The notes under the pieces: generated by a model
What the model was told of the DNA's origin: nothing
Database searches by the model: none
Seen by the model: the letters and a program-made list of their open reading frames with translations, nothing else
Origin: Effrenium voratum
Lineage: Eukaryota > Sar > Dinophyceae > Suessiales > Symbiodiniaceae
Reading direction: 5' to 3'
DNA length: 64,000 nt
Assembly (NCBI GenBank): GCA_963377175.1
Contig: CAUJNA010001610.1
Location: forward strand, 1 to 64,000
Made by a program: the position numbers and the translations under genes
Shown: positions 1 through 64,000 of the stretch, piece by piece
Layout of the letters: every line of letters begins with the position of its first letter
How positions within the stretch are numbered: position 1 is the stretch's first letter

Positions 1-1
1 G

Positions 2-240
2 GAGCGGAATGAGCCGCTGCCCCTGGACCAGCCGGACCGCAAGGCCACCACGTTCATCGTGCAGTCCAGCGAGGACCCCAACCCGCAGCCTCTGCAGCAC
101 ACGCCCCTGAGGGCGATTCCAGAGGAAGGCTTCCGCACTCCAGCAGAGGCCACGGACAAGGGCTTGGCCCGGATGTGCACGGAGGAAACCGCTTCGGCGA
201 GGACGACCTGGCTGGAGACCCAGAGGCCGACGCGCTGACG
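2..240 (+). pseudogene. 5'-truncated unrecognised ORF of the left virus piece
   Basis: An open frame enters from the left edge and runs about 79 codons to a TGA. It is proline- and charge-rich and I recognise no domain. From about 175 another frame stays open and continues the same composition (Gly/Asp/Ala-rich), so a single-base frame change near 170 is likely. It lies directly upstream of the minor-virion and capsid genes and is probably the end of another virus structural gene. The assignment rests on position only. Confidence 0.25.
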
Positions 241-292
241 AACAACGGTCAGGGGCCGCCCTCCATCACGGGCCGTTTGCGCAGCGCGGCCG

Positions 293-1105
293 ATGGAGCG
301 CAGGCAGCAGCGGACCCGCTCCCAGCTCCCCCAGCACGCTGCCGAGTACGTCCGCATGAACGTATTGCCCCGCCCAGGGCCGCAGCCGCAGCCACCACAG
401 ATCATCGGTCGATCCGACGACGTAGAGCGCCTCCTGGACGAGGCGGGGCAGCGCGCGCAGGAGGTGGAGCGTGGCGCAGCACAGGCCATAGAGGAGACGG
501 CAGCAGTGGCTGCGGAGGGGAGAGGTAGCCGTTGCCTCCGAGGGTGTGGGCGGGGCCTTCGGGTACCTGGGAGGCCTGGCAGAAGGAGCAGCAGCCCTCG
601 CGCCCACAGCGGGCAAGGTTGCTGGAACGCTGGCTGCCATGCCAGGAGTCGGCGCAGCGGCGACCTGTGGGACTCGCAGGCGGCGCAGCCTACGGCCTGG
701 CCCGCGGCACGGGCTGGGTGCTGGAGAACACGCTCTTCCGGCCTCAGCAGGGCAGTGAGGACGCAGCCGTGCAGGACGTCCGGTCCGCCAACAACATGAA
801 ACGACGCCACGCAGCCCCAGCACTTCACCACTTCAGGCAGCCCCGCAAGCAGCCGCGCCTCCTCAAGAGTCCAGGCGCAGACCAATCACACGCCCCGCCC
901 CTGAACCCTGTGACTCTGCCCCAGTCCCAGCCGAACTCCCGGGCAAGCTCCCGCAGCTCAGGGCAGTCGCGCCAGAGCCGCCTGCCTCCGCCGAGCTACG
1001 ACCAGCTGGCCCGAGACATCGAGGCGGCCCAGACTCTCCTTCGCCGTACGAGTGAAAATGCGTGTTGCGCTACATGTAAAGAAGCCGGAGCACAGGATGA
1101 GCTGA
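293..1105 (+). pseudogene. decayed minor virion protein candidate (amphipathic, membrane-active type)
   Basis: Begins at ATG 293 (MERRQQRTRSQ). The coding signal then moves between frames: frame 2 to about 500, frame 3 to about 660 (GGAFGYLGGLAEGAAALAPT, a Gly/Ala-rich amphipathic stretch), frame 1 after that (VGLAGGAAYGLARGTG), and possibly frame 2 again near 1040, ending in a basic tail with TGA at 1103-1105. That TGA overlaps the ATG of the capsid gene as TGATG. A small gene with a Gly/Ala hydrophobic centre and basic tail just before the major capsid gene resembles the membrane-lytic minor capsid proteins of adenovirus- and polinton-type viruses. This is an analogy of composition and position, not a recognised homology. 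At least three frame changes make this copy non-functional as read. Confidence 0.35.
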
Positions 1106-2167
1106 TGCAGAGCCTGGACTACAAGCTGAAAACCAGCAACACCAACTACGTGACCGCACGGCACGACGTGCAGTATTTCCCCAGCTCGCTGAGCTCCTTC
1201 TCCCCCGCCGCCTCGAGGGTCTGCCGCATTCCGCTGACCAGCGGCGCCTCGTTCATCGACCCCGAGTCTATCAAGATCGCCTTCAGAGTCAGAAACACGG
1301 ACGCCACCAACCCGCTGGCGCCTGCCACTCCGAACCCCGCCTGTTTCATCCAGAGGATCCAGGTCTTCGCCAACGGCCAGCGCTGCGACGACATTAACTA
1401 CTACGGCCGCACCGTGGCCGTGCATGACCTGCTGAAGGGTCGCGAGTACAACCAGAACAAGGCCGTGGAGGGCTTCGACGAGGTGAACAACTCTCGGACG
1501 CCCCGCGCGGTGCACCAGAGCGGCTACGCGGACGTGCTGCTGCGCCCCACCATGGTGGGCATCCTGCGCTGCGGGAAGATGCTGCCGCCGCAGCTGAACC
1601 TGGTGATTGAGATCGAGTTCGCGGACGCGACGACAGCGCTGTGGTCCGAGAACGCCGGGGCGCACCCGGCGGGAGCCACGCTGAGCACCGACTTCGAGAT
1701 CCAGAACGTCCGAGTTCTGGCCTCCCAGGTCGTCCTGAACTCTGCGCTGGTAGAGTCCTTCAACCGCGTGCTCCTCTCAGGAAGGTCGCTTGTGTTCAGC
1801 TACCCCACGGTGCACACGCAGCAGTCCACGGTGCCTCCGGGCGTGGCGGAGCACAACGTCACCGTGGCGCGCGCCTTCACGAAATTCATGGGAGCGTTCG
1901 TGACTTTTTGGGACAACGACGCGGGCTCTAAGATCCACCTGCTGGCCAACCCGGGGCAGGACGTGGCCCCATCGGAGCGACCAGGCAGGAAGACAGTCTC
2001 CTGGGCAGCCTGCAGTACCCGCACAACCCTATGAAGGGAGCCTCGGAGCACTTCCACTTCCTCTCGGTCCTTGCGGGGACCTACGACGACACGGTGCGCA
2101 ACATCGACATCGACCGCGCTGGCTACCTGCGCCACAGCTTCATCGCGGGCTTCCCGACGGGCGCGGA
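1105..2167 (+). pseudogene. MCP: Polinton-type major capsid protein (double jelly-roll), 3'-truncated
   Basis: The capsid reading starts at ATG 1105 (MQSLDYKLKTSN) and is open in frame 1 to about 1970. A single-base shift near 1965-1995 then moves the signal to frame 3 (GSLQYPHNPMKGASEHFHF) until the satellite array at about 2168. The text is strand-rich and reads like the first jelly roll and part of the second in Polinton and adintovirus capsids: a SFSPAASRVCRIPLTSG beta segment, then FIQRIQVFANGQRCDDI and a long loop. About 360 residues remain, whereas polinton capsids are usually 450-650, so the C-terminal part is missing. The product would form hexon-like trimers. Its neighbours (minor virion gene upstream, virus genes downstream) fit. 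Capsid identity rests on recognisable style and context. A profile search with polinton MCP models would settle it. Confidence 0.65.
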
Positions 2168-3720
2168 TCATTTTCCTCCCTCTACCCGAGACGGATCATT
2201 GCCGAGAGACGGATCTTTCCGTCTCCAACCCGGTGAGCGCCTCTCCTGGGAAGAGAAAAATCTCGAGACGGATCTTTCATCTCCTGGGAATAGGAAATTC
2301 CCCGAGACGGATCTTCCCGCCTCCAGCCCGGTCCTCTACCTAGGGGGCTTTTATTCCAAGGTCCGAGACAGATCTTTCCACCTCCAGCCCGGTGAGCGCC
2401 TCTCCTGGGAGCAAGAAATCCCCGAGACGGATCTTCCCGCCTCCAGCCCGGTGAGCGCCTCTATCTGGGGGGCTTTTACTCCAAGGTCCGAGACGGATCT
2501 TTCCACCTCCAGCCCGGTGAGCGCCTCTCCTGGGAGCAAGAAATCCCCGAGACGGATCTTCCCGCGCCTCTCCTTAAAAGACTTTAATTCCCAGGTCCGA
2601 GACGGATCTTATTGCCTCCAGCCCGGTGAGCGCCTCTACCTAGAGGGCTTTTATTCCAAGGTCCGAGACGGATCTTCCCGCCTCCAGCCCGGTGAGCGCC
2701 TCTCCTTAACAGGTCCGAGACGGATCTCATTGCCTCCAGCCCGGTGAGCGCCTCTCATGGGAACAACGAAATCCCGAGACGGATCTTATTGCCTCCAGCC
2801 CGGTGCGCGCCTCTCCTTACAAGACTTTAATTCCCAGTCGAGTGATCCCCCTATTGCCTCCAGCCCGGTGAAGCGCTCTCCTGGGAGCGAGAAATGCCTC
2901 ATTGTGGAGAGACGGATCATTGTTGAGAGACGGATCATTGTGGAGAGACGGATCATTGTGGAGAGACGGATCATAGTTGGAGCGACCGGATCTTTCCACA
3001 TCCAAGCCGGGTGACCGCCTCTACCTAGAGGGTTTTCTTCAAGGACCGCGACGGATCTTTTCGCCAGAGCGCGGTGTAGCGCCTCTCCACGTAAAAGGAC
3101 TTAAATTCCCAGCCGGTGAGCGCCTCTCCTAGGAGCGAGAAATCCCCGAGACGGATCATTGTGGAGAGACGGATCATTGTGGAGAGACGGATCTTTCCGC
3201 CTCCAGCCCGGTGAGCGCCTCTGTCTCTCCACAATGATCCGTCTCGGACCAGGATATGTTTTTTTTTTATCCTCAGGAGAGGCGCTCACCGGGCTGGCGG
3301 TGCAATGATCCGTCTCGGACCAGGATATGTTTTTTTTATCCTCAGGAGAGGCGCTCACCGGGCTGGCGGTGGAAAGATCCGTCTCTCCACAATGATCCGT
3401 CTCGGCCTAGGAGAGGCGCTCACCGGGCTGGAAGTGGAAAGATCCGTCTCGGACCTTGGAATAAAAGCCCTCTAGGTGGATCTTTCCGCCTCCAGCCCGG
3501 TGAGCGCCTCTACCTAGAGCTTTTATGATCTTGTCGCCTCCGGCCCGGCGAGCGCCTCTCCCTAAAAAAAAAATTTCCTTCGCCTCAAGACGGATCTTCC
3601 ACGAAAATCTCGAGACGGATCTTCCACGAAAATCTCGAGACGGATCTTGTCGCCTCCAGACCATCCCTGGGGTGGAATTATTTTTTCTCTCCCGCCTCCA
3701 GACCATCCCTAGGGAATTCA
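2168..3720. repeat. tandem array of GAGACGGATC / CAGCCCGGTGAGCGCCTCTCC units, with inverted segment
   Basis: Degenerate units of roughly 60-75 bp alternate two conserved blocks, CGAGACGGATCTT and CCTCCAGCCCGGTGAGCGCC, joined by variable spacers such as TGGGAGCAAGAAATC. Around 2890-2980 the spacer collapses to a short unit of about 17 bp (GGATCATTGTGGAGAGAC). From about 3216 to 3460 the same blocks appear reverse-complemented (GGAGAGGCGCTCACCGGGCTGG, then GATCCGTCTCGG), so the array contains an inversion. Its left edge abuts the broken capsid gene exactly. Reading frames across it are products of the repeat, not genes. Confidence 0.9.
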
Positions 3721-3748
3721 TGGACCGAAGTGTTTGAGTGGATCGAGC

Positions 3749-4281
3749 ATGGGTCGAAGCGCCTGCGCCGTTGCCATGCAGCACGCATTGACCAAGAGCC
3801 TGCTGGTCACCATGGAGGAGTGGGCAGCCAAGCAGCCTGCCGCCCTTCCGGATGCGCTGGAAGCGGTGGAGCGCATCTCCGAGCTGCTGGATCTGAGCGG
3901 CTTGTTCTCGGCGCTGCTGCTGCACCCTCGCAGAGACAGGAAGAGCCTGTCCTACACGGGGGGCATCCGAGTCAGCGGGGGTGACTTCGGATTCCCCTGC
4001 CCCTACGGCGCTTTGGAGTCCTACCTCACGAAGGACGGATGCCGAGTGATGACCAGAGATCCCGGAGACGATCTTTGGTCGCAGACGTTCGACTGGCTGG
4101 CTCCCGAGCCCTCGCTTGGGCACCTCAACGCCGCGATTTCCTGGAGCTGACCCTGGCCGCGGCTGCGCAGGTGCTGGATTGCGCTGAGAAGCCCTGCAGC
4201 GAGCCGCTGATGCGCTGCCTGCACGCCGCGCGGCTGCTGATCGAAGATGCCGCGCGCACTTTGGAGGAGCTGCAGCTGTAA
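3749..4281 (+). pseudogene. unrecognised virus gene X, one frame change
   Basis: From ATG 3749 (MGRSACAVAMQHALTKSLL) the frame is open to 4150. The coding style then continues in another frame from about 4110 to TAA at 4281 (RRDFLELTLAAAAQVLDCAE), giving about 170 residues. The protein is helical and leucine/alanine-rich with a central PCPYGALESYLTKDGCRVM segment. I recognise no family, and the right virus piece has no counterpart in this window. It sits between the capsid gene/array and the convergent methyltransferase gene. Its GC content matches the other virus genes rather than the retroelements. Confidence 0.45.
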
Positions 4282-4494
4282 GGCAACCCGCTCCTGCTGA
4301 GAGTGACGCGGGAGATAGATGGGTGCCGCGTCAGCTGCAAGTCCTGCCCAAAGTGTGGAGGCGCAGTCTTCGGGCAGTGGCGCTATGCCACGTGGGGCGG
4401 CTTATTGGCCTCCGTCGGAGCGCATGCCTGCTAAGAAAAAAAATGAGCTCGTTAGGGTCAGTGTTAAAAAATCTTATAAGAAATGCTCCTCGCC

Positions 4495-4901
4495 TCAGTC
4501 CGGGATGCTCAGCCGATCCGCAAGCTCTGCCTCTGACCCTCTCGCGGGCCCCCCATGAGTCTTGGGCGCCCCTCAGATGCCTCCCGTCCTCCCACGCATC
4601 GCGCTCCTGCACAGCCTCCAGCGCATGTTGGTCCACAGCCGGGTCTGCTTCCTGTACGGAGTCCCGTACTTGCAGTAGGTAACGTCCAGCCAGGGTAGGC
4701 GCTCATGAACGGGCGGGTCTTCAGCAGCCCGGTGGCCGGATTCTCTATGACCCACATGAGCGGGTCGAAGTGCGCCATGATCTCAAGGGCTCTGAGCACC
4801 AACACGATGTCCAGGGAGACGACCTCCCACCCTGCCGCCTCGAAGGCTCGGCCAATCGACTTTGTGCCGCAAAACAGCTCCAGCAGTCTCGGCATGTTCA
4901 A
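4495..4901 (-). pseudogene. viral C5 cytosine methyltransferase, left copy, catalytic segment deleted
   Basis: Starts at ATG 4901 (or 4895, MPRLLELFCGTKSIGRAF) with SAM-binding motif I FCGTKS. Compared with the right copy at 61856-62511 it lacks about 50 codons between SLDIV and LVLRALEIM. The missing part contains the segment equivalent to motif IV with the catalytic cysteine. A second deletion of about 60 bp removes part of the C-terminus, so the product could not methylate DNA. It does keep an intact ENP motif (WVIENPATGLL), which reads ETP in the right copy. It is transcribed away from gene A, whose remains now lie 41.6 kb away because a LINE inserted into the shared promoter region. Confidence 0.75.
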
Positions 4902-4980
4902 TGATCACCACCAGCACAACGAAGCACGCACAGGCGAGGGCGCGGCTCAAGCAGTTTCGCATGCTCGGACCAATCTTTTT

Positions 4981-4994
4981 TTAATCGGAGACAG
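4981..4994. repeat. left 14-bp target site duplication of the LINE
   Basis: TTAATCGGAGACAG here is repeated exactly at 46535-46548. The left copy is preceded by viral sequence (AATCTTTTTT) and the right copy is followed by viral sequence (AAAAGGATGACGAG). The uninterrupted right virus piece reads straight through on its minus strand (61740-61795), so the duplicated bases mark the insertion point. Confidence 0.9.
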
Positions 4995-5788
4995 CTCGAA
5001 TACGATGCCGGGGGTGGCATGCAACTCATAGAGTGCATACCCCCCCCTGAAACCCAGCCAAACGAAAAAAGACCCGAAACAACACCAAGAAACGGGACCA
5101 GGTTTCAGCCAGGGCAACCGGCTCCCACGCAATGTATCCGCCAAGTGCTATTAACTTGTAGCGGCACGACCCCAAGTGAGACACAAAGAAAGGCATGCAC
5201 GAATTAAGATTTCTCCAAGTGGTGGCACATCAAGAGGGCCCAAGGCCACGCACAAAAGGAGGCAAGGGGGCCGCAGGAGGCGCCCCCGCCATTGTCAAGA
5301 GGTAACTGGCTAGACATCGGAAAGGGAGCGGATTGCACCGAAAAGTACAACTCCACATGTAGCCCAGGGCGGTGCAAGCAGGTGCCACAAAAAGGGCACC
5401 AGGCACAATTTCAAGGTGGGTGAGTGCAAGCGCCAAGAGCCTTGCAAAAGTGCAGGCAGAACTACAAGATCACCGGAAAAGGAAACAGTGGCAAACATGC
5501 CACAATCGTTAGCCATGCGCGAAGCATGGAGCAAGGTACTACCACATGCCCAGAAGCAGCCACGTACCACACACGAGTTGTAGCCGGGCCCATCCGGCGG
5601 ACACCGGCTGCAAAGCAAGGGGTACACTCGGGCGCCCTCACCCTGGGCGGTCTGCCAAGGTGAGAGGACCCCGTAGTGGCTACGGCGCCCTGGACAGACA
5701 AGTATACGCTGGCGTCAAAGAGACACAAATCCATGCGCCAATCTGCAGGGTACACAAGTACGTTGAAGCAAACCGGAAAAGGACTGGG
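4995..5788 (-). other. LINE 3' untranslated region
   Basis: No convincing gene lies in these 794 bp. They separate the ORF2 stop from the 3' end of the LINE at the left target duplication. No poly(A) tail or microsatellite tail is seen. The element ends CATCGTATTCGAG on the minus strand. Short open frames on both strands have no recognisable content. Confidence 0.6.
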
Positions 5789-8700
5789 TCATTTGGGTGC
5801 CGCATACGGAAGGCAAGTGTCTCTGGGACCTTTAGCCTTGGAAGCTTTAACCTTTCTAAAAGATTTAAGCCGAGAGGCTGGAGGAACCAATGCATCAAAA
5901 GGCGAAATGAAGGTACACCGGACCGGCAAATCAATAGAATTGTGCATGTTTCTGCAAGCTTCCCGTCCATAGTCCACAAGAGCAACCGTTACCTCCTGCT
6001 GGTTAGGCAGGAAGGGCCGGACTCGGAAGCCTTGTGCCCCAATCCCTGACACACCAAGGACCCGATAGGCGTCCTGCCTCACCCAAGCATCCCATGGCAT
6101 CAATGGAATCTGCAACAAAGTTTCAAGGGATCGGATGGAATGCTGAAACATCCTAGTTTCCTCACCTAGGCTGGGCAGGTTGCCCCCGAGCAATGGGTTG
6201 ATTTCCGGGAGCAGGAACGTGCCGGGGCACTCAACATCGGCAACCGGCACGCGTAAGCCGCTAGCAAGGCGGAATGACGTGAGCAATTCAATCCACAAGA
6301 TAGATCGGTCATGCTGCGGCGCAGGCGGCCATCGAAGCGTTCGGAGCCAGTCCAATATCGCCTGGCAATAGGTAACCCCCCAGACACAAGCAAATTGCCA
6401 ACCCTGCACCTCAGGGATGTCAAGCGAGAGGTAATCAACAGGCGCACTGAAGCACACAGAAACGGCAAGCTCTTCCTGAGGCTGAGATGGTGGATCATCC
6501 TCCTTTGTCGCGTGAAGGGCACCAATGCCGGAAAAAACACTCAAGAAGCGATCCCGAACAGCTTGGATCCTAGCGTGCGCGACATCACGCTGCCTTCGCA
6601 CCCAATCAACATCCCTACCGAGAGCCGCACCCGCGGCTACATCTGCCTGTTGATTACCAAAGAAGTCAAGGAGCTCATCACCCGAGAGAAGAGGGTCAAA
6701 GGCACAATGGCTTTTGATTTTCTTGGTGATGATGGTCCGAGGCTGGGGGCCATGCCGAATGGCCTCAGCAAGCAACAGCACCAGATCATAATTAGGCAGA
6801 TTTACCCATTTATGGGCAGGCGCGCCGTCGAGCAGCTTATTTAACACCCCTAGTGCAAAGGCAGAATCACAAACCAATGAGATGTTCTGGAAGGTGCCGA
6901 TGGCGATGACACATGCAGCAAGCTCAGCACGATTTATCGACTGCCGGCCCTGCAATTTGCCGGTGCCCACCAATGCCTTTGGTGCATTTCCACTCAGGCG
7001 GGCTGTATGCACCTCCCGCCGAAGTACATCCGGGGCAAGCATAGAGCGTCGGACGACCGCAAAGGCACAGTCAGTCACCTGAGGCACCTTGGGATAGATG
7101 GCACTGCCATCAGTATACACACACACCAAATCGGTTTCCGTCGAGCGCACAAATGAGAGAGGTGGCCTGGCACGGCAAGCAGCCCGGAATGCGCATGCTT
7201 CAGCAATCCGAGGCAACCAAGGTAAGGTGGCCTGTGCATCAGACAAAGTCACAAGTGCCGGGAACTGGCCCCGAACATGGGAGTATTTGGAGCACACCTT
7301 TACCCGATGTGCCATGGTGTCACGCTCCCCACAGGTGGTACATTTGTCATTGCCACCGTCTGAATGCGTCAAGTGAATCCTGGTGGGAAAACCGCCAGCC
7401 AAGTGCATCACGGCCGCCTGTCTATACGACGGGTCTGGCATTTGGTCGAGCACATACCTGGTAGCTGAAGAGTCTAAGGATTCAAGATCTTCGGCGCCGG
7501 ATCTTTGTCTCAGACGTGCCAATACCGTATCGTCCCATGCCTCACAGACAGCATTACGAAGTTCGGCATAGCAACACTGAAGGAGATGTAAGCGTGCCTG
7601 ATTTCGGAAAACAATCGTCCCATCAACTTCGACAGACAGCGACATGACCTGGAGATAGCGCTTGAGAACTCCGGCGGGTCCATACACCTTGGTCTTAGCA
7701 GTAAAGGGCACTTGAGTCATCTCAACAAAAGCCTGCCACTCAGGGTCTCGTGTGGCAAAGAAAGATCTACACTGCCGCAAAACCCTGAGCACTGTCCAAA
7801 CAAAAGGATCCAAGTCTCCCTTCCCAAAGGCAAGGCACGCCCCTTCCGGGCTAGCCCGTCGATGCCGACGAAGCATCACATTCACCACCGCCGACCGGAC
7901 GGCTTTGAAATGGTTTTGCCCAAGGAGGGTGATCTCACATCCGAAAAAGGCAGTTGGAAAGGCATTAGCAAGAATGATATTGGCTTTATCAGTTTTGGAC
8001 AGAGGCAAGGGGGCCAGTCGTAGGAGCCTGGCAATGCCCTCTGTAACTCTATTTTGAAGCGGGCGGTTACTCATATTCTTCCCATACTTGATTACTGCAC
8101 CCAGGTCCTTTGCTGCACTCCTACGGGTGAGACCCAAATCGCAAAGCCGGGTTTCATCATTTTTGGAGAAATTGAGGGTCCAGCACCAGCTTTTTTCAAC
8201 GTCAAGTGCGATACGCCACTCTCGCGCAAAAGCGGAGGTGGCAAGGAAAGCCGTCTCAATAGCTCCAGCAGTGTTAGAGACAATCTCCCAATTGTCAATG
8301 AAGGCCTGAGGGGCGACACCGGGTGTCTCCTTGACTTTGCCGCACCACAAAGCTCCTACCAAGATAGCCGAAAGAACGCTCATTGGGCAGCCTTCCGGCA
8401 AGCCGGCACTAGAGCGATGTCCTGTCGAGATACAACCAGAGACCAAAAGGTGTCGACGGTAGGTGCCAAGTATCCGAAACCAAGCATCTGCAACGGTGGC
8501 TGGGACGCCCACGTGCACCAACACAGCCCGCACAAAAGGTCTAGGGAGTGCATTGAACATCTTTACCACATCTATCACCGCTCCTCCGAGACGGACGCCG
8601 CGTTGGGCCGCCGTTTCAATTACCATCTGCAAAGAGTAAAAGATGTCAGCGCACGATCGGCCCGGCAAACCTCCCACCACAGTGTGTGGGACAGAGCTAG

Positions 8701-8995
8701 AGATGAATGCGATCAGTTTCCTGACCAATGCTTTCACGCACGTTCGATAAATCAGGCTAAGCACAGTGATAGGCCTGCAATCATTAATGGTAGAAGGCAG
8801 CGCCGTCTTACCCAAAAGGTACACTTTAGCCCTCCCAAAGCAGTCGGGCACCTGCTGACCACGGAGGAAAATGTCATTCCAAAGGGCAGTAAGCTCATCC
8901 AACATGGGTGCGCACAGCGCAGCCATCTCAGGCTGGGCCCAGCCGTCTGCAACCACACACGTGGAAGTTTTGGTACTTGAAATGGAATCACGCAC
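5789..8995 (-). CDS. LINE ORF2, reverse transcriptase and RNase H part
   Basis: One open frame of about 1,068 codons. RT motif A is VIDVVKMFNALPR and motif B is AGLPEGCPMSVLSAIL. The catalytic box reads AFIDNW, so the usual F-x-D-D has Asn at the second Asp. A CCHC knuckle follows (CTTCGERDTMAHRVKVC), as between RT and RNase H in I/Tad-type LINEs. RNase H then shows VCVYTDGSA, SINRAELAACVIA and LVCDSAFALGVL (Asp, Glu, Asp). A C-terminal extension of about 300 residues has no known domain. The frame joins the endonuclease part at about 8960-8995 through a frame change. The protein would nick target DNA, prime on it, copy the LINE RNA and remove the RNA strand. Confidence 0.85.
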   Translation of the reverse strand: MRDSISSTKTSTCVVADGWAQPEMAALCAPMLDELTALWNDIFLRGQQVPDCFGRAKVYLLGKTALPSTINDCRPITVLSLIYRTCVKALVRKLIAFISSSVPHTVVGGLPGRSCADIFYSLQMVIETAAQRGVRLGGAVIDVVKMFNALPRPFVRAVLVHVGVPATVADAWFRILGTYRRHLLVSGCISTGHRSSAGLPEGCPMSVLSAILVGALWCGKVKETPGVAPQAFIDNWEIVSNTAGAIETAFLATSAFAREWRIALDVEKSWCWTLNFSKNDETRLCDLGLTRRSAAKDLGAVIKYGKNMSNRPLQNRVTEGIARLLRLAPLPLSKTDKANIILANAFPTAFFGCEITLLGQNHFKAVRSAVVNVMLRRHRRASPEGACLAFGKGDLDPFVWTVLRVLRQCRSFFATRDPEWQAFVEMTQVPFTAKTKVYGPAGVLKRYLQVMSLSVEVDGTIVFRNQARLHLLQCCYAELRNAVCEAWDDTVLARLRQRSGAEDLESLDSSATRYVLDQMPDPSYRQAAVMHLAGGFPTRIHLTHSDGGNDKCTTCGERDTMAHRVKVCSKYSHVRGQFPALVTLSDAQATLPWLPRIAEACAFRAACRARPPLSFVRSTETDLVCVYTDGSAIYPKVPQVTDCAFAVVRRSMLAPDVLRREVHTARLSGNAPKALVGTGKLQGRQSINRAELAACVIAIGTFQNISLVCDSAFALGVLNKLLDGAPAHKWVNLPNYDLVLLLAEAIRHGPQPRTIITKKIKSHCAFDPLLSGDELLDFFGNQQADVAAGAALGRDVDWVRRQRDVAHARIQAVRDRFLSVFSGIGALHATKEDDPPSQPQEELAVSVCFSAPVDYLSLDIPEVQGWQFACVWGVTYCQAILDWLRTLRWPPAPQHDRSILWIELLTSFRLASGLRVPVADVECPGTFLLPEINPLLGGNLPSLGEETRMFQHSIRSLETLLQIPLMPWDAWVRQDAYRVLGVSGIGAQGFRVRPFLPNQQEVTVALVDYGREACRNMHNSIDLPVRCTFISPFDALVPPASRLKSFRKVKASKAKGPRDTCLPYAAPK

Positions 8996-11268
8996 TCCTG
9001 GGCAGTGATGGAGAAGTCACAACCACGCAGAGTGACACCGTCAAGCAAATGGAGCCCACTGGGAATGCCAAGATCAGAGTCATCACGCTCCCAGTAGGTA
9101 CTCCAGTGAAAAAAGGCGTCATGGATGCTGTTTGGGTCATAGGCCCAGTGCGATTGGGATACTTGCAAACCTTCACCAGGCAAAAGTTGCGGCGGAAGGG
9201 CAAAAACGTCTGGCGTCAAGGGCGATTGTGGCTGGATCGGCAATCCATTGGCGCAAATTTTCACGGGGGGTTGAATGCTCTGCAGAACCTGAACCCGGAT
9301 GAGAGCAGAACCTTTCACACGTCTGCGCAAGTGTCGCCACCGCAGGGGTGTATGCACACAAACTGAGGTAACCTCAGGCTGGTCCTGACGGCGCATCACT
9401 TGATGGACATGTTTGCCGCCCTGTGCTCGAATAGAGTGCTTCAGGGCCTCTGCAAAACGCTCCTGTCTGAGTGAAGTTTCCCTTTTCGCCGAGGTGGCAG
9501 CAAAGTCACACGTGAGCTGCAGAGTAACCTGCAAATTTTCGGCGGAAAGCTCGTCCTGAATCAAAACAGGGCCACCAACTGATGATAGCCAGGATTGAAA
9601 GGAGCAACCAAAACCCCTGGCATCGCAAATGGCTTTCAAGAGAGGAACCGATGAGCACTCATCCCACACAAAGCCGGAGCGCGTCAAGATCCGATGCAAT
9701 TCCTGCAAGCGTCGGGCTTGCCTAGTCACCTGTTTCACATGCACGGAACAGGGCTCCCCGCACGGTTCAAAATCCCCAACCTTGCCCGGTTTGACTCCCT
9801 TTGGCACAGGCTTGGATTTCAATGTCACCGGTCCACAACGGCCTCTCTGACTGGCTTTCATTCGCACATGTGGATCACTCGCCGCCAAAGCCTTAGTCCA
9901 ACACGTCTCCACTGCTTTGGCCCATTTATGGAAACCATCGCCGCAGCCGGCCGACCGGGAGTCGTCCCTGTAGGCACAAAGAAATGTATCGGAAAGGTCC
10001 TCAGCATTCAAGGCAAGGAGCTGCTCACGACTAAGGCGACGCGGCAATTTCCAATCCTGAGTTTTCCAAAGCGCACCTTCAATACGGAAATCAAGAAAAA
10101 TCGGGTGGTGCTGGGGGAAGCGGCCATCGCGAAGAGTGGCAGCCCCATCACAGGCAGGATGCAGACCAGGCGAGACAAGCAACCCCTCATGTCTGACATC
10201 TTCTTTGTAAGTGGAGCCCAGGGTGACATCCAGTTTGTCACTTGCAAGCTGATAACACGTTTTCCATCCCTTCGAAGCAAGGAAAGGCCAGGCGCTAAGC
10301 TCATGAAGCTCATGAATCACCAGCTATGACGGCCAAACCTCCCCACTCAAAGGCTGCACTGACCGCTTGGTCCATGAGTGCATCACAAAGCAGCAAACGC
10401 TGTTGGCGTTTATCCTGCGACACCGACGAGGGTGGAAGATAAACCGTAATCAACATGATTTCGCACTGTCCAGCGTGGATGAAGGAGACCAGCAAACGAG
10501 TTGTTGCAGCCAGCGATTTCGACAAAGGCTCACGCGACACCCGCGTAGGGTGTGAGCTGACCACCGCCACGCCGCCATACGTGACTGAGCCACATGCAAT
10601 CTCACGTTTGGTGCGGGGCTGACACGGTGCACTCGGGTGATACCACAACTTGTGCTTTCTGAAGAAGGCTCTATGCGCTGCAATTTCATTTGCACGAGAT
10701 GAGGTTTCAGTGAGAGCCCATACCCCAGGGCCTAATGATTTAATTTCGTCCTCACGGCCCTTTAGGCGAGTCACATTTGCCGTGCCGATTCGAAGAATGG
10801 AGCTTTGTGAAGCCGCCGGTGACGAACCTGGTCCAGGGTTTCCGGCCTCACCCCATCGCACCGCACAACCAAGCAAGGGCGCCTGAAGGCCCCACAAGTG
10901 GTGCATTAAGCAAAGGGAGTCGACCGAAATCTGGATGACAAACCCTTCGTCCTCCGGGGGTACACGAAAGGCACCCCAGGCATCCCGGGTGGGAAGGGCA
11001 TGGATGCATCGCAACACTGAGTAAAGGTCGACATCCACGAAAGGCTCAACATGACCCATTTCCTGAGTTGTACCAACACGCTTCACTTGAAGACGTGGCG
11101 AGCCAGCAAAAAGGGCTCCACCAACGCCAATCTGACGATGACATCCAGGGAGAATACGAACCGAGAAAGCTGCCTGCCGGCCGCTCATCATATTCCCCAC
11201 AATGACCACGCGCAACAATTCGGGGAACGAAGCTGTGCAAAGCCACCAGTGACGTGCTTGGTAACACG
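8996..11268 (-). CDS. LINE ORF2, AP-like endonuclease and linker part
   Basis: An exonuclease-endonuclease-phosphatase fold is spelled out: IGTANVTRLKGREDEI (metal-site Asn), VWALTETSS (Glu), VAVVSSHPTRV, ITVYLPPSS and LAVIAGDS. After a frame change at about 10310-10320 come SDKLDVTLGS and the terminal QHHPIFLDF with the catalytic-type His. A linker of about 400 residues leads to the RT. Another frame change occurs near 11150. The N-terminal edge is the copia insertion point. Its first residues are a diverged repeat of the Cys/His-rich segment on the far side of the copia element (RGHCGEYDERPAG against GHCEDCDEHPADG). Confidence 0.75.
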
Positions 11269-11273
11269 GGGCA
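11269..11273. repeat. left 5-bp target duplication of the copia element
   Basis: GGGCA immediately precedes the LTR and is repeated at 32890-32894 immediately after the other LTR. Five base pairs is the normal copia integrase stagger. Removing the element plus one copy gives a continuous LINE ORF2 frame. Confidence 0.92.
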
Positions 11274-11622
11274 TGTCAAGAGACGGCAAGGTGACGTCCC
11301 GTGGGACGCTATGCACCGAACCCTCAAGCTGTAATACCAACCACGTAGAAAGGTGTATACGGACGATGCCGTTATAGCCGAACCCGTGTAAACGTTGGAA
11401 GGGAGAAGGAATGATAGTTACAACAGTGGTCCTGACAAATGCAGCGCAAGCGAAGTGTTTTCGCTCTCAATGCCGATCACGTATGTATGCAGTCACACAT
11501 CAGATCTTGAACCTCAATTGAGTCTTGAGCCAAATGGCGATCAATGGAACTTGGGAAGCAACACCAACAAGGACCTCAGAACAGCTACCCAATTTCGGCA
11601 CGGGGCCTAGAGGGTTTTAACA
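11274..11622 (-). repeat. copia 3' LTR
   Basis: In element sense it starts TGTTAAAACCCTC and ends TCTCTTGACA (TG..CA). It differs from the other LTR by about 8-9 positions, including a 1-bp indel near 11450. Contains the spliced-leader-like 15-mer at 11524-11538. Confidence 0.93.
11524..11538 (-). other. dinoflagellate spliced-leader-like sequence in the 3' LTR
   Basis: The minus strand reads GCCATTTGGCTCAAG. From memory, the 3' part of the conserved dinoflagellate spliced leader is GCCATTTTGGCTCAAG, so one T is missing. It is in the sense orientation of the element and is repeated in the other LTR. A chance match is possible, but the motif is long for a 64-kb window. Confidence 0.5.
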
Positions 11623-11632
11623 TCCCCCATTT
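11623..11632 (-). other. polypurine tract of the copia element
   Basis: The minus strand reads AAATGGGGGA directly against the TG of the 3' LTR, the expected place and composition for the plus-strand primer of an LTR retrotransposon. Confidence 0.8.
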
Positions 11633-12057
11633 GGGTCGCATTGTTCGTCATGCGGTCCAAACACCACAAAACGTTCCACTGGCCACGGCTTCAACTACGA
11701 AATCGTGTCGTGCATTCTTTTACATGCTATCACTACACCGTTCATTCGCTGTGAAACATGCCGGGTTCGATTGTACGAAAAGTGAAACATTCATCCTCCA
11801 ATCGAAGCACACATCCATATGCAGGTGTATATAATACACTGTGGCCACTTCACTTGACCGCCAGTGAACATTCCAGCTGCCGCATTTGCGCATGTGATCG
11901 GTCTGCATATCTCCGGCAAAGAAACATCGGTGAGTAATCAATGCAAATCATAGCCATTCCAGATACCATGGACAATGCATAAATAATGAAAAGATATCAT
12001 CTATAAGGTAATCAAAGGAAGTTTAACAAGAAACTTCCGTAGTACTGGAACTAAATG
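11633..12057 (-). other. copia 3' internal spacer without a gene
   Basis: About 425 bp between the polypurine tract and the first satellite array. AT-richer than the surroundings, no convincing ORF and no recognisable RNA. It is presumably 3' untranslated RNA of the element. Confidence 0.5.
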
Positions 12058-12285
12058 AGCTAGCTGCTTTGACATATAGCTATGACAGGTAGCTAGCATG
12101 ACAAATAGATAGCTTTGACATATAGCTAGCTTGACAGATAGATAGCTTTCCAATAGGCTTGCATGACAGATAGATAGATTTGACATATAGCTAGCTTGAC
12201 AGATAGATAGCTTTCCAATAGGCTTGCATGACAGATAGATAGCTTTGACATATAGCCAACTTAACACATAGATAGCTTTTTTCGT
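12058..12285. repeat. 65-bp tandem repeat (GACATATAGCTAGC... type)
   Basis: Units of about 65 bp built from GACATATAGCTAGCTTGACAG, GATAGATAGCTTTCC and AATAGGCTTGCATGACAG repeat about three times with partial copies on both sides. It lies inside the copia element, in the 3' non-coding part. Confidence 0.85.
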
Positions 12286-14285
12286 GGCAGGCGCAGCACT
12301 TTCGCAAGCACTCTCTGCGAGCTGGGGGATGGCAAGATGCAGAAAACGTTGGCGCTGTGCGTGAATTGGGCTTCCGGACAGTGCGCAAACCACCTCGGCT
12401 GCGACGCCTGTACGGAGGCGGTCTCGGAACGGGTTCGGAACGGTCTCGGAGACGGGCCCATTGGCACGGCCGCGCGAAGTTTTCGCAAGGTTTGAATTGC
12501 GTGGCAGGCGCAGCACTTTCGCAAGGTCAAGTATAGATTTCGTGGCAGGCGCAGCACTTTCGCAGCACTTTCGCAAGGTCAAGTATAGATTTCGTGGCAG
12601 GCGCAGCACTTTCGCAAGCACTCTCTGCGAGCTGGGGGATGGCAAGATGCAGAAAACGTTGGCGCTGTGCGTGAATTGGGCTTCCGGACTGTGCGCAAAC
12701 CCCCTCGGCTGCGACGCCTGTACGGCGGCGGTCTCGGAACGGGTGCGGAACGGGTTCGGAACGGTCTCGGAGACGGGACCATTGGCACGGCCGCGCGAAG
12801 GTTTCGCAAGGTTTGAATTGCGTGGCAGGCGCAGCACTTTCGCAAGGTCAAGTGTAGATTTCGTGACAGGCGCAGCACTTTCGCAGCACTTTCGCAAGGT
12901 CAAGTATCGATTTCGTGGCAGGCGCAGCACTTTCGCAAGCACTCTCTGCGAGCTGGGTGATGGCAAGATGCAGAAAACGTTGGCGCTGTGCGTGAATTGG
13001 GCTTCCGGACTGTGCGCAAACCACCTCGGCTGCGACGCCTGTACGGAGGCGGTCTCGGAACGGTCTCGGAACGGTCTCGGAACGGTCTCGGAGACGGGCC
13101 CATTGGCACGGCCGCGCGAAGGTGTCGCAAGGTTTGAATTGCGTGGCAGGCGCAGCACTTTCGCAAGGTCAAGTATAGATTTCGTGGCAGGCGCAGCACT
13201 TTCGCAAGGTCAAGTATAGATTTCGTGGCAGGCGCAGCACTTTCGCAAGGTCAAGTATTGATTTCGTGGCAGGCGCAGCACTTTCGCAAGGTGCTGCGTC
13301 CACTCTCTGCGAGCTGGGGGATGGCAAGATGCAGAAAACGTTGGCGCTGTGCGTGAATTGGGCTTCCGGACAGTGCGCAAACCACCTCGGCTGCGACGCC
13401 TGTACGGAGGCGGTCTCGGAACGGGGTTCGGAACGGGTGCGGAACGGTCTCGGAGACGGGACCATTGGCACGGCCGCGCGAAGGTTTCGCAAGGTTTGAA
13501 TTGCGTGGCAGGCGCAGCACTTTCGCAAGGTCAAGTGTAGATTTCGTGACAGGCGCAGCACTTTCGCAAGGTCAAGTATAGATTTCGTGGCAGGCGCAGC
13601 ACTTTCGAAAGCACTCTCTGCGAGCTGGGGGATGGCAAGATGCAGAAAACGTTGGCGCTGTGCGTGAATTGGGCTTCCGGACTGTGCGCAAACCACCTCG
13701 GCTGCGACGCCTGTACGGAGGCGGTCTCGGAACGGTCTCGGAACGGTCTCGGAACGGGTTCGGAGACGGGACCATTGGCACGGCCGCGCGAAGGTTTCGC
13801 AAGGTTTGAATTGCGTGGCAGGCGCAGCACTTTCGCAAGGTCAAGTATAGATTTCGTGGCAGGCGCAGCACACTTTCGCAAGGTGAAGTGTAGATTTCGT
13901 GGCAGGCGCAGCACTTTCCCAAGGTCAAGTGTAGATTTCGTGGCAGGCGCAGCACTTTCGCAAGGTCAAGTATAGATTTCGTGGCAGGCACAGCACTTTC
14001 GCAAGGTCAAGTATAGATTTCGTGGCAGGCGCAGCACTTTCGCAAGGTCAAGTGCCAAATTCGTGGCAGGCGCAGCACTTTCGCAAGGTCAAGTACAAAA
14101 TTCGTGGCAGGCGCATCACTTTCGCAAGGTCAAGTACAGAATTTGTGGCAGGTGCAGCACTTTCGCAAGGTCAAGTGCAAAATTCGAGGCACGCGCAGCA
14201 CTTTCGCAAGGTCAAGTACAGATTTTGTGGCAGGCGCAGCACTTTAGCAAGGTCAAGCACAGATTTGGTGGCAGGCGCAGCATTT
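12286..14285. repeat. satellite block: ~41-bp monomers within ~310-360-bp higher-order units
   Basis: The monomer reads approximately TTTCGTGGCAGGCGCAGCAC followed by TTTCGCAAGGTCAAGTATAGA. Five longer units begin with CTCTCTGCGAGCTGGGGGAT near 12310, 12620, 12940, 13302 and 13612. Each contains ATGCAGAAAACGTTGGCG, a GC-rich part with repeated GGTCTCGGAACGG, then a variable number of 41-bp monomers. The last 300 bp are monomers only and become more divergent. Open frames across the block in several registers are repeat artefacts. Confidence 0.92.
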
Positions 14286-15380
14286 TTGCAAGGTCAACTT
14301 TCGCAGCCGGGGCTCGAAAATCGCAACTTTTAAGTACGAAAGTAGTACGCGAAACCAACTTTTAAGTACGAAAGTAGTACGCAAAGTCCACTTTCGCAGC
14401 TGGGGCTCGAAAATCGCGACTTTTTAGTACGAAAGTAGTACGCGAAGTCCACTTTCGTAGCTGGGGCTCGAAAATCGCAACTTTTAACTACGAAAGTAGT
14501 ACGTGATCCAGTTTCGCAGCTGGGGCTCGAAAATCGCAACTTTTAAGTACGAAAGTAGTACGCGAAGTCAACTTTTGGGGATTGAACATCGCAACTTTTA
14601 AGTGCAGAGAAAGATGGGTAGATAGATAGATCAATAAACAGATATAGAGATAGCTAGAGAAATAGATAGAAAGAGATAGAGAAACAGAGATAGACAGAGA
14701 TAGAAAGATTTGTAGATAGATAGACAAATAACTAGCTAGATAGATAAAGAGATAGAGAGATAAATAAATAGAGAGGTAGATAGATAGATAGGAGATAGAG
14801 AGGTAGATAGATAGGTAGATCTATAGATAAATCGCAACTTTTAAGTACGAAAGTAGTACGCGAAGTCAACTTTCGCAGCTGGGGCTCGAAAATCGCGACT
14901 TTTTAGTACGAAAGTAGTACGCGAAGTCCACTTTCGTAGCTGGGGCTCGAAAATCGCAACTTTTAAGTACGAAACTAGTACGCGAAGTCAACTTTCGCAG
15001 CTGGGGCTTGAAAATCGCAACTTTTAAGTACGAAAGTAGTGCGCAAAGTCCACTTTCGCAGCCGGGGCTTGAAAATCGCAACTTTTAAGTACGAAAGTAG
15101 TACGTTTTCGCAGCTGGGGCTTGAAAATCGCAACTTTTAAGTACGAAAGTAGTGCGCAAAGTCCACTTTCGCAGCCGGGGCTTGGAAATCGCAACTTTTA
15201 AGTACGAAAGTAGTACGCAAAGTCCACTTTCGCAGCTGGGGCTCGAAAATCGCGACTTTTTAGTACGAAAGTAGTACGCGAAGTCCACTTTCGTAGCTGG
15301 GGCTCGAAAATCGCAACTTTTAAGTACGAAAGTAGTACGCAAAGTCAACTTTCGGGGATTGAACATCGCAACTTTTAAGT
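14286..15380. repeat. ~60-bp tandem repeat (AAAATCGCAACTTTTAAGTACG...) in two ~777-bp blocks
   Basis: The unit is about AATCGCAACTTTTAAGTACG then AAAGTAGTACGCGAAGTCCA then CTTTCGCAGCTGGGGCTCGA. The tail GGATTGAACATCGCAACTTT followed by a GATA microsatellite occurs at about 14578 and again at about 15355, so array plus microsatellite is itself duplicated with a period near 777 bp. Lies inside the copia element. Confidence 0.9.
14601..14830. repeat. GATA-type microsatellite, first copy
   Basis: Imperfect GATA/GAGATA tracts (for example GATAGATAGATCAATAAACA). A second, shorter copy lies at 15390-15530 and grades into AAAGAGAGAAAGAG. Confidence 0.9.
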
Positions 15381-15389
15381 GCAGAGAAA

Positions 15390-15530
15390 GATGGGTAGAT
15401 AGATAGATCAATAAACAGATGTAGAGATAGCTAGAGAGATAGATAGAAAGAGAGAGAAAGAGAAAGAGAAAGAGAAAGAGAAAGAGAGAAAGAGAGAAAG
15501 AGAGAAAAAGAGAGAGAGAAAGAGAAGCAA
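15390..15530. repeat. GATA / AAAGAG microsatellite, second copy
   Basis: Begins with the same GTGCAGAGAAAGATGGGTAG as the first copy, then becomes a purine-rich AAAGAG tract. The 260 bp between it and the stop of the KptA-like frame hold nothing I recognise. Confidence 0.88.
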
Positions 15531-15792
15531 GGGGCCAAGGACAGTTCTCCAAACTATAGTTGTTCACTGCTTTGAAACTTCCGCCCCCCGGCTCTGCCGG
15601 ACCTTACTTGTAGTTCCATCCATGAATATCCAGAGCGTCATAGTCATCGGAATATGTAACCATGTACACATCCATTCAACTTGGATATATGAAATCATAT
15701 CATAATGTAAAGTCGTTCCATCGCAATGGTGTTGATGAGACGCAAGCAACAGATGGGGACTAACCCACATCGTGCCGCAATCAGCATCTTCA

Positions 15793-18700
15793 CTACGCAT
15801 ACCGGTCCCCAATGGACAGTCTGTGAGTGCGTCGACGGAACTCCTCGTCCAAGTTCTTCTGGGCTTCTCGTGCCCGGACACACTTCTTGTTGTAGTCCTC
15901 TGGCAACCAGTGCCCTTTCCGAAGGCACCAATCCAGCAGGGGTGTGTCGCATTTGTTCGGGTCGATGGCCGAGATGATGGCGCTCACGTTGACCGTGTAA
16001 CCATGTTTGCCAAGGTTCAGGCCATCCCTCACGAATGATATATACTTACAGTTGAAAGCTAGTGCAAAACATCTGAAAATAATATCACCCACCGGGTGCA
16101 CTCGGTCCTTGACCAGGAGCTTCATTTCTTCCTTGGTGACATCGAGGATTCTCGCTGCAATCCACAGCTTGTAGAATGTGTAAAGTCCCTCGCATTTGCA
16201 CACCATCATACGAATATATTCGTCACGCTCCTCAACCGATCGGAAGGCTCTTGTCCGAACATTCTCCGACTGAGAAATCTTCGTTGTTGTTGATGGCAAT
16301 AGTATACCTTCCTGATCGTGCTCAGTGATGTTGGGGTACCTCTTGAAATCATTGTGGTAAGGGCAGCCCTCTCTCCCCTCGAGCTTGGCATTCATCGTTC
16401 TCTCCTCACCACCTTCAAACATCCCCCACATCTTGGACAGCTGGAGTGCGATAAATCCTGCCATGTACTGAGCCTCACGCGGCTCGTCAAGGCAGATCGC
16501 CATCCGTTGGGAACTTATAATGTCCCGTGACGCCAGATCGGTGTCGCGGTAATGCCAACCGCTGTCTTCTTCTTCTGACGCATAGCCGGATGTATATCCT
16601 TGTGTGTCCATGTCGTCATCATCTCCCGGAACTTCCTCCGCTTCGTCTTCATCCTCCTGTGCTGCCGCATCGTGGTTAGCTTCTTCCTGTGCACGCCTGG
16701 CATCTCCAGAGACGTTGGGGTTTTGGTTGTCCTCCTCGTCATCGGATTTGATGTGAATGTAGTATCTTCCGATGGAGATCAGTTGTGCTTCGCATTCCAG
16801 GCATAAGCAGAAGCAGGTGGGGATCGCGGTCGCACATGATGGACATATCCGGCACCTCAGTCCTTCCCATGTCTCGTCATTCAGGATGACGACTTTGCTG
16901 ATTTCGTCCCGGACCTCGTTGACCTGTGCATTGAACTCTTCCATCTTGTTGATTCGATAGAGTTCGCAGGCACGATTAACCATGTCAACGATGTAGTGCA
17001 GATTATCGGCACCTGTCTCAGTCTCCGGCATCCTCTCGCTGATCTTTGCGACGTTCTGGAGGAACATCACAGCCGACTCTTGGGAAGAGTTGACAAAGCC
17101 AGGGCAGATCTCGTTCTCCACACACTTCGAGTACGCCCTCTTGATGTCAGCGTACTCCAGGCGCTTCCCTCCGTTGCTTTTGCCAATCCAAATGGACTTG
17201 ACCTCATAGAACGGGATCACGTCAAAGACCATGAAAGTCCCATTAGCCGCGACTCCAGCCCCATACCGCGCGAGGGTTGCACTGGGAATATAGATGATCG
17301 CAATCGGATCCCCTCTCCTCACGTTCCGTAGCGTTGTCTTCGTCGCCACGTTCATCTCATCCCATGGAGCAAACGCCCCGAAGTGCAGTGCTAGCCTGTT
17401 GCCGCCATCGATTCCGCCGGGGACTAACCCACAGCGTACGATGCTTGGCAGGTTTTCCACATACGTCACATGGAATGCTCCTCCGAGAGAATCACCCATT
17501 CTTGCGGAATACCTATTCGCCAGTGCGGATGAGCTCATGAATCCAAAATCACTGTGACCGGTTGTGACTCGGATGCACCAAGGTCTGTACCATCCATCGC
17601 ATCTGTTGAACATCCTGTCGATGTCGTCCCGATCCACGCCAGCTTCGGTCATTTCCTCCCTGGCTGCCCTCGTATCGTTCGGGTTCATGATGCTCGGAAA
17701 CCTTGCTGCCAAAACCTGGAATCTCGATTTTCTGCTTCCGGATTCCTGCCACTTGATCACCTCCATGATGCCCATGTATCGTTTCGCTCTCGTGGTGTAT
17801 GGTGGGAATATGTCGTTGTTCCGGTCGTCAATGACAGCATCAATGTCGACCCATCCACCCTCGTCGCACCTGAAAGCACTTCCTCGGCAATTGCCGATCT
17901 TGTGTCGAAGGACTCTGCATAGGTCGTGAGATAGCTGGTTTGCTTGGTCCCTTGTAGTAAATACCGAGCGATCATCACCAATCCTGCATAGTGGAGCACC
18001 GTCGAAAGGAGCAATGCAGAAGTTGACACTCTTGCCAAGTTGCATCACGTCCACTTGCTCAAGGATTGCACCTTTGGGAAAGTATTTGGGGTCAACGATG
18101 GACGCATACGCCCATGGCAAGTGCACATCACTCACATCGCCATACTTCGGGATGTAGCACGGGATGGTGTCGCATCCCATCTCAAGCGTCTTCTTGAATG
18201 TCCTGCTGTCCCCGCACGGGTTGTAGGTGAGGTCGACGCCACCACATTGTAGCTCTCCTCCCTCAGCCGTGTCAGCCATCTCCACCAAATTAATGGTGTA
18301 GCTGTACATCTCAATTGTTTCTTTCCCTGCTTGTCCCCCTTTCTTTCTTTCCTTGGACGTTGATGAGGACGGTTCCTCCGTATCCCCCATGTCTTCATCA
18401 GATGAAACAGGGTCACTGCTGAGTAGCTCACGGAGCACCTTCATCGCCTTCTCATTTCCAGCAGCCTCCTCAATGTCCTTGCAGTCGCCGTCGTGGGCCA
18501 GGTTCGCGCACTTCTTACAGATCCCCATATCTCCCATGCACTTCTCCATTGACTCCAGGAATCCTAGTGCCGCTCTCCGCCCGTCGATCACTCGCTGCTT
18601 CTTGTCTTCCTTCTCAGTATTGGTTTGAGAACTTCGACTCGGGTCTGGTGCTTGACCAAGACCCTCATCTTCGCCCTCCGTGGCCTTTCTCTTGGAACCT

Positions 18701-21700
18701 TGTGCAGAGGGCTCGGTGATCAGGGATCGTGGATGTCTGGGCTTGACCTTGTTCATGATGTCAAGCACCTCCTTCGTGGGCACGCCGAGCTGTGCGGACG
18801 GTCTGTTCCGCTTTCTGTTCTGGCCCGTCGTGTGGGTCACGTTCCCAGCGAGGTGCCGCACTATTGACTGCTCGAACTCCCTCTTGATCTTCCATGCATC
18901 CTTCCACAGTGGCAGTTCGTGCTGGAAGTACGACATCACCTCAAAGAATCCCAACACCATCTCGACGACGTCTCCCAAGGATTCCTCGTTCGTGGTTTGT
19001 CCCAGGAGTTCATACATCGTTCCTTGGTCGAGCACACTCTTGATCCAGGACGAATATGCCACATTGCCAAGATCCTTGCCTATCAAGAAGATGGACATCC
19101 TCTCCTCGACTCCCTCGGAATTCTTGCACACGATCACATCCCGGGATGCGCACAATTGCTTCCCGTGACCGTTGTTGTAGAACTGCGCTGCTTGATCCAC
19201 AGTCATGCTCACGAATCCCACGTGAGAAAGCTCCTTCTTCAGCCTTGAATACACGAGCTCCCGTATGATCGTGATCATGGCCTGGATATTGTTGACGTCC
19301 ACCATGAGGTTTTGAAGGTCGGGGATTGCCACCACGCATTCCGCGAAGAGGCGCGTGTACATTTTCTTCCCCTCGATAGACATTGCAATACCGTTCGTGT
19401 CCGCGTTCCAGTTCGCGCAACAGTTCACGCAAGAAGAGGGATTGTACTTCGAATTCGGTCCGAGCACCTTCGACTTGCTCATCTGCATCTCTTTAGCGCA
19501 AAGTTCGCAGATAAACTTGCTGAGCTCCGTGACCGTATACCATCGAAGACGTTGATCACCGACATCGGCTTTCCCAAAAGCATCCTGCTCGCCGTGTCCT
19601 TCATCTTGCTGCTCTTGTTTCCTCTTCGACTGTGCAGTGAAGGTCGGCTTGTACTCGAATTTCACCTTCGATTCCTCCATGTTCTTCGGGATGTTGAATC
19701 GAAGGTCGGGCTCGTTTATGCACGTCCCCTCCAGCTCACACACAAACGCGTTGCTTGGTGCGACCGCATCGATGGATTTCTCAATCAGCAGTCGCTTCAG
19801 GAGGAAGTGTTGCAAGTTCGAGCTCCCAGGGATCTTGTAGTTCTTTCCTGTGAGCGCATGGACCACGCGCCACAGGCGATCGTTCTCGGTCACCAGCGCG
19901 CCTGCCGCCTTGCAGATCTCGCTAACCTTGTTGGCGATCGTCCCCAAGTCCCCTCTTCCACCATGGAAAGCAACATCGCGATTCACGCACACCACGACCA
20001 GGCCCTTGCATGTGTTGACGAGGTCAGATATCGCCTTCTGCAGGGAGTCGATGATGGGGTTGGCGGTCACCTGCCATCCGCATCCTCTCATGCACACCCA
20101 ATCATATAGCGACATCCAGATGTGCACCGACATTGGTGAGTCATCCATGTCTCGCCTCCGCCGTTCAGCGATGAGCTTATCCAGCTTCTGCAATCGGGAG
20201 ATGATATTCAACGTGTCGTTGGGTGAGGAGACTTGCTCACTCGACCCATAGTATGATCTCTCCTCGATGTTTGTCCATCCCTGTTCGTTGACCATCATCT
20301 GGAAGGTCTTCGTGCTCCCTTTCGAGTTGACGGCCCTCAGGGGCCAATCCAGGACCAAGAAGCTCTTCTTGTGGATCATCATGTCGCGAATCGTCGCCTC
20401 GCCAATGGGGCTCCTCTTCTGCCTATTGATAATCCGGTTCAACTGTCCAGGTGCGTTGTCCGGGTTCTTCTCCGCCTGAATCAACGCGTTGATGGCTTTG
20501 GCGCCCGGAAGGCGTCCAGTAATCAAGCATCCTGTTTGGGCACACAAGAAAGCATACAGCTGTAGCCATGCCGCATTTCCCTTCCCAACATAGGAAAGAA
20601 TGATCTTCTCCGCGCTGGTCTTCTCCTCGAAGTGCAATAGCGAAGAGGTCAGGCATCTCAGCATACACTCCCAATATGTTGCGTTCTTGCCTTCTGCAAG
20701 ACACGGCCCAAATACAGTTTGTATGATTGGGTACCCCGTATTGTTGTCTATGTTGAATTTCACATTGACAGTCGCTCCGCCCAAAGTGGTACCCCCTTCG
20801 AATGAAGTGTAGGTATCATGTCCAGCAGTTGGGTTGATAATTACCCATCTGTCGTCGTCACCGCCAGAGTTCATTCGGAAAATGGAGTCGATGATCTCGT
20901 TGTCGATCTTGACAGCATCGCTGGCTTGCGACCCCCCACTTGGAGCTCCCGGCTGGGGGACTGACCCACCAGCGGTTTGACTCCTTTGCCCGGAGCTTGA
21001 TGCCGACTTCTGCTGTCGCTCCGTCTTCCGCGGCGGCTCCGTCTTCGATGAGCCCATCACCCACCATGTCGGCTCTTCCCCAACCACGAAATCCTCGGGG
21101 TACTTCTCCAGTTCCCTCTCGATTTCATGAATCGTGCAGTATTTATTCTGGAAGAATTCGATCATGACGTCCTTCTCGGCCTTCTTCTCGATCTCCTTCA
21201 TCCAGCTTACCCACTTGCGCCGATCTTGGTTCTCAGCGGCCCTGTCAGCCGCGTGCGGTGCCAAACTGATGGAGTTGATGTTCATCGCAGGCAGCTTCGA
21301 CTCATAGATCATATCGATGCACCATAGGAAATCCCTGGCGTACTCAATCTCCCGGTAGAGATCGTTCAGCTCCCTTTTGTCTGGACGGAAATAAGCTGTA
21401 TACGACTGATCTTTGGAGTCCTTCTCACCGAGCAATGGCTGCAATCTCCTCATGATGAACGATACGCACATGAGCGAATTGACCGCCCCGATGCACGCAT
21501 CAGAGATGTCACTGGGGGTTGACCCACAGATCATCCAGCGCAATAGGTTGTTCTGGCTGGCATTCTCATCCCTCCTCAGTGCATATGCGAGGTTCTTCAT
21601 CGATGCCTGCAGCTCATTCTGGTAGACCAACCCAAGGTCCCAATTCTTCTGGTAGTCGTCCTTGGAACCACGACCGTAGGAGTCGATCTTGGGAGCCTTG

Positions 21701-24700
21701 ATCACGCTCAACGTGAACACTTTCCCCCAGTTTCGATCTCTGTATCTTGCGATTCTCCGGTCGTGCCTCTCAAACTCTGCAGTCGTCTGGAACTCCTCGG
21801 AGCTCCTCCACCTTCTCGATGACGATGCCCTAGATGACTCGTCGCTGATGAATTCTTTGTACACCTCCCCAACCGGGGTGTTCTGGTGGAATGCTGCTTT
21901 GAACGACCGTTCATCGTTGTCCTCGGCCACGCCTAGTGCGAGATCCCAGATGTTCGCGATTGATCTCAACATATCCGCCCCTTCCATGCAGTACTTGGTT
22001 ACGTTGAGCAACTCGGGGTTCTTCGCCAGCATCGTTGCCTCACCGCAAAGTTGGTTCAGCGCCGACACGATCTTCTTTCCCTTGCTGCAGAATTCCCTCC
22101 ATCCAAGCATACATTCGTCGGCAGAAAGCTGTCCGAAAACTTTGCTGATGAACTCTAAGGCAACCCTCATAGACTGCCCTTCACCTTTCATCATCCCGCG
22201 GCCCTTGGCAGAGTAGTACGCAGAGTATGCATAAATAGCGGGGACGCCGATGTCCTCGATCCACTTCACGCACATACCCAGGTCGCTGCTCATCTCCATC
22301 CTCTTGGGCATCCTCTTGCCTTCCTCGATGGCGTTCTTCACCAAATTTCCCAAGAAGATTGCTGCTTGCCTAGATTTCCCAACAGGCACGCAGAAGAACT
22401 CATTCGTATTGACGACATTCGGATTGGCAGTCATCTTGATGATATTCTCCAGAACCAGGAAAACCCAAAATAAGCAGCTGCAAATGAAGCCACGGAATTG
22501 TCCCAATATGATCCCAGCTTCAGATTGAGGTGACGAACTCGTCCAGCTCCTTCTTGAAGCTTGGGGTTCGGGACTGACCCAGCTCCCCGTATGCACCAGA
22601 GGTTCGGGACTGGCCCAGCACCTCGGTTGTGCAGTTGGGGTGGTGCAGATTTCGCTCGCAGTAGCTTGGTGCTTCCGCGATCTCCTTCGCGTAATGCAAG
22701 CAAGAGCGAGTTTCAACGGTGCCGGTTTGAGGCACCTTGCTCGAGCACGAAAACGGCGAAGGATCACACCCACAATTATTGACGTGTACAACTGGGTTTC
22801 TTTGGTTTCACGACCAGCACAAGGTCCATGCTCATGGTTTCCATTGCATTTCTTAGACAACGAGCCACCAAGTTCAAAGTTCCATGAGACAACTCTCCAT
22901 GGTTTCTTGATTGGCATGGGTTTCTTTGCATATCTTTGTTTCAAGCCATAGCGACACCCATCAAACTCGTGACTAGTCCCATCATGCACGACCTCATGCA
23001 GTCTCTCATCTTTCCAATAATCACAACTTCCAGGCAACTCAAACAAAATCGCAGCTCGTTTTGTCATGGCATGCCGTTTAATTTCAACGAACCGTTCAAA
23101 TAATCTCCAAAATTCTCTTTGTTTGGCCTCGATTTTCTCTGCGGTGTCAATGCCGCGAGTCTTGTTGAGGCGTGCCCATGATGATCCCCCCGTGCAAGGC
23201 CCGGCGAAGAACAACAAATCGGAAGGTTTGGTAAGCACATGTCTGGCGATTCTCCCCCCGTACTCGCTCAGTAAGTCATCAACCAGAGTTATGGTGACAA
23301 CCTGCGGCCCGTCATGGCGGGCAAGAGCAGTGAACCAGTTACGTGGTTCGGAACATGCCATCAGCACGATGGGCCGAGCCAAGTCAACACTGTAAAGAGT
23401 GACGACTGTGCGAGTTCTCATACCAGGAAGCGAGACATGAACAGGAGCGCGAAGCACACCACCGTCGTGTTTGACCATCGCGAGTTCAATACCCGGCGCT
23501 AACTGTGGCTTGTGCTTCACCGCAATGCGATACGGAACAAAACAACGACCAGGGACAAGCTGCTCGTGATTGATATGCAGACAACGCATGAGCAATTTCA
23601 ATCGGAGCAACGTTTCCAAAGCAAGGTCGTTAACACACTTCAACTCTATGCGCTCGTTCGACAGTTCTTCAACAAATGCGGCCAGCACGGACTGCATGTC
23701 AACATCCCCGGACCCGACGTGAATTGGTCGTGGTCGTGGAGACCGTTCCCGCGCCGGTGCAGCGACCGGTACGGGATGAAACTGCCAAACTGCGCGTTCA
23801 ACCCAACCATCAATTCGCACACATTGTAGCCCCGGGTCAACTCTATCCTCAACTTTGAGCCATGACCCATTCTTCAGAAACCAAGTGGAACGAAGCCACT
23901 TGCTCCCAAACGGTGTCATAACCGCGAGTGGAGGTTTCACACGCATCAATCTGGGTCCCTTGGCAACAACAACCGGATCATGTCCTTCATGCTCATGCAA
24001 TCCCTCTTTAGATGTTAATCCAGACCACCATAGGTCCGGGGGCATGATCGGTATGTGTGTGTACGGAAATGTTGGAACTCCGTCAACTGTCCCCGAAGCG
24101 GTCTGCATGGTCCCCTTTATGGGATCACACGTGGGTGTGAGCGCCTTGAGGGTATCCGGGTCAGACAGCAAGCTCGGGTCAAGTAGACCAATCTGCAAAC
24201 ATGCATGTTTCCATTTGCGCCCATCATTGAACGCCTTGGTGTAAATATCGGCCGCCATCCTGTCGGTGACCTCATACGCCAAGTACATGTAATCACGTGT
24301 GAACATCTCATGCATCCACGAAATGCTAACACCATGGCTTCTCTCAAGGTGGCGCATCGTGGGGTTCCTCCCCGATCGCACGACACCGATCATAGCCTTA
24401 TTATCGTCATAGAACACAAAGTTCGGTGACTTCTTGAGAATCCGCTCTACCAGCTTGAGAGCGGGCATACCCATCGATCTCATGGCAACGTCGGCCGCAA
24501 CAATCTCGGCCTCGGGAGTGGAGTGACTCACACAACCCTGTCTTTTAGAGCTGCCAGACAACGGAAACCGGGTATTAGGCCCTTGTATATTCAAGTGTCC
24601 ACCGGAGGTGGAACGCAGCGAGTCAATGCATCCCGCAAAGTCAGCGTCCGCATACAAGGCCAAGTGCACATCGTCCATAGGGTCTCCAACCCAACCGACC

Positions 24701-26223
24701 ATGCGCCAATGTTTGGTATGATGCACATAGCACATCAAGTGATGCAAACCCCGATCATCGGAGTCAGTCCACCTATGCACGTTCCGTGCTAGGCGATTCA
24801 CTTGCCGCAACAAATCGAAGCGAGCAATCCGCGCACCGTACAGCAACTTCATCAGTACGCTAGCGGCATGCGGAGCAAGGTGTCCACGCACGGGCTCCTT
24901 CATGGCCAACTCAGGAGTCCCTCCCCGTTGGTCCGGCACTGTGGCAGAACCGTCGGTGGGCACAAGATTGTTACACCAATTGCACACGACTGACGGCCCC
25001 TCTCTGGCAGGCTTCCGTGAGACGTGATTCTTTGTTTCTTCATGCAACTCAGGGGTGACAACCTTATTCAACTTCACGTCGCCCGCCACTTCAAGATAGC
25101 GGTCGACACAGGAACGTAGGAACTGTTCCATGTCATAGGTCACCGTTGTTACTCGGTGTCCGTTCCCGAGAGTGACGTTTCCCTTGCTTTGATTGCAACC
25201 AAGGTACATGTCAAGTCCAGTCTCGGGCTCAATCTTCAAACGTGTACGCAACATGCTCCACCCTTGGGCAAGGTTCTTCTGCGGCCCTGCCATTTTGAAG
25301 TCGTCGACATACACAACCAGAACAAGCTGGAGCTTTTCATGAATGTACACTGAAGGCCATTCTTCGCCGATGGGCTCAAAACCAACGGCACGCACCGACT
25401 CATCGCAGTGCTGCTCCCAAAATGTTCCCGCATCTGGGTGTCCGTACAGCGCCTTCCTCAACGGGACGACTGGTCTTCTGTACTTATCCCATTTGCATTC
25501 ACCTGGCACGGCCTCCGGTGGCAATTCAATCCAACACGGCGTGCCTCTCAAGGTGGCCTGTATATACGCCTGAACAGCGTCGGCCATCTGCACATCCCAG
25601 CCATCATGACAACCCAGAAAATCCGCCCAACGCGAGGCTTCAAATGAAGCAGGGGAGTTCCCCAAATCTTGAAACATCGCAGCCTCAAAGCTTTGGTTCT
25701 TCACTTGGTTCCCCAGCAACACGCCTCTACCCTTGAACTTCCTCTTAGGATCACCAACAGGCAACTGTGAGTGCTTTTCAACGCAAATGCCATGTGCGCG
25801 AGCCATGTGTATTTCTTCCCCCTTCGCTTTTGCTTCTCTGGCTACAGCGTCATATTCACGCACCGCGCCAAGATCGAAGACCCCCTGGTCGATTAATCCC
25901 GACCATTCTTTCTTCATTGATGCTAATGCATCAGGGTTGGTCAACATCTCTTTCCGGCCTACCGGCCTGGATACCAAAGCGTCGAAGAATCGTACAACTT
26001 TCACAGCTTTCTCTCTGTGCTGTATTCGCTCAGAAGTCACGCACGGCATCGATGGGTACTTCTTGGCTTCACCGTCTTCGCCTATCGCAGGCATTGCGAG
26101 TGGCACTTTTCCAGAAACTATCTCAGCAGACTCCTCCCATTCATACCAGGTGAGATCCGTCGATTCGTCGACCGATGGATCCGTCCCCGATGCTGTCTCA
26201 GCTTCGTCTTTATGACTCTCCAT
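15793..26223 (-). CDS. copia RT-RNase H fused in frame to a methyltransferase-like and a KptA-like region (3,476 aa)
   Basis: One uninterrupted frame. Residues ~100-470 are a copia RT (MADAVQAYIQATLRG, RKALYGHPDAG, catalytic VYVDDF near 304). Residues ~520-690 are RNase H (LALYADADFAG, STPEAEIVAAD, FYDDNKAMIG). Residues ~950-1170 are methyltransferase-like (LFFAGPCTGGSSWAR, LFELPGSCDYW), probably degenerate. A Ser/Pro-rich join at ~1180-1260 leads to MTANPNVVNTNEFF. The remaining ~2,200 residues hold a Cys cluster (CELCAKEMQ...CVNCC, ~2237), a Lys/Glu-rich segment, the Tpt1/KptA-like domain (~2763-3013), a second Cys cluster (~3125-3145), an acidic stretch and a C-terminal domain of unknown type. 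It overlaps the protease-integrase frame by 106 nt, implying frameshift expression or a frame error. RT and RNase H are certain, KptA is well supported, and the rest is unknown. Confidence 0.9.
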   Translation of the reverse strand: MESHKDEAETASGTDPSVDESTDLTWYEWEESAEIVSGKVPLAMPAIGEDGEAKKYPSMPCVTSERIQHREKAVKVVRFFDALVSRPVGRKEMLTNPDALASMKKEWSGLIDQGVFDLGAVREYDAVAREAKAKGEEIHMARAHGICVEKHSQLPVGDPKRKFKGRGVLLGNQVKNQSFEAAMFQDLGNSPASFEASRWADFLGCHDGWDVQMADAVQAYIQATLRGTPCWIELPPEAVPGECKWDKYRRPVVPLRKALYGHPDAGTFWEQHCDESVRAVGFEPIGEEWPSVYIHEKLQLVLVVYVDDFKMAGPQKNLAQGWSMLRTRLKIEPETGLDMYLGCNQSKGNVTLGNGHRVTTVTYDMEQFLRSCVDRYLEVAGDVKLNKVVTPELHEETKNHVSRKPAREGPSVVCNWCNNLVPTDGSATVPDQRGGTPELAMKEPVRGHLAPHAASVLMKLLYGARIARFDLLRQVNRLARNVHRWTDSDDRGLHHLMCYVHHTKHWRMVGWVGDPMDDVHLALYADADFAGCIDSLRSTSGGHLNIQGPNTRFPLSGSSKRQGCVSHSTPEAEIVAADVAMRSMGMPALKLVERILKKSPNFVFYDDNKAMIGVVRSGRNPTMRHLERSHGVSISWMHEMFTRDYMYLAYEVTDRMAADIYTKAFNDGRKWKHACLQIGLLDPSLLSDPDTLKALTPTCDPIKGTMQTASGTVDGVPTFPYTHIPIMPPDLWWSGLTSKEGLHEHEGHDPVVVAKGPRLMRVKPPLAVMTPFGSKWLRSTWFLKNGSWLKVEDRVDPGLQCVRIDGWVERAVWQFHPVPVAAPARERSPRPRPIHVGSGDVDMQSVLAAFVEELSNERIELKCVNDLALETLLRLKLLMRCLHINHEQLVPGRCFVPYRIAVKHKPQLAPGIELAMVKHDGGVLRAPVHVSLPGMRTRTVVTLYSVDLARPIVLMACSEPRNWFTALARHDGPQVVTITLVDDLLSEYGGRIARHVLTKPSDLLFFAGPCTGGSSWARLNKTRGIDTAEKIEAKQREFWRLFERFVEIKRHAMTKRAAILFELPGSCDYWKDERLHEVVHDGTSHEFDGCRYGLKQRYAKKPMPIKKPWRVVSWNFELGGSLSKKCNGNHEHGPCAGRETKETQLYTSIIVGVILRRFRARARCLKPAPLKLALACITRRRSRKHQATASEICTTPTAQPRCWASPEPLVHTGSWVSPEPQASRRSWTSSSPQSEAGIILGQFRGFICSCLFWVFLVLENIIKMTANPNVVNTNEFFCVPVGKSRQAAIFLGNLVKNAIEEGKRMPKRMEMSSDLGMCVKWIEDIGVPAIYAYSAYYSAKGRGMMKGEGQSMRVALEFISKVFGQLSADECMLGWREFCSKGKKIVSALNQLCGEATMLAKNPELLNVTKYCMEGADMLRSIANIWDLALGVAEDNDERSFKAAFHQNTPVGEVYKEFISDESSRASSSRRWRSSEEFQTTAEFERHDRRIARYRDRNWGKVFTLSVIKAPKIDSYGRGSKDDYQKNWDLGLVYQNELQASMKNLAYALRRDENASQNNLLRWMICGSTPSDISDACIGAVNSLMCVSFIMRRLQPLLGEKDSKDQSYTAYFRPDKRELNDLYREIEYARDFLWCIDMIYESKLPAMNINSISLAPHAADRAAENQDRRKWVSWMKEIEKKAEKDVMIEFFQNKYCTIHEIERELEKYPEDFVVGEEPTWWVMGSSKTEPPRKTERQQKSASSSGQRSQTAGGSVPQPGAPSGGSQASDAVKIDNEIIDSIFRMNSGGDDDRWVIINPTAGHDTYTSFEGGTTLGGATVNVKFNIDNNTGYPIIQTVFGPCLAEGKNATYWECMLRCLTSSLLHFEEKTSAEKIILSYVGKGNAAWLQLYAFLCAQTGCLITGRLPGAKAINALIQAEKNPDNAPGQLNRIINRQKRSPIGEATIRDMMIHKKSFLVLDWPLRAVNSKGSTKTFQMMVNEQGWTNIEERSYYGSSEQVSSPNDTLNIISRLQKLDKLIAERRRRDMDDSPMSVHIWMSLYDWVCMRGCGWQVTANPIIDSLQKAISDLVNTCKGLVVVCVNRDVAFHGGRGDLGTIANKVSEICKAAGALVTENDRLWRVVHALTGKNYKIPGSSNLQHFLLKRLLIEKSIDAVAPSNAFVCELEGTCINEPDLRFNIPKNMEESKVKFEYKPTFTAQSKRKQEQQDEGHGEQDAFGKADVGDQRLRWYTVTELSKFICELCAKEMQMSKSKVLGPNSKYNPSSCVNCCANWNADTNGIAMSIEGKKMYTRLFAECVVAIPDLQNLMVDVNNIQAMITIIRELVYSRLKKELSHVGFVSMTVDQAAQFYNNGHGKQLCASRDVIVCKNSEGVEERMSIFLIGKDLGNVAYSSWIKSVLDQGTMYELLGQTTNEESLGDVVEMVLGFFEVMSYFQHELPLWKDAWKIKREFEQSIVRHLAGNVTHTTGQNRKRNRPSAQLGVPTKEVLDIMNKVKPRHPRSLITEPSAQGSKRKATEGEDEGLGQAPDPSRSSQTNTEKEDKKQRVIDGRRAALGFLESMEKCMGDMGICKKCANLAHDGDCKDIEEAAGNEKAMKVLRELLSSDPVSSDEDMGDTEEPSSSTSKERKKGGQAGKETIEMYSYTINLVEMADTAEGGELQCGGVDLTYNPCGDSRTFKKTLEMGCDTIPCYIPKYGDVSDVHLPWAYASIVDPKYFPKGAILEQVDVMQLGKSVNFCIAPFDGAPLCRIGDDRSVFTTRDQANQLSHDLCRVLRHKIGNCRGSAFRCDEGGWVDIDAVIDDRNNDIFPPYTTRAKRYMGIMEVIKWQESGSRKSRFQVLAARFPSIMNPNDTRAAREEMTEAGVDRDDIDRMFNRCDGWYRPWCIRVTTGHSDFGFMSSSALANRYSARMGDSLGGAFHVTYVENLPSIVRCGLVPGGIDGGNRLALHFGAFAPWDEMNVATKTTLRNVRRGDPIAIIYIPSATLARYGAGVAANGTFMVFDVIPFYEVKSIWIGKSNGGKRLEYADIKRAYSKCVENEICPGFVNSSQESAVMFLQNVAKISERMPETETGADNLHYIVDMVNRACELYRINKMEEFNAQVNEVRDEISKVVILNDETWEGLRCRICPSCATAIPTCFCLCLECEAQLISIGRYYIHIKSDDEEDNQNPNVSGDARRAQEEANHDAAAQEDEDEAEEVPGDDDDMDTQGYTSGYASEEEDSGWHYRDTDLASRDIISSQRMAICLDEPREAQYMAGFIALQLSKMWGMFEGGEERTMNAKLEGREGCPYHNDFKRYPNITEHDQEGILLPSTTTKISQSENVRTRAFRSVEERDEYIRMMVCKCEGLYTFYKLWIAARILDVTKEEMKLLVKDRVHPVGDIIFRCFALAFNCKYISFVRDGLNLGKHGYTVNVSAIISAIDPNKCDTPLLDWCLRKGHWLPEDYNKKCVRAREAQKNLDEEFRRRTHRLSIGDRYA
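17185..17935 (-). other. Tpt1/KptA RNA 2'-phosphotransferase-like domain
   Basis: In order: LSHDLCRVLRHKIGN (the family Arg-His pair), DEGGWVDIDAVI (winged-helix signature), RFQVLA, CIRVTTGHSD (second Arg, matching IRxxQGHS), AFHVTYVENLPSIVRCGLVP (matching the family HGT...I...GL), LALHFGAF, RNVRRGDPIAIIYI (fourth Arg) and MVFDVIPFYEVKSIWIG. Known Tpt1/KptA enzymes remove an internal 2'-phosphate from spliced tRNA using NAD+, with an Arg-His-Arg-Arg catalytic set; all four positions are filled here. It is longer than the ~200-residue enzymes because of an insertion between the two lobes. Its role in a retrotransposon is unknown. NAD+-dependent RNA end processing or ADP-ribosylation are inferences. 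Confidence 0.75.
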
Positions 26224-29200
26224 GACTGATGCAACCGCCTTCGTCCAGTTTGGAGTCGACTTGATCGCTCCTCAGACTTGAACTTCCAGGCATAAATTAC
26301 CACCAGACACTCAAATTCTTTCTCAAGCTGAACGTTTCGTCTCATGACGTCTTGGGACTGTTTGGAATCCATGAGAACAACCACCCCGTCGACAGGATTA
26401 ACAACAATCCTGACCCATTCAAGCTCAGCCAAGTGCTTCCCATCCATTGGGTTCTTGATCTTTGATATGTTCTTCCGCAATCCCCAATTGTACTGCCATT
26501 CTATTCCACCCCAGCGGTTCCGAAGCATCGCTCGAATTCTCTTACCACCGGGCATCTGTAATGTCCGTGCCTCTGCCGGCGCGGAAATCTCAGACTCCTT
26601 ACTCTTGGGATCTTCCTCTTTCCTTTTGCCACCGCCCTTCACCTCGGCCTTCTCTTCCTTGGTGTAGTATTTACTCATCATCTTCCATTCTTCAGGAGTG
26701 AACTCTGGAGGTCTCGATGTCTTCATTAGCCTGAATCCGTCCTTCCCGACAGGATACGGTCTCCCGGCCTTGTCGATCTTAACCTCCTTGCCATCGTCGT
26801 TGACGTACGTGATACCATCCCCAGGTAGCCCAACTGACACGTGTGGAAGGTCGGACTTCGCAACCTTTTCATCGCCCTTAGGGTGTCCATCTCCTTTCCC
26901 TTTTGAGGAGCTCGGTCTAGCATCTTCTTCTCCTGCATGATCCCCCCGATCTCCGGCGATTACCTCCGGGCCATCGTCGAGCAGTAGACCAGCGATCTGA
27001 TCGACTTCATCGTCAAGCAGTCGCTTCTCGTCACTCTGCAACAATTCAGGCTCGTAGTCCTCATCCTCGATCAGGCGGTCACGTGCATCCAGACCGATTG
27101 CATCGATAGACATCTCTATTCCTTCCAAAGTCTCGTTGGCAACCTTGTACTTCTGTTGTATTGGGAATGTCAGAGGAGATTTCAGGATCATCCTCTCCGT
27201 CTGATGTGGCATTCTCAACCGAGGCGGAACCTTTGCCTTCTTGATGTTCAGCTCTGCACCCGCAAATGCAGTAAGTGCCCAAGCACGATACTTGTTTGCC
27301 CAATGCATACCGGTGCTCAACACATATCCAGCAAATATACCAGTTTCCCCTCTCGGCTCGAACTTCTCCCTCTTTCCCCCTCGTGCTTCGCTCGGCTTGA
27401 AGTCCACTAGCGCACCAAAAGGTATCTTCTCGCCCTTGAACTCCTCGCCATGCAGCCTCATCCATGCACTCGATCCGTTCACCTCTTCGATGTTCATGAG
27501 ATGGCACAGAGTGGTGATGGCCTGCACCCAATAACACGTGGGTAGACCGGCATGTACTAGACAAGCCGAAGTCTGGTCAATGATGAATTGATTTGTTCTT
27601 TCAGCAAGGGAATTGTTCTGCGGCCGTCCAGGCAGCGATAGGTCGTGGTTCAGCTTCAGCTCCACGCACGCATTGATCAGTTCCGGGCCGTCATCTGAAT
27701 ATACCTGCTTGATTTTCCTCCTCCCGCAGAAGTGCTTGATAGCCCTGACGACTGAGTCAGTGTCTCTTCTCGCGGTGGGATAAGCCATGATAATTCCGGT
27801 ATATATGTCCCGGATGATGAGCGCATACCTGCCTTCCACTTCATGATCTCCTGATGCCGTCACAAAGTCGAACGTCACCAGGTCACCGAACGTCTTCACT
27901 TCTCTTTTGAATGCTCCCGTTCGTGATCTGAAGTGTCTCATCTTTGCCTTGACGCATGATTCGCAGAAGGGATTTCGGTATCTGTGTGTAAGCAAATGAG
28001 CTATGGAGTTGGCGTCCTTCTTGAGGACTCCCACTTTCCTCTTTATTGATGATCCTTCGTACACGTCTACTTCGATTCCGGCATCTGGATCATCTTCATC
28101 AACCTCTTCCTCGTGAGCTTCGGCATCACCATGTCGATGCGGGACTGACCCAACATCTACAGGTATTTCCTCAGCCACGGGAGGCGGACGTACCGGACCG
28201 GCTCCTCCGGGTGGCCCGAAGTCGAATGCCCCGTCGTGGTGTTCGCCCTCGGCCTCTGCGGACTCACCGACAGCGGCGGGTGTGACGTCGTTCTCATCGT
28301 CACCTCCCTGATCTGCCTCGTCGTTCGTTACCATCGCCAATACTTCCGAAAAGTGCTCCTTGAGGTCGTCTATCGTAGGGCGATGCCTGTTACTCCGAAG
28401 TTTACCATCACTCACTAGGTACGGGATGTCGTCCTTGACCTGCAAGTGCACGAATCCCTGCTTTGGCGTAACCATGAAAGGTAGTTTACCAGGCATCCAG
28501 TGAAATGCATAACCCATCTTCATGCATCTCCTCCCCACTGACAATACCGTGGGTGTCTCATCCAATACATGCGGCTCGACAGTCTCGTCCAACTCGTCCA
28601 CGACTATCTTGGCCACATCAGATGTGGAAGTGGAACCATTCGCGGTCTGGAACACGATCTCGTCGTCATCTTTCACGATGTCGACACCCAGGCTCTTCGC
28701 CTTGGCTCTTCCGATGAGATCATGACCACATCCGGTGTCCATCAACCATTTCACCCGTTTGCTGATGCACGTTGACATGGCGAAAACGTTCTTCGGCATA
28801 CCATGCTGTTTCTTCCAGTCGACAGCCGATTCCTTGATCTCGTCCTTGTTCCGATCATACTCGAACATTATGCTGCTCTCCTTGGTCACCGGGAAGTAGT
28901 GCTTCTTATATATATCATCCACCACTTCTCTCAGTATCTTCGCACGTATCAATGATCGTTGGACTTGATAGGCTGATAATTCACGATGATCACTGCTTTT
29001 GAACTTCTTCTCGTCGACGTACACGTACTGATAAGGCTCATTCTCATTGTCCTCATAACCGTACCATTCCCCTTTTCGTTCCCATTGCCTTCTCTCGTCT
29101 TCGAGGTAGGTGATCTCCCCATTCTCGTCGACGTCGAGCACTTCCTTGAACCACACCATTTTCTCGGGGATCTCGGACTCGCCAGACCATCTCGATGATT

Positions 29201-29615
29201 CGCTCATCGCGTCGTCATCGTGCTCGTGGTAGACAGTCTCGGCTTCGTCCGGTTCGACCTGATCAACGTCCTTCTTGAAGCTTACCTTCCCTGCAGGAGC
29301 CGATTGCTTCAGGACTATCGCGGGCATTGCGATGGCCCTCCTCGCAATGGCAGGCGCTGCGGCTTTGGCGGCAGCCTTCGACTTGGCTTGCGCCTTGTCA
29401 TTTGACGTTGCTGGAGCTGAATTGTTCTTGATGAGCTCATGCCTATACTTGCAAGCGCTTCCCTTATCGCACTTCCCCTTCTGAAACGCGAAGCATGCTC
29501 CATCATCTCTCTTTGGTGACGATGATCTGGACTTGGATTTGCCCTTTCCTTTCCCCTTGGACATACTCTCCAACTTGTGCTCCGTCTTCTTGCTGTGGGA
29601 AAAAGTGCTTCGCAC
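26118..29615 (-). CDS. copia protease-integrase polyprotein segment
   Basis: About 1,165 codons. Residues ~40-60 are a CCCH-like finger (CFAFQKGKCDKGSACKYRH), flanked by Lys-rich and Ala-rich linkers. The aspartic protease site is WLMDTGCGHDLI near residue 287. The integrase has an HH-CC-type end (HRYRNPFCESC, ~550) and a core with Asp in VTFDFV (~580), Asp in VYSDDGPEL (~640) and Glu in NNSLAERTNQ (~675), the D-D-35-E pattern. The C-terminal part is acidic and hydrophilic. Another finger part (NPCWYHFKSAKGC) lies just upstream in a different frame at about 29620-29650, so gag to pol needs two frame changes. The protein cuts the polyprotein and inserts the cDNA. Confidence 0.9.
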   Translation of the reverse strand: MRSTFSHSKKTEHKLESMSKGKGKGKSKSRSSSPKRDDGACFAFQKGKCDKGSACKYRHELIKNNSAPATSNDKAQAKSKAAAKAAAPAIARRAIAMPAIVLKQSAPAGKVSFKKDVDQVEPDEAETVYHEHDDDAMSESSRWSGESEIPEKMVWFKEVLDVDENGEITYLEDERRQWERKGEWYGYEDNENEPYQYVYVDEKKFKSSDHRELSAYQVQRSLIRAKILREVVDDIYKKHYFPVTKESSIMFEYDRNKDEIKESAVDWKKQHGMPKNVFAMSTCISKRVKWLMDTGCGHDLIGRAKAKSLGVDIVKDDDEIVFQTANGSTSTSDVAKIVVDELDETVEPHVLDETPTVLSVGRRCMKMGYAFHWMPGKLPFMVTPKQGFVHLQVKDDIPYLVSDGKLRSNRHRPTIDDLKEHFSEVLAMVTNDEADQGGDDENDVTPAAVGESAEAEGEHHDGAFDFGPPGGAGPVRPPPVAEEIPVDVGSVPHRHGDAEAHEEEVDEDDPDAGIEVDVYEGSSIKRKVGVLKKDANSIAHLLTHRYRNPFCESCVKAKMRHFRSRTGAFKREVKTFGDLVTFDFVTASGDHEVEGRYALIIRDIYTGIIMAYPTARRDTDSVVRAIKHFCGRRKIKQVYSDDGPELINACVELKLNHDLSLPGRPQNNSLAERTNQFIIDQTSACLVHAGLPTCYWVQAITTLCHLMNIEEVNGSSAWMRLHGEEFKGEKIPFGALVDFKPSEARGGKREKFEPRGETGIFAGYVLSTGMHWANKYRAWALTAFAGAELNIKKAKVPPRLRMPHQTERMILKSPLTFPIQQKYKVANETLEGIEMSIDAIGLDARDRLIEDEDYEPELLQSDEKRLLDDEVDQIAGLLLDDGPEVIAGDRGDHAGEEDARPSSSKGKGDGHPKGDEKVAKSDLPHVSVGLPGDGITYVNDDGKEVKIDKAGRPYPVGKDGFRLMKTSRPPEFTPEEWKMMSKYYTKEEKAEVKGGGKRKEEDPKSKESEISAPAEARTLQMPGGKRIRAMLRNRWGGIEWQYNWGLRKNISKIKNPMDGKHLAELEWVRIVVNPVDGVVVLMDSKQSQDVMRRNVQLEKEFECLVVIYAWKFKSEERSSRLQTGRRRLHQSWRVIKTKLRQHRGRIHRSTNRRISPGMNGRSLLR

Positions 29616-29756
29616 CCCTTCGCCGATTTGAAGTGGTACCAGCAGGGGTTATCCTTGCTTCCGCCCGGACTCTTGCCTCTGTCGCTGGCACCGTCGGACT
29701 TGCCGTTCTTGCCAGCGTGGCCCTTTGCCTTGGCTTTTGGGAGCACAGGAGCGGCA

Positions 29757-32443
29757 TCAGGTCCCACCGGGTTTCCCCTTTCTGCCCTTGCCACCCTGGT
29801 TCTCCTGTTTGCCAGTTGCTGGAGCCGCATCCTTCCCGCCTGACTTCATCATCGACTTGACCGATTTCTCCTTCATGTCGAGCATCAGGTCTTCCCGATC
29901 TGCCTTGATCTGATAGTCGATCAACGCCAATAAGAATTCATACGTCTTCTGAGGATGCTTGTCCGGTAGTCTATGGTAGGCATTGAGGCCGAACTCCATC
30001 TTCTTGCTCCCTTTGATCTTCCTGTAAAGGATGTCTCTGAGAGCCAGCTTACTGGGTCTGTCCTCGCTCCTCATCTTCAGCAGCAAATCATACCATTTGT
30101 TCCTGAACATGACCAAGTTCTTGTCGCCAGGAAAGTCAAGGTTGAATAAGTGCTCGATGTGGTAGACAAGATCCGTTCTATCGGAAGTTCTGAATGATTG
30201 CATAACTAATGCCACCAACTCTCGTCCCTTCACGATCACCCCTTGTTGATGTCGTAGTTCAGAGTGTCGTGTAGCATCGAGGTATACGTCCTTGGCTTCG
30301 TCAGGTGCTTGTTTCAGCATGTTCTGCATGCCCATGGCCATCTTAATATCTATCGTAGCAAATCTGTCGCCACCTGAATCGCTAAGCAAATCCAGGTCTG
30401 GGTTCAACCCAAGAGCCTGCTCCAGCCATTTCGTCCATGCGTCGGTATCTGGATCTGCACATGCGCTCAGAACATTCATCAGCAGTTGCATCTTCCAGGT
30501 GTCAAGTTGATGGATCTTTGGCCAGGCCGGAATAGATACTCTCTCGGCCTCTTTCCTCGAGATTCTCGGTCGATCATTCTTGATCTCTCGGTTATCTCTC
30601 GATCTCCTTCGTCTCCTCCGTGTCCGATCGTCTTCTTCCTCTTCTTCTTCCTCGTCTTCCTCATCTCCTTCGTCGTCGTCATCCTCATCCTCATCATCGG
30701 GTGGATCATCCGGAGGTCCTCCTCCGCCACCAGCGAGGCTCAACTGACGTCGACCCGCTCCCTGCCCATTCCCATTGGGCGGGAATCCACCGTAATCCAA
30801 TGGGGGAGTAGTACCGTTGTTTCCCCCCCCATCACCACCACCAGTCGTAGTAGTGGATTGTGGGACATGCCCAACAACCCCTTGCATCTGGGATAGGTGT
30901 ACATCGATCATTGGATCACCGAAAGACGGAAAGAGGATCGAACCTGGCATCAGCGACGAATTAGGGATTTGATTTGAAGACGATGACGGGACTGACCCAG
31001 CCACCTTCTTGTCTATCCTATTTGAATTAGCCTGGGTTCCTCCCTCAGCGCGTTTCACTACTGCTCGTTCACGATGTCCATCTTTGCTGCTGGAGGCTTC
31101 CTGTGTCTCCAGCTTCTTGTGTGCACGTAGTTCCTCGTTGTCAGCATCGAGTTGGCGTACAAAACTCTCTTCTTGCTTGAGCGTCGCCTCTCTTTCTTTC
31201 AGTTGTCTCTGAAGCTCATGCATCTCCTCGAGGTACTCATCGTACATTCCCTTAGCTGTCAATCTCCAGTACTCAGCCTCCTTCGACTTCTCGTCCATCG
31301 TGCACCGTTCCTCTTGTTTCTCTTCTTTGACCTGGGCTAACTCCAAGATCGCATCCTGACGATGACCACCTTCGACAGCAATCATCTGGTCCTTCATCGA
31401 CACGTCGGACTCATACTGTTTGACGATCTCTTCTTTTTCGCGAAGCAAGCAATCTGCTCTCTTCGATTCCTGTTCCGCAAATACTGTAACGTCATTCAGC
31501 CTCGCCATCAGCTGTTCCCTGGAGTCCTCCAAAGAGTACGTCTCGGGGCGCTTGACGAGTGCATGCTCCAACTGTGATTTCAGACTTTGGACCATCTCCT
31601 CCTCGTTGAACTTCTCGATAGATGTAGAAGATTCTATGCCTCTGATCTGTTGCTGATAAACTGATATCTGTTGTGAAGCCTCACGGTGTATCTGATTTGC
31701 ACGTATAGCTGATTCCTGCGCGGCCGACTTCTCGCTTGCCATGTAGGATTTCATCAATGCAATCTCCCGCTTCTGCTCCATGATAGTTCCTTCAGCTTGC
31801 CTCATCTGTTGCATTATAATATTCGACTCCATGTCTTTCTTCTCCCCGTACTGAAATGCGTTCATTTCCACCTTGCGCATCTGTTGGGCTTCTTCCTCAA
31901 ACTTGCGCCATGCCTCAGCCATGTGGTGTTGGTGGTGACTCACTAGATGTCCCGACTGCTTGCTGGCAATCTCGCATCGTCTTTCCAGCTCCTGGATCCG
32001 GATGGTGCTTCCATAGTCTTCTTGGTTAAGATTCGCCATTGCTGCCGACATTTCATCAAGTGTCTTCTGATATTCCCCGATCTCCACCTCCATCTTATTC
32101 TTCTCTTTGATCACGGCGCGAAAATCTGCACTGGTGGGTGATTTTGACTCCCACCCTTCGATGTCGATCTCACGCCCTTCTGCGACGTCCGTGGTGTCGC
32201 AGGCGAAGATGATGATCTTCTCGGTGGGGATTCTCTTTTCTTCGACTCCTGATGAACATCGATCTGCTTCCATGATCTTGTGGGAGTAGATATGTCGCTG
32301 AATAGCGCGGAACCTCCGCTCCCAGGTTCATCCTGTGAATCTGCAACCATATCCATCACCGCAGGAAGAGCCATCAATCCATTGGATCCCTCTGAGCTGC
32401 TGTTCCCAAAAGTTGCAGTACTTGGGCTCGCCGAAGACGCCAT
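29757..32443 (-). CDS. copia gag with long coiled coil
   Basis: The first ATG after the 5' LTR is at 32443 (MASSASPSTATFGNSSS). The signal shifts frame near 32270-32290 and then runs 838 codons from 32273. Most of the first 400 residues are charged heptad-like coiled coil (KEKNKMEVEIGEYQKTLDEM). A Gly/Pro-rich segment and a long Asp/Glu run follow (about 30610-30700), then an Arg-rich stretch and a gag capsid-like helical domain (PAWPKIHQLDTWKMQLL through YEFLLALIDYQIKADREDL). It ends in a Lys/Gly-rich basic tail. It would form the particle that packages the element RNA. The long coiled coil is unusual for copia gag, which is often about 300-400 residues in total. Confidence 0.85.
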
Positions 32444-32541
32444 TGTACTGTGTAGGTTATCGTTCCTTTATTGTCCCTGTACCCGCAATAAACCAGCTGT
32501 CTCCCAGTCCAGTGTAGAGCTTGTAGTTACGGCTGATAACC

Positions 32542-32889
32542 TGTCAAGAGACGGCAAGGTGACGTCCCGTGGGACGCTATGCACCGAACCCTCAAGCTGT
32601 AATACCAACCACGTAGAAAGGTGTATACGGACGATGCCGTTATAGCCGAACCCGTGTAAACGTTGTAAGGGAGAAGGAATGATAGTTACAACAGTGGTCC
32701 TGACCAATGCAGCGCAAGCAGTTGTTTTCGCTCTTAATGCCGATCACGTAGGTATGCAGTCACACATCAGATCTTGAACCTCAATTGTGTCTTGAGCCAA
32801 ATGGCGATCAATGGAACTTGGGAAGCAACACCAACAAGGACCTCAGAACAGCTACCCAATTTCGGCACGGGGCCTAGAGGGTTTTAACA
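32542..32889 (-). repeat. copia 5' LTR
   Basis: 348 bp, TG..CA ends in element orientation, about 97-98 percent identical to the LTR at 11274-11622. The gag ATG follows 98 bp downstream. Confidence 0.93.
32791..32805 (-). other. dinoflagellate spliced-leader-like sequence in the 5' LTR
   Basis: The same 15-mer as at 11524-11538 (minus strand GCCATTTGGCTCAAG), about 85 bp inside the upstream edge of the LTR and pointing toward gag. Confidence 0.5.
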
Positions 32890-32894
32890 GGGCA
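32890..32894. repeat. right 5-bp target duplication of the copia element
   Basis: GGGCA directly after the LTR, matching 11269-11273. Confidence 0.92.
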
Positions 32895-33374
32895 AAAGCC
32901 GACATCCACGAGAGGCTCAAAAAGAGCCATTTGTTGGGACATGCCATCAGGCACATGCACCGATGACGAGCCAGCAAGAGGCGCACCGTTCACACTCCAA
33001 CCATAATCTGGTGATAACGACATCCAGAAGGAATGCAAACCTGGAAGGCCATCTGCCGGGTGCTCATCACAGTCTTCACAATGACCAGGTGCAACAGCGT
33101 CGCACCAAGCACATGCAAAGGGTGTGCTGGGTATATACTTCGAAAGATGAACAACGTAATCCACCAAAGGCAATACAATCTCAAATCTGTAACCCACATG
33201 CCGAGCATGAACCCCACAGGTCAAGAATCGACTGCCCAAATGGAAACTGAAATCATCCAGATCATCACGGAAACATCGTGCAGAGGTACCATGCAAAAAC
33301 GAACCCGCAAACCCAAAACGCAAAACAGGACCAGACAAGGTGCGCCAGAACGCCAGCGTGGAACCTAGCCGCAC
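32895..33374 (-). CDS. LINE ORF2, N-terminal Cys/His-rich segment
   Basis: About 160 codons from ATG 33374 up to the copia insertion, where the frame continues directly into the sequence beyond 11268. A CAWCDAVAPGHCEDCDE cluster looks like a small zinc-binding motif. The following GLPGLHSFWMSL...FEPLVDV part is repeated in diverged form on the other side of the copia element (about 11040-11240), so ORF2 contains an internal tandem duplication. ORF1 ends 37 bp upstream. The function is unknown; a nucleic-acid-binding role before the endonuclease would be usual. Confidence 0.6.
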
Positions 33375-33410
33375 GAATAATGCAATTGGTCAAGCAAAAA
33401 CGACCCATAT

Positions 33411-36400
33411 TCACTTCGATGCGGACTCTTTGCGGGATCTCTTCACTTCGGCTTCAGGATCCTGTTGCTGAATAAGCAGCTCCTGCATGGATTGCATCAA
33501 GATACGGTTCTGAGAATCCAGCGCCTGCGTGAGCGACGTCGTGAAATTGGTTTCGATATGGGCTTTCATCTCGCAGAAACCGACCCGCACCTCGCCACGA
33601 AGCTTGCCGAATTCCTCTGCTACTGCAACCCCAGATTGATCAATCCTTTCACTCAAACCAGAGATCTGCTTCTGCATCTCGGCAAACTTGTCCTCATGCA
33701 AACGCAATGTCTTAGCGACCGGCCCCTCAGCACAAGATGAGGCTGCTGGCGCCGCACCAGAACTCTTAGTGGCCAAGCTCCTTGCCCATGGATCCGCAAC
33801 CTGTAGAGGATCAATTCCAGGCTGATTTCCAGAGAGGTCTTCAACCGGTTTCCATGATCCAGCAACCGCACAATTTGAGCTTTTGGGCGTCTCATCAAGC
33901 TTGGACAAGAGGACGGGTACGCCGTTGATGGATAGCATTCCGCCCGGCGGCGGCTGAGAGCCGACAAGCCATCCCTTCCGGACCCTCCGCAAGACCTTGG
34001 CATTCCACTTGATCGCCTCAATCCATGGCGTGATCTCACTGGGACCAATCGCAGGTGGGCCCCCTTGCAAAAGCCATCTCTCAGTGATGTCGAAAAACTT
34101 TGGGGCATCGGTACCCAGCTTAACCTTAGCCCATGCCTCCGGAAAATGAGACTCGCGCACCCGAACACCGAAAGTGCCTCGATTGTGAACCAAACCAAGG
34201 TGTGTAGGCAGAGAAACAGCCGTAGTGATCGCCCCATCCCGATCTTTACCATGCCAGATCACTCTCAAACCACTCAACTTCGCAGGCGGCGCCTCACCCT
34301 TCTGCTCACCCTTAGGCGACATGTATACCGGCTCCGAACCCAGCCCAGACAACCGAAGGGTAGCACTAGCAGCATCAATGGGCAGCCGAACAAAGACACT
34401 GAACGTAGTAGCATGCTTTGGCACACACGATTTTGCGCCCTGAGTCCAGGACCGCCCCCACACCTGCTGAACCGTATCAACTTCTGCTTCCTTCAAGATG
34501 GTCTTGACGGGGGACTCAAGTAATCTGCTCCACGCACCCGGTGACCAATCTCGTTGAAAGGCCTCAAATAAAAGAACAGCGGTCTCCGGGACAGTCACAT
34601 CAGTATTCGTGGGCCGTGCAACCCGAATCTTAGTCTGGCTAGCATGGATCAGGAAAAGCCGCATCAAACACGGACGAACACCATCAGAGATGGGAATCAC
34701 AACCTGCTCGGAGGACCAAGGCAATGCCGTCTCAACCTGCACTGTAGACAAAAAGGTATGTTCCGAAATGGATAGCGCATTCCCTGCGATAGCAAGCTCA
34801 CCGAAATTGTGAGGCATATCTAGCATCACACCTCGCTTGACGATAGACCAGCTTGTATGAACCGCGGCATGGCTGCCATCATCGTGCAAAAACAAACCAT
34901 CAGGGAAAGCGGCACGTTTCAAATCAATTCGGGCAGAGCGAAACTTGGCCTTGGGATCAGGCTGACCTTTGACGTCACGTTTGGCAGCACCTGAGACGGG
35001 CGGCCTCAAACGTGGCAACAAACCGGCAATGTCGCAGTCATGCTTGGACCCAACTGTGCAGAGGTCATCACATGCAGCGCGATCGTTTGACTGCATCACG
35101 GCGTGTACCACAACCTCATGCTTGGCTGCCTCAAAAAGCCGGTCAATGAGGTCGGATGAAGCCTTCGGCTCCGCACCTCTGCCAATGAGTAAGCCCATAG
35201 CCCGACCTTTGGCGCGCAGGATTGTGTCCGGCTTGAAACCGCCGCCGGTTCCACCCTTCGTCCTGAAATACACAGAAATGCAAGACTCATGATGCAGTCC
35301 TTGCGCCTCCAACGGAGCGTTCATGTTGATCCCACGGGGCCCAAAAGCAAGGTAAACATCATCTGTAACCTCAAGCCCTTGCATCCGGCAATGCTGCATG
35401 ATGATCCAACCTGGCGAGGATGGTTTTGCCTGCATAACAAAGGTACGCCCGGCCGGCAATTTGACCCAGAGCTGCCATCTTGCAGGTTGCATCAAATCCG
35501 CTGCAAGTCTCCCATCTGCATGTTTGACCACAGCGTCAAAGTGCACCACGCCAAAATCATTCTGAAGCTGTCTGATGGGTACGTTTGGAATTTCAGCACC
35601 TTCAAAGAAAATATCACAGTGAAGCCGGGTGCGCTGATGCATACTCAAGGCAATTTGGGGTGCTGTCGCATCACCATCAACCTGATCCTCACACACGCAG
35701 AGGCCATCTGACCACAGCCAGACCTTGGTAAAGGCACAGCTTGCTTTGGGCAGGGGACCAGTGCACCATCCCGGTCAGATACCTCCCAAGCGATGGTAGG
35801 CGAGATGGAGGGCATGGGCTCGATCGGATCATCTTTCACTCCTTGAGCAGCACGTTTGAGGCGAATCTGGAGCAAATCATGGGGAGCAACCCTAGACTCC
35901 CCGAAGGTGTGGTCGCCGCAAATCGCTCTGCAACCATGAAAAAACCCTGGCTCATCTCCCGGCATCAGATCAAATGGAACAATCTGCAGCAATGTGTCGA
36001 TCTTCATCCCACCATGAATCTGGACACAATGTCTGGCATCATCTGGGGTACGGACGAAGACAGAGAACCAGAATACCCCATCCTGGGGATCATGATCTCC
36101 ACCTGCACGGTGGCTCACTTCAGCTGGAATGCTGTGGACATCATGCGTGGCAGATCGGTCACATGCCTCAAGCGCATACTTGTAGTCGCAAATGCAAGGC
36201 TCATCCACACACTGCAAAATTGCTTTGATTGTGCAAGTACGGGCAGCAATCCAAACCTCAGGAAGGGCCCCACGCTCATCCTCGAAGCCGCAAATATGTA
36301 CCGGCGAAACCTGCGAAACAAGGGCCTTCAGGTCACCAAGCTTGGTCGACACCGGGCATGCAACTCTGATGCAGTCAGCTGCAATAAGCACAAAAACCCA

Positions 36401-36727
36401 AACAGAGTGCAATCCGTTGAAAACGGGTCGTGTCACAGCCTGGGGCCGGTGAACAACAATCCTGTCCTCACTGAATGTGATGCTGCAGTCGGTGGCCCGC
36501 GCTCTCTGAGACTCCCAGAATTTGATGAGCTGGTGGAACGGGAACCTGACATGTAGGCCACATGTGCCAAGGCAAAGAACAACAGCGACAAACAACGGTT
36601 GAAGGGCGTGGCCCTCTGCAATGCAGTTGCCAACCACATGGCACGACAGCTCATTGCTCCGGGGTAAGGAAATGCATCCACTCCAACCCATGCTGATGAG
36701 CAACTCAAGGCCGGTGAAAAACGCCCA
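33411..36727 (-). CDS. LINE ORF1, C-terminal part (end of methyltransferase, beta-rich region, coiled coil)
   Basis: The first codons complete the methyltransferase interrupted by the tyrosine-recombinase element: WAFFTGLELLISMGW and VVGNCIAEGHALQPL match the C-terminal motifs IX-X (GNxxxP-like). A segment around 36100-35850 (FWFSVFVRTPDDARHCVQIH ... APHDLLQIRLKR) resembles a ubiquitin-like beta-grasp pattern, and a related pattern recurs near 34400 (TTFSVFVRLPIDAASATLRL). This is only a resemblance. A frame change at about 35650-35700 leads to a 761-codon frame ending in a coiled coil (EDKFAEMQKQISGLSERIDQ) and a basic tail at the stop, 33411. ORF1 products of LINEs usually bind the element RNA and form trimers. 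The remainder is unrecognised. Confidence 0.65.
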
Positions 36728-36952
36728 GTATGCGGTCACCCGTGATAGCACATTAGTTCAGAGACAAAGAATGAAAAATTAAGATGCTTAATTTTTCATG
36801 CCCAAAAACTTTCCTTGAGCATTCCCTGAGCGATTGCAAACATGTTTTGCCTTGAGACTTGCCTTTGTCTGGATCGTGTTGACAATCCTCAGATGATGCA
36901 GCATGGGCTGAGGTGGGAGGGTTGTCCCCATCTTTTGGAGTTGGCGCCTTGT
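36728..36952 (+). repeat. split direct repeat A1
   Basis: Identical to 44560-44784 except one T/C difference near 36925. Starts GTATGCGGTCACCCGTGATA. Carries a perfect 13-bp hairpin at 36771-36799 (ATGAAAAATTAAG, loop ATG, CTTAATTTTTCAT). Confidence 0.93.
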
Positions 36953-37144
36953 GCCATGGGCTCGTGCCTTTCACGAGCAGCGGTTCAGCGACGTATTGTG
37001 CAGCGTTGGGCGCGTTTTCTTCGCCTTTTTCGCCGGATACGTTTCCGTCAACGCCTTTTTCATCATCTGGGTGTGCAATTACAGTTGTTGCAAACACCTT
37101 TGCTGAGGAGGCTGTCTCGGTTTTACACGCTGGACCGTTAGATT

Positions 37145-37777
37145 GTGTTTCGGGTAAAGGGGGGTTTTATGCCCTGGAGGAAAAGGACGACAAGGGTCAT
37201 AGATCCTCCTGTCGACATGGAAGATGGAAATGTTGCAGAATCTTCACATGGTGCTTCCTCAGGACCCGAGATGCATGGCCATGGGATTTTACATCAGTTC
37301 AGGTCGGGTCGCTCAGATGATGGCGATCCTGAGCTCATGGAGGCTTTTCCTGAAGAAGGGCGTCAACATATTGACTCTGGAGGGGACGAAGGTAATTCCG
37401 AGGAGGAACTGCTTTCACAAGATGACCATGTTCAAGAAGAGGGTTCTGACACAAGGACTCCTTGGAGTGTAATCGGGGAGTCTGTCAGTGAACCTCGAGG
37501 CGTTGCTGCTTTGTCAAGCTTCGACAACAAGGTCTTGTTCCAGAACGCTGTGATTGACAATGTAAGGACTTGCAATATTTCATTGCCCTGGGAGACGGGA
37601 GTGTTTGCGCAGATCTTTGATGGAAGTGATGCAGACCTGGTTCCAGGGATGCATGCAGTTTCCTTCCCTTTAGACGTGGCGTCTTTTGCCGAAGCATCTC
37701 TTCATGCAGATGGAGCTAAACAAACCTTTTCAGCAACGCCAGGCAAGCCGATTTTGCAAAGGCTTTCAGCTGCCTGA
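37145..37777 (+). CDS. acidic leader ORF of the tyrosine-recombinase element
   Basis: About 210 codons, rich in Glu, Asp and Ser (SGGDEGNSEEELLSQDDHV), with no recognised domain. Its last ~58 nt overlap the start of the recombinase frame, which has no early ATG. The two are therefore probably one protein separated by a frame change or a frameshift site. The start codon at 37145 is not firmly set. Confidence 0.5.
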   Translation: MFRVKGGFMPWRKRTTRVIDPPVDMEDGNVAESSHGASSGPEMHGHGILHQFRSGRSDDGDPELMEAFPEEGRQHIDSGGDEGNSEEELLSQDDHVQEEGSDTRTPWSVIGESVSEPRGVAALSSFDNKVLFQNAVIDNVRTCNISLPWETGVFAQIFDGSDADLVPGMHAVSFPLDVASFAEASLHADGAKQTFSATPGKPILQRLSAA

Positions 37778-38976
37778 GTGACACGTCGTTCGTGGAGGAG
37801 CGTTCACAACTATTTTCTGTGGGTGTCAGGAAGTGGTGGGTCATTATTGGCCGCAGCATGGACGCTTGTCAGACGGGACGTATCATCAGAGACTGCGGAG
37901 AAGGCGCAGACATGGAGTCGTATGCCTTGGAAACAATTGGTGCAATCGTGGGAACAAGATCGCCTCACACTGTGGTCAAACGTGCTAATTCTATTTTGGC
38001 TTTCCTCAGGTGGGGTGATGCGCAGCTTGGTGTCTGTAACCTTTTCAGTGAACCCAATATTTGGAAATACATTCAATGGTTGAGGACATCTGACTCAGGG
38101 CCTACATCCACTGCAAGCTTTGTGTCTGCTTTGAGATTTGCTCATTTCATCCTTGGGTTTGCAGATTCAATCAATGACTTGGTGAGCAGGAGGATAGCAG
38201 GTTTGAGCGAGCAGATTTTTGCAACGAAGAGACAATTGAAGCAGGCTGCCCCGCTCTCGGTGGAGCAAGTGAAATTTTTGCATTGTGTCCTGAAGGATGA
38301 GCATCAGCATGATATGGATCGCGCCAGTGCAGCCTATTTGCTTATTGCAATTTACGGCAGGTGTAGACATAGTGATCTGTGCTTTATTCAGGACGCTATT
38401 CCGGATTTTGGACCTGAAGGCGGTTTCCTGGAATTGCGGGCTACTGCTCACAAGACGGGCCGAACAGCGCAGCGGAAGGCTCAGCTTCTTCCGATTCTCA
38501 TTCCTGCTGTGGGGGTCACGGGCGAAATGTGGCTAGATGCTGCTGCTAGCGCTTTTCAAAGAGTTGGTTTGATTTTGGATGGAGAAGTGAACGGACCAAT
38601 CTTCAGGCCGCCAACCTCGGACTCTGTGGATGCCTTGTGCAGGCGTGGCCTTAAGTCTGGTGAGGCCACGAACCTACTTAGGGAGTTCCTTGCACTGAAC
38701 GCAGATGGTCGGGATCTCAATGCGATTTCATCACATTCGTGCAAAGCAACCGTCCTCAGTTGGAGTTCGAAGTTTGGGTTGGACGAGTACACCAGGTCTG
38801 TTCTAGGAAGACATGTTTCTGCTACAGTTTCAAGCTCGGCCTTGTACGCAAGGGATTTGTGCATTGAGCCGGTGAGGAAGTTGCAGGAGCTGATTAAGCA
38901 GATTGCTACAGGTGTTTTTCGCCCAGATGCGCCCATTTTTCGGTGCACCTACGAGTGTGGTACCAACACTGGTTGA
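37720..38976 (+). CDS. tyrosine recombinase of the element
   Basis: Helical N-terminal DNA-binding part (ALRFAHFILGFADSINDLV), then the catalytic domain: IYGRCRHSDLCF (first catalytic Arg), SHSCKATVLSW (His, with Lys where most family members have the second Arg), LGRHVSATV (second His) and ALYARD (nucleophile Tyr). The enzyme would join the circular cDNA to target DNA by strand exchange through a Tyr-DNA link. The substitution HxxR to HxxK may be a lineage trait and not damage, because the surrounding text is well preserved. The frame opens at 37720 after a TAA with no near ATG; the first in-frame ATG is about 37858. Confidence 0.82.
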   Translation, partial: TNLFSNARQADFAKAFSCLSDTSFVEERSQLFSVGVRKWWVIIGRSMDACQTGRIIRDCGEGADMESYALETIGAIVGTRSPHTVVKRANSILAFLRWGDAQLGVCNLFSEPNIWKYIQWLRTSDSGPTSTASFVSALRFAHFILGFADSINDLVSRRIAGLSEQIFATKRQLKQAAPLSVEQVKFLHCVLKDEHQHDMDRASAAYLLIAIYGRCRHSDLCFIQDAIPDFGPEGGFLELRATAHKTGRTAQRKAQLLPILIPAVGVTGEMWLDAAASAFQRVGLILDGEVNGPIFRPPTSDSVDALCRRGLKSGEATNLLREFLALNADGRDLNAISSHSCKATVLSWSSKFGLDEYTRSVLGRHVSATVSSSALYARDLCIEPVRKLQELIKQIATGVFRPDAPIFRCTYECGTNTG

Positions 38977-39346
38977 TGAACCGTGTGTGACCAAGGACGA
39001 GCCGGCTGATGAGCTTGAGAATGAATTCATTGTGATTTCTTCGGATGAGGATTCGACATCGGACTCATCCAGTTCGACAGGCTCGGATGGCAGCTCTAGC
39101 AACCCTGGATCTGAGGTGGGCCAGCCACTTGCGAAGATGCCTCGCCTGATTCCTGGTGATCCCAAAGTGGGCAAATGGTTTACACACAAGAAATCCAAGA
39201 TTTCACATTTCTGCCGCAACTTCGAGAGTCTGGTTTCGCCTGTTCGCCTTTTTGTTTGTGGCAAACGTTTGAATGATAATTACGAACCTGTCCTGCCGGG
39301 TAAAGAACCTTTGGACTGCATGATGTGTAGAAGGAGTGCCTTCTAG
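38903..39346 (+). CDS. C-terminal extension of the recombinase ORF in a shifted frame
   Basis: Overlaps the end of the recombinase frame by 74 nt. The coding signal moves into it near 38930 (FFGAPTSVVPTLVDE). It has a Ser/Asp/Glu-rich linker (ISSDEDSTSDSSSSTGSDG), then WFTHKKSKISHFC and a Cys-containing end (LFVCGKRLNDNY, LDCMMCRR) that could bind zinc. It is probably the true C-terminus of the recombinase protein, cut off in the sequence by a one-base shift. Confidence 0.5.
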   Translation: MLQVFFAQMRPFFGAPTSVVPTLVDEPCVTKDEPADELENEFIVISSDEDSTSDSSSSTGSDGSSSNPGSEVGQPLAKMPRLIPGDPKVGKWFTHKKSKISHFCRNFESLVSPVRLFVCGKRLNDNYEPVLPGKEPLDCMMCRRSAF

Positions 39347-39723
39347 CTGGAATGCCAGCTCAAGTGTCGATGGACACGGGCTATGTGGCCCATATGGAAG
39401 ATTGTGGAATGCCACAATCGTTGAATGTTTTTGTTGCAGACGTCCGTTTGCGGTAAAGAGGAAATGCTGCGATGGCAGCTATATGTTTCCTTCTGCGATG
39501 GCAGCATGTGTGTCAAGTGTGCTGCGATGGCAGTATACTTGATGGGGTCTCCCTGTGGAATCTGTTGGATTCCTTTCGCAGATGTGCGGCTCAAGTGTGA
39601 ACAGAATATTTTCTGTTGAGCTTGATTGTTTTGCAGGTTTGTAACTTGTGTGATGACCTTTGAGGTTACATGTTGGTGTTGGGTGCTAAACTTGAGTTGT
39701 TCCAACCTTTGCCGTAGTTTGAG
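39347..39723 (+). other. spacer between recombinase and gag
   Basis: 377 bp with no convincing gene. It contains three copies of CTGCGATGGCAG near 39467, 39492 and 39522. It may hold the start region of a second transcript, but nothing shows this directly. Confidence 0.5.
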
Positions 39724-40944
39724 ATGGCTCTGCTTATTGAATCAGAGGCTCATTTCTCACAAAGAGCCCAAGAGATCAATTTGGGTGCTGGTGTGCTTAG
39801 GGCGCTGAAGCAGAATGGTATTGCTACGCTGGGAAGTCTGGCCTATGCGTTTGGCCAGCCAGGCCAGCCCCTGGATGAGGGCGCTTTCGGTGAGTGGGCG
39901 AAAGGGATTGCAGGCGAAGGAATCTCCCTGGGGGATTTGTCGGCATTGAAGAGAGCGCTTTTTGAGTCGCAGACGATGGTGCTAGCAGCTCTTAGAGATC
40001 AGGTTTCAAACCCTGATAGCCAGGGTGCGAGGCGTCTTCCTGATGCAGAGAGAGAGAAGAGGATGGACAATCTGAAAACCTCTCTTGTGGGGGTCATAGT
40101 GGAAGGACCGCTTGAGCCAAGCCACGCCTTGTTGGAGCTATGCGCAAACCAATACCAAGCCAACCAGCTGCAGTACATCAAGCCAGAGAAGTGCACCTCG
40201 CGTATGCACGAAATCACGACAGGAAAGCCAAGCACCAAGGAGTTGCAACTCGAGGCCAACAAGCTGGTGGTGAGAGAGCATGTTGAGGTGTCAGAAATGA
40301 CGATTCACAACTCGCTGCTCTTGCAGGAGGCTTTCAAGCGTCGTGGGTTGGCTTACGTTTTCAGCAATTCCGTGTCGCATGCAGCTTATGAGCGTTATCT
40401 ACAGACGTTGTTTATGCACACGAGTCGTGAGCCTCCCCCGGGTTGCCAACGTTGTTCGCTTTCTCAGTTGGTGCAGGCGGACCGCATGGTCTTTATCCGG
40501 TTGATCGAGGAGAACGTGAAGCCGCGTAGGAAGCCCGATGGAACGTATCCAATGGACCTTGCACTGACAGCAGCATTGCAGTCTTACCATGTGAGCTTCA
40601 CGCTGATGCCGTTGCCCGCCAGGGTTCCTGGAAAGCCGTCCGCTGACCAAAGGGCGACGCCGAATCCGCCACCTGCAAAGAAACTGAGAAACGAGGAGTC
40701 CGGCAAGGGTAAGGGGAAATCCAAAGGAAAAGATGCAAAGGGGAAGTCCCGCAAGGTGGCTACCCCCTATATCCTCAATGCTGGGGGAGTGGCTACCGCA
40801 CCAGATGGATCGCCGCTCTGCTTTGACTACGTCTTGGGACATTGCAACCGAAGTGTTACCGATGGGCAGTGCGTGAAAGGTAAGCACCTTTGTTGCGTGT
40901 GCTTCGAGCCGCATTCCCTCAAAGAGCGCCGGAAGTCGGCCTAG
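39724..40944 (+). CDS. gag-like protein of the tyrosine-recombinase element
   Basis: 406 codons from ATG 39724 (MALLIESEAHFSQRAQEI). The N-terminal half is a helical domain (GVLRALKQNGIATLGSLAYA, resembling a helix-hairpin segment) followed by an alpha-helical middle. A Lys/Gly-rich basic linker (GKGKGKSKGKDAKGKSRK) precedes a CCCH-type finger (CFDYVLGHCNR ... CVKGKH). The finger plus basic linker suggests RNA binding and a gag role. Its last 55 nt overlap the next frame. Confidence 0.65.
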   Translation: MALLIESEAHFSQRAQEINLGAGVLRALKQNGIATLGSLAYAFGQPGQPLDEGAFGEWAKGIAGEGISLGDLSALKRALFESQTMVLAALRDQVSNPDSQGARRLPDAEREKRMDNLKTSLVGVIVEGPLEPSHALLELCANQYQANQLQYIKPEKCTSRMHEITTGKPSTKELQLEANKLVVREHVEVSEMTIHNSLLLQEAFKRRGLAYVFSNSVSHAAYERYLQTLFMHTSREPPPGCQRCSLSQLVQADRMVFIRLIEENVKPRRKPDGTYPMDLALTAALQSYHVSFTLMPLPARVPGKPSADQRATPNPPPAKKLRNEESGKGKGKSKGKDAKGKSRKVATPYILNAGGVATAPDGSPLCFDYVLGHCNRSVTDGQCVKGKHLCCVCFEPHSLKERRKSA

Positions 40945-41786
40945 CACCGGATGATGTTTCATCGGATGCGATGAGCAGTGCAGCCGGTCTCCACAGGAGT
41001 GGTTTGCCGCATGCGCGCGAGGCCCGCCATTCCGAACGAGCTTTGCCGTTGGAAGATACCGACGAGCAATCTTTTCCCGACCCAATTGAAATAAACTTGA
41101 GTGACACTGAGACCATTGTCTCAGACAAGCATGACGTTGTGGGCGACTCCTGCAGGAGCCCAGCACCCTCAGCTCTGAGTGCTCCTTTTGTGCTTGAGAT
41201 TTTCGCTGGCACAGCCAGAGTGACCTCTTGTTTGCGACGTTTAGGTTTGAACAGCAGCTTGGGCGTTGATCATGCTAGGAAGATGCCGAATGCCCCCATT
41301 TTGATTTCCGACTTGACCTCCCAGGGCGGTCAGGAGCTATGTTTGCTTTGGGCATCTAGCGACCAGCTGTTGGGCATTCATGCAGCTCCCCCTTGCGGGA
41401 CATGCAGCGCCGCGAGACAAATTGTGCTTCGTGACTCATCAGGCTCCCGCATTCCGCAACCAATGCCCTTGCGATCCCAGGAATACCCGGATGGGCTTCC
41501 GCACTTGCACGGAAAGGACAAGATCAGGGTGGATGCAGCCAACTGTCTTTATGCTTTTCTTGTGAAACTTTTGAACCTGTGCCATGCTAGAGGTTTGGTC
41601 TTCTGTGTGGAGAACCCTCGGAGTTCCTGGTTTTGGCAAACCAGTTTTTGGAGGTCCCTCGTTTGCCCCACAACTTTCACAGTTCATCAGGCTTGTGCAT
41701 ACGGTGGCCAGCGGCCAAAGTGGACCGCCTTGGCACAATTGCAGACATTTCAAGAAAGTTTCGCGCTTGTGCCCGGGTGTCAGTGA
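40890..41786 (+). CDS. cytosine-methyltransferase-like domain of the tyrosine-recombinase element
   Basis: After an acidic linker (DPIEINLSDTETIVSD) the domain shows a SAM motif I (VLEIFAGTARVTSCLRRLG), an Asp-containing second motif (LGVDHARK), a Pro-Cys motif IV (LLGIHAAPPCGTCSAARQ) and ENP (VFCVENPRSSWFW). These are the C5-methyltransferase landmarks, though spacing and flanks are atypical and activity is uncertain. Published DIRS elements often carry an adenine-type methyltransferase after RNase H; this one is of cytosine type and lies between gag and RT. The signal leaves this frame near 41765 and continues in the next entry. Confidence 0.7.
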   Translation: MLRVLRAAFPQRAPEVGLAPDDVSSDAMSSAAGLHRSGLPHAREARHSERALPLEDTDEQSFPDPIEINLSDTETIVSDKHDVVGDSCRSPAPSALSAPFVLEIFAGTARVTSCLRRLGLNSSLGVDHARKMPNAPILISDLTSQGGQELCLLWASSDQLLGIHAAPPCGTCSAARQIVLRDSSGSRIPQPMPLRSQEYPDGLPHLHGKDKIRVDAANCLYAFLVKLLNLCHARGLVFCVENPRSSWFWQTSFWRSLVCPTTFTVHQACAYGGQRPKWTALAQLQTFQESFALVPGCQ

Positions 41787-42780
41787 CTCTCACACTCACT
41801 TGCCGTGGGGTTTCGTGCGCAGTGACACTGGCAAGATATTTGCAACCGCAGAGGAGACTGCGTATCCTCCCCAGCTTGCTTGGGAAATTGCAAAAGCATT
41901 TGCATGCGAAGCAGTGGACAGAGGCTGGCAGCCGCCGCCATGCACTTTTGAGATGATGTCGCAGTCCAGTGACTTACACGCTTTGCGTGCAATCACGGGC
42001 CAGCAGCCTCGCGCATCAAAGATTCCACCTTTGGTGCCCGAGCATCGACAGGTAATTGCGCTACGTGGTCCGTTGAATGTTTCGTTGCCTGTTGCGCCAA
42101 TGAGCCGGATCAAGGTTCCCTGGACAGCTCCAGCTGGCCTGGAGCCCGCTGGATCGGTGGTGCCTGCCGAGTCCCAGCTGCTTCGTGTGTCTCCTTTTCG
42201 GCCAAGAGGGGGTGTGAGGGACGAGCTTGCTCCTGTCGCTGGGTTCCTGGACAAACATTCTGTTGAGATTGCTTGGGGCGTGCCTTTTTCTCCTACCCAG
42301 TTTGTTGCAGAAGCTTTGAGGGTGGGTCATCCTCAAAACCTTGACCTGGTGCTGCCTGGAGCTTTGGCGTGTGTTGTTAAGAAACTTGCTGCCGAGGATC
42401 TCGCTTCAATAGCAAAAATGCGTTTGGAGTGCATCAGGCATTGGACTGCCAGAGCAAGAGAATTGGCGCCTGCTGAGAAGTCCTTGAAGCGTAACATGCC
42501 TGATAATTTGAGATGCCTACTTGCCCCAAAACGCATTCTCCTGTGGGAAGAAATGCTTAAGGCTTGCGGTTACACCGACTTGGGAGTTGTTGCCGAACTT
42601 AAGGAGGGGACCGTTTTGACGGGAGTTGTCCCCCCCACGGGTGTTTTTCCTGCTGCCTTTAGGCCGGCCATAGTCAGAGAAGAAACCCTAAAGCAATTTG
42701 CGAGGACTGCCAGAAAGTCCATCTTGTATGCGACAAGGTCCTCGGTGACCAATCCCTTGATGAGAAAGTGTATGCAATGA
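41767..42780 (+). CDS. linker region between methyltransferase-like domain and RT
   Basis: Frame 1 continues the polyprotein after a shift near 41765 (VSDSHTHLPWGFVRSDTG). About 330 residues, helical with Pro-rich parts (VPWTAPAGLEPAGSVVPAES), no recognised domain. Probably the N-terminal part of the RT protein. Another shift near 42700-42770 leads into the RT frame. Confidence 0.5.
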   Translation: MCPGVSDSHTHLPWGFVRSDTGKIFATAEETAYPPQLAWEIAKAFACEAVDRGWQPPPCTFEMMSQSSDLHALRAITGQQPRASKIPPLVPEHRQVIALRGPLNVSLPVAPMSRIKVPWTAPAGLEPAGSVVPAESQLLRVSPFRPRGGVRDELAPVAGFLDKHSVEIAWGVPFSPTQFVAEALRVGHPQNLDLVLPGALACVVKKLAAEDLASIAKMRLECIRHWTARARELAPAEKSLKRNMPDNLRCLLAPKRILLWEEMLKACGYTDLGVVAELKEGTVLTGVVPPTGVFPAAFRPAIVREETLKQFARTARKSILYATRSSVTNPLMRKCMQ

Positions 42781-43637
42781 CATTGGACGAGGTTCAGTCG
42801 GGGTGGCTGGAAGGCCCTATTGACGTCCGGTCGCTACCGGATGATGCTGTCATTAGCAGGCGTTTTGGACTTCAGCAGCCAAACAAAGTTCGTCTCATAG
42901 ATGACCTTAGCATCTCTCAGTTGAACTCGACCGTGCAGGCTTCCGAATCGCCAAGGCCTCAATCGACTGACGTTATTGGGGCTTTGGTGGTTCAGCTGAT
43001 GCGGCAGCTGCCAGGGAAAGGTTTGTTGGGACGGACCTATGACTTGAAGTCTGCCTATAGGCAGCTAGGTATTCACCCTGCCTCCCGCTGGGCCAGCTAC
43101 ATTGCATGTTACTGTCCCAAGGAAAAGACCGCCCAAGTTTTCAGGTTGAGAGCCGTTCCGTTTGGAGCGACGAGGGCCGTTTTCTCGTTTCTCAGGATTG
43201 TGCAGAGTATCTGGCATCTGGCTACCTCAATGTTGCATATCCCGTTGAGCGTGTTTTATGATGACTTTGTGGTTTTCTCGGAAGTGGGTTTGGTCACCTC
43301 GACAAACCAGGCCTTTACGGGCCTCTTGGATTTGCTCGGTTGGCGATATGCAATGGATGGATCCAAGTGCTGTGAATTTGCCCCTTGTTTTGATGCGTTG
43401 GGCATCACGATTGACCTGAGTGACTCTCGCATAGGCTTAGCTCGTTTTGCCAACACAAAGAAGAGGTGTGCAGAACTTTCTGAATGTCTAAAAGGAATTC
43501 TTGCAAAGGGTCGATTGCCTAAGAAGGAAGCTTTGCGTCTGAGGGGTCGGATGCATTTTGCTGACTCTCAGGTTTTCGGCAGGACTAGCAAATTGTGCCT
43601 GAGAGCCATCTCAGATCATGCACATTTTCAGACCTGA
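42768..43637 (+). CDS. reverse transcriptase of the tyrosine-recombinase element
   Basis: DIRS-type RT: KVRLIDDLS (fingers), GRTYDLKSAYRQLGI (motif A, Asp), RLRAVPFGATRAVFSF (motif B) and SVFYDDFVVFS (motif C, FYDD at about 43254-43271), then the thumb (LRLRGRMHFADSQVFGR). The D-x-x-SAYxQ and FxDD wording is typical of DIRS/Ngaro RTs. The RNase H follows in another frame with a 43-nt overlap. Confidence 0.85.
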   Translation: MYAMTLDEVQSGWLEGPIDVRSLPDDAVISRRFGLQQPNKVRLIDDLSISQLNSTVQASESPRPQSTDVIGALVVQLMRQLPGKGLLGRTYDLKSAYRQLGIHPASRWASYIACYCPKEKTAQVFRLRAVPFGATRAVFSFLRIVQSIWHLATSMLHIPLSVFYDDFVVFSEVGLVTSTNQAFTGLLDLLGWRYAMDGSKCCEFAPCFDALGITIDLSDSRIGLARFANTKKRCAELSECLKGILAKGRLPKKEALRLRGRMHFADSQVFGRTSKLCLRAISDHAHFQT

Positions 43638-44251
43638 GAAGAGCTTACCGAGACGTGTGCGGACGCCATACGGCGCTTGTGTCTTTTCTTGCTTTGGGAA
43701 AGCCGAGGTTCCTGTGTGCCCATCGGGAAACGCCTTGGTTGGTGTTTACCGACGCTTCGTATGAACCGACAGATCGTGTGTGGCCTGCTGGACTTGGTGC
43801 AATTGTGCATGATCCCATGGGACGTGCGCTCGGGTACTACTCTTTGTCCTTGACACATGGTCAATTAGAAGATTTAGGATCAAATGAGAAAAAGACCTTG
43901 ATTTTTGAGCTTGAGCTGATGGCCGCATGCGTTGCTTTCTCTACTTGGGAAAACATGTTTCAGGGTGCACCGGTCCTATTGTTTATCGATAATAATTCTT
44001 GCAGGGACGTTGTCATTTCAGGAGCAGCCCGCTCCAGGATGGGCCAGTGCCTTGTGAGAGATTTGTTCGAGACAGAGGATTGTGCCTCACTTCACTTGTG
44101 GGTAGCACGTGTGCCGTCTCCATCCAACCCAGCAGACATGCCCTCGAGACGCGATGTTTCTTCTCTCGAAAACAAAGGCGCAGTCCGCCGCGATGTATCT
44201 GCGAGGGTAGCGGAACTTGTCCAGAAATGTGCCAAAGTGAGAGTCGGATAA
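43595..44251 (+). CDS. RNase H-like domain of the tyrosine-recombinase element
   Basis: LVFTDASYEPTD (first Asp), FELELMAACVAFSTW (Glu), VLLFIDNNSCRDVV (Asp) and NPADMPSRRDVSSL match the RNase H domain that follows RT in DIRS-type elements (compare SNPADxPSR). It ends 4 bp before repeat B1. It removes the RNA strand during reverse transcription. Confidence 0.82.
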   Translation: MPESHLRSCTFSDLRRAYRDVCGRHTALVSFLALGKPRFLCAHRETPWLVFTDASYEPTDRVWPAGLGAIVHDPMGRALGYYSLSLTHGQLEDLGSNEKKTLIFELELMAACVAFSTWENMFQGAPVLLFIDNNSCRDVVISGAARSRMGQCLVRDLFETEDCASLHLWVARVPSPSNPADMPSRRDVSSLENKGAVRRDVSARVAELVQKCAKVRVG

Positions 44252-44254
44252 AGG

Positions 44255-44559
44255 GGGGAGAAGGCCTAGAACAAATTGCCAAAGTTTGCATCAGCATTAC
44301 CGTGTGCAGCATCGCTTGCTTAGGTAACTTTACCCTTGTGTGTGCACCTGTGTGCCTGCCTGAATTCTAGAAGCATCAGAACCCCCATGCCACCGACGAG
44401 AAAAGCTGCGCGCCAGGCATTCGGACTTTTCGGGAACCTGTGTGTTTGCAGGGGCTTTCGGTTTTGCCTTGATTTCCTTGGGTCTCGTCTGGGTGTGCCT
44501 GACCCTTTTGTCTAAATGATGTTTGGAAATTTTTGGGCGGTTCTTTGGCTCAAAACTAA
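44255..44559 (+). repeat. split direct repeat B1
   Basis: 305 bp, identical to 44875-45179 except one A/T difference near 44293. Ends CTTTGGCTCAAAACTAA directly against A2. Confidence 0.93.
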
Positions 44560-44784
44560 GTATGCGGTCACCCGTGATAGCACATTAGTTCAGAGACAAA
44601 GAATGAAAAATTAAGATGCTTAATTTTTCATGCCCAAAAACTTTCCTTGAGCATTCCCTGAGCGATTGCAAACATGTTTTGCCTTGAGACTTGCCTTTGT
44701 CTGGATCGTGTTGACAATCCTCAGATGATGCAGCATGGGCTGAGGTGGGAGGGTTGCCCCCATCTTTTGGAGTTGGCGCCTTGT
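44560..44784 (+). repeat. split direct repeat A2
   Basis: 225-bp copy of A1, with the same hairpin at 44603-44631. The B1-A2 joint equals the joint expected in a circular intermediate. Confidence 0.93.
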
Positions 44785-44874
44785 CCCGCCCGCCCATCCC
44801 TGGCGCCAAGTCAGGTGTGCAATCGGCAAAGCCTAGACTAAATTGCCAAAGTTTGCATCAGCAATATTGTGTGC
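44785..44874 (+). other. A2-B2 interval with a third partial B start
   Basis: 90 bp. The last ~50 bp (GCCTAGACTAAATTGCCAAA and following) are a diverged duplicate of the first ~50 bp of B1 and B2. Confidence 0.8.
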
Positions 44875-45179
44875 GGGGAGAAGGCCTAGAACAAATTGCC
44901 AATGTTTGCATCAGCATTACCGTGTGCAGCATCGCTTGCTTAGGTAACTTTACCCTTGTGTGTGCACCTGTGTGCCTGCCTGAATTCTAGAAGCATCAGA
45001 ACCCCCATGCCACCGACGAGAAAAGCTGCGCGCCAGGCATTCGGACTTTTCGGGAACCTGTGTGTTTGCAGGGGCTTTCGGTTTTGCCTTGATTTCCTTG
45101 GGTCTCGTCTGGGTGTGCCTGACCCTTTTGTCTAAATGATGTTTGGAAATTTTTGGGCGGTTCTTTGGCTCAAAACTAA
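44875..45179 (+). repeat. split direct repeat B2 (right end of element)
   Basis: 305-bp copy of B1. It ends ...ACTAA and is followed immediately by LINE coding sequence. The final A equals the base before A1 (36727), so the crossover overlap is ambiguous by one base. Confidence 0.93.
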
Positions 45180-46470
45180 TTTGTTGTTACGCAGGCGCAA
45201 AGACCCCAAAAGCCCTTTCGACGACAACTGCGCAACCGACTTGAGGTGCTGACGTGAATATGATGCCATCGCCACCGTACTCGGCAGAACATCATCCTGC
45301 CCAACGTTGCGTCCTTGCAAAGGATTGCACATGCCATTTTTGCCCGGAAAAAAGGAGGGGTTGTCATACATACGAAGCAAGTGATCTGACAGCATGGTTT
45401 GCACGAGCAGCTCATCAGGCAAATCATGGAACCAGGCATCGCACTTGGACAAGGAAATGCGTTTGGGCCCTGGCCACACGGCGGGGTCGTTGGGCAGTGT
45501 CATACCAGCCTTCACTGCCACCCCCAGAAAGCGCCTGCGGAGAATCGGAGAAACATGCCCCAGCTGCGTCACCCAAGAGTATGCGAGCACAAACCCAAAT
45601 GAGTGCAAAATATGCTCAAGGCGATCCCTGTAGATCTGTTTCTCTGAAACCGTGGCAACATTCTCCAATACCAGGATTTTGAGATCCACTGCTGCGCACA
45701 TCCTCAAAAATCCATCCAGCTGATGAGTTCCAACCTGCACCACCGCCCGCTGTTGAAAACGTCTGACACGGCCATGAAAGTGCACAAACATTGCCATCCA
45801 GGAGAGAGGATAAACTCCACATAACCGGGCTGGTGGCCTCCGCCACAAAAACCTGTTCCCGCAGAATCCCATCCATGGTGAGGTCGGATTCCACTGTACA
45901 TGGAAGGGCATACATGGAGCCATAAGATTCACACGCCACCGGATCGTGGTCCCATGCATTGATCACTCTGCAAGGAAGCCCCATTGCTGAAAGGAGGTTG
46001 CAAGCCTGATGCCATCCGCAAACCCCGCCACAATAGGGGATCTGAACCACCGCTCCATCTGCCAGATCGCCCGCGCACAGCAAGGCATATCCATCTGTCT
46101 GAAAATGCAGCACAACCTTGTCTTCATACCTACTGAGCACAAAATTGCGAAGTGTAACCTTGCGGGCACTTCCCAACGCCTTGTTCAAAAGTTTGCAACT
46201 CAACTCACGCAGCAAACCATCACAAAGAGGGACATGCAAGTTGGCCGTGCCAAAATTTCCCTCGACCGTGAAATGCCGGGAACCGTCGCTGCAAACATGA
46301 GAAGCCGTGACCATGCAGGTGGACTGTTTCGAAAAGAAACGCTGAAGCATAGTAGTTTTCGTCGGACCACAAGTGCATGAAGCATAACCATCCATCTCCA
46401 CATCTGAGTGTACCATAGGGTGCAAAAGGCCAAAGCCAGCACAATCATCTGTTGAACCCCGAGAAACCAT
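45180..46470 (-). CDS. LINE ORF1, N-terminal C5 cytosine methyltransferase
   Basis: From ATG 46470 (MVSRGSTDDCAGF); an in-frame stop lies shortly upstream. About 140 unrecognised residues precede the domain. Motif I is CGGVCGWHQACNLLSAMG, motif II is INAWDHDPVAC, motif IV is SWPCQTFSTAGGGAG with the catalytic Cys, motif VI is LVLENVATV, and a motif VIII-like ILRRRFLG follows. The target-recognition region is cut by the tyrosine-recombinase element at 45180; the last motifs are on the far side (36727 onward). A frame change lies near 45715 at a T-run. All catalytic landmarks are present, so an intact relative would probably be an active Dcm/DNMT-type enzyme that makes 5-methylcytosine. Confidence 0.8.
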
Positions 46471-46534
46471 CTGCACACGCCCCGACAACGCGTCCCACTG
46501 TCACCCCTAGGCGGACGGCTTGAGCACAGACAGC

Positions 46535-46548
46535 TTAATCGGAGACAG
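46535..46548. repeat. right 14-bp target site duplication of the LINE
   Basis: TTAATCGGAGACAG, identical to 4981-4994. Confidence 0.9.
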
Positions 46549-46554
46549 AAAAGG

Positions 46555-46917
46555 ATGACGAGCCGGCTAGCATGTGGAAGTTGGGCAAGGTGCGCTCCAA
46601 TGCTAAGGGGCAAATTCTTGTGCATGGAGCCTCTGTTTTGGCAGAGCGAAACTTCGCTGGAAATCGCATGGGAGCCCAGGGCCTTCTCCGAGGGGCAGCG
46701 CCCCAGCGTGAGCTTCGCAACCAAGGCTTTCTGGGAGCGGGCCGAGACCGATCTGGTCAAGCAGCTGGCGGCCGCATCCGAGCGCGTCTTCGACGCGAAG
46801 CTCACCCAAGGCCGTGCGCCAGCGGCTGCTGCCCTCAGTGAAGCAATCGCGCGGCGGCGATTGATGCTGAAAGCCAAGCTGCCGGCCCACGAGCGGCATG
46901 TGCGGGTTGAGTCTTGA
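46555..46917 (+). pseudogene. virus gene A, left copy, internally deleted
   Basis: Start ATG 46555 follows the LINE target duplication. It matches the right copy at 61220-61750 (for example MEPLFWQSETSLEIAWEPRA against the same region there) but loses about 115 bp after KAKLPAH, which removes the conserved C-terminal part, and a few codons near 46720. See the right copy for function. Confidence 0.75.
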
Positions 46918-47013
46918 GGTTACAGATCTGCGCGTGGAGCCACCTTCTCGAGAGTGCCCGCTGTAGTTTCTTCCGATGCCGCAGCCTTTTTTTGCTCATT
47001 AAAAAAATTCAGA

Positions 47014-47576
47014 ATAACCACCCACATCTGGAGCGCCGCGAGCAGCTGAGACCTCTGCTGAGGGCCGCCGTCGATGCCGAGGCGGTGAAGCGGGAAGCCT
47101 TTCTGGAGGAGGTCGCCTGCATGACGAGCTTTCGCGGGGAGCGCCCGTGCTGGAGTGGCTGCTGGCTGACGGGGTCGCCGGCAGGTCGACATGCAGGACT
47201 GGAGGGACGTGCTGAAGCGCTCCCAACAGCTTCGACTCAAGCTTCGCAAGCGCCTCAACCAGCGCACGGCCCGCTGCTCCGCTCCCGCGGTGGCCGAGGA
47301 GCGCCAGGAGAAGAGCTGCGAGACGCTCCGCGAGAAGCGCGAGGCCCTGAACCAGCGCCGCATTCGCACGAGCGACATCGCCTCGCTGGCGCAGATCAGG
47401 TGGAGGAGCAGCTCGTCAGCAAGAAGATCGCTAAGCGGCTGCCGGTCTCGCTGGCGGCCGAGCGCAACCCTCGCCGCCTTGGAGCGGGTAGAAGGCGCGC
47501 AACAAACTCAAACAAGGCCTCCAGAGAGCTCCTCGCTGCGCTGAACCTGCAGGGCAGCAGCACCGACTCGCTGTGA
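47014..47576 (+). pseudogene. virus gene B, left copy, start codon lost and frames shifted
   Basis: Homologous to 60560-61171. The position of the right-copy ATG reads ATA here (AATAACCACCCAC against AATGGCCACCCAC). The coding signal is then in three frames: 46914-type to about 47190, MQDWRDVLKRSQQLRLKLRK in frame 1 to about 47410, then back, ending SSTDSL at TGA. Charged, coiled-coil composition. Confidence 0.75.
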
Positions 47577-47599
47577 CGCGGTAGAATCTGGGACAGAAC

Positions 47600-47660
47600 A
47601 GAAGCCAGGACAATTTTATTATTTTTCTATAAAGCAATTTGCTCAGCTCAAAACCAATTC
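47600..47660 (+). promoter_or_regulatory. AT-rich block upstream of the polymerase gene, left copy
   Basis: AATTTTATTATTTTTCTATA plus AGCAATTTGCTCAGCTCAAA is conserved, in inverted orientation, at 60377-60435. It is much more AT-rich than the surrounding coding DNA and includes a TATA-like CTATAAA. It is a promoter candidate; no experiment is implied. Confidence 0.45.
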
Positions 47661-47772
47661 ATCTCCGAGCTGTCTGACCGCATCTGGGGCCGCCTGGGGC
47701 TCAGCGCCGTCCGGGCGGTGCCTCTGCAGGAGCCGCGCGCTCTAGCGCCAAGGCCGCTGTGACAGAACTGCG
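47661..47772 (+). pseudogene. 5' fragment of the virus DNA polymerase gene, left copy
   Basis: ISELSDRIWGRLGLSAVRAV matches the first residues of the right-copy polymerase (60375 downward). The initiating ATG has been deleted. Similarity ends around the VTELRP codons near 47772. Confidence 0.75.
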
Positions 47773-48200
47773 CCCGCGCGGGGCCTCAGCAGGTCTTCAC
47801 CATCGATGCCATGCGGCTGCTGGTGGACCGGCTCCAAGACCCACTGCGCTCCCGCTTCCCCGAGTCCGACTGGACCGTCGTGGGCATCACGGCAGCGTAT
47901 TTGCTGACCGCGCCCTCGCAGCAGCTGGCCGACATGCCCGCGCCCGCCGCCCAACAAGGCGGGAAGCTGCTGGAAGGAGCTGCCCAAGACCCTGGCCAAG
48001 AAGAAGGCCATCTGGAACCCTTGGAAGGCCGCCCCGTGGGCTTCGACAACATCGAGGCCTTGAGCTCCGCAACGCCGGGCGGGTGGAGGTCTTCGTCTTC
48101 GTGTGGCAGCAGACAGTAGTAAGGAACATAGGCTTGTAGTATCCTATTAATTTTGGTTTTTTGGTCCCCAAACCCTGCAAAACAGCCAATTCTTCAACCT
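47773..48200 (+). other. unrecognised coding-like remnant
   Basis: After the polymerase fragment a stretch with virus-like GC and codon use is open (VFTIDAMRLLVDRLQDPLRS ... SDWTVVGITAAYLLTA), then appears to shift frame near 48000. It has no counterpart in the right polymerase. It may be part of another virus gene joined by a deletion. Confidence 0.3.
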
Positions 48201-48204
48201 GCTG

Positions 48205-49260
48205 AACGTTTTTCCGATGTCACCGGTCTTTGTCACCACTCCGTTTTTGGTGCAAAAAGCGCTGAAAACGGTGAACTCCGCAAAGCGTGTTTTTTCGTGT
48301 CAGACGTCCAAAGTGGTGCCTGAGCCTCCAAGTTCGCTCGTTTTCCGCCGAAAACCGGCTCCAGACGTTCGCCGTGCTCCGAATTCCGTTTTCTGCCCTG
48401 AAAAGCCTGCGAATTCCAGCCCGCTGAACTCGTCACCGCTTGTCACCGCTTTGTCACCACTCGCTATTTGGGTGCAAAAGTGCGTAAAATCGGGCCCAGT
48501 TCCCGAGCTCCTTCTCCGCAGGGTTTTTCGCGGCCCGTCAGCCCGCCGAGGTCCAGGCTCGGAGTCCGACAGCCCGACGAGGTGGTCCGTCAGCCCGCCG
48601 AGCTTGTCACCACTGATGTCACCACTGATGTCACCGCTCCATCCGGCTCCGGTTTTTGGTGCAAAAAGCGCTCAAAACGGTCGAGTCCGAAGAGTCCGTT
48701 TTTCGTGTCGGACTGCAAGTGGGATGCCCGAGCCACAATTGCACGTCCATGTTTTCCTTCTGCCAGTTCCGGGTCCTCCCCAGACGTCAGTTTTCATGGT
48801 TTTTCCCGGCTTCAGGCCTGGAAAAGCGGCGGAAATCCAGCCTGCCGAGCATGGTTCACCGATGTCACCCACACAGCTTCGTCACCGCTGTCCGTTCAGG
48901 GCCCGCCGGTAACACGACCCGACGGGATTTAATGGACCGGACAAAGTTATGCCTTGTCACCACTGATGTGCACCACTGCTGTGGCACCGCTCCATCCGGC
49001 TTACCGGTTTTGGTGCAAAAAGCTCAAAACGGTCGAGTCCGAAGAGTCCGTTTTTCGTGTCGGACTGCAAGTGGGATGCCCGAGCCTCCAAATTCGCAGG
49101 TTTTCGGTCGAAAGCGGGCTCCAGACGTCAGTTTTCCGCGTTCGGCCCGGAAAAGCGGCGAATTCCAGCCCGCCGAGCATGTCACCGCTTGTCACCGCTT
49201 GTCACCGCTTCGTCACCGCTCTCTTTGGGGCCGAAAAGTGCGCAAAAATGCTGAAAAGCG
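48205..49260. repeat. three diverged ~260-290-bp tandem units
   Basis: Units begin near 48217, 48610 and 48955 with a GTCACC-rich segment (GTCACCGCTTGTCACCGCTT type), then TTTTTGGTGCAAAAAGCGCT, AACGGTCGAGTCCGAAGAGT, CCGTTTTTCGTGTCGGACTG and a GAATTCCAGCCCGC end. Long open frames on + are due to the repeat. No gene is supported. Confidence 0.8.
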
Positions 49261-49284
49261 AGCTCCGCGGCTTCGGTCCGACTT

Positions 49285-49550
49285 CGCTCTGGTGCGGGCC
49301 TGGTGCGGGCCTGGTGCGGGCCTGGTGCGGGCCTGGTGCGGGCCTGGTGCATGCTTGGAGCGGGCCTGGTGCGGGCCTGGTGCGGGCCTGGTGCGGGCCT
49401 GGTGCGGGCCTGGTGCATGCTTGGTGCGGGCCTGGTGCGGCCCTGGCAATCCTTGCCGTGGGCACAGGATTGCTTTACTCAATCCTGGCGTGGGCACAGG
49501 ATTGCCCCACTCAATCCTGGCGTGGGCGCAGGATTGCCCGGAAAACTCCG
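49285..49550. repeat. 11-bp GGTGCGGGCCT array and CAATCCTG...CAGGATTG repeats
   Basis: About fifteen 11-bp units with two TGCATGCTT-type variants about 85 bp apart. They are followed by three units containing the inverted arms CAATCCTG and CAGGATTG (CAATCCTGGCGTGGGCACAG). Confidence 0.9.
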
Positions 49551-49635
49551 TCAGCGCGGTGCTACACAGCACTGCGCGCTCTCGGACTCGCCGCCCGGCT
49601 TCCCGGCTTCAAATTTGGCAAGTAACGCAAAGGAA

Positions 49636-49878
49636 ATGGGGAAGATCAAGCTGGTTCCTACGACAGAGTATAGCAGTAAGCAGCCCTCTGACCCCGTGGT
49701 GCCCCTGGTGCCATGCACGGGCATCTTCCTCGGGCCATCAAAATCGGGCAAAACAGTGGCTCTGATCAGCCTGATTCTGGAGCAGTACCGGGGCGTCTTC
49801 GAAAGGATCTACATCTTCAGTCCTTCGATCGGGATCGACGATGGCTGGATTCCCGTCAAGAAGTACATAGAGAGTTGA
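49636..49878 (+). pseudogene. virus genome-packaging ATPase, N-terminal fragment
   Basis: From ATG 49636 (MGKIKLVPTTEYSSKQ). Walker A is IFLGPSKSGKT, followed by VALISLILEQYRGVFERIYI and FSPSIGIDDGW, as in the A32/FtsK-type packaging ATPases of Polintons and large DNA viruses. Only 80 residues remain of the ~200-250 expected, with a TGA at 49878. The Walker B part is missing and the fibre gene starts 70 bp later. Confidence 0.75.
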
Positions 49879-49947
49879 TATAACTCAAGTGAGGGAGCGC
49901 TGCGAAAGTACAACACCCCTGCGTTATAGACCTACTCCTAAGAAAAC

Positions 49948-52900
49948 ATGTTTGAAGGACCTGTCACGGGCAACATCCCAGAGGTCCTGGACAACGGAGA
50001 GGTGACTGACGGCACGCACGTCACAGCAGGACAGCTGGCCCTCGCTCTCACGCCCTATGCTCAAGTAACTGACCTGGCGGTGAACACGGCAGCCTCCGGC
50101 AACAACGCCGCTGCCATCCAGTCCCTGGACGACCGAGTCACCGCCGAGCTGGCCTCAAAGCTGGACAGCAGCGCGCTGGCGCCGGCGATTGCGCCCCTAG
50201 CAACGGCTGCGGCCCTGGCCACCACGGACGGTCAGGTGGCCGCGCATGGAAGCAGCATCGCAGCGCTGCAGAGCTCGCTGACCACGGGTCTCTCCAACAA
50301 GGCAGACCAGTCGGCCTTCGACGTGCTGGAGGGCGTGGTTGCCACCAAGAGCACCCCCGACTCAGTGGACCTGAAGCTGTCCAACTACAGCACCACGGCG
50401 GCCATGAACGGCTCAATCGCCTCGGCCAACAACGCCACGCTGGCCACGGTGGCCGCCAACTACGGCCTCAAGACGGTGGTGGACCAGCACTCCCTGGACA
50501 TAGCGGCGAGGATCACGCCGCTGGAGGTGGACACCAAGGTGGCCAACGCTCTCCTGGGGGCCGTCACCGCCGCGGCGCTGGCCTCCGAGCTCGCGAGCCG
50601 AGACGCCTCCATCTCGGGGCAGCAGGCCTCCAAGGCAGACGCCAGCGCCCTGACTGCTTACGCCCTGCAGTCGGCCGTGGACACTTCCTCGGAGGTGGAC
50701 TCTAAGATAGCGACGGCCCTCTTGGACTCCGTCACCACGGCAGCCCTGGACGCCGCCCTCCTCGGCAAGGCGGACGCAAGCGCGCTGGCCCCCCTGCTCT
50801 CCACGGTGGACGGGTTGGACACGCCGCTGGAGGTAGACACCAAGATAGCAAATGCCCTGCTGGGTCTCGCCACCGAGGCCTTCGTCGCAGCGCAGCTTGC
50901 TAGCCGGGACGCCAGCATCGCGGCGCTCCAGGGGCCAAGGCCGACGCGACGCTGCTGGCCTCATACGCCACGAACGCCGCGCTCTCGGCCAGCGAGACCA
51001 CGCTCCAGAGCGCCCTCGACGCAATCCTCGCGAAGCTCGCCGCCCTGCAGCTTTCCGGCAGCGGCGGAGTTGTTAACGCGCCGGCCTGGGCGGGCTTCAC
51101 GACTTGGGAGCTCGTTCGCGGAAGTAACGTCGTTCGCAACCTGCATTTCGTGGCTCCTCTCTCTGCTGCGCTGGCCAACGGCGATGACACGCTGAGCATC
51201 ACGGCAGACTGCTACTCCACGGTGGGCACTGACGCCGCCATAACAGCAGCCCTGCTGGCCTACTACACCTCGGCTCAGGTAGACGCGCTGTTGGGAGACT
51301 ACCGCACAGGGGCAGCGCAGGACGCTGAGACGACCAGCGCCATCACAGCAGCGCTGCTGGCCTACTACACCTCGGCGCAGGTAGACGCGCTGTTGGGAGA
51401 CTACCGCACGGCAAGCGCGCAGGACACGCAGACGCAGGCCGCCATTGCGGGCGCGCTGCTGGCCTACCGGACGGGCCCGGACCAGGACGTCTTCACACCC
51501 AACCAAATCACCTCGGCGCTGGTGGCGTACCGCTCAGCCGCAGACCAGGACACGGCGACGGCCTCGAGCATCGCCGCCGCGCTGCTCAGCTACTACACCA
51601 TCGCGCAAGTAGACGGCCTCCTCGCCGGCAAGCTCGGAGTCGCGGAGGCAGCCTCGGCGCTGCAGATAGCAGTGCGCTTTCCGGACGACGGAGGGGCCGA
51701 CGAGGTGGTGGCCGCCATAGGAGAGCAGATCCTGGCCCCCACGGACGTCTCGCTGTCCAACTGGACGGTTCGCCCCAGCAGCGGCTGCAGCGTGGTCCTG
51801 GCCACGCACACCGCGGGCGCAGTGAGCGTGGACGGCTACACCCTGACCCTGGCGGTGAACCCGTGGAACATCGTGCGCACCTACGACTTGACCCAGGGCC
51901 GAGAGCTCCTCTTCGCCTGCCGCTACCGGCTCGGCACGGCCTCCAACTTCGTGGTGTACATGTCCGAGGCAGACAACGTCTACGACCCCCTGTATGGCAG
52001 CTTCGTGGGCGACCAGGGCGCCTGGAGCACGGCCAAGATGTACTTCACCGTGCCTCCGAACGGGTGGCGAAGCTGCACTTCGGGGCGCACTTCCAGGCGC
52101 CGGGCCTGCCCAACCAGACGGCAGGAACGGTGGACGTCTACGGCCTCCAGATCCTGGACGCAACCCTGGAGACCGGCAACACAGCGGAGGAGGACACGGC
52201 GGCCTCGGCACTGCTGCTGAAGCACGAGGTCCTCGACGGAGGGGCGGACGACGTCACGCTGGCAACCCTGGGCGAGGTGCTGCTGGAACCCACGCTCACC
52301 ACGCTAGGAAATTTTCTGGTGCGCTCCAACAGCCAGAGCTCCGTGGCCTCGGCCAGCTTCAATGTGGGAGGCTTCCAGCTGGAGGGCTACGCCATGACCC
52401 TGAGCGCCTTCGCCTGGAACATCGTGCGCACCTACACGCTGACGCCGGGGAGACGCTACTCCTTCGTCTGCCGGTACAGGCTGGGCACGGCCTCCAACTT
52501 GGTGATGTACGTCAGCGCGGCCGACAACGACTACGTGGGCGTCACCGGCACCTTCCTCGGCACGGCCTCGCAGGGCGTCTGGAGCACGCGCGCCTGGACT
52601 TCTCGGTGCCGCCGGGCGGAATCGCGAAGCTGCACTTCGGAGCCTTCGGCGGCTCTATCCCCGGGCTGGTGCAGCAGTCGGCGGGCACGCTGGACCTGTA
52701 CAGCATGCAGATCAGGGCCTCGGCCTTCGAGGGAGAGTCGGTCTCCGTGACGGACCTGCTGGCGGACTCGCTGGCCCTCACGGGCTCGGCCACGCTGGAC
52801 GGGCTCACCGCGCAGGGCAACGTAGGCTGCGACCAGCTGCTGTGTAACGACGTGAACTGCACGGACGTGTTCACGACGGGCGTGGACGCCTCAGGCGCCA

Positions 52901-53990
52901 TTTCCTGCGCAGCGCTCACAGCAACCGGCACCGTCGCCGGAGCCACGCTGTCGTCCACAGGCGCCGTGTCGGGCAGCTCGCTGAGCATCACAGGGGCGGC
53001 CAGTGTGGGGCTGCTGAGCTCGGCCACCGGAATCACGGGCAGCACTCTCACCATCAACAACACCGCCAACGCCGGGAACTTCACCACGGTCGGAGACGTG
53101 TCCACGGGCACGCTGACGGCCTCGGGCGCAGCAACCGCGGCGAGCTTCGCAGCCACGGGGCGGTCACGGGCGCCACGCTGACGATCACCGGGGCGGCGTC
53201 CGCGGGCCCGCTGGACTGCGAGAGCCTGGACTGCACCTTCACGGCCACGAGCGGCGGAGTGTCGACGGGCAGCGTGGTGTGCGGCGACGTGACGAGCTCG
53301 GGCACGGTCTCCGCGCCGCAGCTCTTCGCGTCCAACACGCTCACCGTGACCAACACCTCCGACTTCTCGGACGATCTCTTCCTGACGAAGAACGGGGCGG
53401 GCTGGAGCAAGCTGCAAGTGTCCAACAACAGCGCGGCCCCCGACAGCGGCCCGGAGCTGCGGCTGCTGGGCAACCAGAGCGCGCGGGTCTTCCTGGAGCG
53501 GGACGGCGGGGCGCACCAGTGCGAGCTCATCATGATCAACGACGAGGCGCTGGTGCAGACGAAGAGCCTCTCGACGCAGCTGTCCCTGACCACGAACCAG
53601 AGGAACCCCGGCTGCCTCGTGATCGCAGGCAACACGGGCAACGTGGTCTGCAACACGAGCTTCACGAATTTGTCGGACAGCAGGGTGAAGACGGAGATGA
53701 CTGAGGCCGACGTGGCAGAGCTCCAGCAGCTGTTTGACTCCGTGGAGGCCAAGCAGTACAAACGCCCGGACATGAACGAGGACCTGAGGCTGGGCTTCGC
53801 CTCAAACGACTTCGCAGGAACGAAGTGGAAGAACCTGACGGGCACCGCAAGGTGGAGCGACGGCACGGAGATGGTCACCCTCGACTACTCGCACCTCACC
53901 AGCGTGCTCTGGGGGGTGTGCAAGGGCTTCCAGGGCCGGCTGGACGAGGTGGAAGCCTGGCAGGCCCAGCGGGGGCCGAAGAACCCATAA
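49948..53990 (+). pseudogene. long virus fibre protein with S74-type intramolecular chaperone end
   Basis: Starts ATG 49948 (MFEGPVTGNIPEVLDNGEVT). About 1,340 residues spread over four frame changes (near 50935, 52060, 52590 and 53160), all explicable by single-base indels. The first ~550 residues are Ala/Ser/Asp-rich repeats of trimeric-fibre type (for example two copies of ALLAYYTSAQVDALLGDYRT). Two related beta domains follow (NPWNIVRTYDLT...CRYRLGTASN and AWNIVRTYTLT...CRYRLGTASN), then a Thr/Gly-rich beta-helix-like part. The last ~110 residues (LSDSRVKTEMTEADVAELQQ, then LGFASNDFAG) match the S74 chaperone domain that folds and clips itself from phage and viral tail spikes. Probably the host-attachment fibre. 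The integrase starts 6 bp downstream. Confidence 0.7.
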
Positions 53991-53995
53991 GAAAC

Positions 53996-54994
53996 ATGGC
54001 TGACGCTCGCAGACAAACCATCAAGGCCGTCTACGAGGATCCCCGCACAGGCTTCGGCAGCATAGCGCAGACGCTGCGGCAGGCACAGGTGCGCGACCCC
54101 AGCATCTCCAGAGAGGAAGTGAAGGCGTTTCTGGACGGCCTCCGGGTGAACCAGGACCGACCGCAGAGAGGCTACAACAGCTTCGTGCCTCTGGAGCCCA
54201 TGAACCAGCTGCAGGTGGACCTGGCAGACATGAAGGCTTTCGGGGGCAAGCCCTACCCCTTCATGTTGGTGGCCATCGATGCGCTGACCAAAAAAGTGGC
54301 CTCGGAGCCGCTGAAGGATCGTCTCGCGAGCACCACCGCGGCGGGCATGAAGAAGGTCTTCCAAGCCCTGGGCGTGCCGGCCAACGTGTACTCCGACGAC
54401 GGCTCCGAGTTCAAGAGGGAGTTCAAGGAGCTGATGGATTTCTGGGACATCGAGAAGCAGGTGACCAGGGGCCACGCCTACTTCGCGGAGCGCACCATCC
54501 GCACCATCAAGGAGGCCATGTTGCGTCGCATAGCTGCCGGAGCGGGCCGGCGGGGCCAGTGGCACCTCATGCTGCCTGACATCTTGAACCAAATCAACGG
54601 AAGGAAGCACGCTACCACGCAGGTGGCGCCGAACCTACTCTGACCCCGAAATGGCTGAGATTGCTCTGCGCAACATCGAGCGCAGGGCCAAACACAAGGT
54701 GACCCGCCCGGAAATCAAGGTCGGGGATATGGTTCGGATCAGGGTTAAGCTATCGAAAGCAGGGGCTCCTACAGGGTCAACGAGATAGCCTGGAGCGAAA
54801 AGGTATACAGGGTTGTCTCCGCCGAGAGCGGGGAGATGGGGGCGAGGTTTGGCTTGGAGGGGTGGCCGGAAAAGGTGGTGCACAGGGATCTCCGAAAAGT
54901 CCCCGAAAACTCAGCTCCCGAACCGCGGGGGTTGGAGGTGCAATCCCGCCAGCGGAGGCTACAGAGAGGCCCCAGGCTCCCACCTCCTTTTTGA
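53996..54994 (+). pseudogene. Polinton retroviral-type integrase
   Basis: ATG 53996 (MADARRQTIKAVYEDPRTGF). An N-terminal helical domain is followed by the DDE core: MNQLQVDLADM (Asp), VYSDDGSEFKREF (Asp) and YFAERTIRTIKEAM (Glu), then LLPDILNQINGRKH-type text near 54600. A frame change near 54625 leads to SDPEMAEIALRNIERRAKH and VGDMVRIRVKLSKAG, and another near 54760 to an SH3/chromo-like end (WSEKVYRVVSAESGEMG). This layout is the integrase of Polintons/Mavericks, which inserts the linear genome into host DNA. As read it is broken twice after the core. Confidence 0.8.
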
Positions 54995-55030
54995 TGCTCT
55001 CTGTGCCTCTACGATCTCTACTCTACGTCT

Positions 55031-55525
55031 CTACGACGTCTCCGACAGCTCCGCCCGCCACTCACTGACGAGCTTCTTCACGTCGGGCCGGGCCGGGGGC
55101 TCGGGCGGGCCCCCATGATCTAGGACCGCGTCCCACGCGTCCCACCTCCCGCTCCACGTATCATGAGCCTCAAACCAGCGCAGGGCAAGCTCTGCCCGCT
55201 GGGAGCGCGTGGCCTGGTCATCAAGAGCCGCAGAGACGTGGCTCACCTCGCTCATGATTTCCTCCAGATCCACGCTCGCAACGAGGCATTTCTCGAGGCG
55301 TCGGACTTCCGCTTCCTCACCGAGCAGCTGCTCCTCGAGGAGCTCGATGCGGCGGCGCTGGTGCGAGCGCTCGGCCTCAAGCAGCGCATCCTCGCGAGGC
55401 CGCTTGGTGGGAGGCCGCTGGGCCATCAGAGCAGCCGCAAGGCAGGGTGCGTCCTCGTCCGCCCACGCGGCAGGCTTTTCCAGAAGCCATGCCTGCACGC
55501 ATCGGAAGGCCTTGGAGGAAGTCAT
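55031..55525 (-). CDS. coiled-coil virus paralogue P1
   Basis: 165 codons from ATG 55525 (MTSSKAFRCVQAWLLEKPAA). The first ~50 residues are nearly identical to P2 and P3, then a leucine/glutamate-rich coiled coil (RRRIELLEEQLLGEEAEVRR) and a Trp-rich end (WSGRWDAWDAVLDHGGPPE). No known family. First of three tandem paralogues, co-directional with the polymerase. Confidence 0.6.
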   Translation of the reverse strand: MTSSKAFRCVQAWLLEKPAAWADEDAPCLAAALMAQRPPTKRPREDALLEAERSHQRRRIELLEEQLLGEEAEVRRLEKCLVASVDLEEIMSEVSHVSAALDDQATRSQRAELALRWFEAHDTWSGRWDAWDAVLDHGGPPEPPARPDVKKLVSEWRAELSETS

Positions 55526-55628
55526 CTCTTTGAGCAGCTGCGGCGGGTTTTTTTTGAGACCATTCAAGCATTTGGGACCATTCGAGCATTTGGCGGGCTT
55601 CTTTTTTCTTTGCGCGAGTCCAAGCTCG

Positions 55629-56072
55629 TCAGTGCGTCCGCCTACGAAGATTTCTGTTCTCTTCCTCGAGGATCTCGACGCGGCGCTCCAGCGCCTCACG
55701 GCGCAAAGTCTCACGGTTGGCCTCATCCTCAAGCTGAGCAGCATACTCTTGCGCCATCAGCAGCAACGCTAGATTTCGCTCGCTGCGTTCGCAGAGCCGC
55801 TCCAGCGCCCCGAGGAGAGCCCCACGGTGCGCAGCTTCCTCTTCAAGGTACTCGATGTGGTGCAGGTAGTGCAGGCGCTCGGCCTGGAGCAGCGCATCCT
55901 CGCGAGCCCGCGCGGGAGGTCGCTGGACCATCAGAGCGGCCGCAAGGCTGGCAACGTCCGCCTCCGCCCACACGGCGGGCTTCTCCAGAAGCCATGCCTG
56001 CACGCACCGGAAGGCCGCTGAGGAAGTTATGATAGCTTTAAGTGGCTGCGCGGGTTTTTTGTGTCCATTCAA
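55629..56072 (-). CDS. coiled-coil virus paralogue P2
   Basis: ATG 56072 gives MNGHKKPAQPLKAIITSSAA. The position equivalent to the P1/P3 start reads ATA, so either the start moved upstream or this copy lost its ATG. It keeps the shared FRCVQAWLLEKPAVWAEADV block and ends in a strong coiled coil (LERRVEILEEENRNLRRR). Function unknown. Confidence 0.55.
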   Translation of the reverse strand: MNGHKKPAQPLKAIITSSAAFRCVQAWLLEKPAVWAEADVASLAAALMVQRPPARAREDALLQAERLHYLHHIEYLEEEAAHRGALLGALERLCERSERNLALLLMAQEYAAQLEDEANRETLRREALERRVEILEEENRNLRRRTH

Positions 56073-56173
56073 GCATTTGGGACCATTCGAGCATTCGGCG
56101 GGCTTTTTTTTCTTTAGCGCGTTCCCCTTGCCCTGTCCAAATCCTCCTCAAGCTCATCAACGCGCTCACTCGA

Positions 56174-56646
56174 GGATCTCGTCGAGGCGCTCCACCCGCC
56201 GACGGAGAATTCTGTTGCTGCGCTCCAGCTCTTCAATGCGCTCCCTGGCTCGCTTGCGGTCTCTGTTCTCGCGCTCCCGCTCCTCACGGTGCAGGAGTTT
56301 CACCGATGAGCAGCTCCTCAACAGTCACCTGCGCCCGCACCGCTCGCTTGCGTGTTTGCTTGAGGAACTCGTTGCAGCGGTCCAGCTGCCTGCGGAGAAT
56401 TTTGTTGTCGACCTCCCGAAGCTCGCGGCGCTGAGTTTCATCGAGGAGCTCCTCATCAAGCTGCGCGATGAGATGCCGCTGGTGCGAGCGCTCGGCCTCA
56501 AGCAGCGCGTCCTCGCGAGGCCGCTCGTAGGGAGGCCGCTGGGCCATCAGAGCAGCCGCAAGGCAGGGAGCGTCCTCGTCCGCCCACGCGGCAGGCTTCT
56601 CCAGGAGCCATGCCTGCACGCATTGGAAGGCCGCTGAGGAAGTCAT
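56174..56646 (-). CDS. coiled-coil virus paralogue P3, one frame change
   Basis: ATG 56646 (MTSSAAFQCVQAWLLEKPAA). The shared N-terminal block is followed by a coiled coil (LLDETQRRELREVDNKILRR). Near 56290 the signal shifts frame and continues RERIEELERSNRILRRRVER to a TGA near 56172. It lies directly downstream of the polymerase gene, about 95 bp away. Confidence 0.55.
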
Positions 56647-56739
56647 CTCTTTGAGCAGCTGCGGCGGTTCGAAATCAGCATTATCGAGAAAGCGAGAAAA
56701 CGAGAGCTCGGGATCTTTCTTTTTTCAGGTTCCGACAGT

Positions 56740-59700
56740 CTACGCCCAGCATCGGCTCAGCCGCAGCGGCAATGTCGGAGCGGGCCCCAGAGGCGGGGGA
56801 CCCACGAGGAACTCCATCACGAGGTCGAAGGGCGCAGAGCCAGGCGGAGCGTAAGCGCCCAGCATCCGCAGCTGCTCCAGGTTGCGCCAGTGCCCCAGCG
56901 GCCGCGAGTTGTGAGCGTCGAGGCCGTAGACCTTGTCGTTGAAGGGCGAGAGGGACTTCTTCTCGACGGTCTCCACGGCGATCTCGTGCGCGCGGCTGCG
57001 CAGCTGCGCGAAGGTCGCCCTGCGCTCGCTGCCTTCCTCCAGCACCTCCCTGTACTCGAGACGCCGGACGTTGGTCACCGCCTTCTTGGGCACGCCCTTG
57101 ATCTTGCGCTTCTCCTTGCGCGCGCCGTCGGGCTGGACCGTGAGGATGCTGTACATCTTGGAGCGGAGGCCGACGTACTCCAGGATCCTGGCGGGGAAGG
57201 TCTCGTCGCCGAGCTTGCCCAGCAGCCCCATCACCTCGATGGCCTTGGCGCGCGCCGCAGCAGAGAGTGCGCTCAGGTCCCTCTCGGGGTCCTTGGACTT
57301 GCCGGCCACGTCGAAGAGGGTGGCGCCGTTCAGGTTCGCCTCGGCCATGGCGTGGAGCGGGTCCTGCAGCACGAAGATCTGCACCATCACGGAGTCGGTG
57401 TCCGTGAAGAGCAGCCTCATCTTCGGGAAGAGCCTCCTCATGTGGAGGTAGTAGGCCTTCTCCATCATGAGCTTGGAGAGCTGCAGCGTGCGGGCGCCGA
57501 CTTGGGTGGGCACGCTCACGCAGGCCTTGCTGCGGTTCGTCTTGAGCGTCTCCACGAAGGCCAGGAACCCCTCCGAGTCGGTGATCTGAAACTCGAAGTT
57601 CGTCACGGAGCTCTTGCCCACAGCCCGCTCGAACTTGACCGGGTCCACGTAGGCGTTCGTGTTCCTGAACTTGTCGGGGATCATGCAGCAGCGACCGAAG
57701 ATGGCGTTCTGGGTGAGCTTCACCACCTTCTCGGCGACCACGCTCCCCGCCGTCTTGAGCTGCCTCCGCTCGCTGTGCTTGAGCTCCATGAAACCCGCCA
57801 TGAAGGGGCTGCAGGCGAAGCGGTAGGCTCTGTGCAGCCTCCAGATCCTGGCACCCAGCACGTCCCGCAGGAACTTGAGCCGCTTGCGAGGAAGGGCACG
57901 AGCTTCTCGCAGGGCGACGGGGAGAGGCCGAGGCGCTCCGCCATGTTCGCAGTGTGCGGCCCGTACAGGCCCTTCCCGACCTTCATGCGCGCGGGCGGAG
58001 CCCAGTCCAAGTGGTCGTGCACCTCCGGGGGAAAGTCGTAGTCCACGAGGAGCAGATAGCTCACCTCCTCGGAGACGGACTCCCAGTTCAGCCCGGAGAG
58101 GCACGTATCGTGCAGCCAGCTCAGCCTTGCGGCGTTTTCTTCTGGCAGGGCGACCGTCTCGCAGGGGCCGTTGGGCATGGGTAGCGACATTGCTGCTGGG
58201 TACATGGCGTTGAAGTCCAAGTACGAGATCCAGCTGACGGGCTCCTCGGGGTGGTAGTCCTCCTCGCCCAGCTCGGGGTTGTTGGCTTGAGCGAAGGGCT
58301 GGAAGATGCAGCTCAGCCCGCCCATGACGGAGGCCCGCACGTCCCTGTAGGCCTGCTCGTCGGTGATGAGGTGAATGGGTGTCACGCGGGCCGAGTGCCG
58401 CAGCATGGCGTCCCAGGCGGCCCCGGGCAGCGTGACGTAGTGGATGGGGTCGAGCCCCGACTGCGCCCGGAAGGAAGATAAGCGAAGAGACATAAATAAA
58501 AACTAGAGGAACCCACAAAAAAGAAGGCCAACAGAACTCCTAACGAGACCCACAAGCAAAACCACTAGGGTCAAACAGGAGGAAAGATCTCCGTTAAGCT
58601 CTCCCATCACTTCCGCCCAGGGCCAGGACACATCGGGGCAGCGTGGACAGTCCCCCGTGGAACTCGCGGAAGGTCTCCCACCCCATGACGTTGGCGGTGT
58701 TCACGGCCAACCGGTGGTCCTCTGCGCTCACCGCCTTCCCCGCCAGCACGCTGTCGTAGCAGTGCTGCTCCCACACCGCGGGCATCTCCCACGCCTCGGC
58801 GCCGCAGAAGTGCTCTAAGGGCATGGGCAGCTTGCGCAGGATGCAGTCCCACGCCTGCTCCAGGTCGCAGTGCGTCCGCCGCTGTTTGAGAGGCCGTCTT
58901 TGGGGCGGAGAGTCGGTCGGCGTGCGCAGCTGCAGCTCGGGGTGAAGCGAGGCCATCAGCGGGAAGAGCTCTGGCAGCTGCTTGTGGGTGCAGGCCCTGA
59001 GGTCGGCGATCATGCTGGCCAGGCTTGTGGGGAAGACGTTCATGCTGTCCACGAACCTCAGCGGGCCCCAGCTCATCTGCAGGCACTTCTCGCCCGACTT
59101 GCAGAGGACTCGGAGGCTGAGGTGGCTGTAGTCGCCCTGCTTGATCGCGGCCTGCTGGGCGCACCAGCCGCTGAGGGGCTTTGGCGCGGCCTTGGCCTTG
59201 GCCTTGGGCTTTGGTGCGGCCTTGGGCTTTGGTGCGGCCTTTGGCGCGGCCTTGGCCATGGGCATGGGCCTCTCGGACTCGCTGCCGCGTCCTTCTTGAT
59301 CGCCTTCTGCCTCGCTCTCGGTGCCGTCGTTGTCGCAGTCCTCGCCGAGCTCTTCGCGCGGCGCCCTGCAGACAGGAGAGCCCATCGTGGCGATGTAGCG
59401 CAGCAGGAAGTGGAAGTCGTAGCCGCCCCCGTTGTGACAGACCACTGGGATGGTCTTGGGCGTCTGGGCCGCGATGTTGCAGGAGTGGCACAGCGCCCCG
59501 AGATACTGCCCGGTGCCGTGGCAGTGGTGGAGCTTCTTCTCGGTGGTCTCGAAGGACGCGAGGCACTCCCTGCAGTGAGTGGCGGCCCTGTGCTCCAGCT
59601 CCTCCCGCCGGGTCATGCTGACGGGCCGAGTTCGGCGTCTCCAGGTGAGGTAGTGGTCGGCCAGCTTGAGAAGGTCGTCCAGCATGGCGCGGACAGCGTG

Positions 59701-60375
59701 GTACTTGTCGCTGTCCCGCTCGTGGTGCGTGAGCCTCAGCCTCAGCTCCTCGGGCGGCACGTAGCCGCAGCGCCCGACGGCGACGTAGCAGGAAGAAGCC
59801 GCGACGGTCTGGCGCGCCGGCTGCTGCTGCGCGATGTGGACCGTCGGGGCGGGCGTGCTGTAGACCTCGAGGTCCGCGTAGCACGTCAGGGGCGCGAGCT
59901 CTGCGGAGGCCTTGCCCCTGTAGCGCAGCAGGCTCTTCTCGGGCCCGGGCAGCGGCACTTTCCGAGTGCGCTCGACTATCTCTCGATAGCACTGGGTGGC
60001 GCGGTGGCGCTGCCACGAGGCCTTCAGGGTGAAGCGGCCCATGCACCTCGGGCACTTGTACTCCCTGCAGCCGCCGGTGTAGGCGGGCGTGGCTCCCAGG
60101 GTCAGCCCCTGTCTGCTGGCCAGCGCCTGGAAGTTGTGGATCAAGCTGTAGTGGCCGCTGTGCAGCAGAAGCAGCACGGTGTGCTGGACGACGCCCGTGC
60201 CGCTCGGGGCGCGCTGCTGGAGGACGTGGTAGTACTCCAGCCCGTCCGCCCACAGGGGGCGCAGTTCTGTCACATCGGCCTCGGCGCTAGGCGCACGCGG
60301 CTCCTCCAGAGGCACCGCCCGGACAGCGCTGAGCCCCAGGCGGCCCCAGATGCGATCAGACAGCTCGGAGATCAT
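56740..60375 (-). pseudogene. pPolB: protein-primed DNA polymerase B of Polinton type
   Basis: From ATG 60375 (MISELSDRIWGRLGLSAVRA). An N-terminal C2HC-like finger (CPRCMGRFTLKASWQRHRAT) is followed by exonuclease motifs TCYADLEVYS (about 59870) and CHNGGGYDFHFLL (about 59430), a Cys/His segment before them (HCHGTGQYLGALCHSCN), and VDSMNVFPTSLASM (about 59040). Polymerase motifs are A YLDFNAMYPAAMS (about 58210), B KLTQNAIFGR (about 57705), C LFTDTDSVMVQ (about 57400) and KxY LRSKMYSIL (about 57150). All key acidic residues are present. The frame is broken at about 58495-58610, where ~110 bp of different composition intervene, and again near 57890. The enzyme replicates the linear virus genome from a terminal protein primer. 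Confidence 0.88.
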
Positions 60376-60440
60376 GGCGCGAATTGGTTTGAGCTGAATA
60401 AATTGCTGTCTATAGAAAAAATAATAAATATTCCGTCGGT
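60376..60440 (-). promoter_or_regulatory. AT-rich block upstream of the polymerase gene, right copy
   Basis: On the minus strand TATTTATTATTTTTTCTATA, then AGCAATTTATTCAGCTCAAA, about 15-60 bp before the ATG. Conserved with 47600-47660, which supports a regulatory role. Confidence 0.45.
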
Positions 60441-60559
60441 CGGACGAGCACCCTCAGCATTGCCGACAACTCCTGCTTTGTCGACCGCGAAACAACCATG
60501 CACCACACGCATCGCCCTTTTTTCAGTCATGTTCTGTCCGGGATTCGGCATCTACCGCG

Positions 60560-61171
60560 TCACAGCGAGTCGGCGGTGCGGCCCTGCAGGTTCAGCGCCG
60601 TGAGGAGCTCTCTGGAGGCCTCATCCAGCTCCTTGCGCGCCTTCTCGACCCGCTCCACGGCTGCGAGGGTTGCGCTCTTGGCCGTCAGCGAGACCGGCAG
60701 CCGCTCAGCGATTTTCTTGCTGACGAGCTGCTCCTCCACCTCGTAGAGCTCTCTCTCGATCTGGGCCAGCGAGGCGATGTCGCTCGTGCAAGTGCGGCGC
60801 TGCCTCAGGGCCACGTGCTTCTCGCGGAGCGCTTCCATAGTCTCCCAGCTCTCCTCCTTGCGCTCCTCGGCCACCGTGGGAGCAGAGCTGCGGGCCGTGC
60901 GCTGGTTGAGGCGCTTGCGAAGCTTGAGCCGAAGCTCTTGGGAGCGCTTCAGCATGTCCCTCCAGTCCTGCATGTCGACCTCCTCCGCCGGGAACCTGCC
61001 GGCGACCCCGTCAGCCAGCAGCCGCTCCAGCACGGGCGCTCCCCGAGTGAGCTCATCATGCAGGCGGCTCACCTCCTCCAGAGAGGCTCCCCGCTTCAGC
61101 GCCTCGGCATCGACGGCGGCCCTCAGCAGAGGCCTCAGCTGCTCGCGGCGCTCCAGGACGTGGGTGGCCAT
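60560..61171 (-). CDS. virus gene B, right copy, coiled-coil protein
   Basis: 204 codons from ATG 61171 (MATHVLERREQLRPLLRAAV), intact here. Highly charged, helical, with long coiled-coil segments (MLKRSQELRLKLRKRLNQRT; EVEEQLVSKKIAERLP) and no known domain. It lies between gene A and the polymerase, all in the same direction, with the same order in the left piece. It could be a structural or replication accessory protein; its conservation beside the polymerase is the only clue. Confidence 0.65.
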   Translation of the reverse strand: MATHVLERREQLRPLLRAAVDAEALKRGASLEEVSRLHDELTRGAPVLERLLADGVAGRFPAEEVDMQDWRDMLKRSQELRLKLRKRLNQRTARSSAPTVAEERKEESWETMEALREKHVALRQRRTCTSDIASLAQIERELYEVEEQLVSKKIAERLPVSLTAKSATLAAVERVEKARKELDEASRELLTALNLQGRTADSL

Positions 61172-61219
61172 TCTGATTTTTTTTTACTGAGCAAAAATCG
61201 GCTGCGGCATCGGAAGAAA

Positions 61220-61750
61220 CTACAGCGGGCACTCGCGAGACGGTGGCTCCACACGCAGATCCGTGACCTCAAGACTCAAGCCGCACAGGCCGCTCATCAA
61301 CCACAAGCTGCGCGCTCTCAGCCTAACGCGCGCGGTGCAGTGAGCCAGCTCAGCGGGGCGGTCCGCAAACGTGCCGCCGGCGTTCCAGAAGCGCGCGTGG
61401 GCCGGCAGCTTGGCCTTCAGCATCCAATCGCCGCCGCGCGATTGCCTCACAGAAGGCAGCAGCCGCTGGCGCACGGCCTCGGGCGTGAGCTTCGCGTCGA
61501 AGACGCGCTCGGATGCGACCGCCAGCAACTCGACCAGATCGGTCTCGGCCCGCTCCCAGAAGAGCCTCGTGCGCTCGTCGGTTGCGAAGCTCACACTGGG
61601 GCGCTGCCCCTCGGAGAAAGCCCTGGGCTCCCATGGGATTTCCAGCGAAGCTTCGCTCTGCCAAAACAGCGGCTCCAGGCACAAGAATTTGCCACCCTTA
61701 GCATTGGAGCGCACCTCGCCCAAGTTCCACATGCTTGTCTGGCTCGTCAT
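61220..61750 (-). CDS. virus gene A, right copy, possible single-stranded-DNA-binding protein
   Basis: 177 codons from ATG 61750 (MTSQTSMWNLGEVRSNAKGG), intact. Features: KFLCLEPLFWQSEASLEIPW, a helical middle (FWERAETDLVELLAVASERV), an ARFWNAGGT segment and a beta-rich end (ARSLWLMSGLCGLSLEVTDL). The strand-rich ends and the position two genes from the polymerase would suit an OB-fold ssDNA-binding protein. That is an inference from layout, not a recognised match. It diverges from the methyltransferase gene across a 105-bp intergenic region. Confidence 0.6.
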   Translation of the reverse strand: MTSQTSMWNLGEVRSNAKGGKFLCLEPLFWQSEASLEIPWEPRAFSEGQRPSVSFATDERTRLFWERAETDLVELLAVASERVFDAKLTPEAVRQRLLPSVRQSRGGDWMLKAKLPAHARFWNAGGTFADRPAELAHCTARVRLRARSLWLMSGLCGLSLEVTDLRVEPPSRECPL

Positions 61751-61855
61751 CCTTTTCAGTCTCCGATTAAAAAAAGATTGGTCCGAGCATGCGAAACTGC
61801 TTGAGCCGCGTCGTCGCCTGTGCGTGCTTCGTTGTGCTGGTGGTGGTTATTAAAC
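61751..61855. promoter_or_regulatory. divergent promoter region between gene A and the methyltransferase; LINE empty site
   Basis: Contains AGTCTCCGATTAAAAAAAGA, which in the left virus piece is the LINE target. The two flanking genes start on opposite strands, so promoters for both should lie in these 105 bp. The A-run beside GATTAAA is the only AT-rich core. Confidence 0.5.
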
Positions 61856-62511
61856 ATGCCGAGACTGCTGGAGCTGTTTTGCGGCACAAAGTCGATTGGC
61901 AGAGCCTTCGAGGCGGCAGGGTGGGAGGTCGTTTCCCTGGACATCGTATCGAAATTTGAGCCCACGATCCTGTGCGACATCCGGAGCTGGGACTACGCGC
62001 TGTTTCCGCCGGGGCCCTTTGACATGGTTTGGGCCAGCCCGGTCTGCACGGAGTACAGCCGAGCTCTGACGATGCGCCCTCGACGACTCGAGGAGGGCGA
62101 CGCGCTGGTGCTCAGAGCCCTTGAGATCATGGCGCACTTCGACCCGCTCATGTGGGTCATAGAGACTCCGGCCACCGGGCTGCTGAAGACCCGACCGTTC
62201 ATGGAGCGCCTACCCTGGGTGGACGTTACTGCAAGTACGGGACTCCGTACAGGAAGCAGACCCGGCTGTGGACCAACATGCGCTGGAGGCCGAGCCGAGG
62301 GCTGTGCAGGAGCGGCAGCCGGTGCGATGCGTGGGAAGATGGGAGGCATCTGAGGGGCGCCCAAGGGGGGCCTCGACTCATGGGGGGCCTGCGTGAGAAG
62401 GTCAGAGGGCAGTCGCGTGAGCTGCTTTACAGCATTCCTACGGCGCTGTGCGAGGAGATTGCGAGTGCAGCCACGGCAGAGCTTGCGGATCGGCTGAGCA
62501 TTCCGGACTGA
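61856..62511 (+). pseudogene. viral C5 cytosine methyltransferase-like gene, right copy
   Basis: ATG 61856 (MPRLLELFCGTKSIGRAFEA): SAM motif I, then VVSLDIVS (motif II), FDMVWASPVCTEYSRAL (motif IV-like with the Cys) and WVIETPATGLLKTRPF, where most relatives and the left copy have ENP. A one-base shift near 62225 moves the rest to frame 1 (YCKYGTPYRKQTRLWTNMRW through LYSIPTALCEEIASA), ending at TGA 62511. It is shorter than standard C5 enzymes, as is common for virus-encoded ones. It could mark or mimic host methylation; activity is unproven. Confidence 0.72.
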
Positions 62512-62542
62512 ACCGAGGATCATTTCTTATAAGATCCTTCTC

Positions 62543-63780
62543 CAGTATCAAACGAGGTTGGGCGAGCCAGTGGTTCCTTTAGGTTCCTACAAGGGCCTAA
62601 AAAAACTCCGACGCCCTTCGTCTGGTTGGGTCATGAGCCGTTGGGCAGACCAGTACTTAAAAACGAACCCCCCCGCACCCGTTGGGCGAACCAGTACTTA
62701 AAAAAACGAAACCCCCCCGGCACGTTGGGCAGACCAGTACTTAAAAACGAACCCCCCCGCACCCGTTGGGCGAACCAGTACTTAAAAAAAACGAAACCCC
62801 CCAGGCACGTTGGGCAGACCAGTACTTAAAAACGAACCCCCCCCGCACCCGTTGGGCGAACCAGTACTTAAAAAAAACGAAACCCCCCAGGCACGTTGGG
62901 CAGACCAGTACTCGAAAAAAAAAATCCGAAACCCCTCCAGACCCGTTGGGCAGACCAGTACTAAGCCAAAAATGCCGGGCCCTTTGGGCAGACCAGTACT
63001 CGAAAAAAAAAAAAATCCGAAACCCCTCCAGACCTGTTGGGCAGGCCAGTACTTGAAAAAAAAAAGCGAAACCCTTCCAGACCCGTTGGGCAGACCAGTA
63101 CCAAGCCAAAACCCCCGAAGCCTTTGGGCAGACCAGTACTCGAAAAAAAAATCCGAAACCCCTCCAGACGTGCTGGGCAAACCAGAACTTAAAAAAAAAC
63201 CGAAACCCCTCCAGACCCGTTGGGCAGACCAGTACTAAGCCAAAAATGCCGGGCCCTTTGGGCAGACCAGTACTCGAAAAAAAATCCGAACCCCCTCCAG
63301 CCCTGTTGGGCAGACCAGTACTTGAAAAAAAAGCGAAAACCCTTCCAGACCCGTTGGGCAGACCAGTACCAAGCCAAAACCCCCGAAGCCTTTGGGCAGG
63401 CCAGTACTCGAAAAAAATCCGAAACCCCTCCAGACCTGTTGGGCAGACCAGTACTTGAAAAAAAGCGAAACCCTTCCAGACCCGTTGGGCAGACCAGTAC
63501 CAAGCCAAAACCCCCGAAGCCTTTGGGCAGACCAGTACTCGAAAAAAAATCCGAAACCCTTCCAGACGTGCTGGGCAAACCAGAACTTAAAAAATCCGAA
63601 ACCCCTCCAGACCCGTTGGGCAGACCAGTACTAAGCCAAAAATGCCGGGCCCTTTGGGCAGACCAGTACTCGAAAAAACGATCCCGCCCGGACCCGTTGG
63701 GCTAACCAGTACTTAAAAAAACCCGACCGAGCCAGCATCAAACGAGGTTGGGCGAGCCTGTATCAAACGAGGTTGGGCGG
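62543..63780. repeat. right-flank tandem array GGGCAGACCAGTACT(TAA/CGAA)
   Basis: About 25 units of 35-60 bp share the core TTGGGCAGACCAGTACT followed by an A-run and a C-rich part (CGAAACCCCTCCAGACC). Three spacer types (TTAAAAA, CGAAAAAA, AAGCCAAAA) recur in an ordered series, giving a higher-order repeat of about 340-350 bp (compare 63220 and 63600). Both ends carry ATCAAACGAGGTTGGGCG. Open frames on both strands are repeat artefacts. Confidence 0.92.
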
Positions 63781-64000
63781 AGGCGTACTAAAGCGCACGC
63801 TCAACCGTTTGTACAGTGGCCGCCTATATCACAGTGGCCCCACAACACAACGACGCCTGCTTGGTGCTGCTCGCTCCTACGGTGCCCGCTCGGCACCGGG
63901 TACCCTCGGCACTGTGCCCGCTCGGCACAGTGCCCGCTCGGTACGTCCGAGTGCCCGCTCGGCACGTCTAGCTACAAGTGCCCGCTCGGTACGTCCTAGT
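63781..64000. repeat. GTGCCCGCTCGGCAC hairpin-type repeats
   Basis: From about 63880 the 15-mer GTGCCCGCTCGGCAC or a one-base variant occurs about six times. Its arms GTGCC/GGCAC are complementary around CGCTC. The first 100 bp hold nothing recognisable. The array continues past the window edge. Confidence 0.75.

Follow-up and report, generated by a model that had tools for sequence, protein, structure and literature searches.

Architecture of the element

The window (the whole 64,000-nt stretch of Effrenium voratum DNA analysed here) contains a 21,616-bp LTR element, the sense of which is the minus strand and which encloses an ORF of 3,476 codons. The element is flanked by a 5-bp target-site duplication, GGGCA, read at 11269..11273 on the left and at 32890..32894 on the right. 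Paired-LTR alignment placed the 3' LTR at 11274..11622 and the 5' LTR at 32542..32889 (both minus), with 341 of 349 alignment columns identical and the differences amounting to 7 substitutions and 1 indel. The LTRs have TG..CA ends, which together with the 5-bp duplication is the pattern of Ty1/copia LTRs, and by its RVT_2 domain, paired LTRs and target duplication the element is a Ty1/copia LTR retrotransposon. The LTRs and the duplication by which an earlier note on this DNA had considered the ORF to be enclosed are thus both present; the polypurine tract that it also invoked exists as the short and weak AAATGGGGGA (11623..11632, minus), abutting the 3' LTR.

Immediately after the 5' LTR, string comparison identified a candidate primer-binding site, GGTTATCAGCCG (32530..32541, minus). 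Of its 12 positions, 10 match the complement of the anticodon region of initiator Met tRNA, an internal site, and 9 match the fly copia primer site. The candidate site resembles the anticodon-loop primer site of copia.

The element begins with an ORF of 838 aa in the gag position (29757..32273, minus; no Pfam match), followed by an ORF at 26118..29615 (minus) with protease-like and integrase-like matches below the Pfam cut-offs (22.9 bits against 24.3 for the protease, 20.3 bits against 32.6 for rve) and then by the long reverse transcriptase (RT) ORF in another frame. The position of the integrase-like match upstream of the RT is copia-like. The integrase-side and RT ORFs overlap at 26118-26300 (minus) with a −1 shift, attributable to programmed frameshifting or decay. 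Between the last ORF and the 3' LTR, about 3.5 kb (12000-15550) is occupied by tandem arrays with 41-bp, 61-bp and ~300-bp units and GATA-like repeats.

Both LTRs carry, in the sense of the element, a spliced-leader-like stretch of 15 nt, GCCATTTGGCTCAAG (11524..11538 in the 3' LTR, 32791..32805 in the 5' LTR; both minus). A single deletion separates it from the final 16 nt of the dinoflagellate spliced leader DinoSL. The stretch was spotted by eye before an edit-distance test on 3000 first-order resampled LTRs, none of which reached the DinoSL end within 1 edit and one of which did so within 2. It lies ~85 nt into each LTR, as if the element RNA started with or encoded its own leader. Searches of the window for the 21-nt leader (up to 3 mismatches) and for a 16-nt part of it (up to 2 mismatches) returned no match.

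ORFs with RVT_1 and RNase H matches above cut-offs, and an endonuclease match below cut-off, adjoin the left LTR (5789-11218, minus), and the copia element seems, from these matches, to have inserted into a LINE or next to one. A 229-nt direct repeat (36727-36955 and 44559-44787; 99% identical, 7.8 kb apart) encloses a weak phage-integrase-like ORF below cut-off (37792-38976), which is possibly a second, different element. An ORF of 593 aa at 58594-60375 (minus) matches Endonuclease_7 at 24.5 bits (Pfam cut-off 23.6).

Organization of the 3,476-codon ORF

The long ORF at 15793..26223, for which the earlier note had given no strand, is on the minus strand. It encodes, in order, a copia RT/RNase H region, a pol C-terminal region, a linker and an extension bearing a domain related to the RNA 2'-phosphotransferases Tpt1 and KptA. 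The copia-type RT was identified by Pfam as RVT_2 (residues 162-350; 25174..25740, minus) with 34.8 bits against a cut-off of 31.6. The RNase H that the earlier note joins to it was identified by eye from the motif YADADFAG; Pfam gave no RNase H match in this ORF.

The pol C-terminal region FAGPCTGGSSWARLN... (residues ~951-1161; 22741-23373, minus) is well conserved and has no Pfam match. A DNMT identity, considered by eye from a PC motif, was dropped as Pfam gave no match at E≤5. A JGI copia relative, P0090, has the same region at 44% identity and ends ~20 residues past it, so a related copia ORF exists without the fused extension. In the ORF studied here, alignments show the region to be followed by a linker (residues 1165-1263; 22435..22731, minus) that is open, fast evolving and without sign of constraint. 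The extension (residues 1264-3476 and stop; 15793..22434, minus) begins at Met1264, a possible separate start judging from the ORFs of relatives, and has no significant Pfam match outside the KptA part.

A Tpt1/KptA homolog with a complete tetrad

The PTS_2-RNA family (PF01885; residues 2761-2973, 17305..17943, minus) was matched at 30.7 bits in the whole ORF and at 35.3 bits (E 1.5e-8) in a 341-aa fragment, with a cut-off of 26. Of the three motifs quoted in the earlier note, VLRHK starts at residue 2771, CIRVTTGHSD at 2883 and RNVRRGDP at 2966. In a profile alignment, the Arg-His-Arg-Arg tetrad is in register with Tpt1/KptA, and this alignment and the copies assign it to Arg2773-His2774 (17902..17907), Arg2885 of CIRV (17569..17571) and Arg2969 of RRGDP (17317..17319), all minus. 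A MAFFT alignment placed Arg2966, not Arg2969, in the fourth tetrad column. In the NAD+ lobe, the HGT motif reads HVT.

The score with the NCBIfam KptA equivalogs was 15.6 bits against a cut-off of 239, which makes the domain a family-level relative only and not a bacterial-type KptA ortholog. PDB sequence searches returned no KptA and one unrelated match at E 1.3. Because of this low NCBIfam score and the lack of KptA among the PDB sequence matches, we regard the domain as a remote KptA relative. The KptA piece had no match in PHROGs.

A first AlphaFold model (residues 2680-3476; alignment of 48 rows with no known KptAs) had a mean pLDDT of 33.3 and was discarded. The second, with a mean pLDDT of 64.0, was built from 27 rows, among them 10 members of the element family and 16 KptA loci, and it contains the RNA lobe and the NAD+ lobe. 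Residues 2747-3012 (17188..17985, minus) were modelled as the Tpt1/KptA fold, and the best 19 Foldseek matches of this model were all Tpt1/KptA, a structural match to be read with the KptA rows of the model's alignment in mind.

Relatives in other contigs

A query consisting of the KptA portion of a 701-aa piece picked out 55 proteins at E≤0.01 from 2382 candidates. They come from ENA contigs and have listed identities of at least 56%, and in some of them the match is confined to the margin of the queried region. A PF01885 label was precomputed on 19 of the 55. Alignment A2, built from 47 of them, has a PF01885 match at E≤0.01 in 25 of its 48 rows, the window included; a further alignment, A3, was discarded because six fragments in it, at 21-22% identity, were judged misaligned. 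A second query, centred on the pol-extension junction, matched 37 of 3306 candidate proteins, and one of the 37 also belongs to the KptA-part set. Both searches admitted only proteins of ~386-1227 aa. When region 2640-3060 of the whole ORF was compared with 1341 candidates of ~1912-6083 aa, none was significant; as the 701-aa query found 55 relatives, we read this result as the lack of a long intact relative in that database and not as absence of the domain. Viral contigs scanned with the whole ORF, the KptA part and the distant family yielded no relative.

The two sets together comprise 91 relatives. Fifteen of them extend from pol across the linker into the extension, another 8 stop near the linker, and 13 start within or close to it. 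Seven of these 13 start exactly at Met1264, and another, P0068, starts at residue 1151 and also crosses the linker. Five of the 15 linker-crossing ORFs (P0075, P0080, P0083, P0086 and P0087) are distant, with 34-47% overall identity, and in one distant relative the start of the extension has 29% identity (pairwise E 1e-32). The downstream region is therefore no one-off, the pol-extension junction being shared with other copies.

P0072 has an N-terminal part of gag (residues 1-291, by eye) joined to the beginning of the extension, which independently indicates that the extension is part of the element. A splicing origin of this join was rejected, as it permits a 2-nt overlap (TC) and has no AG acceptor on the window codons; at the join of P0053, TGAAC is shared on the window codons. 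Both joins look like deletions. P0053, P0072 and P0084 are internally deleted with few shared bases at the joins, which fits template switching or short-homology deletion over splicing.

These results support the view, also that of the earlier note, that the domain is cargo of the element: a Tpt1/KptA homolog with its tetrad, lying between the LTRs of a mobile element, present in many copies and joined to pol by a junction common to 15 other ORFs.

Signs of selection on the extension

The tetrad is retained in most relatives that cover it: Arg2773 in 27/31 (2 Ala, 2 gaps), His2774 in 28/31 (Gly, Glu and 1 gap), Arg2885 in 35/37 (2 gaps) and Arg2969 in 39/43 (3 gaps, 1 Lys). Arg2970, adjacent to Arg2969, is kept in 5 of 42. 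In the two relatives with Ala at 2773, P0041 and P0043, the local sequence is unrelated, and P0041 is apparently frameshifted.

Observed amino acid replacements were compared with those expected if single bases in the codons of the window changed at random. A relative was dropped for a region if it covered <50 residues there or exceeded the mismatch limit (0.25, 0.45 or 0.60), and a first run additionally required 5 replacements. At kappa 2 and a limit of 0.45, replacements were more conservative than neutral in the KptA part (263 replacements, 50 relatives, z 6.7), in the N-terminal (278, 24 relatives, z 7.6) and C-terminal (439, 37 relatives, z 9.8) parts of the extension and in the pol C-terminal region (246, 21 relatives, z 6.8). 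The linker, with a small sample of 58 replacements in 5 relatives, equalled the neutral expectation (z 0.0). When kappa was varied from 1 to 8 and the limit from 0.25 to 0.60, z ranged from −0.7 to 1.2 for the linker and from 4.7 to 10.3 for the other regions; the relatives are not independent, and the z values are not exact probabilities.

The 10.4-kb frame has no stops, with 4.2 expected since insertion at kappa 2 (1.7 to 8.6 over the range of the LTR count). This expectation derives from the 7 LTR substitutions, and at the low end of the range P = 0.19 (kappa 2).

The KptA-bearing region thus appears to have been under purifying selection while the family multiplied, a conclusion that we hold, jointly with the whole explanation of which it forms part, with moderate confidence. 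As relatives mostly keep the active site, the element probably uses the domain.

Fusion or separate gene

The earlier note described the retrotransposon polyprotein and the KptA region as fused in frame. The frame is indeed open across the junction here and in 15 other ORFs; the linker looks unconstrained, and seven copies start at Met1264. We hold a single pol-KptA polyprotein and a separate start at Met1264 to be about equally probable.

By the latter account, to which we give even chances, the KptA region would be a separate gene that occupies the place of a retroviral env. Its translation would begin at a start of its own, on a subgenomic RNA made by trans-splicing or otherwise, and the continuity of the frame would be incidental. 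Besides the seven starts and the neutral linker replacements, this account draws on the linker being less conserved than the extension (P<0.01) in 9 of the 14 relatives with ≥60 residues on both sides, the remaining five being P0058, P0075, P0080, P0083 and P0087. A 99-codon linker of such composition would be open by chance in this copy at a rate of ~5%, and GC3 per 100 codons shifts from 0.47-0.64 over residues 1-1100 to 0.52-0.78 (mean ~0.67) from residue 1301 on. Against it, the linker is open in frame in all 15 pol-to-extension ORFs, five of them from the relatives at 34-47% identity, with the qualification that these copies were themselves found as ORFs. The Met1264 column is, moreover, mixed in four distant rows, with Met in P0083 and P0087, Ile in P0075 and Thr in P0080.

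Discussion

The explanation that we favor, again with moderate confidence, is that a Ty1/copia family, in all likelihood a dinoflagellate one, gained a long region downstream of pol with a complete Tpt1/KptA domain, kept it under selection and uses it on its own nucleic-acid ends. In this scenario, a long coding region with a winged-helix RNA lobe and an NAD+ lobe would have been acquired downstream of pol and retained as the family multiplied. From its sequence, the domain is predicted to be an active NAD+-dependent enzyme, the targets of which would be phosphorylated ends of RNA or cDNA as the element itself replicates. In Tpt1/KptA, the 2'-phosphate attacks NAD+ and an ADP-ribose cyclic phosphate is then released (PMC6333775), and the family also ADP-ribosylates 5'-phosphate ends (PMC6582358). 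The element's enzyme might accordingly strip 2'-phosphates that are left by cyclic-phosphate opening and ligation and that would halt the RT, or it might add ADP-ribose to 5'-phosphate ends. Hypothetically, its targets could be the element's own RNA, tRNA primers or host repair.

A more specific proposal, which we consider a long shot, is that this copia uses as its primer a tRNA half produced by cleavage within the anticodon stem-loop and that an RT-tethered Tpt1/KptA heals the 2'-phosphorylated end of the half, or 2'-phosphate scars in the template. The likeness of GGTTATCAGCCG to the initiator Met and copia sites would mean tRNA-half priming, for which the cut end of the half has to be healed. 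If true, this would be a retroelement with built-in RNA end healing, making ends extendable and readable.

The domain could instead be an ADP-ribosyltransferase effector directed at proteins or RNA of the host, for instance blunting silencing or RNA surveillance, and not at the element's own nucleic acid. The NAD+-lobe fold is common to protein- and DNA-modifying ADP-ribosyltransferases such as DarT and PARPs, which appear lower in the structure matches. However, the best 19 of these matches are Tpt1/KptA, and the domain keeps the RNA lobe and the four phosphate-holding tetrad residues of Tpt1, which a protein-directed enzyme does not need; we consider an effector role rather unlikely. A host KptA captured once and now drifting without function, as a decayed or accidental passenger, would fit the lack of relatives among proteins of ~1912-6083 aa, the shorter ones having come from the ~386-1227 aa searches. 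The many copies, the conservative replacements at the level of pol, the retention of the tetrad and the uninterrupted frame make such a passenger highly improbable. That the arrangement is an assembly artefact, or an unrelated gene nested in one copia copy, has no supporting point that we could find and is contradicted by the same junction in 15 other ORFs and by the gag-extension join of P0072, leaving it hardly credible.

Retrotransposons seldom keep extra enzymes, and each one kept marks a step in conflict or cooperation with the host. Under our favored explanation, an RNA 2'-phosphate or ADP-ribosyl enzyme kept by a copia family would connect reverse transcription with RNA repair or with the ADP-ribosylation of RNA ends, and the element touches on the unsettled role of the latter outside tRNA splicing. 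Among the matches listed for the open-licence PMC literature, we found no report of a retrotransposon or other transposable element with Tpt1, KptA or PF01885; a passage of PMC4053983 only tabulates the Pfam family.

Among known systems, the domain resembles the Tpt1/KptA/TRPT1 RNA 2'-phosphotransferases (PF01885; PDB 7yw2, 7yw3, 6e3a and 8tg3) in the two-lobe fold of its model, in the tetrad and in the K-x-R-F and GHS motifs. It differs from them in its HVT for HGT, its low identity and its setting in a 2,200-aa retrotransposon region, and from E. coli KptA in the spacing between Arg2773 and Arg2885, 112 residues compared to 59 between the E. coli equivalents. The system of PMC7264820 is similar in the position and orientation of the extension, whereas here the extension has an enzyme domain, with no transmembrane envelope protein shown. 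The cytosine methyltransferases of Symbiodinium DIRS and LINE elements and of K. nitens Gypsy elements are likewise captured nucleic-acid enzymes, some of them inside Pol, but they concern DNA methylation and not KptA; Symbiodinium Copia elements are described as lacking any DNMT domain (PMC5890265). In 121 angiosperm genomes, 15 extra domains were found, all in Gypsy-type elements, and the ones that section 12 of PMC9289625 names do not include PTS_2-RNA. The orchid Ty3/Gypsy elements with an AlkB m6A demethylase ORF described there are also large LTR elements (25 kb) with an extra RNA-modifying enzyme in many copies, but they are Gypsy and not copia, and their enzyme is an oxidative demethylase encoded in a separate ORF.
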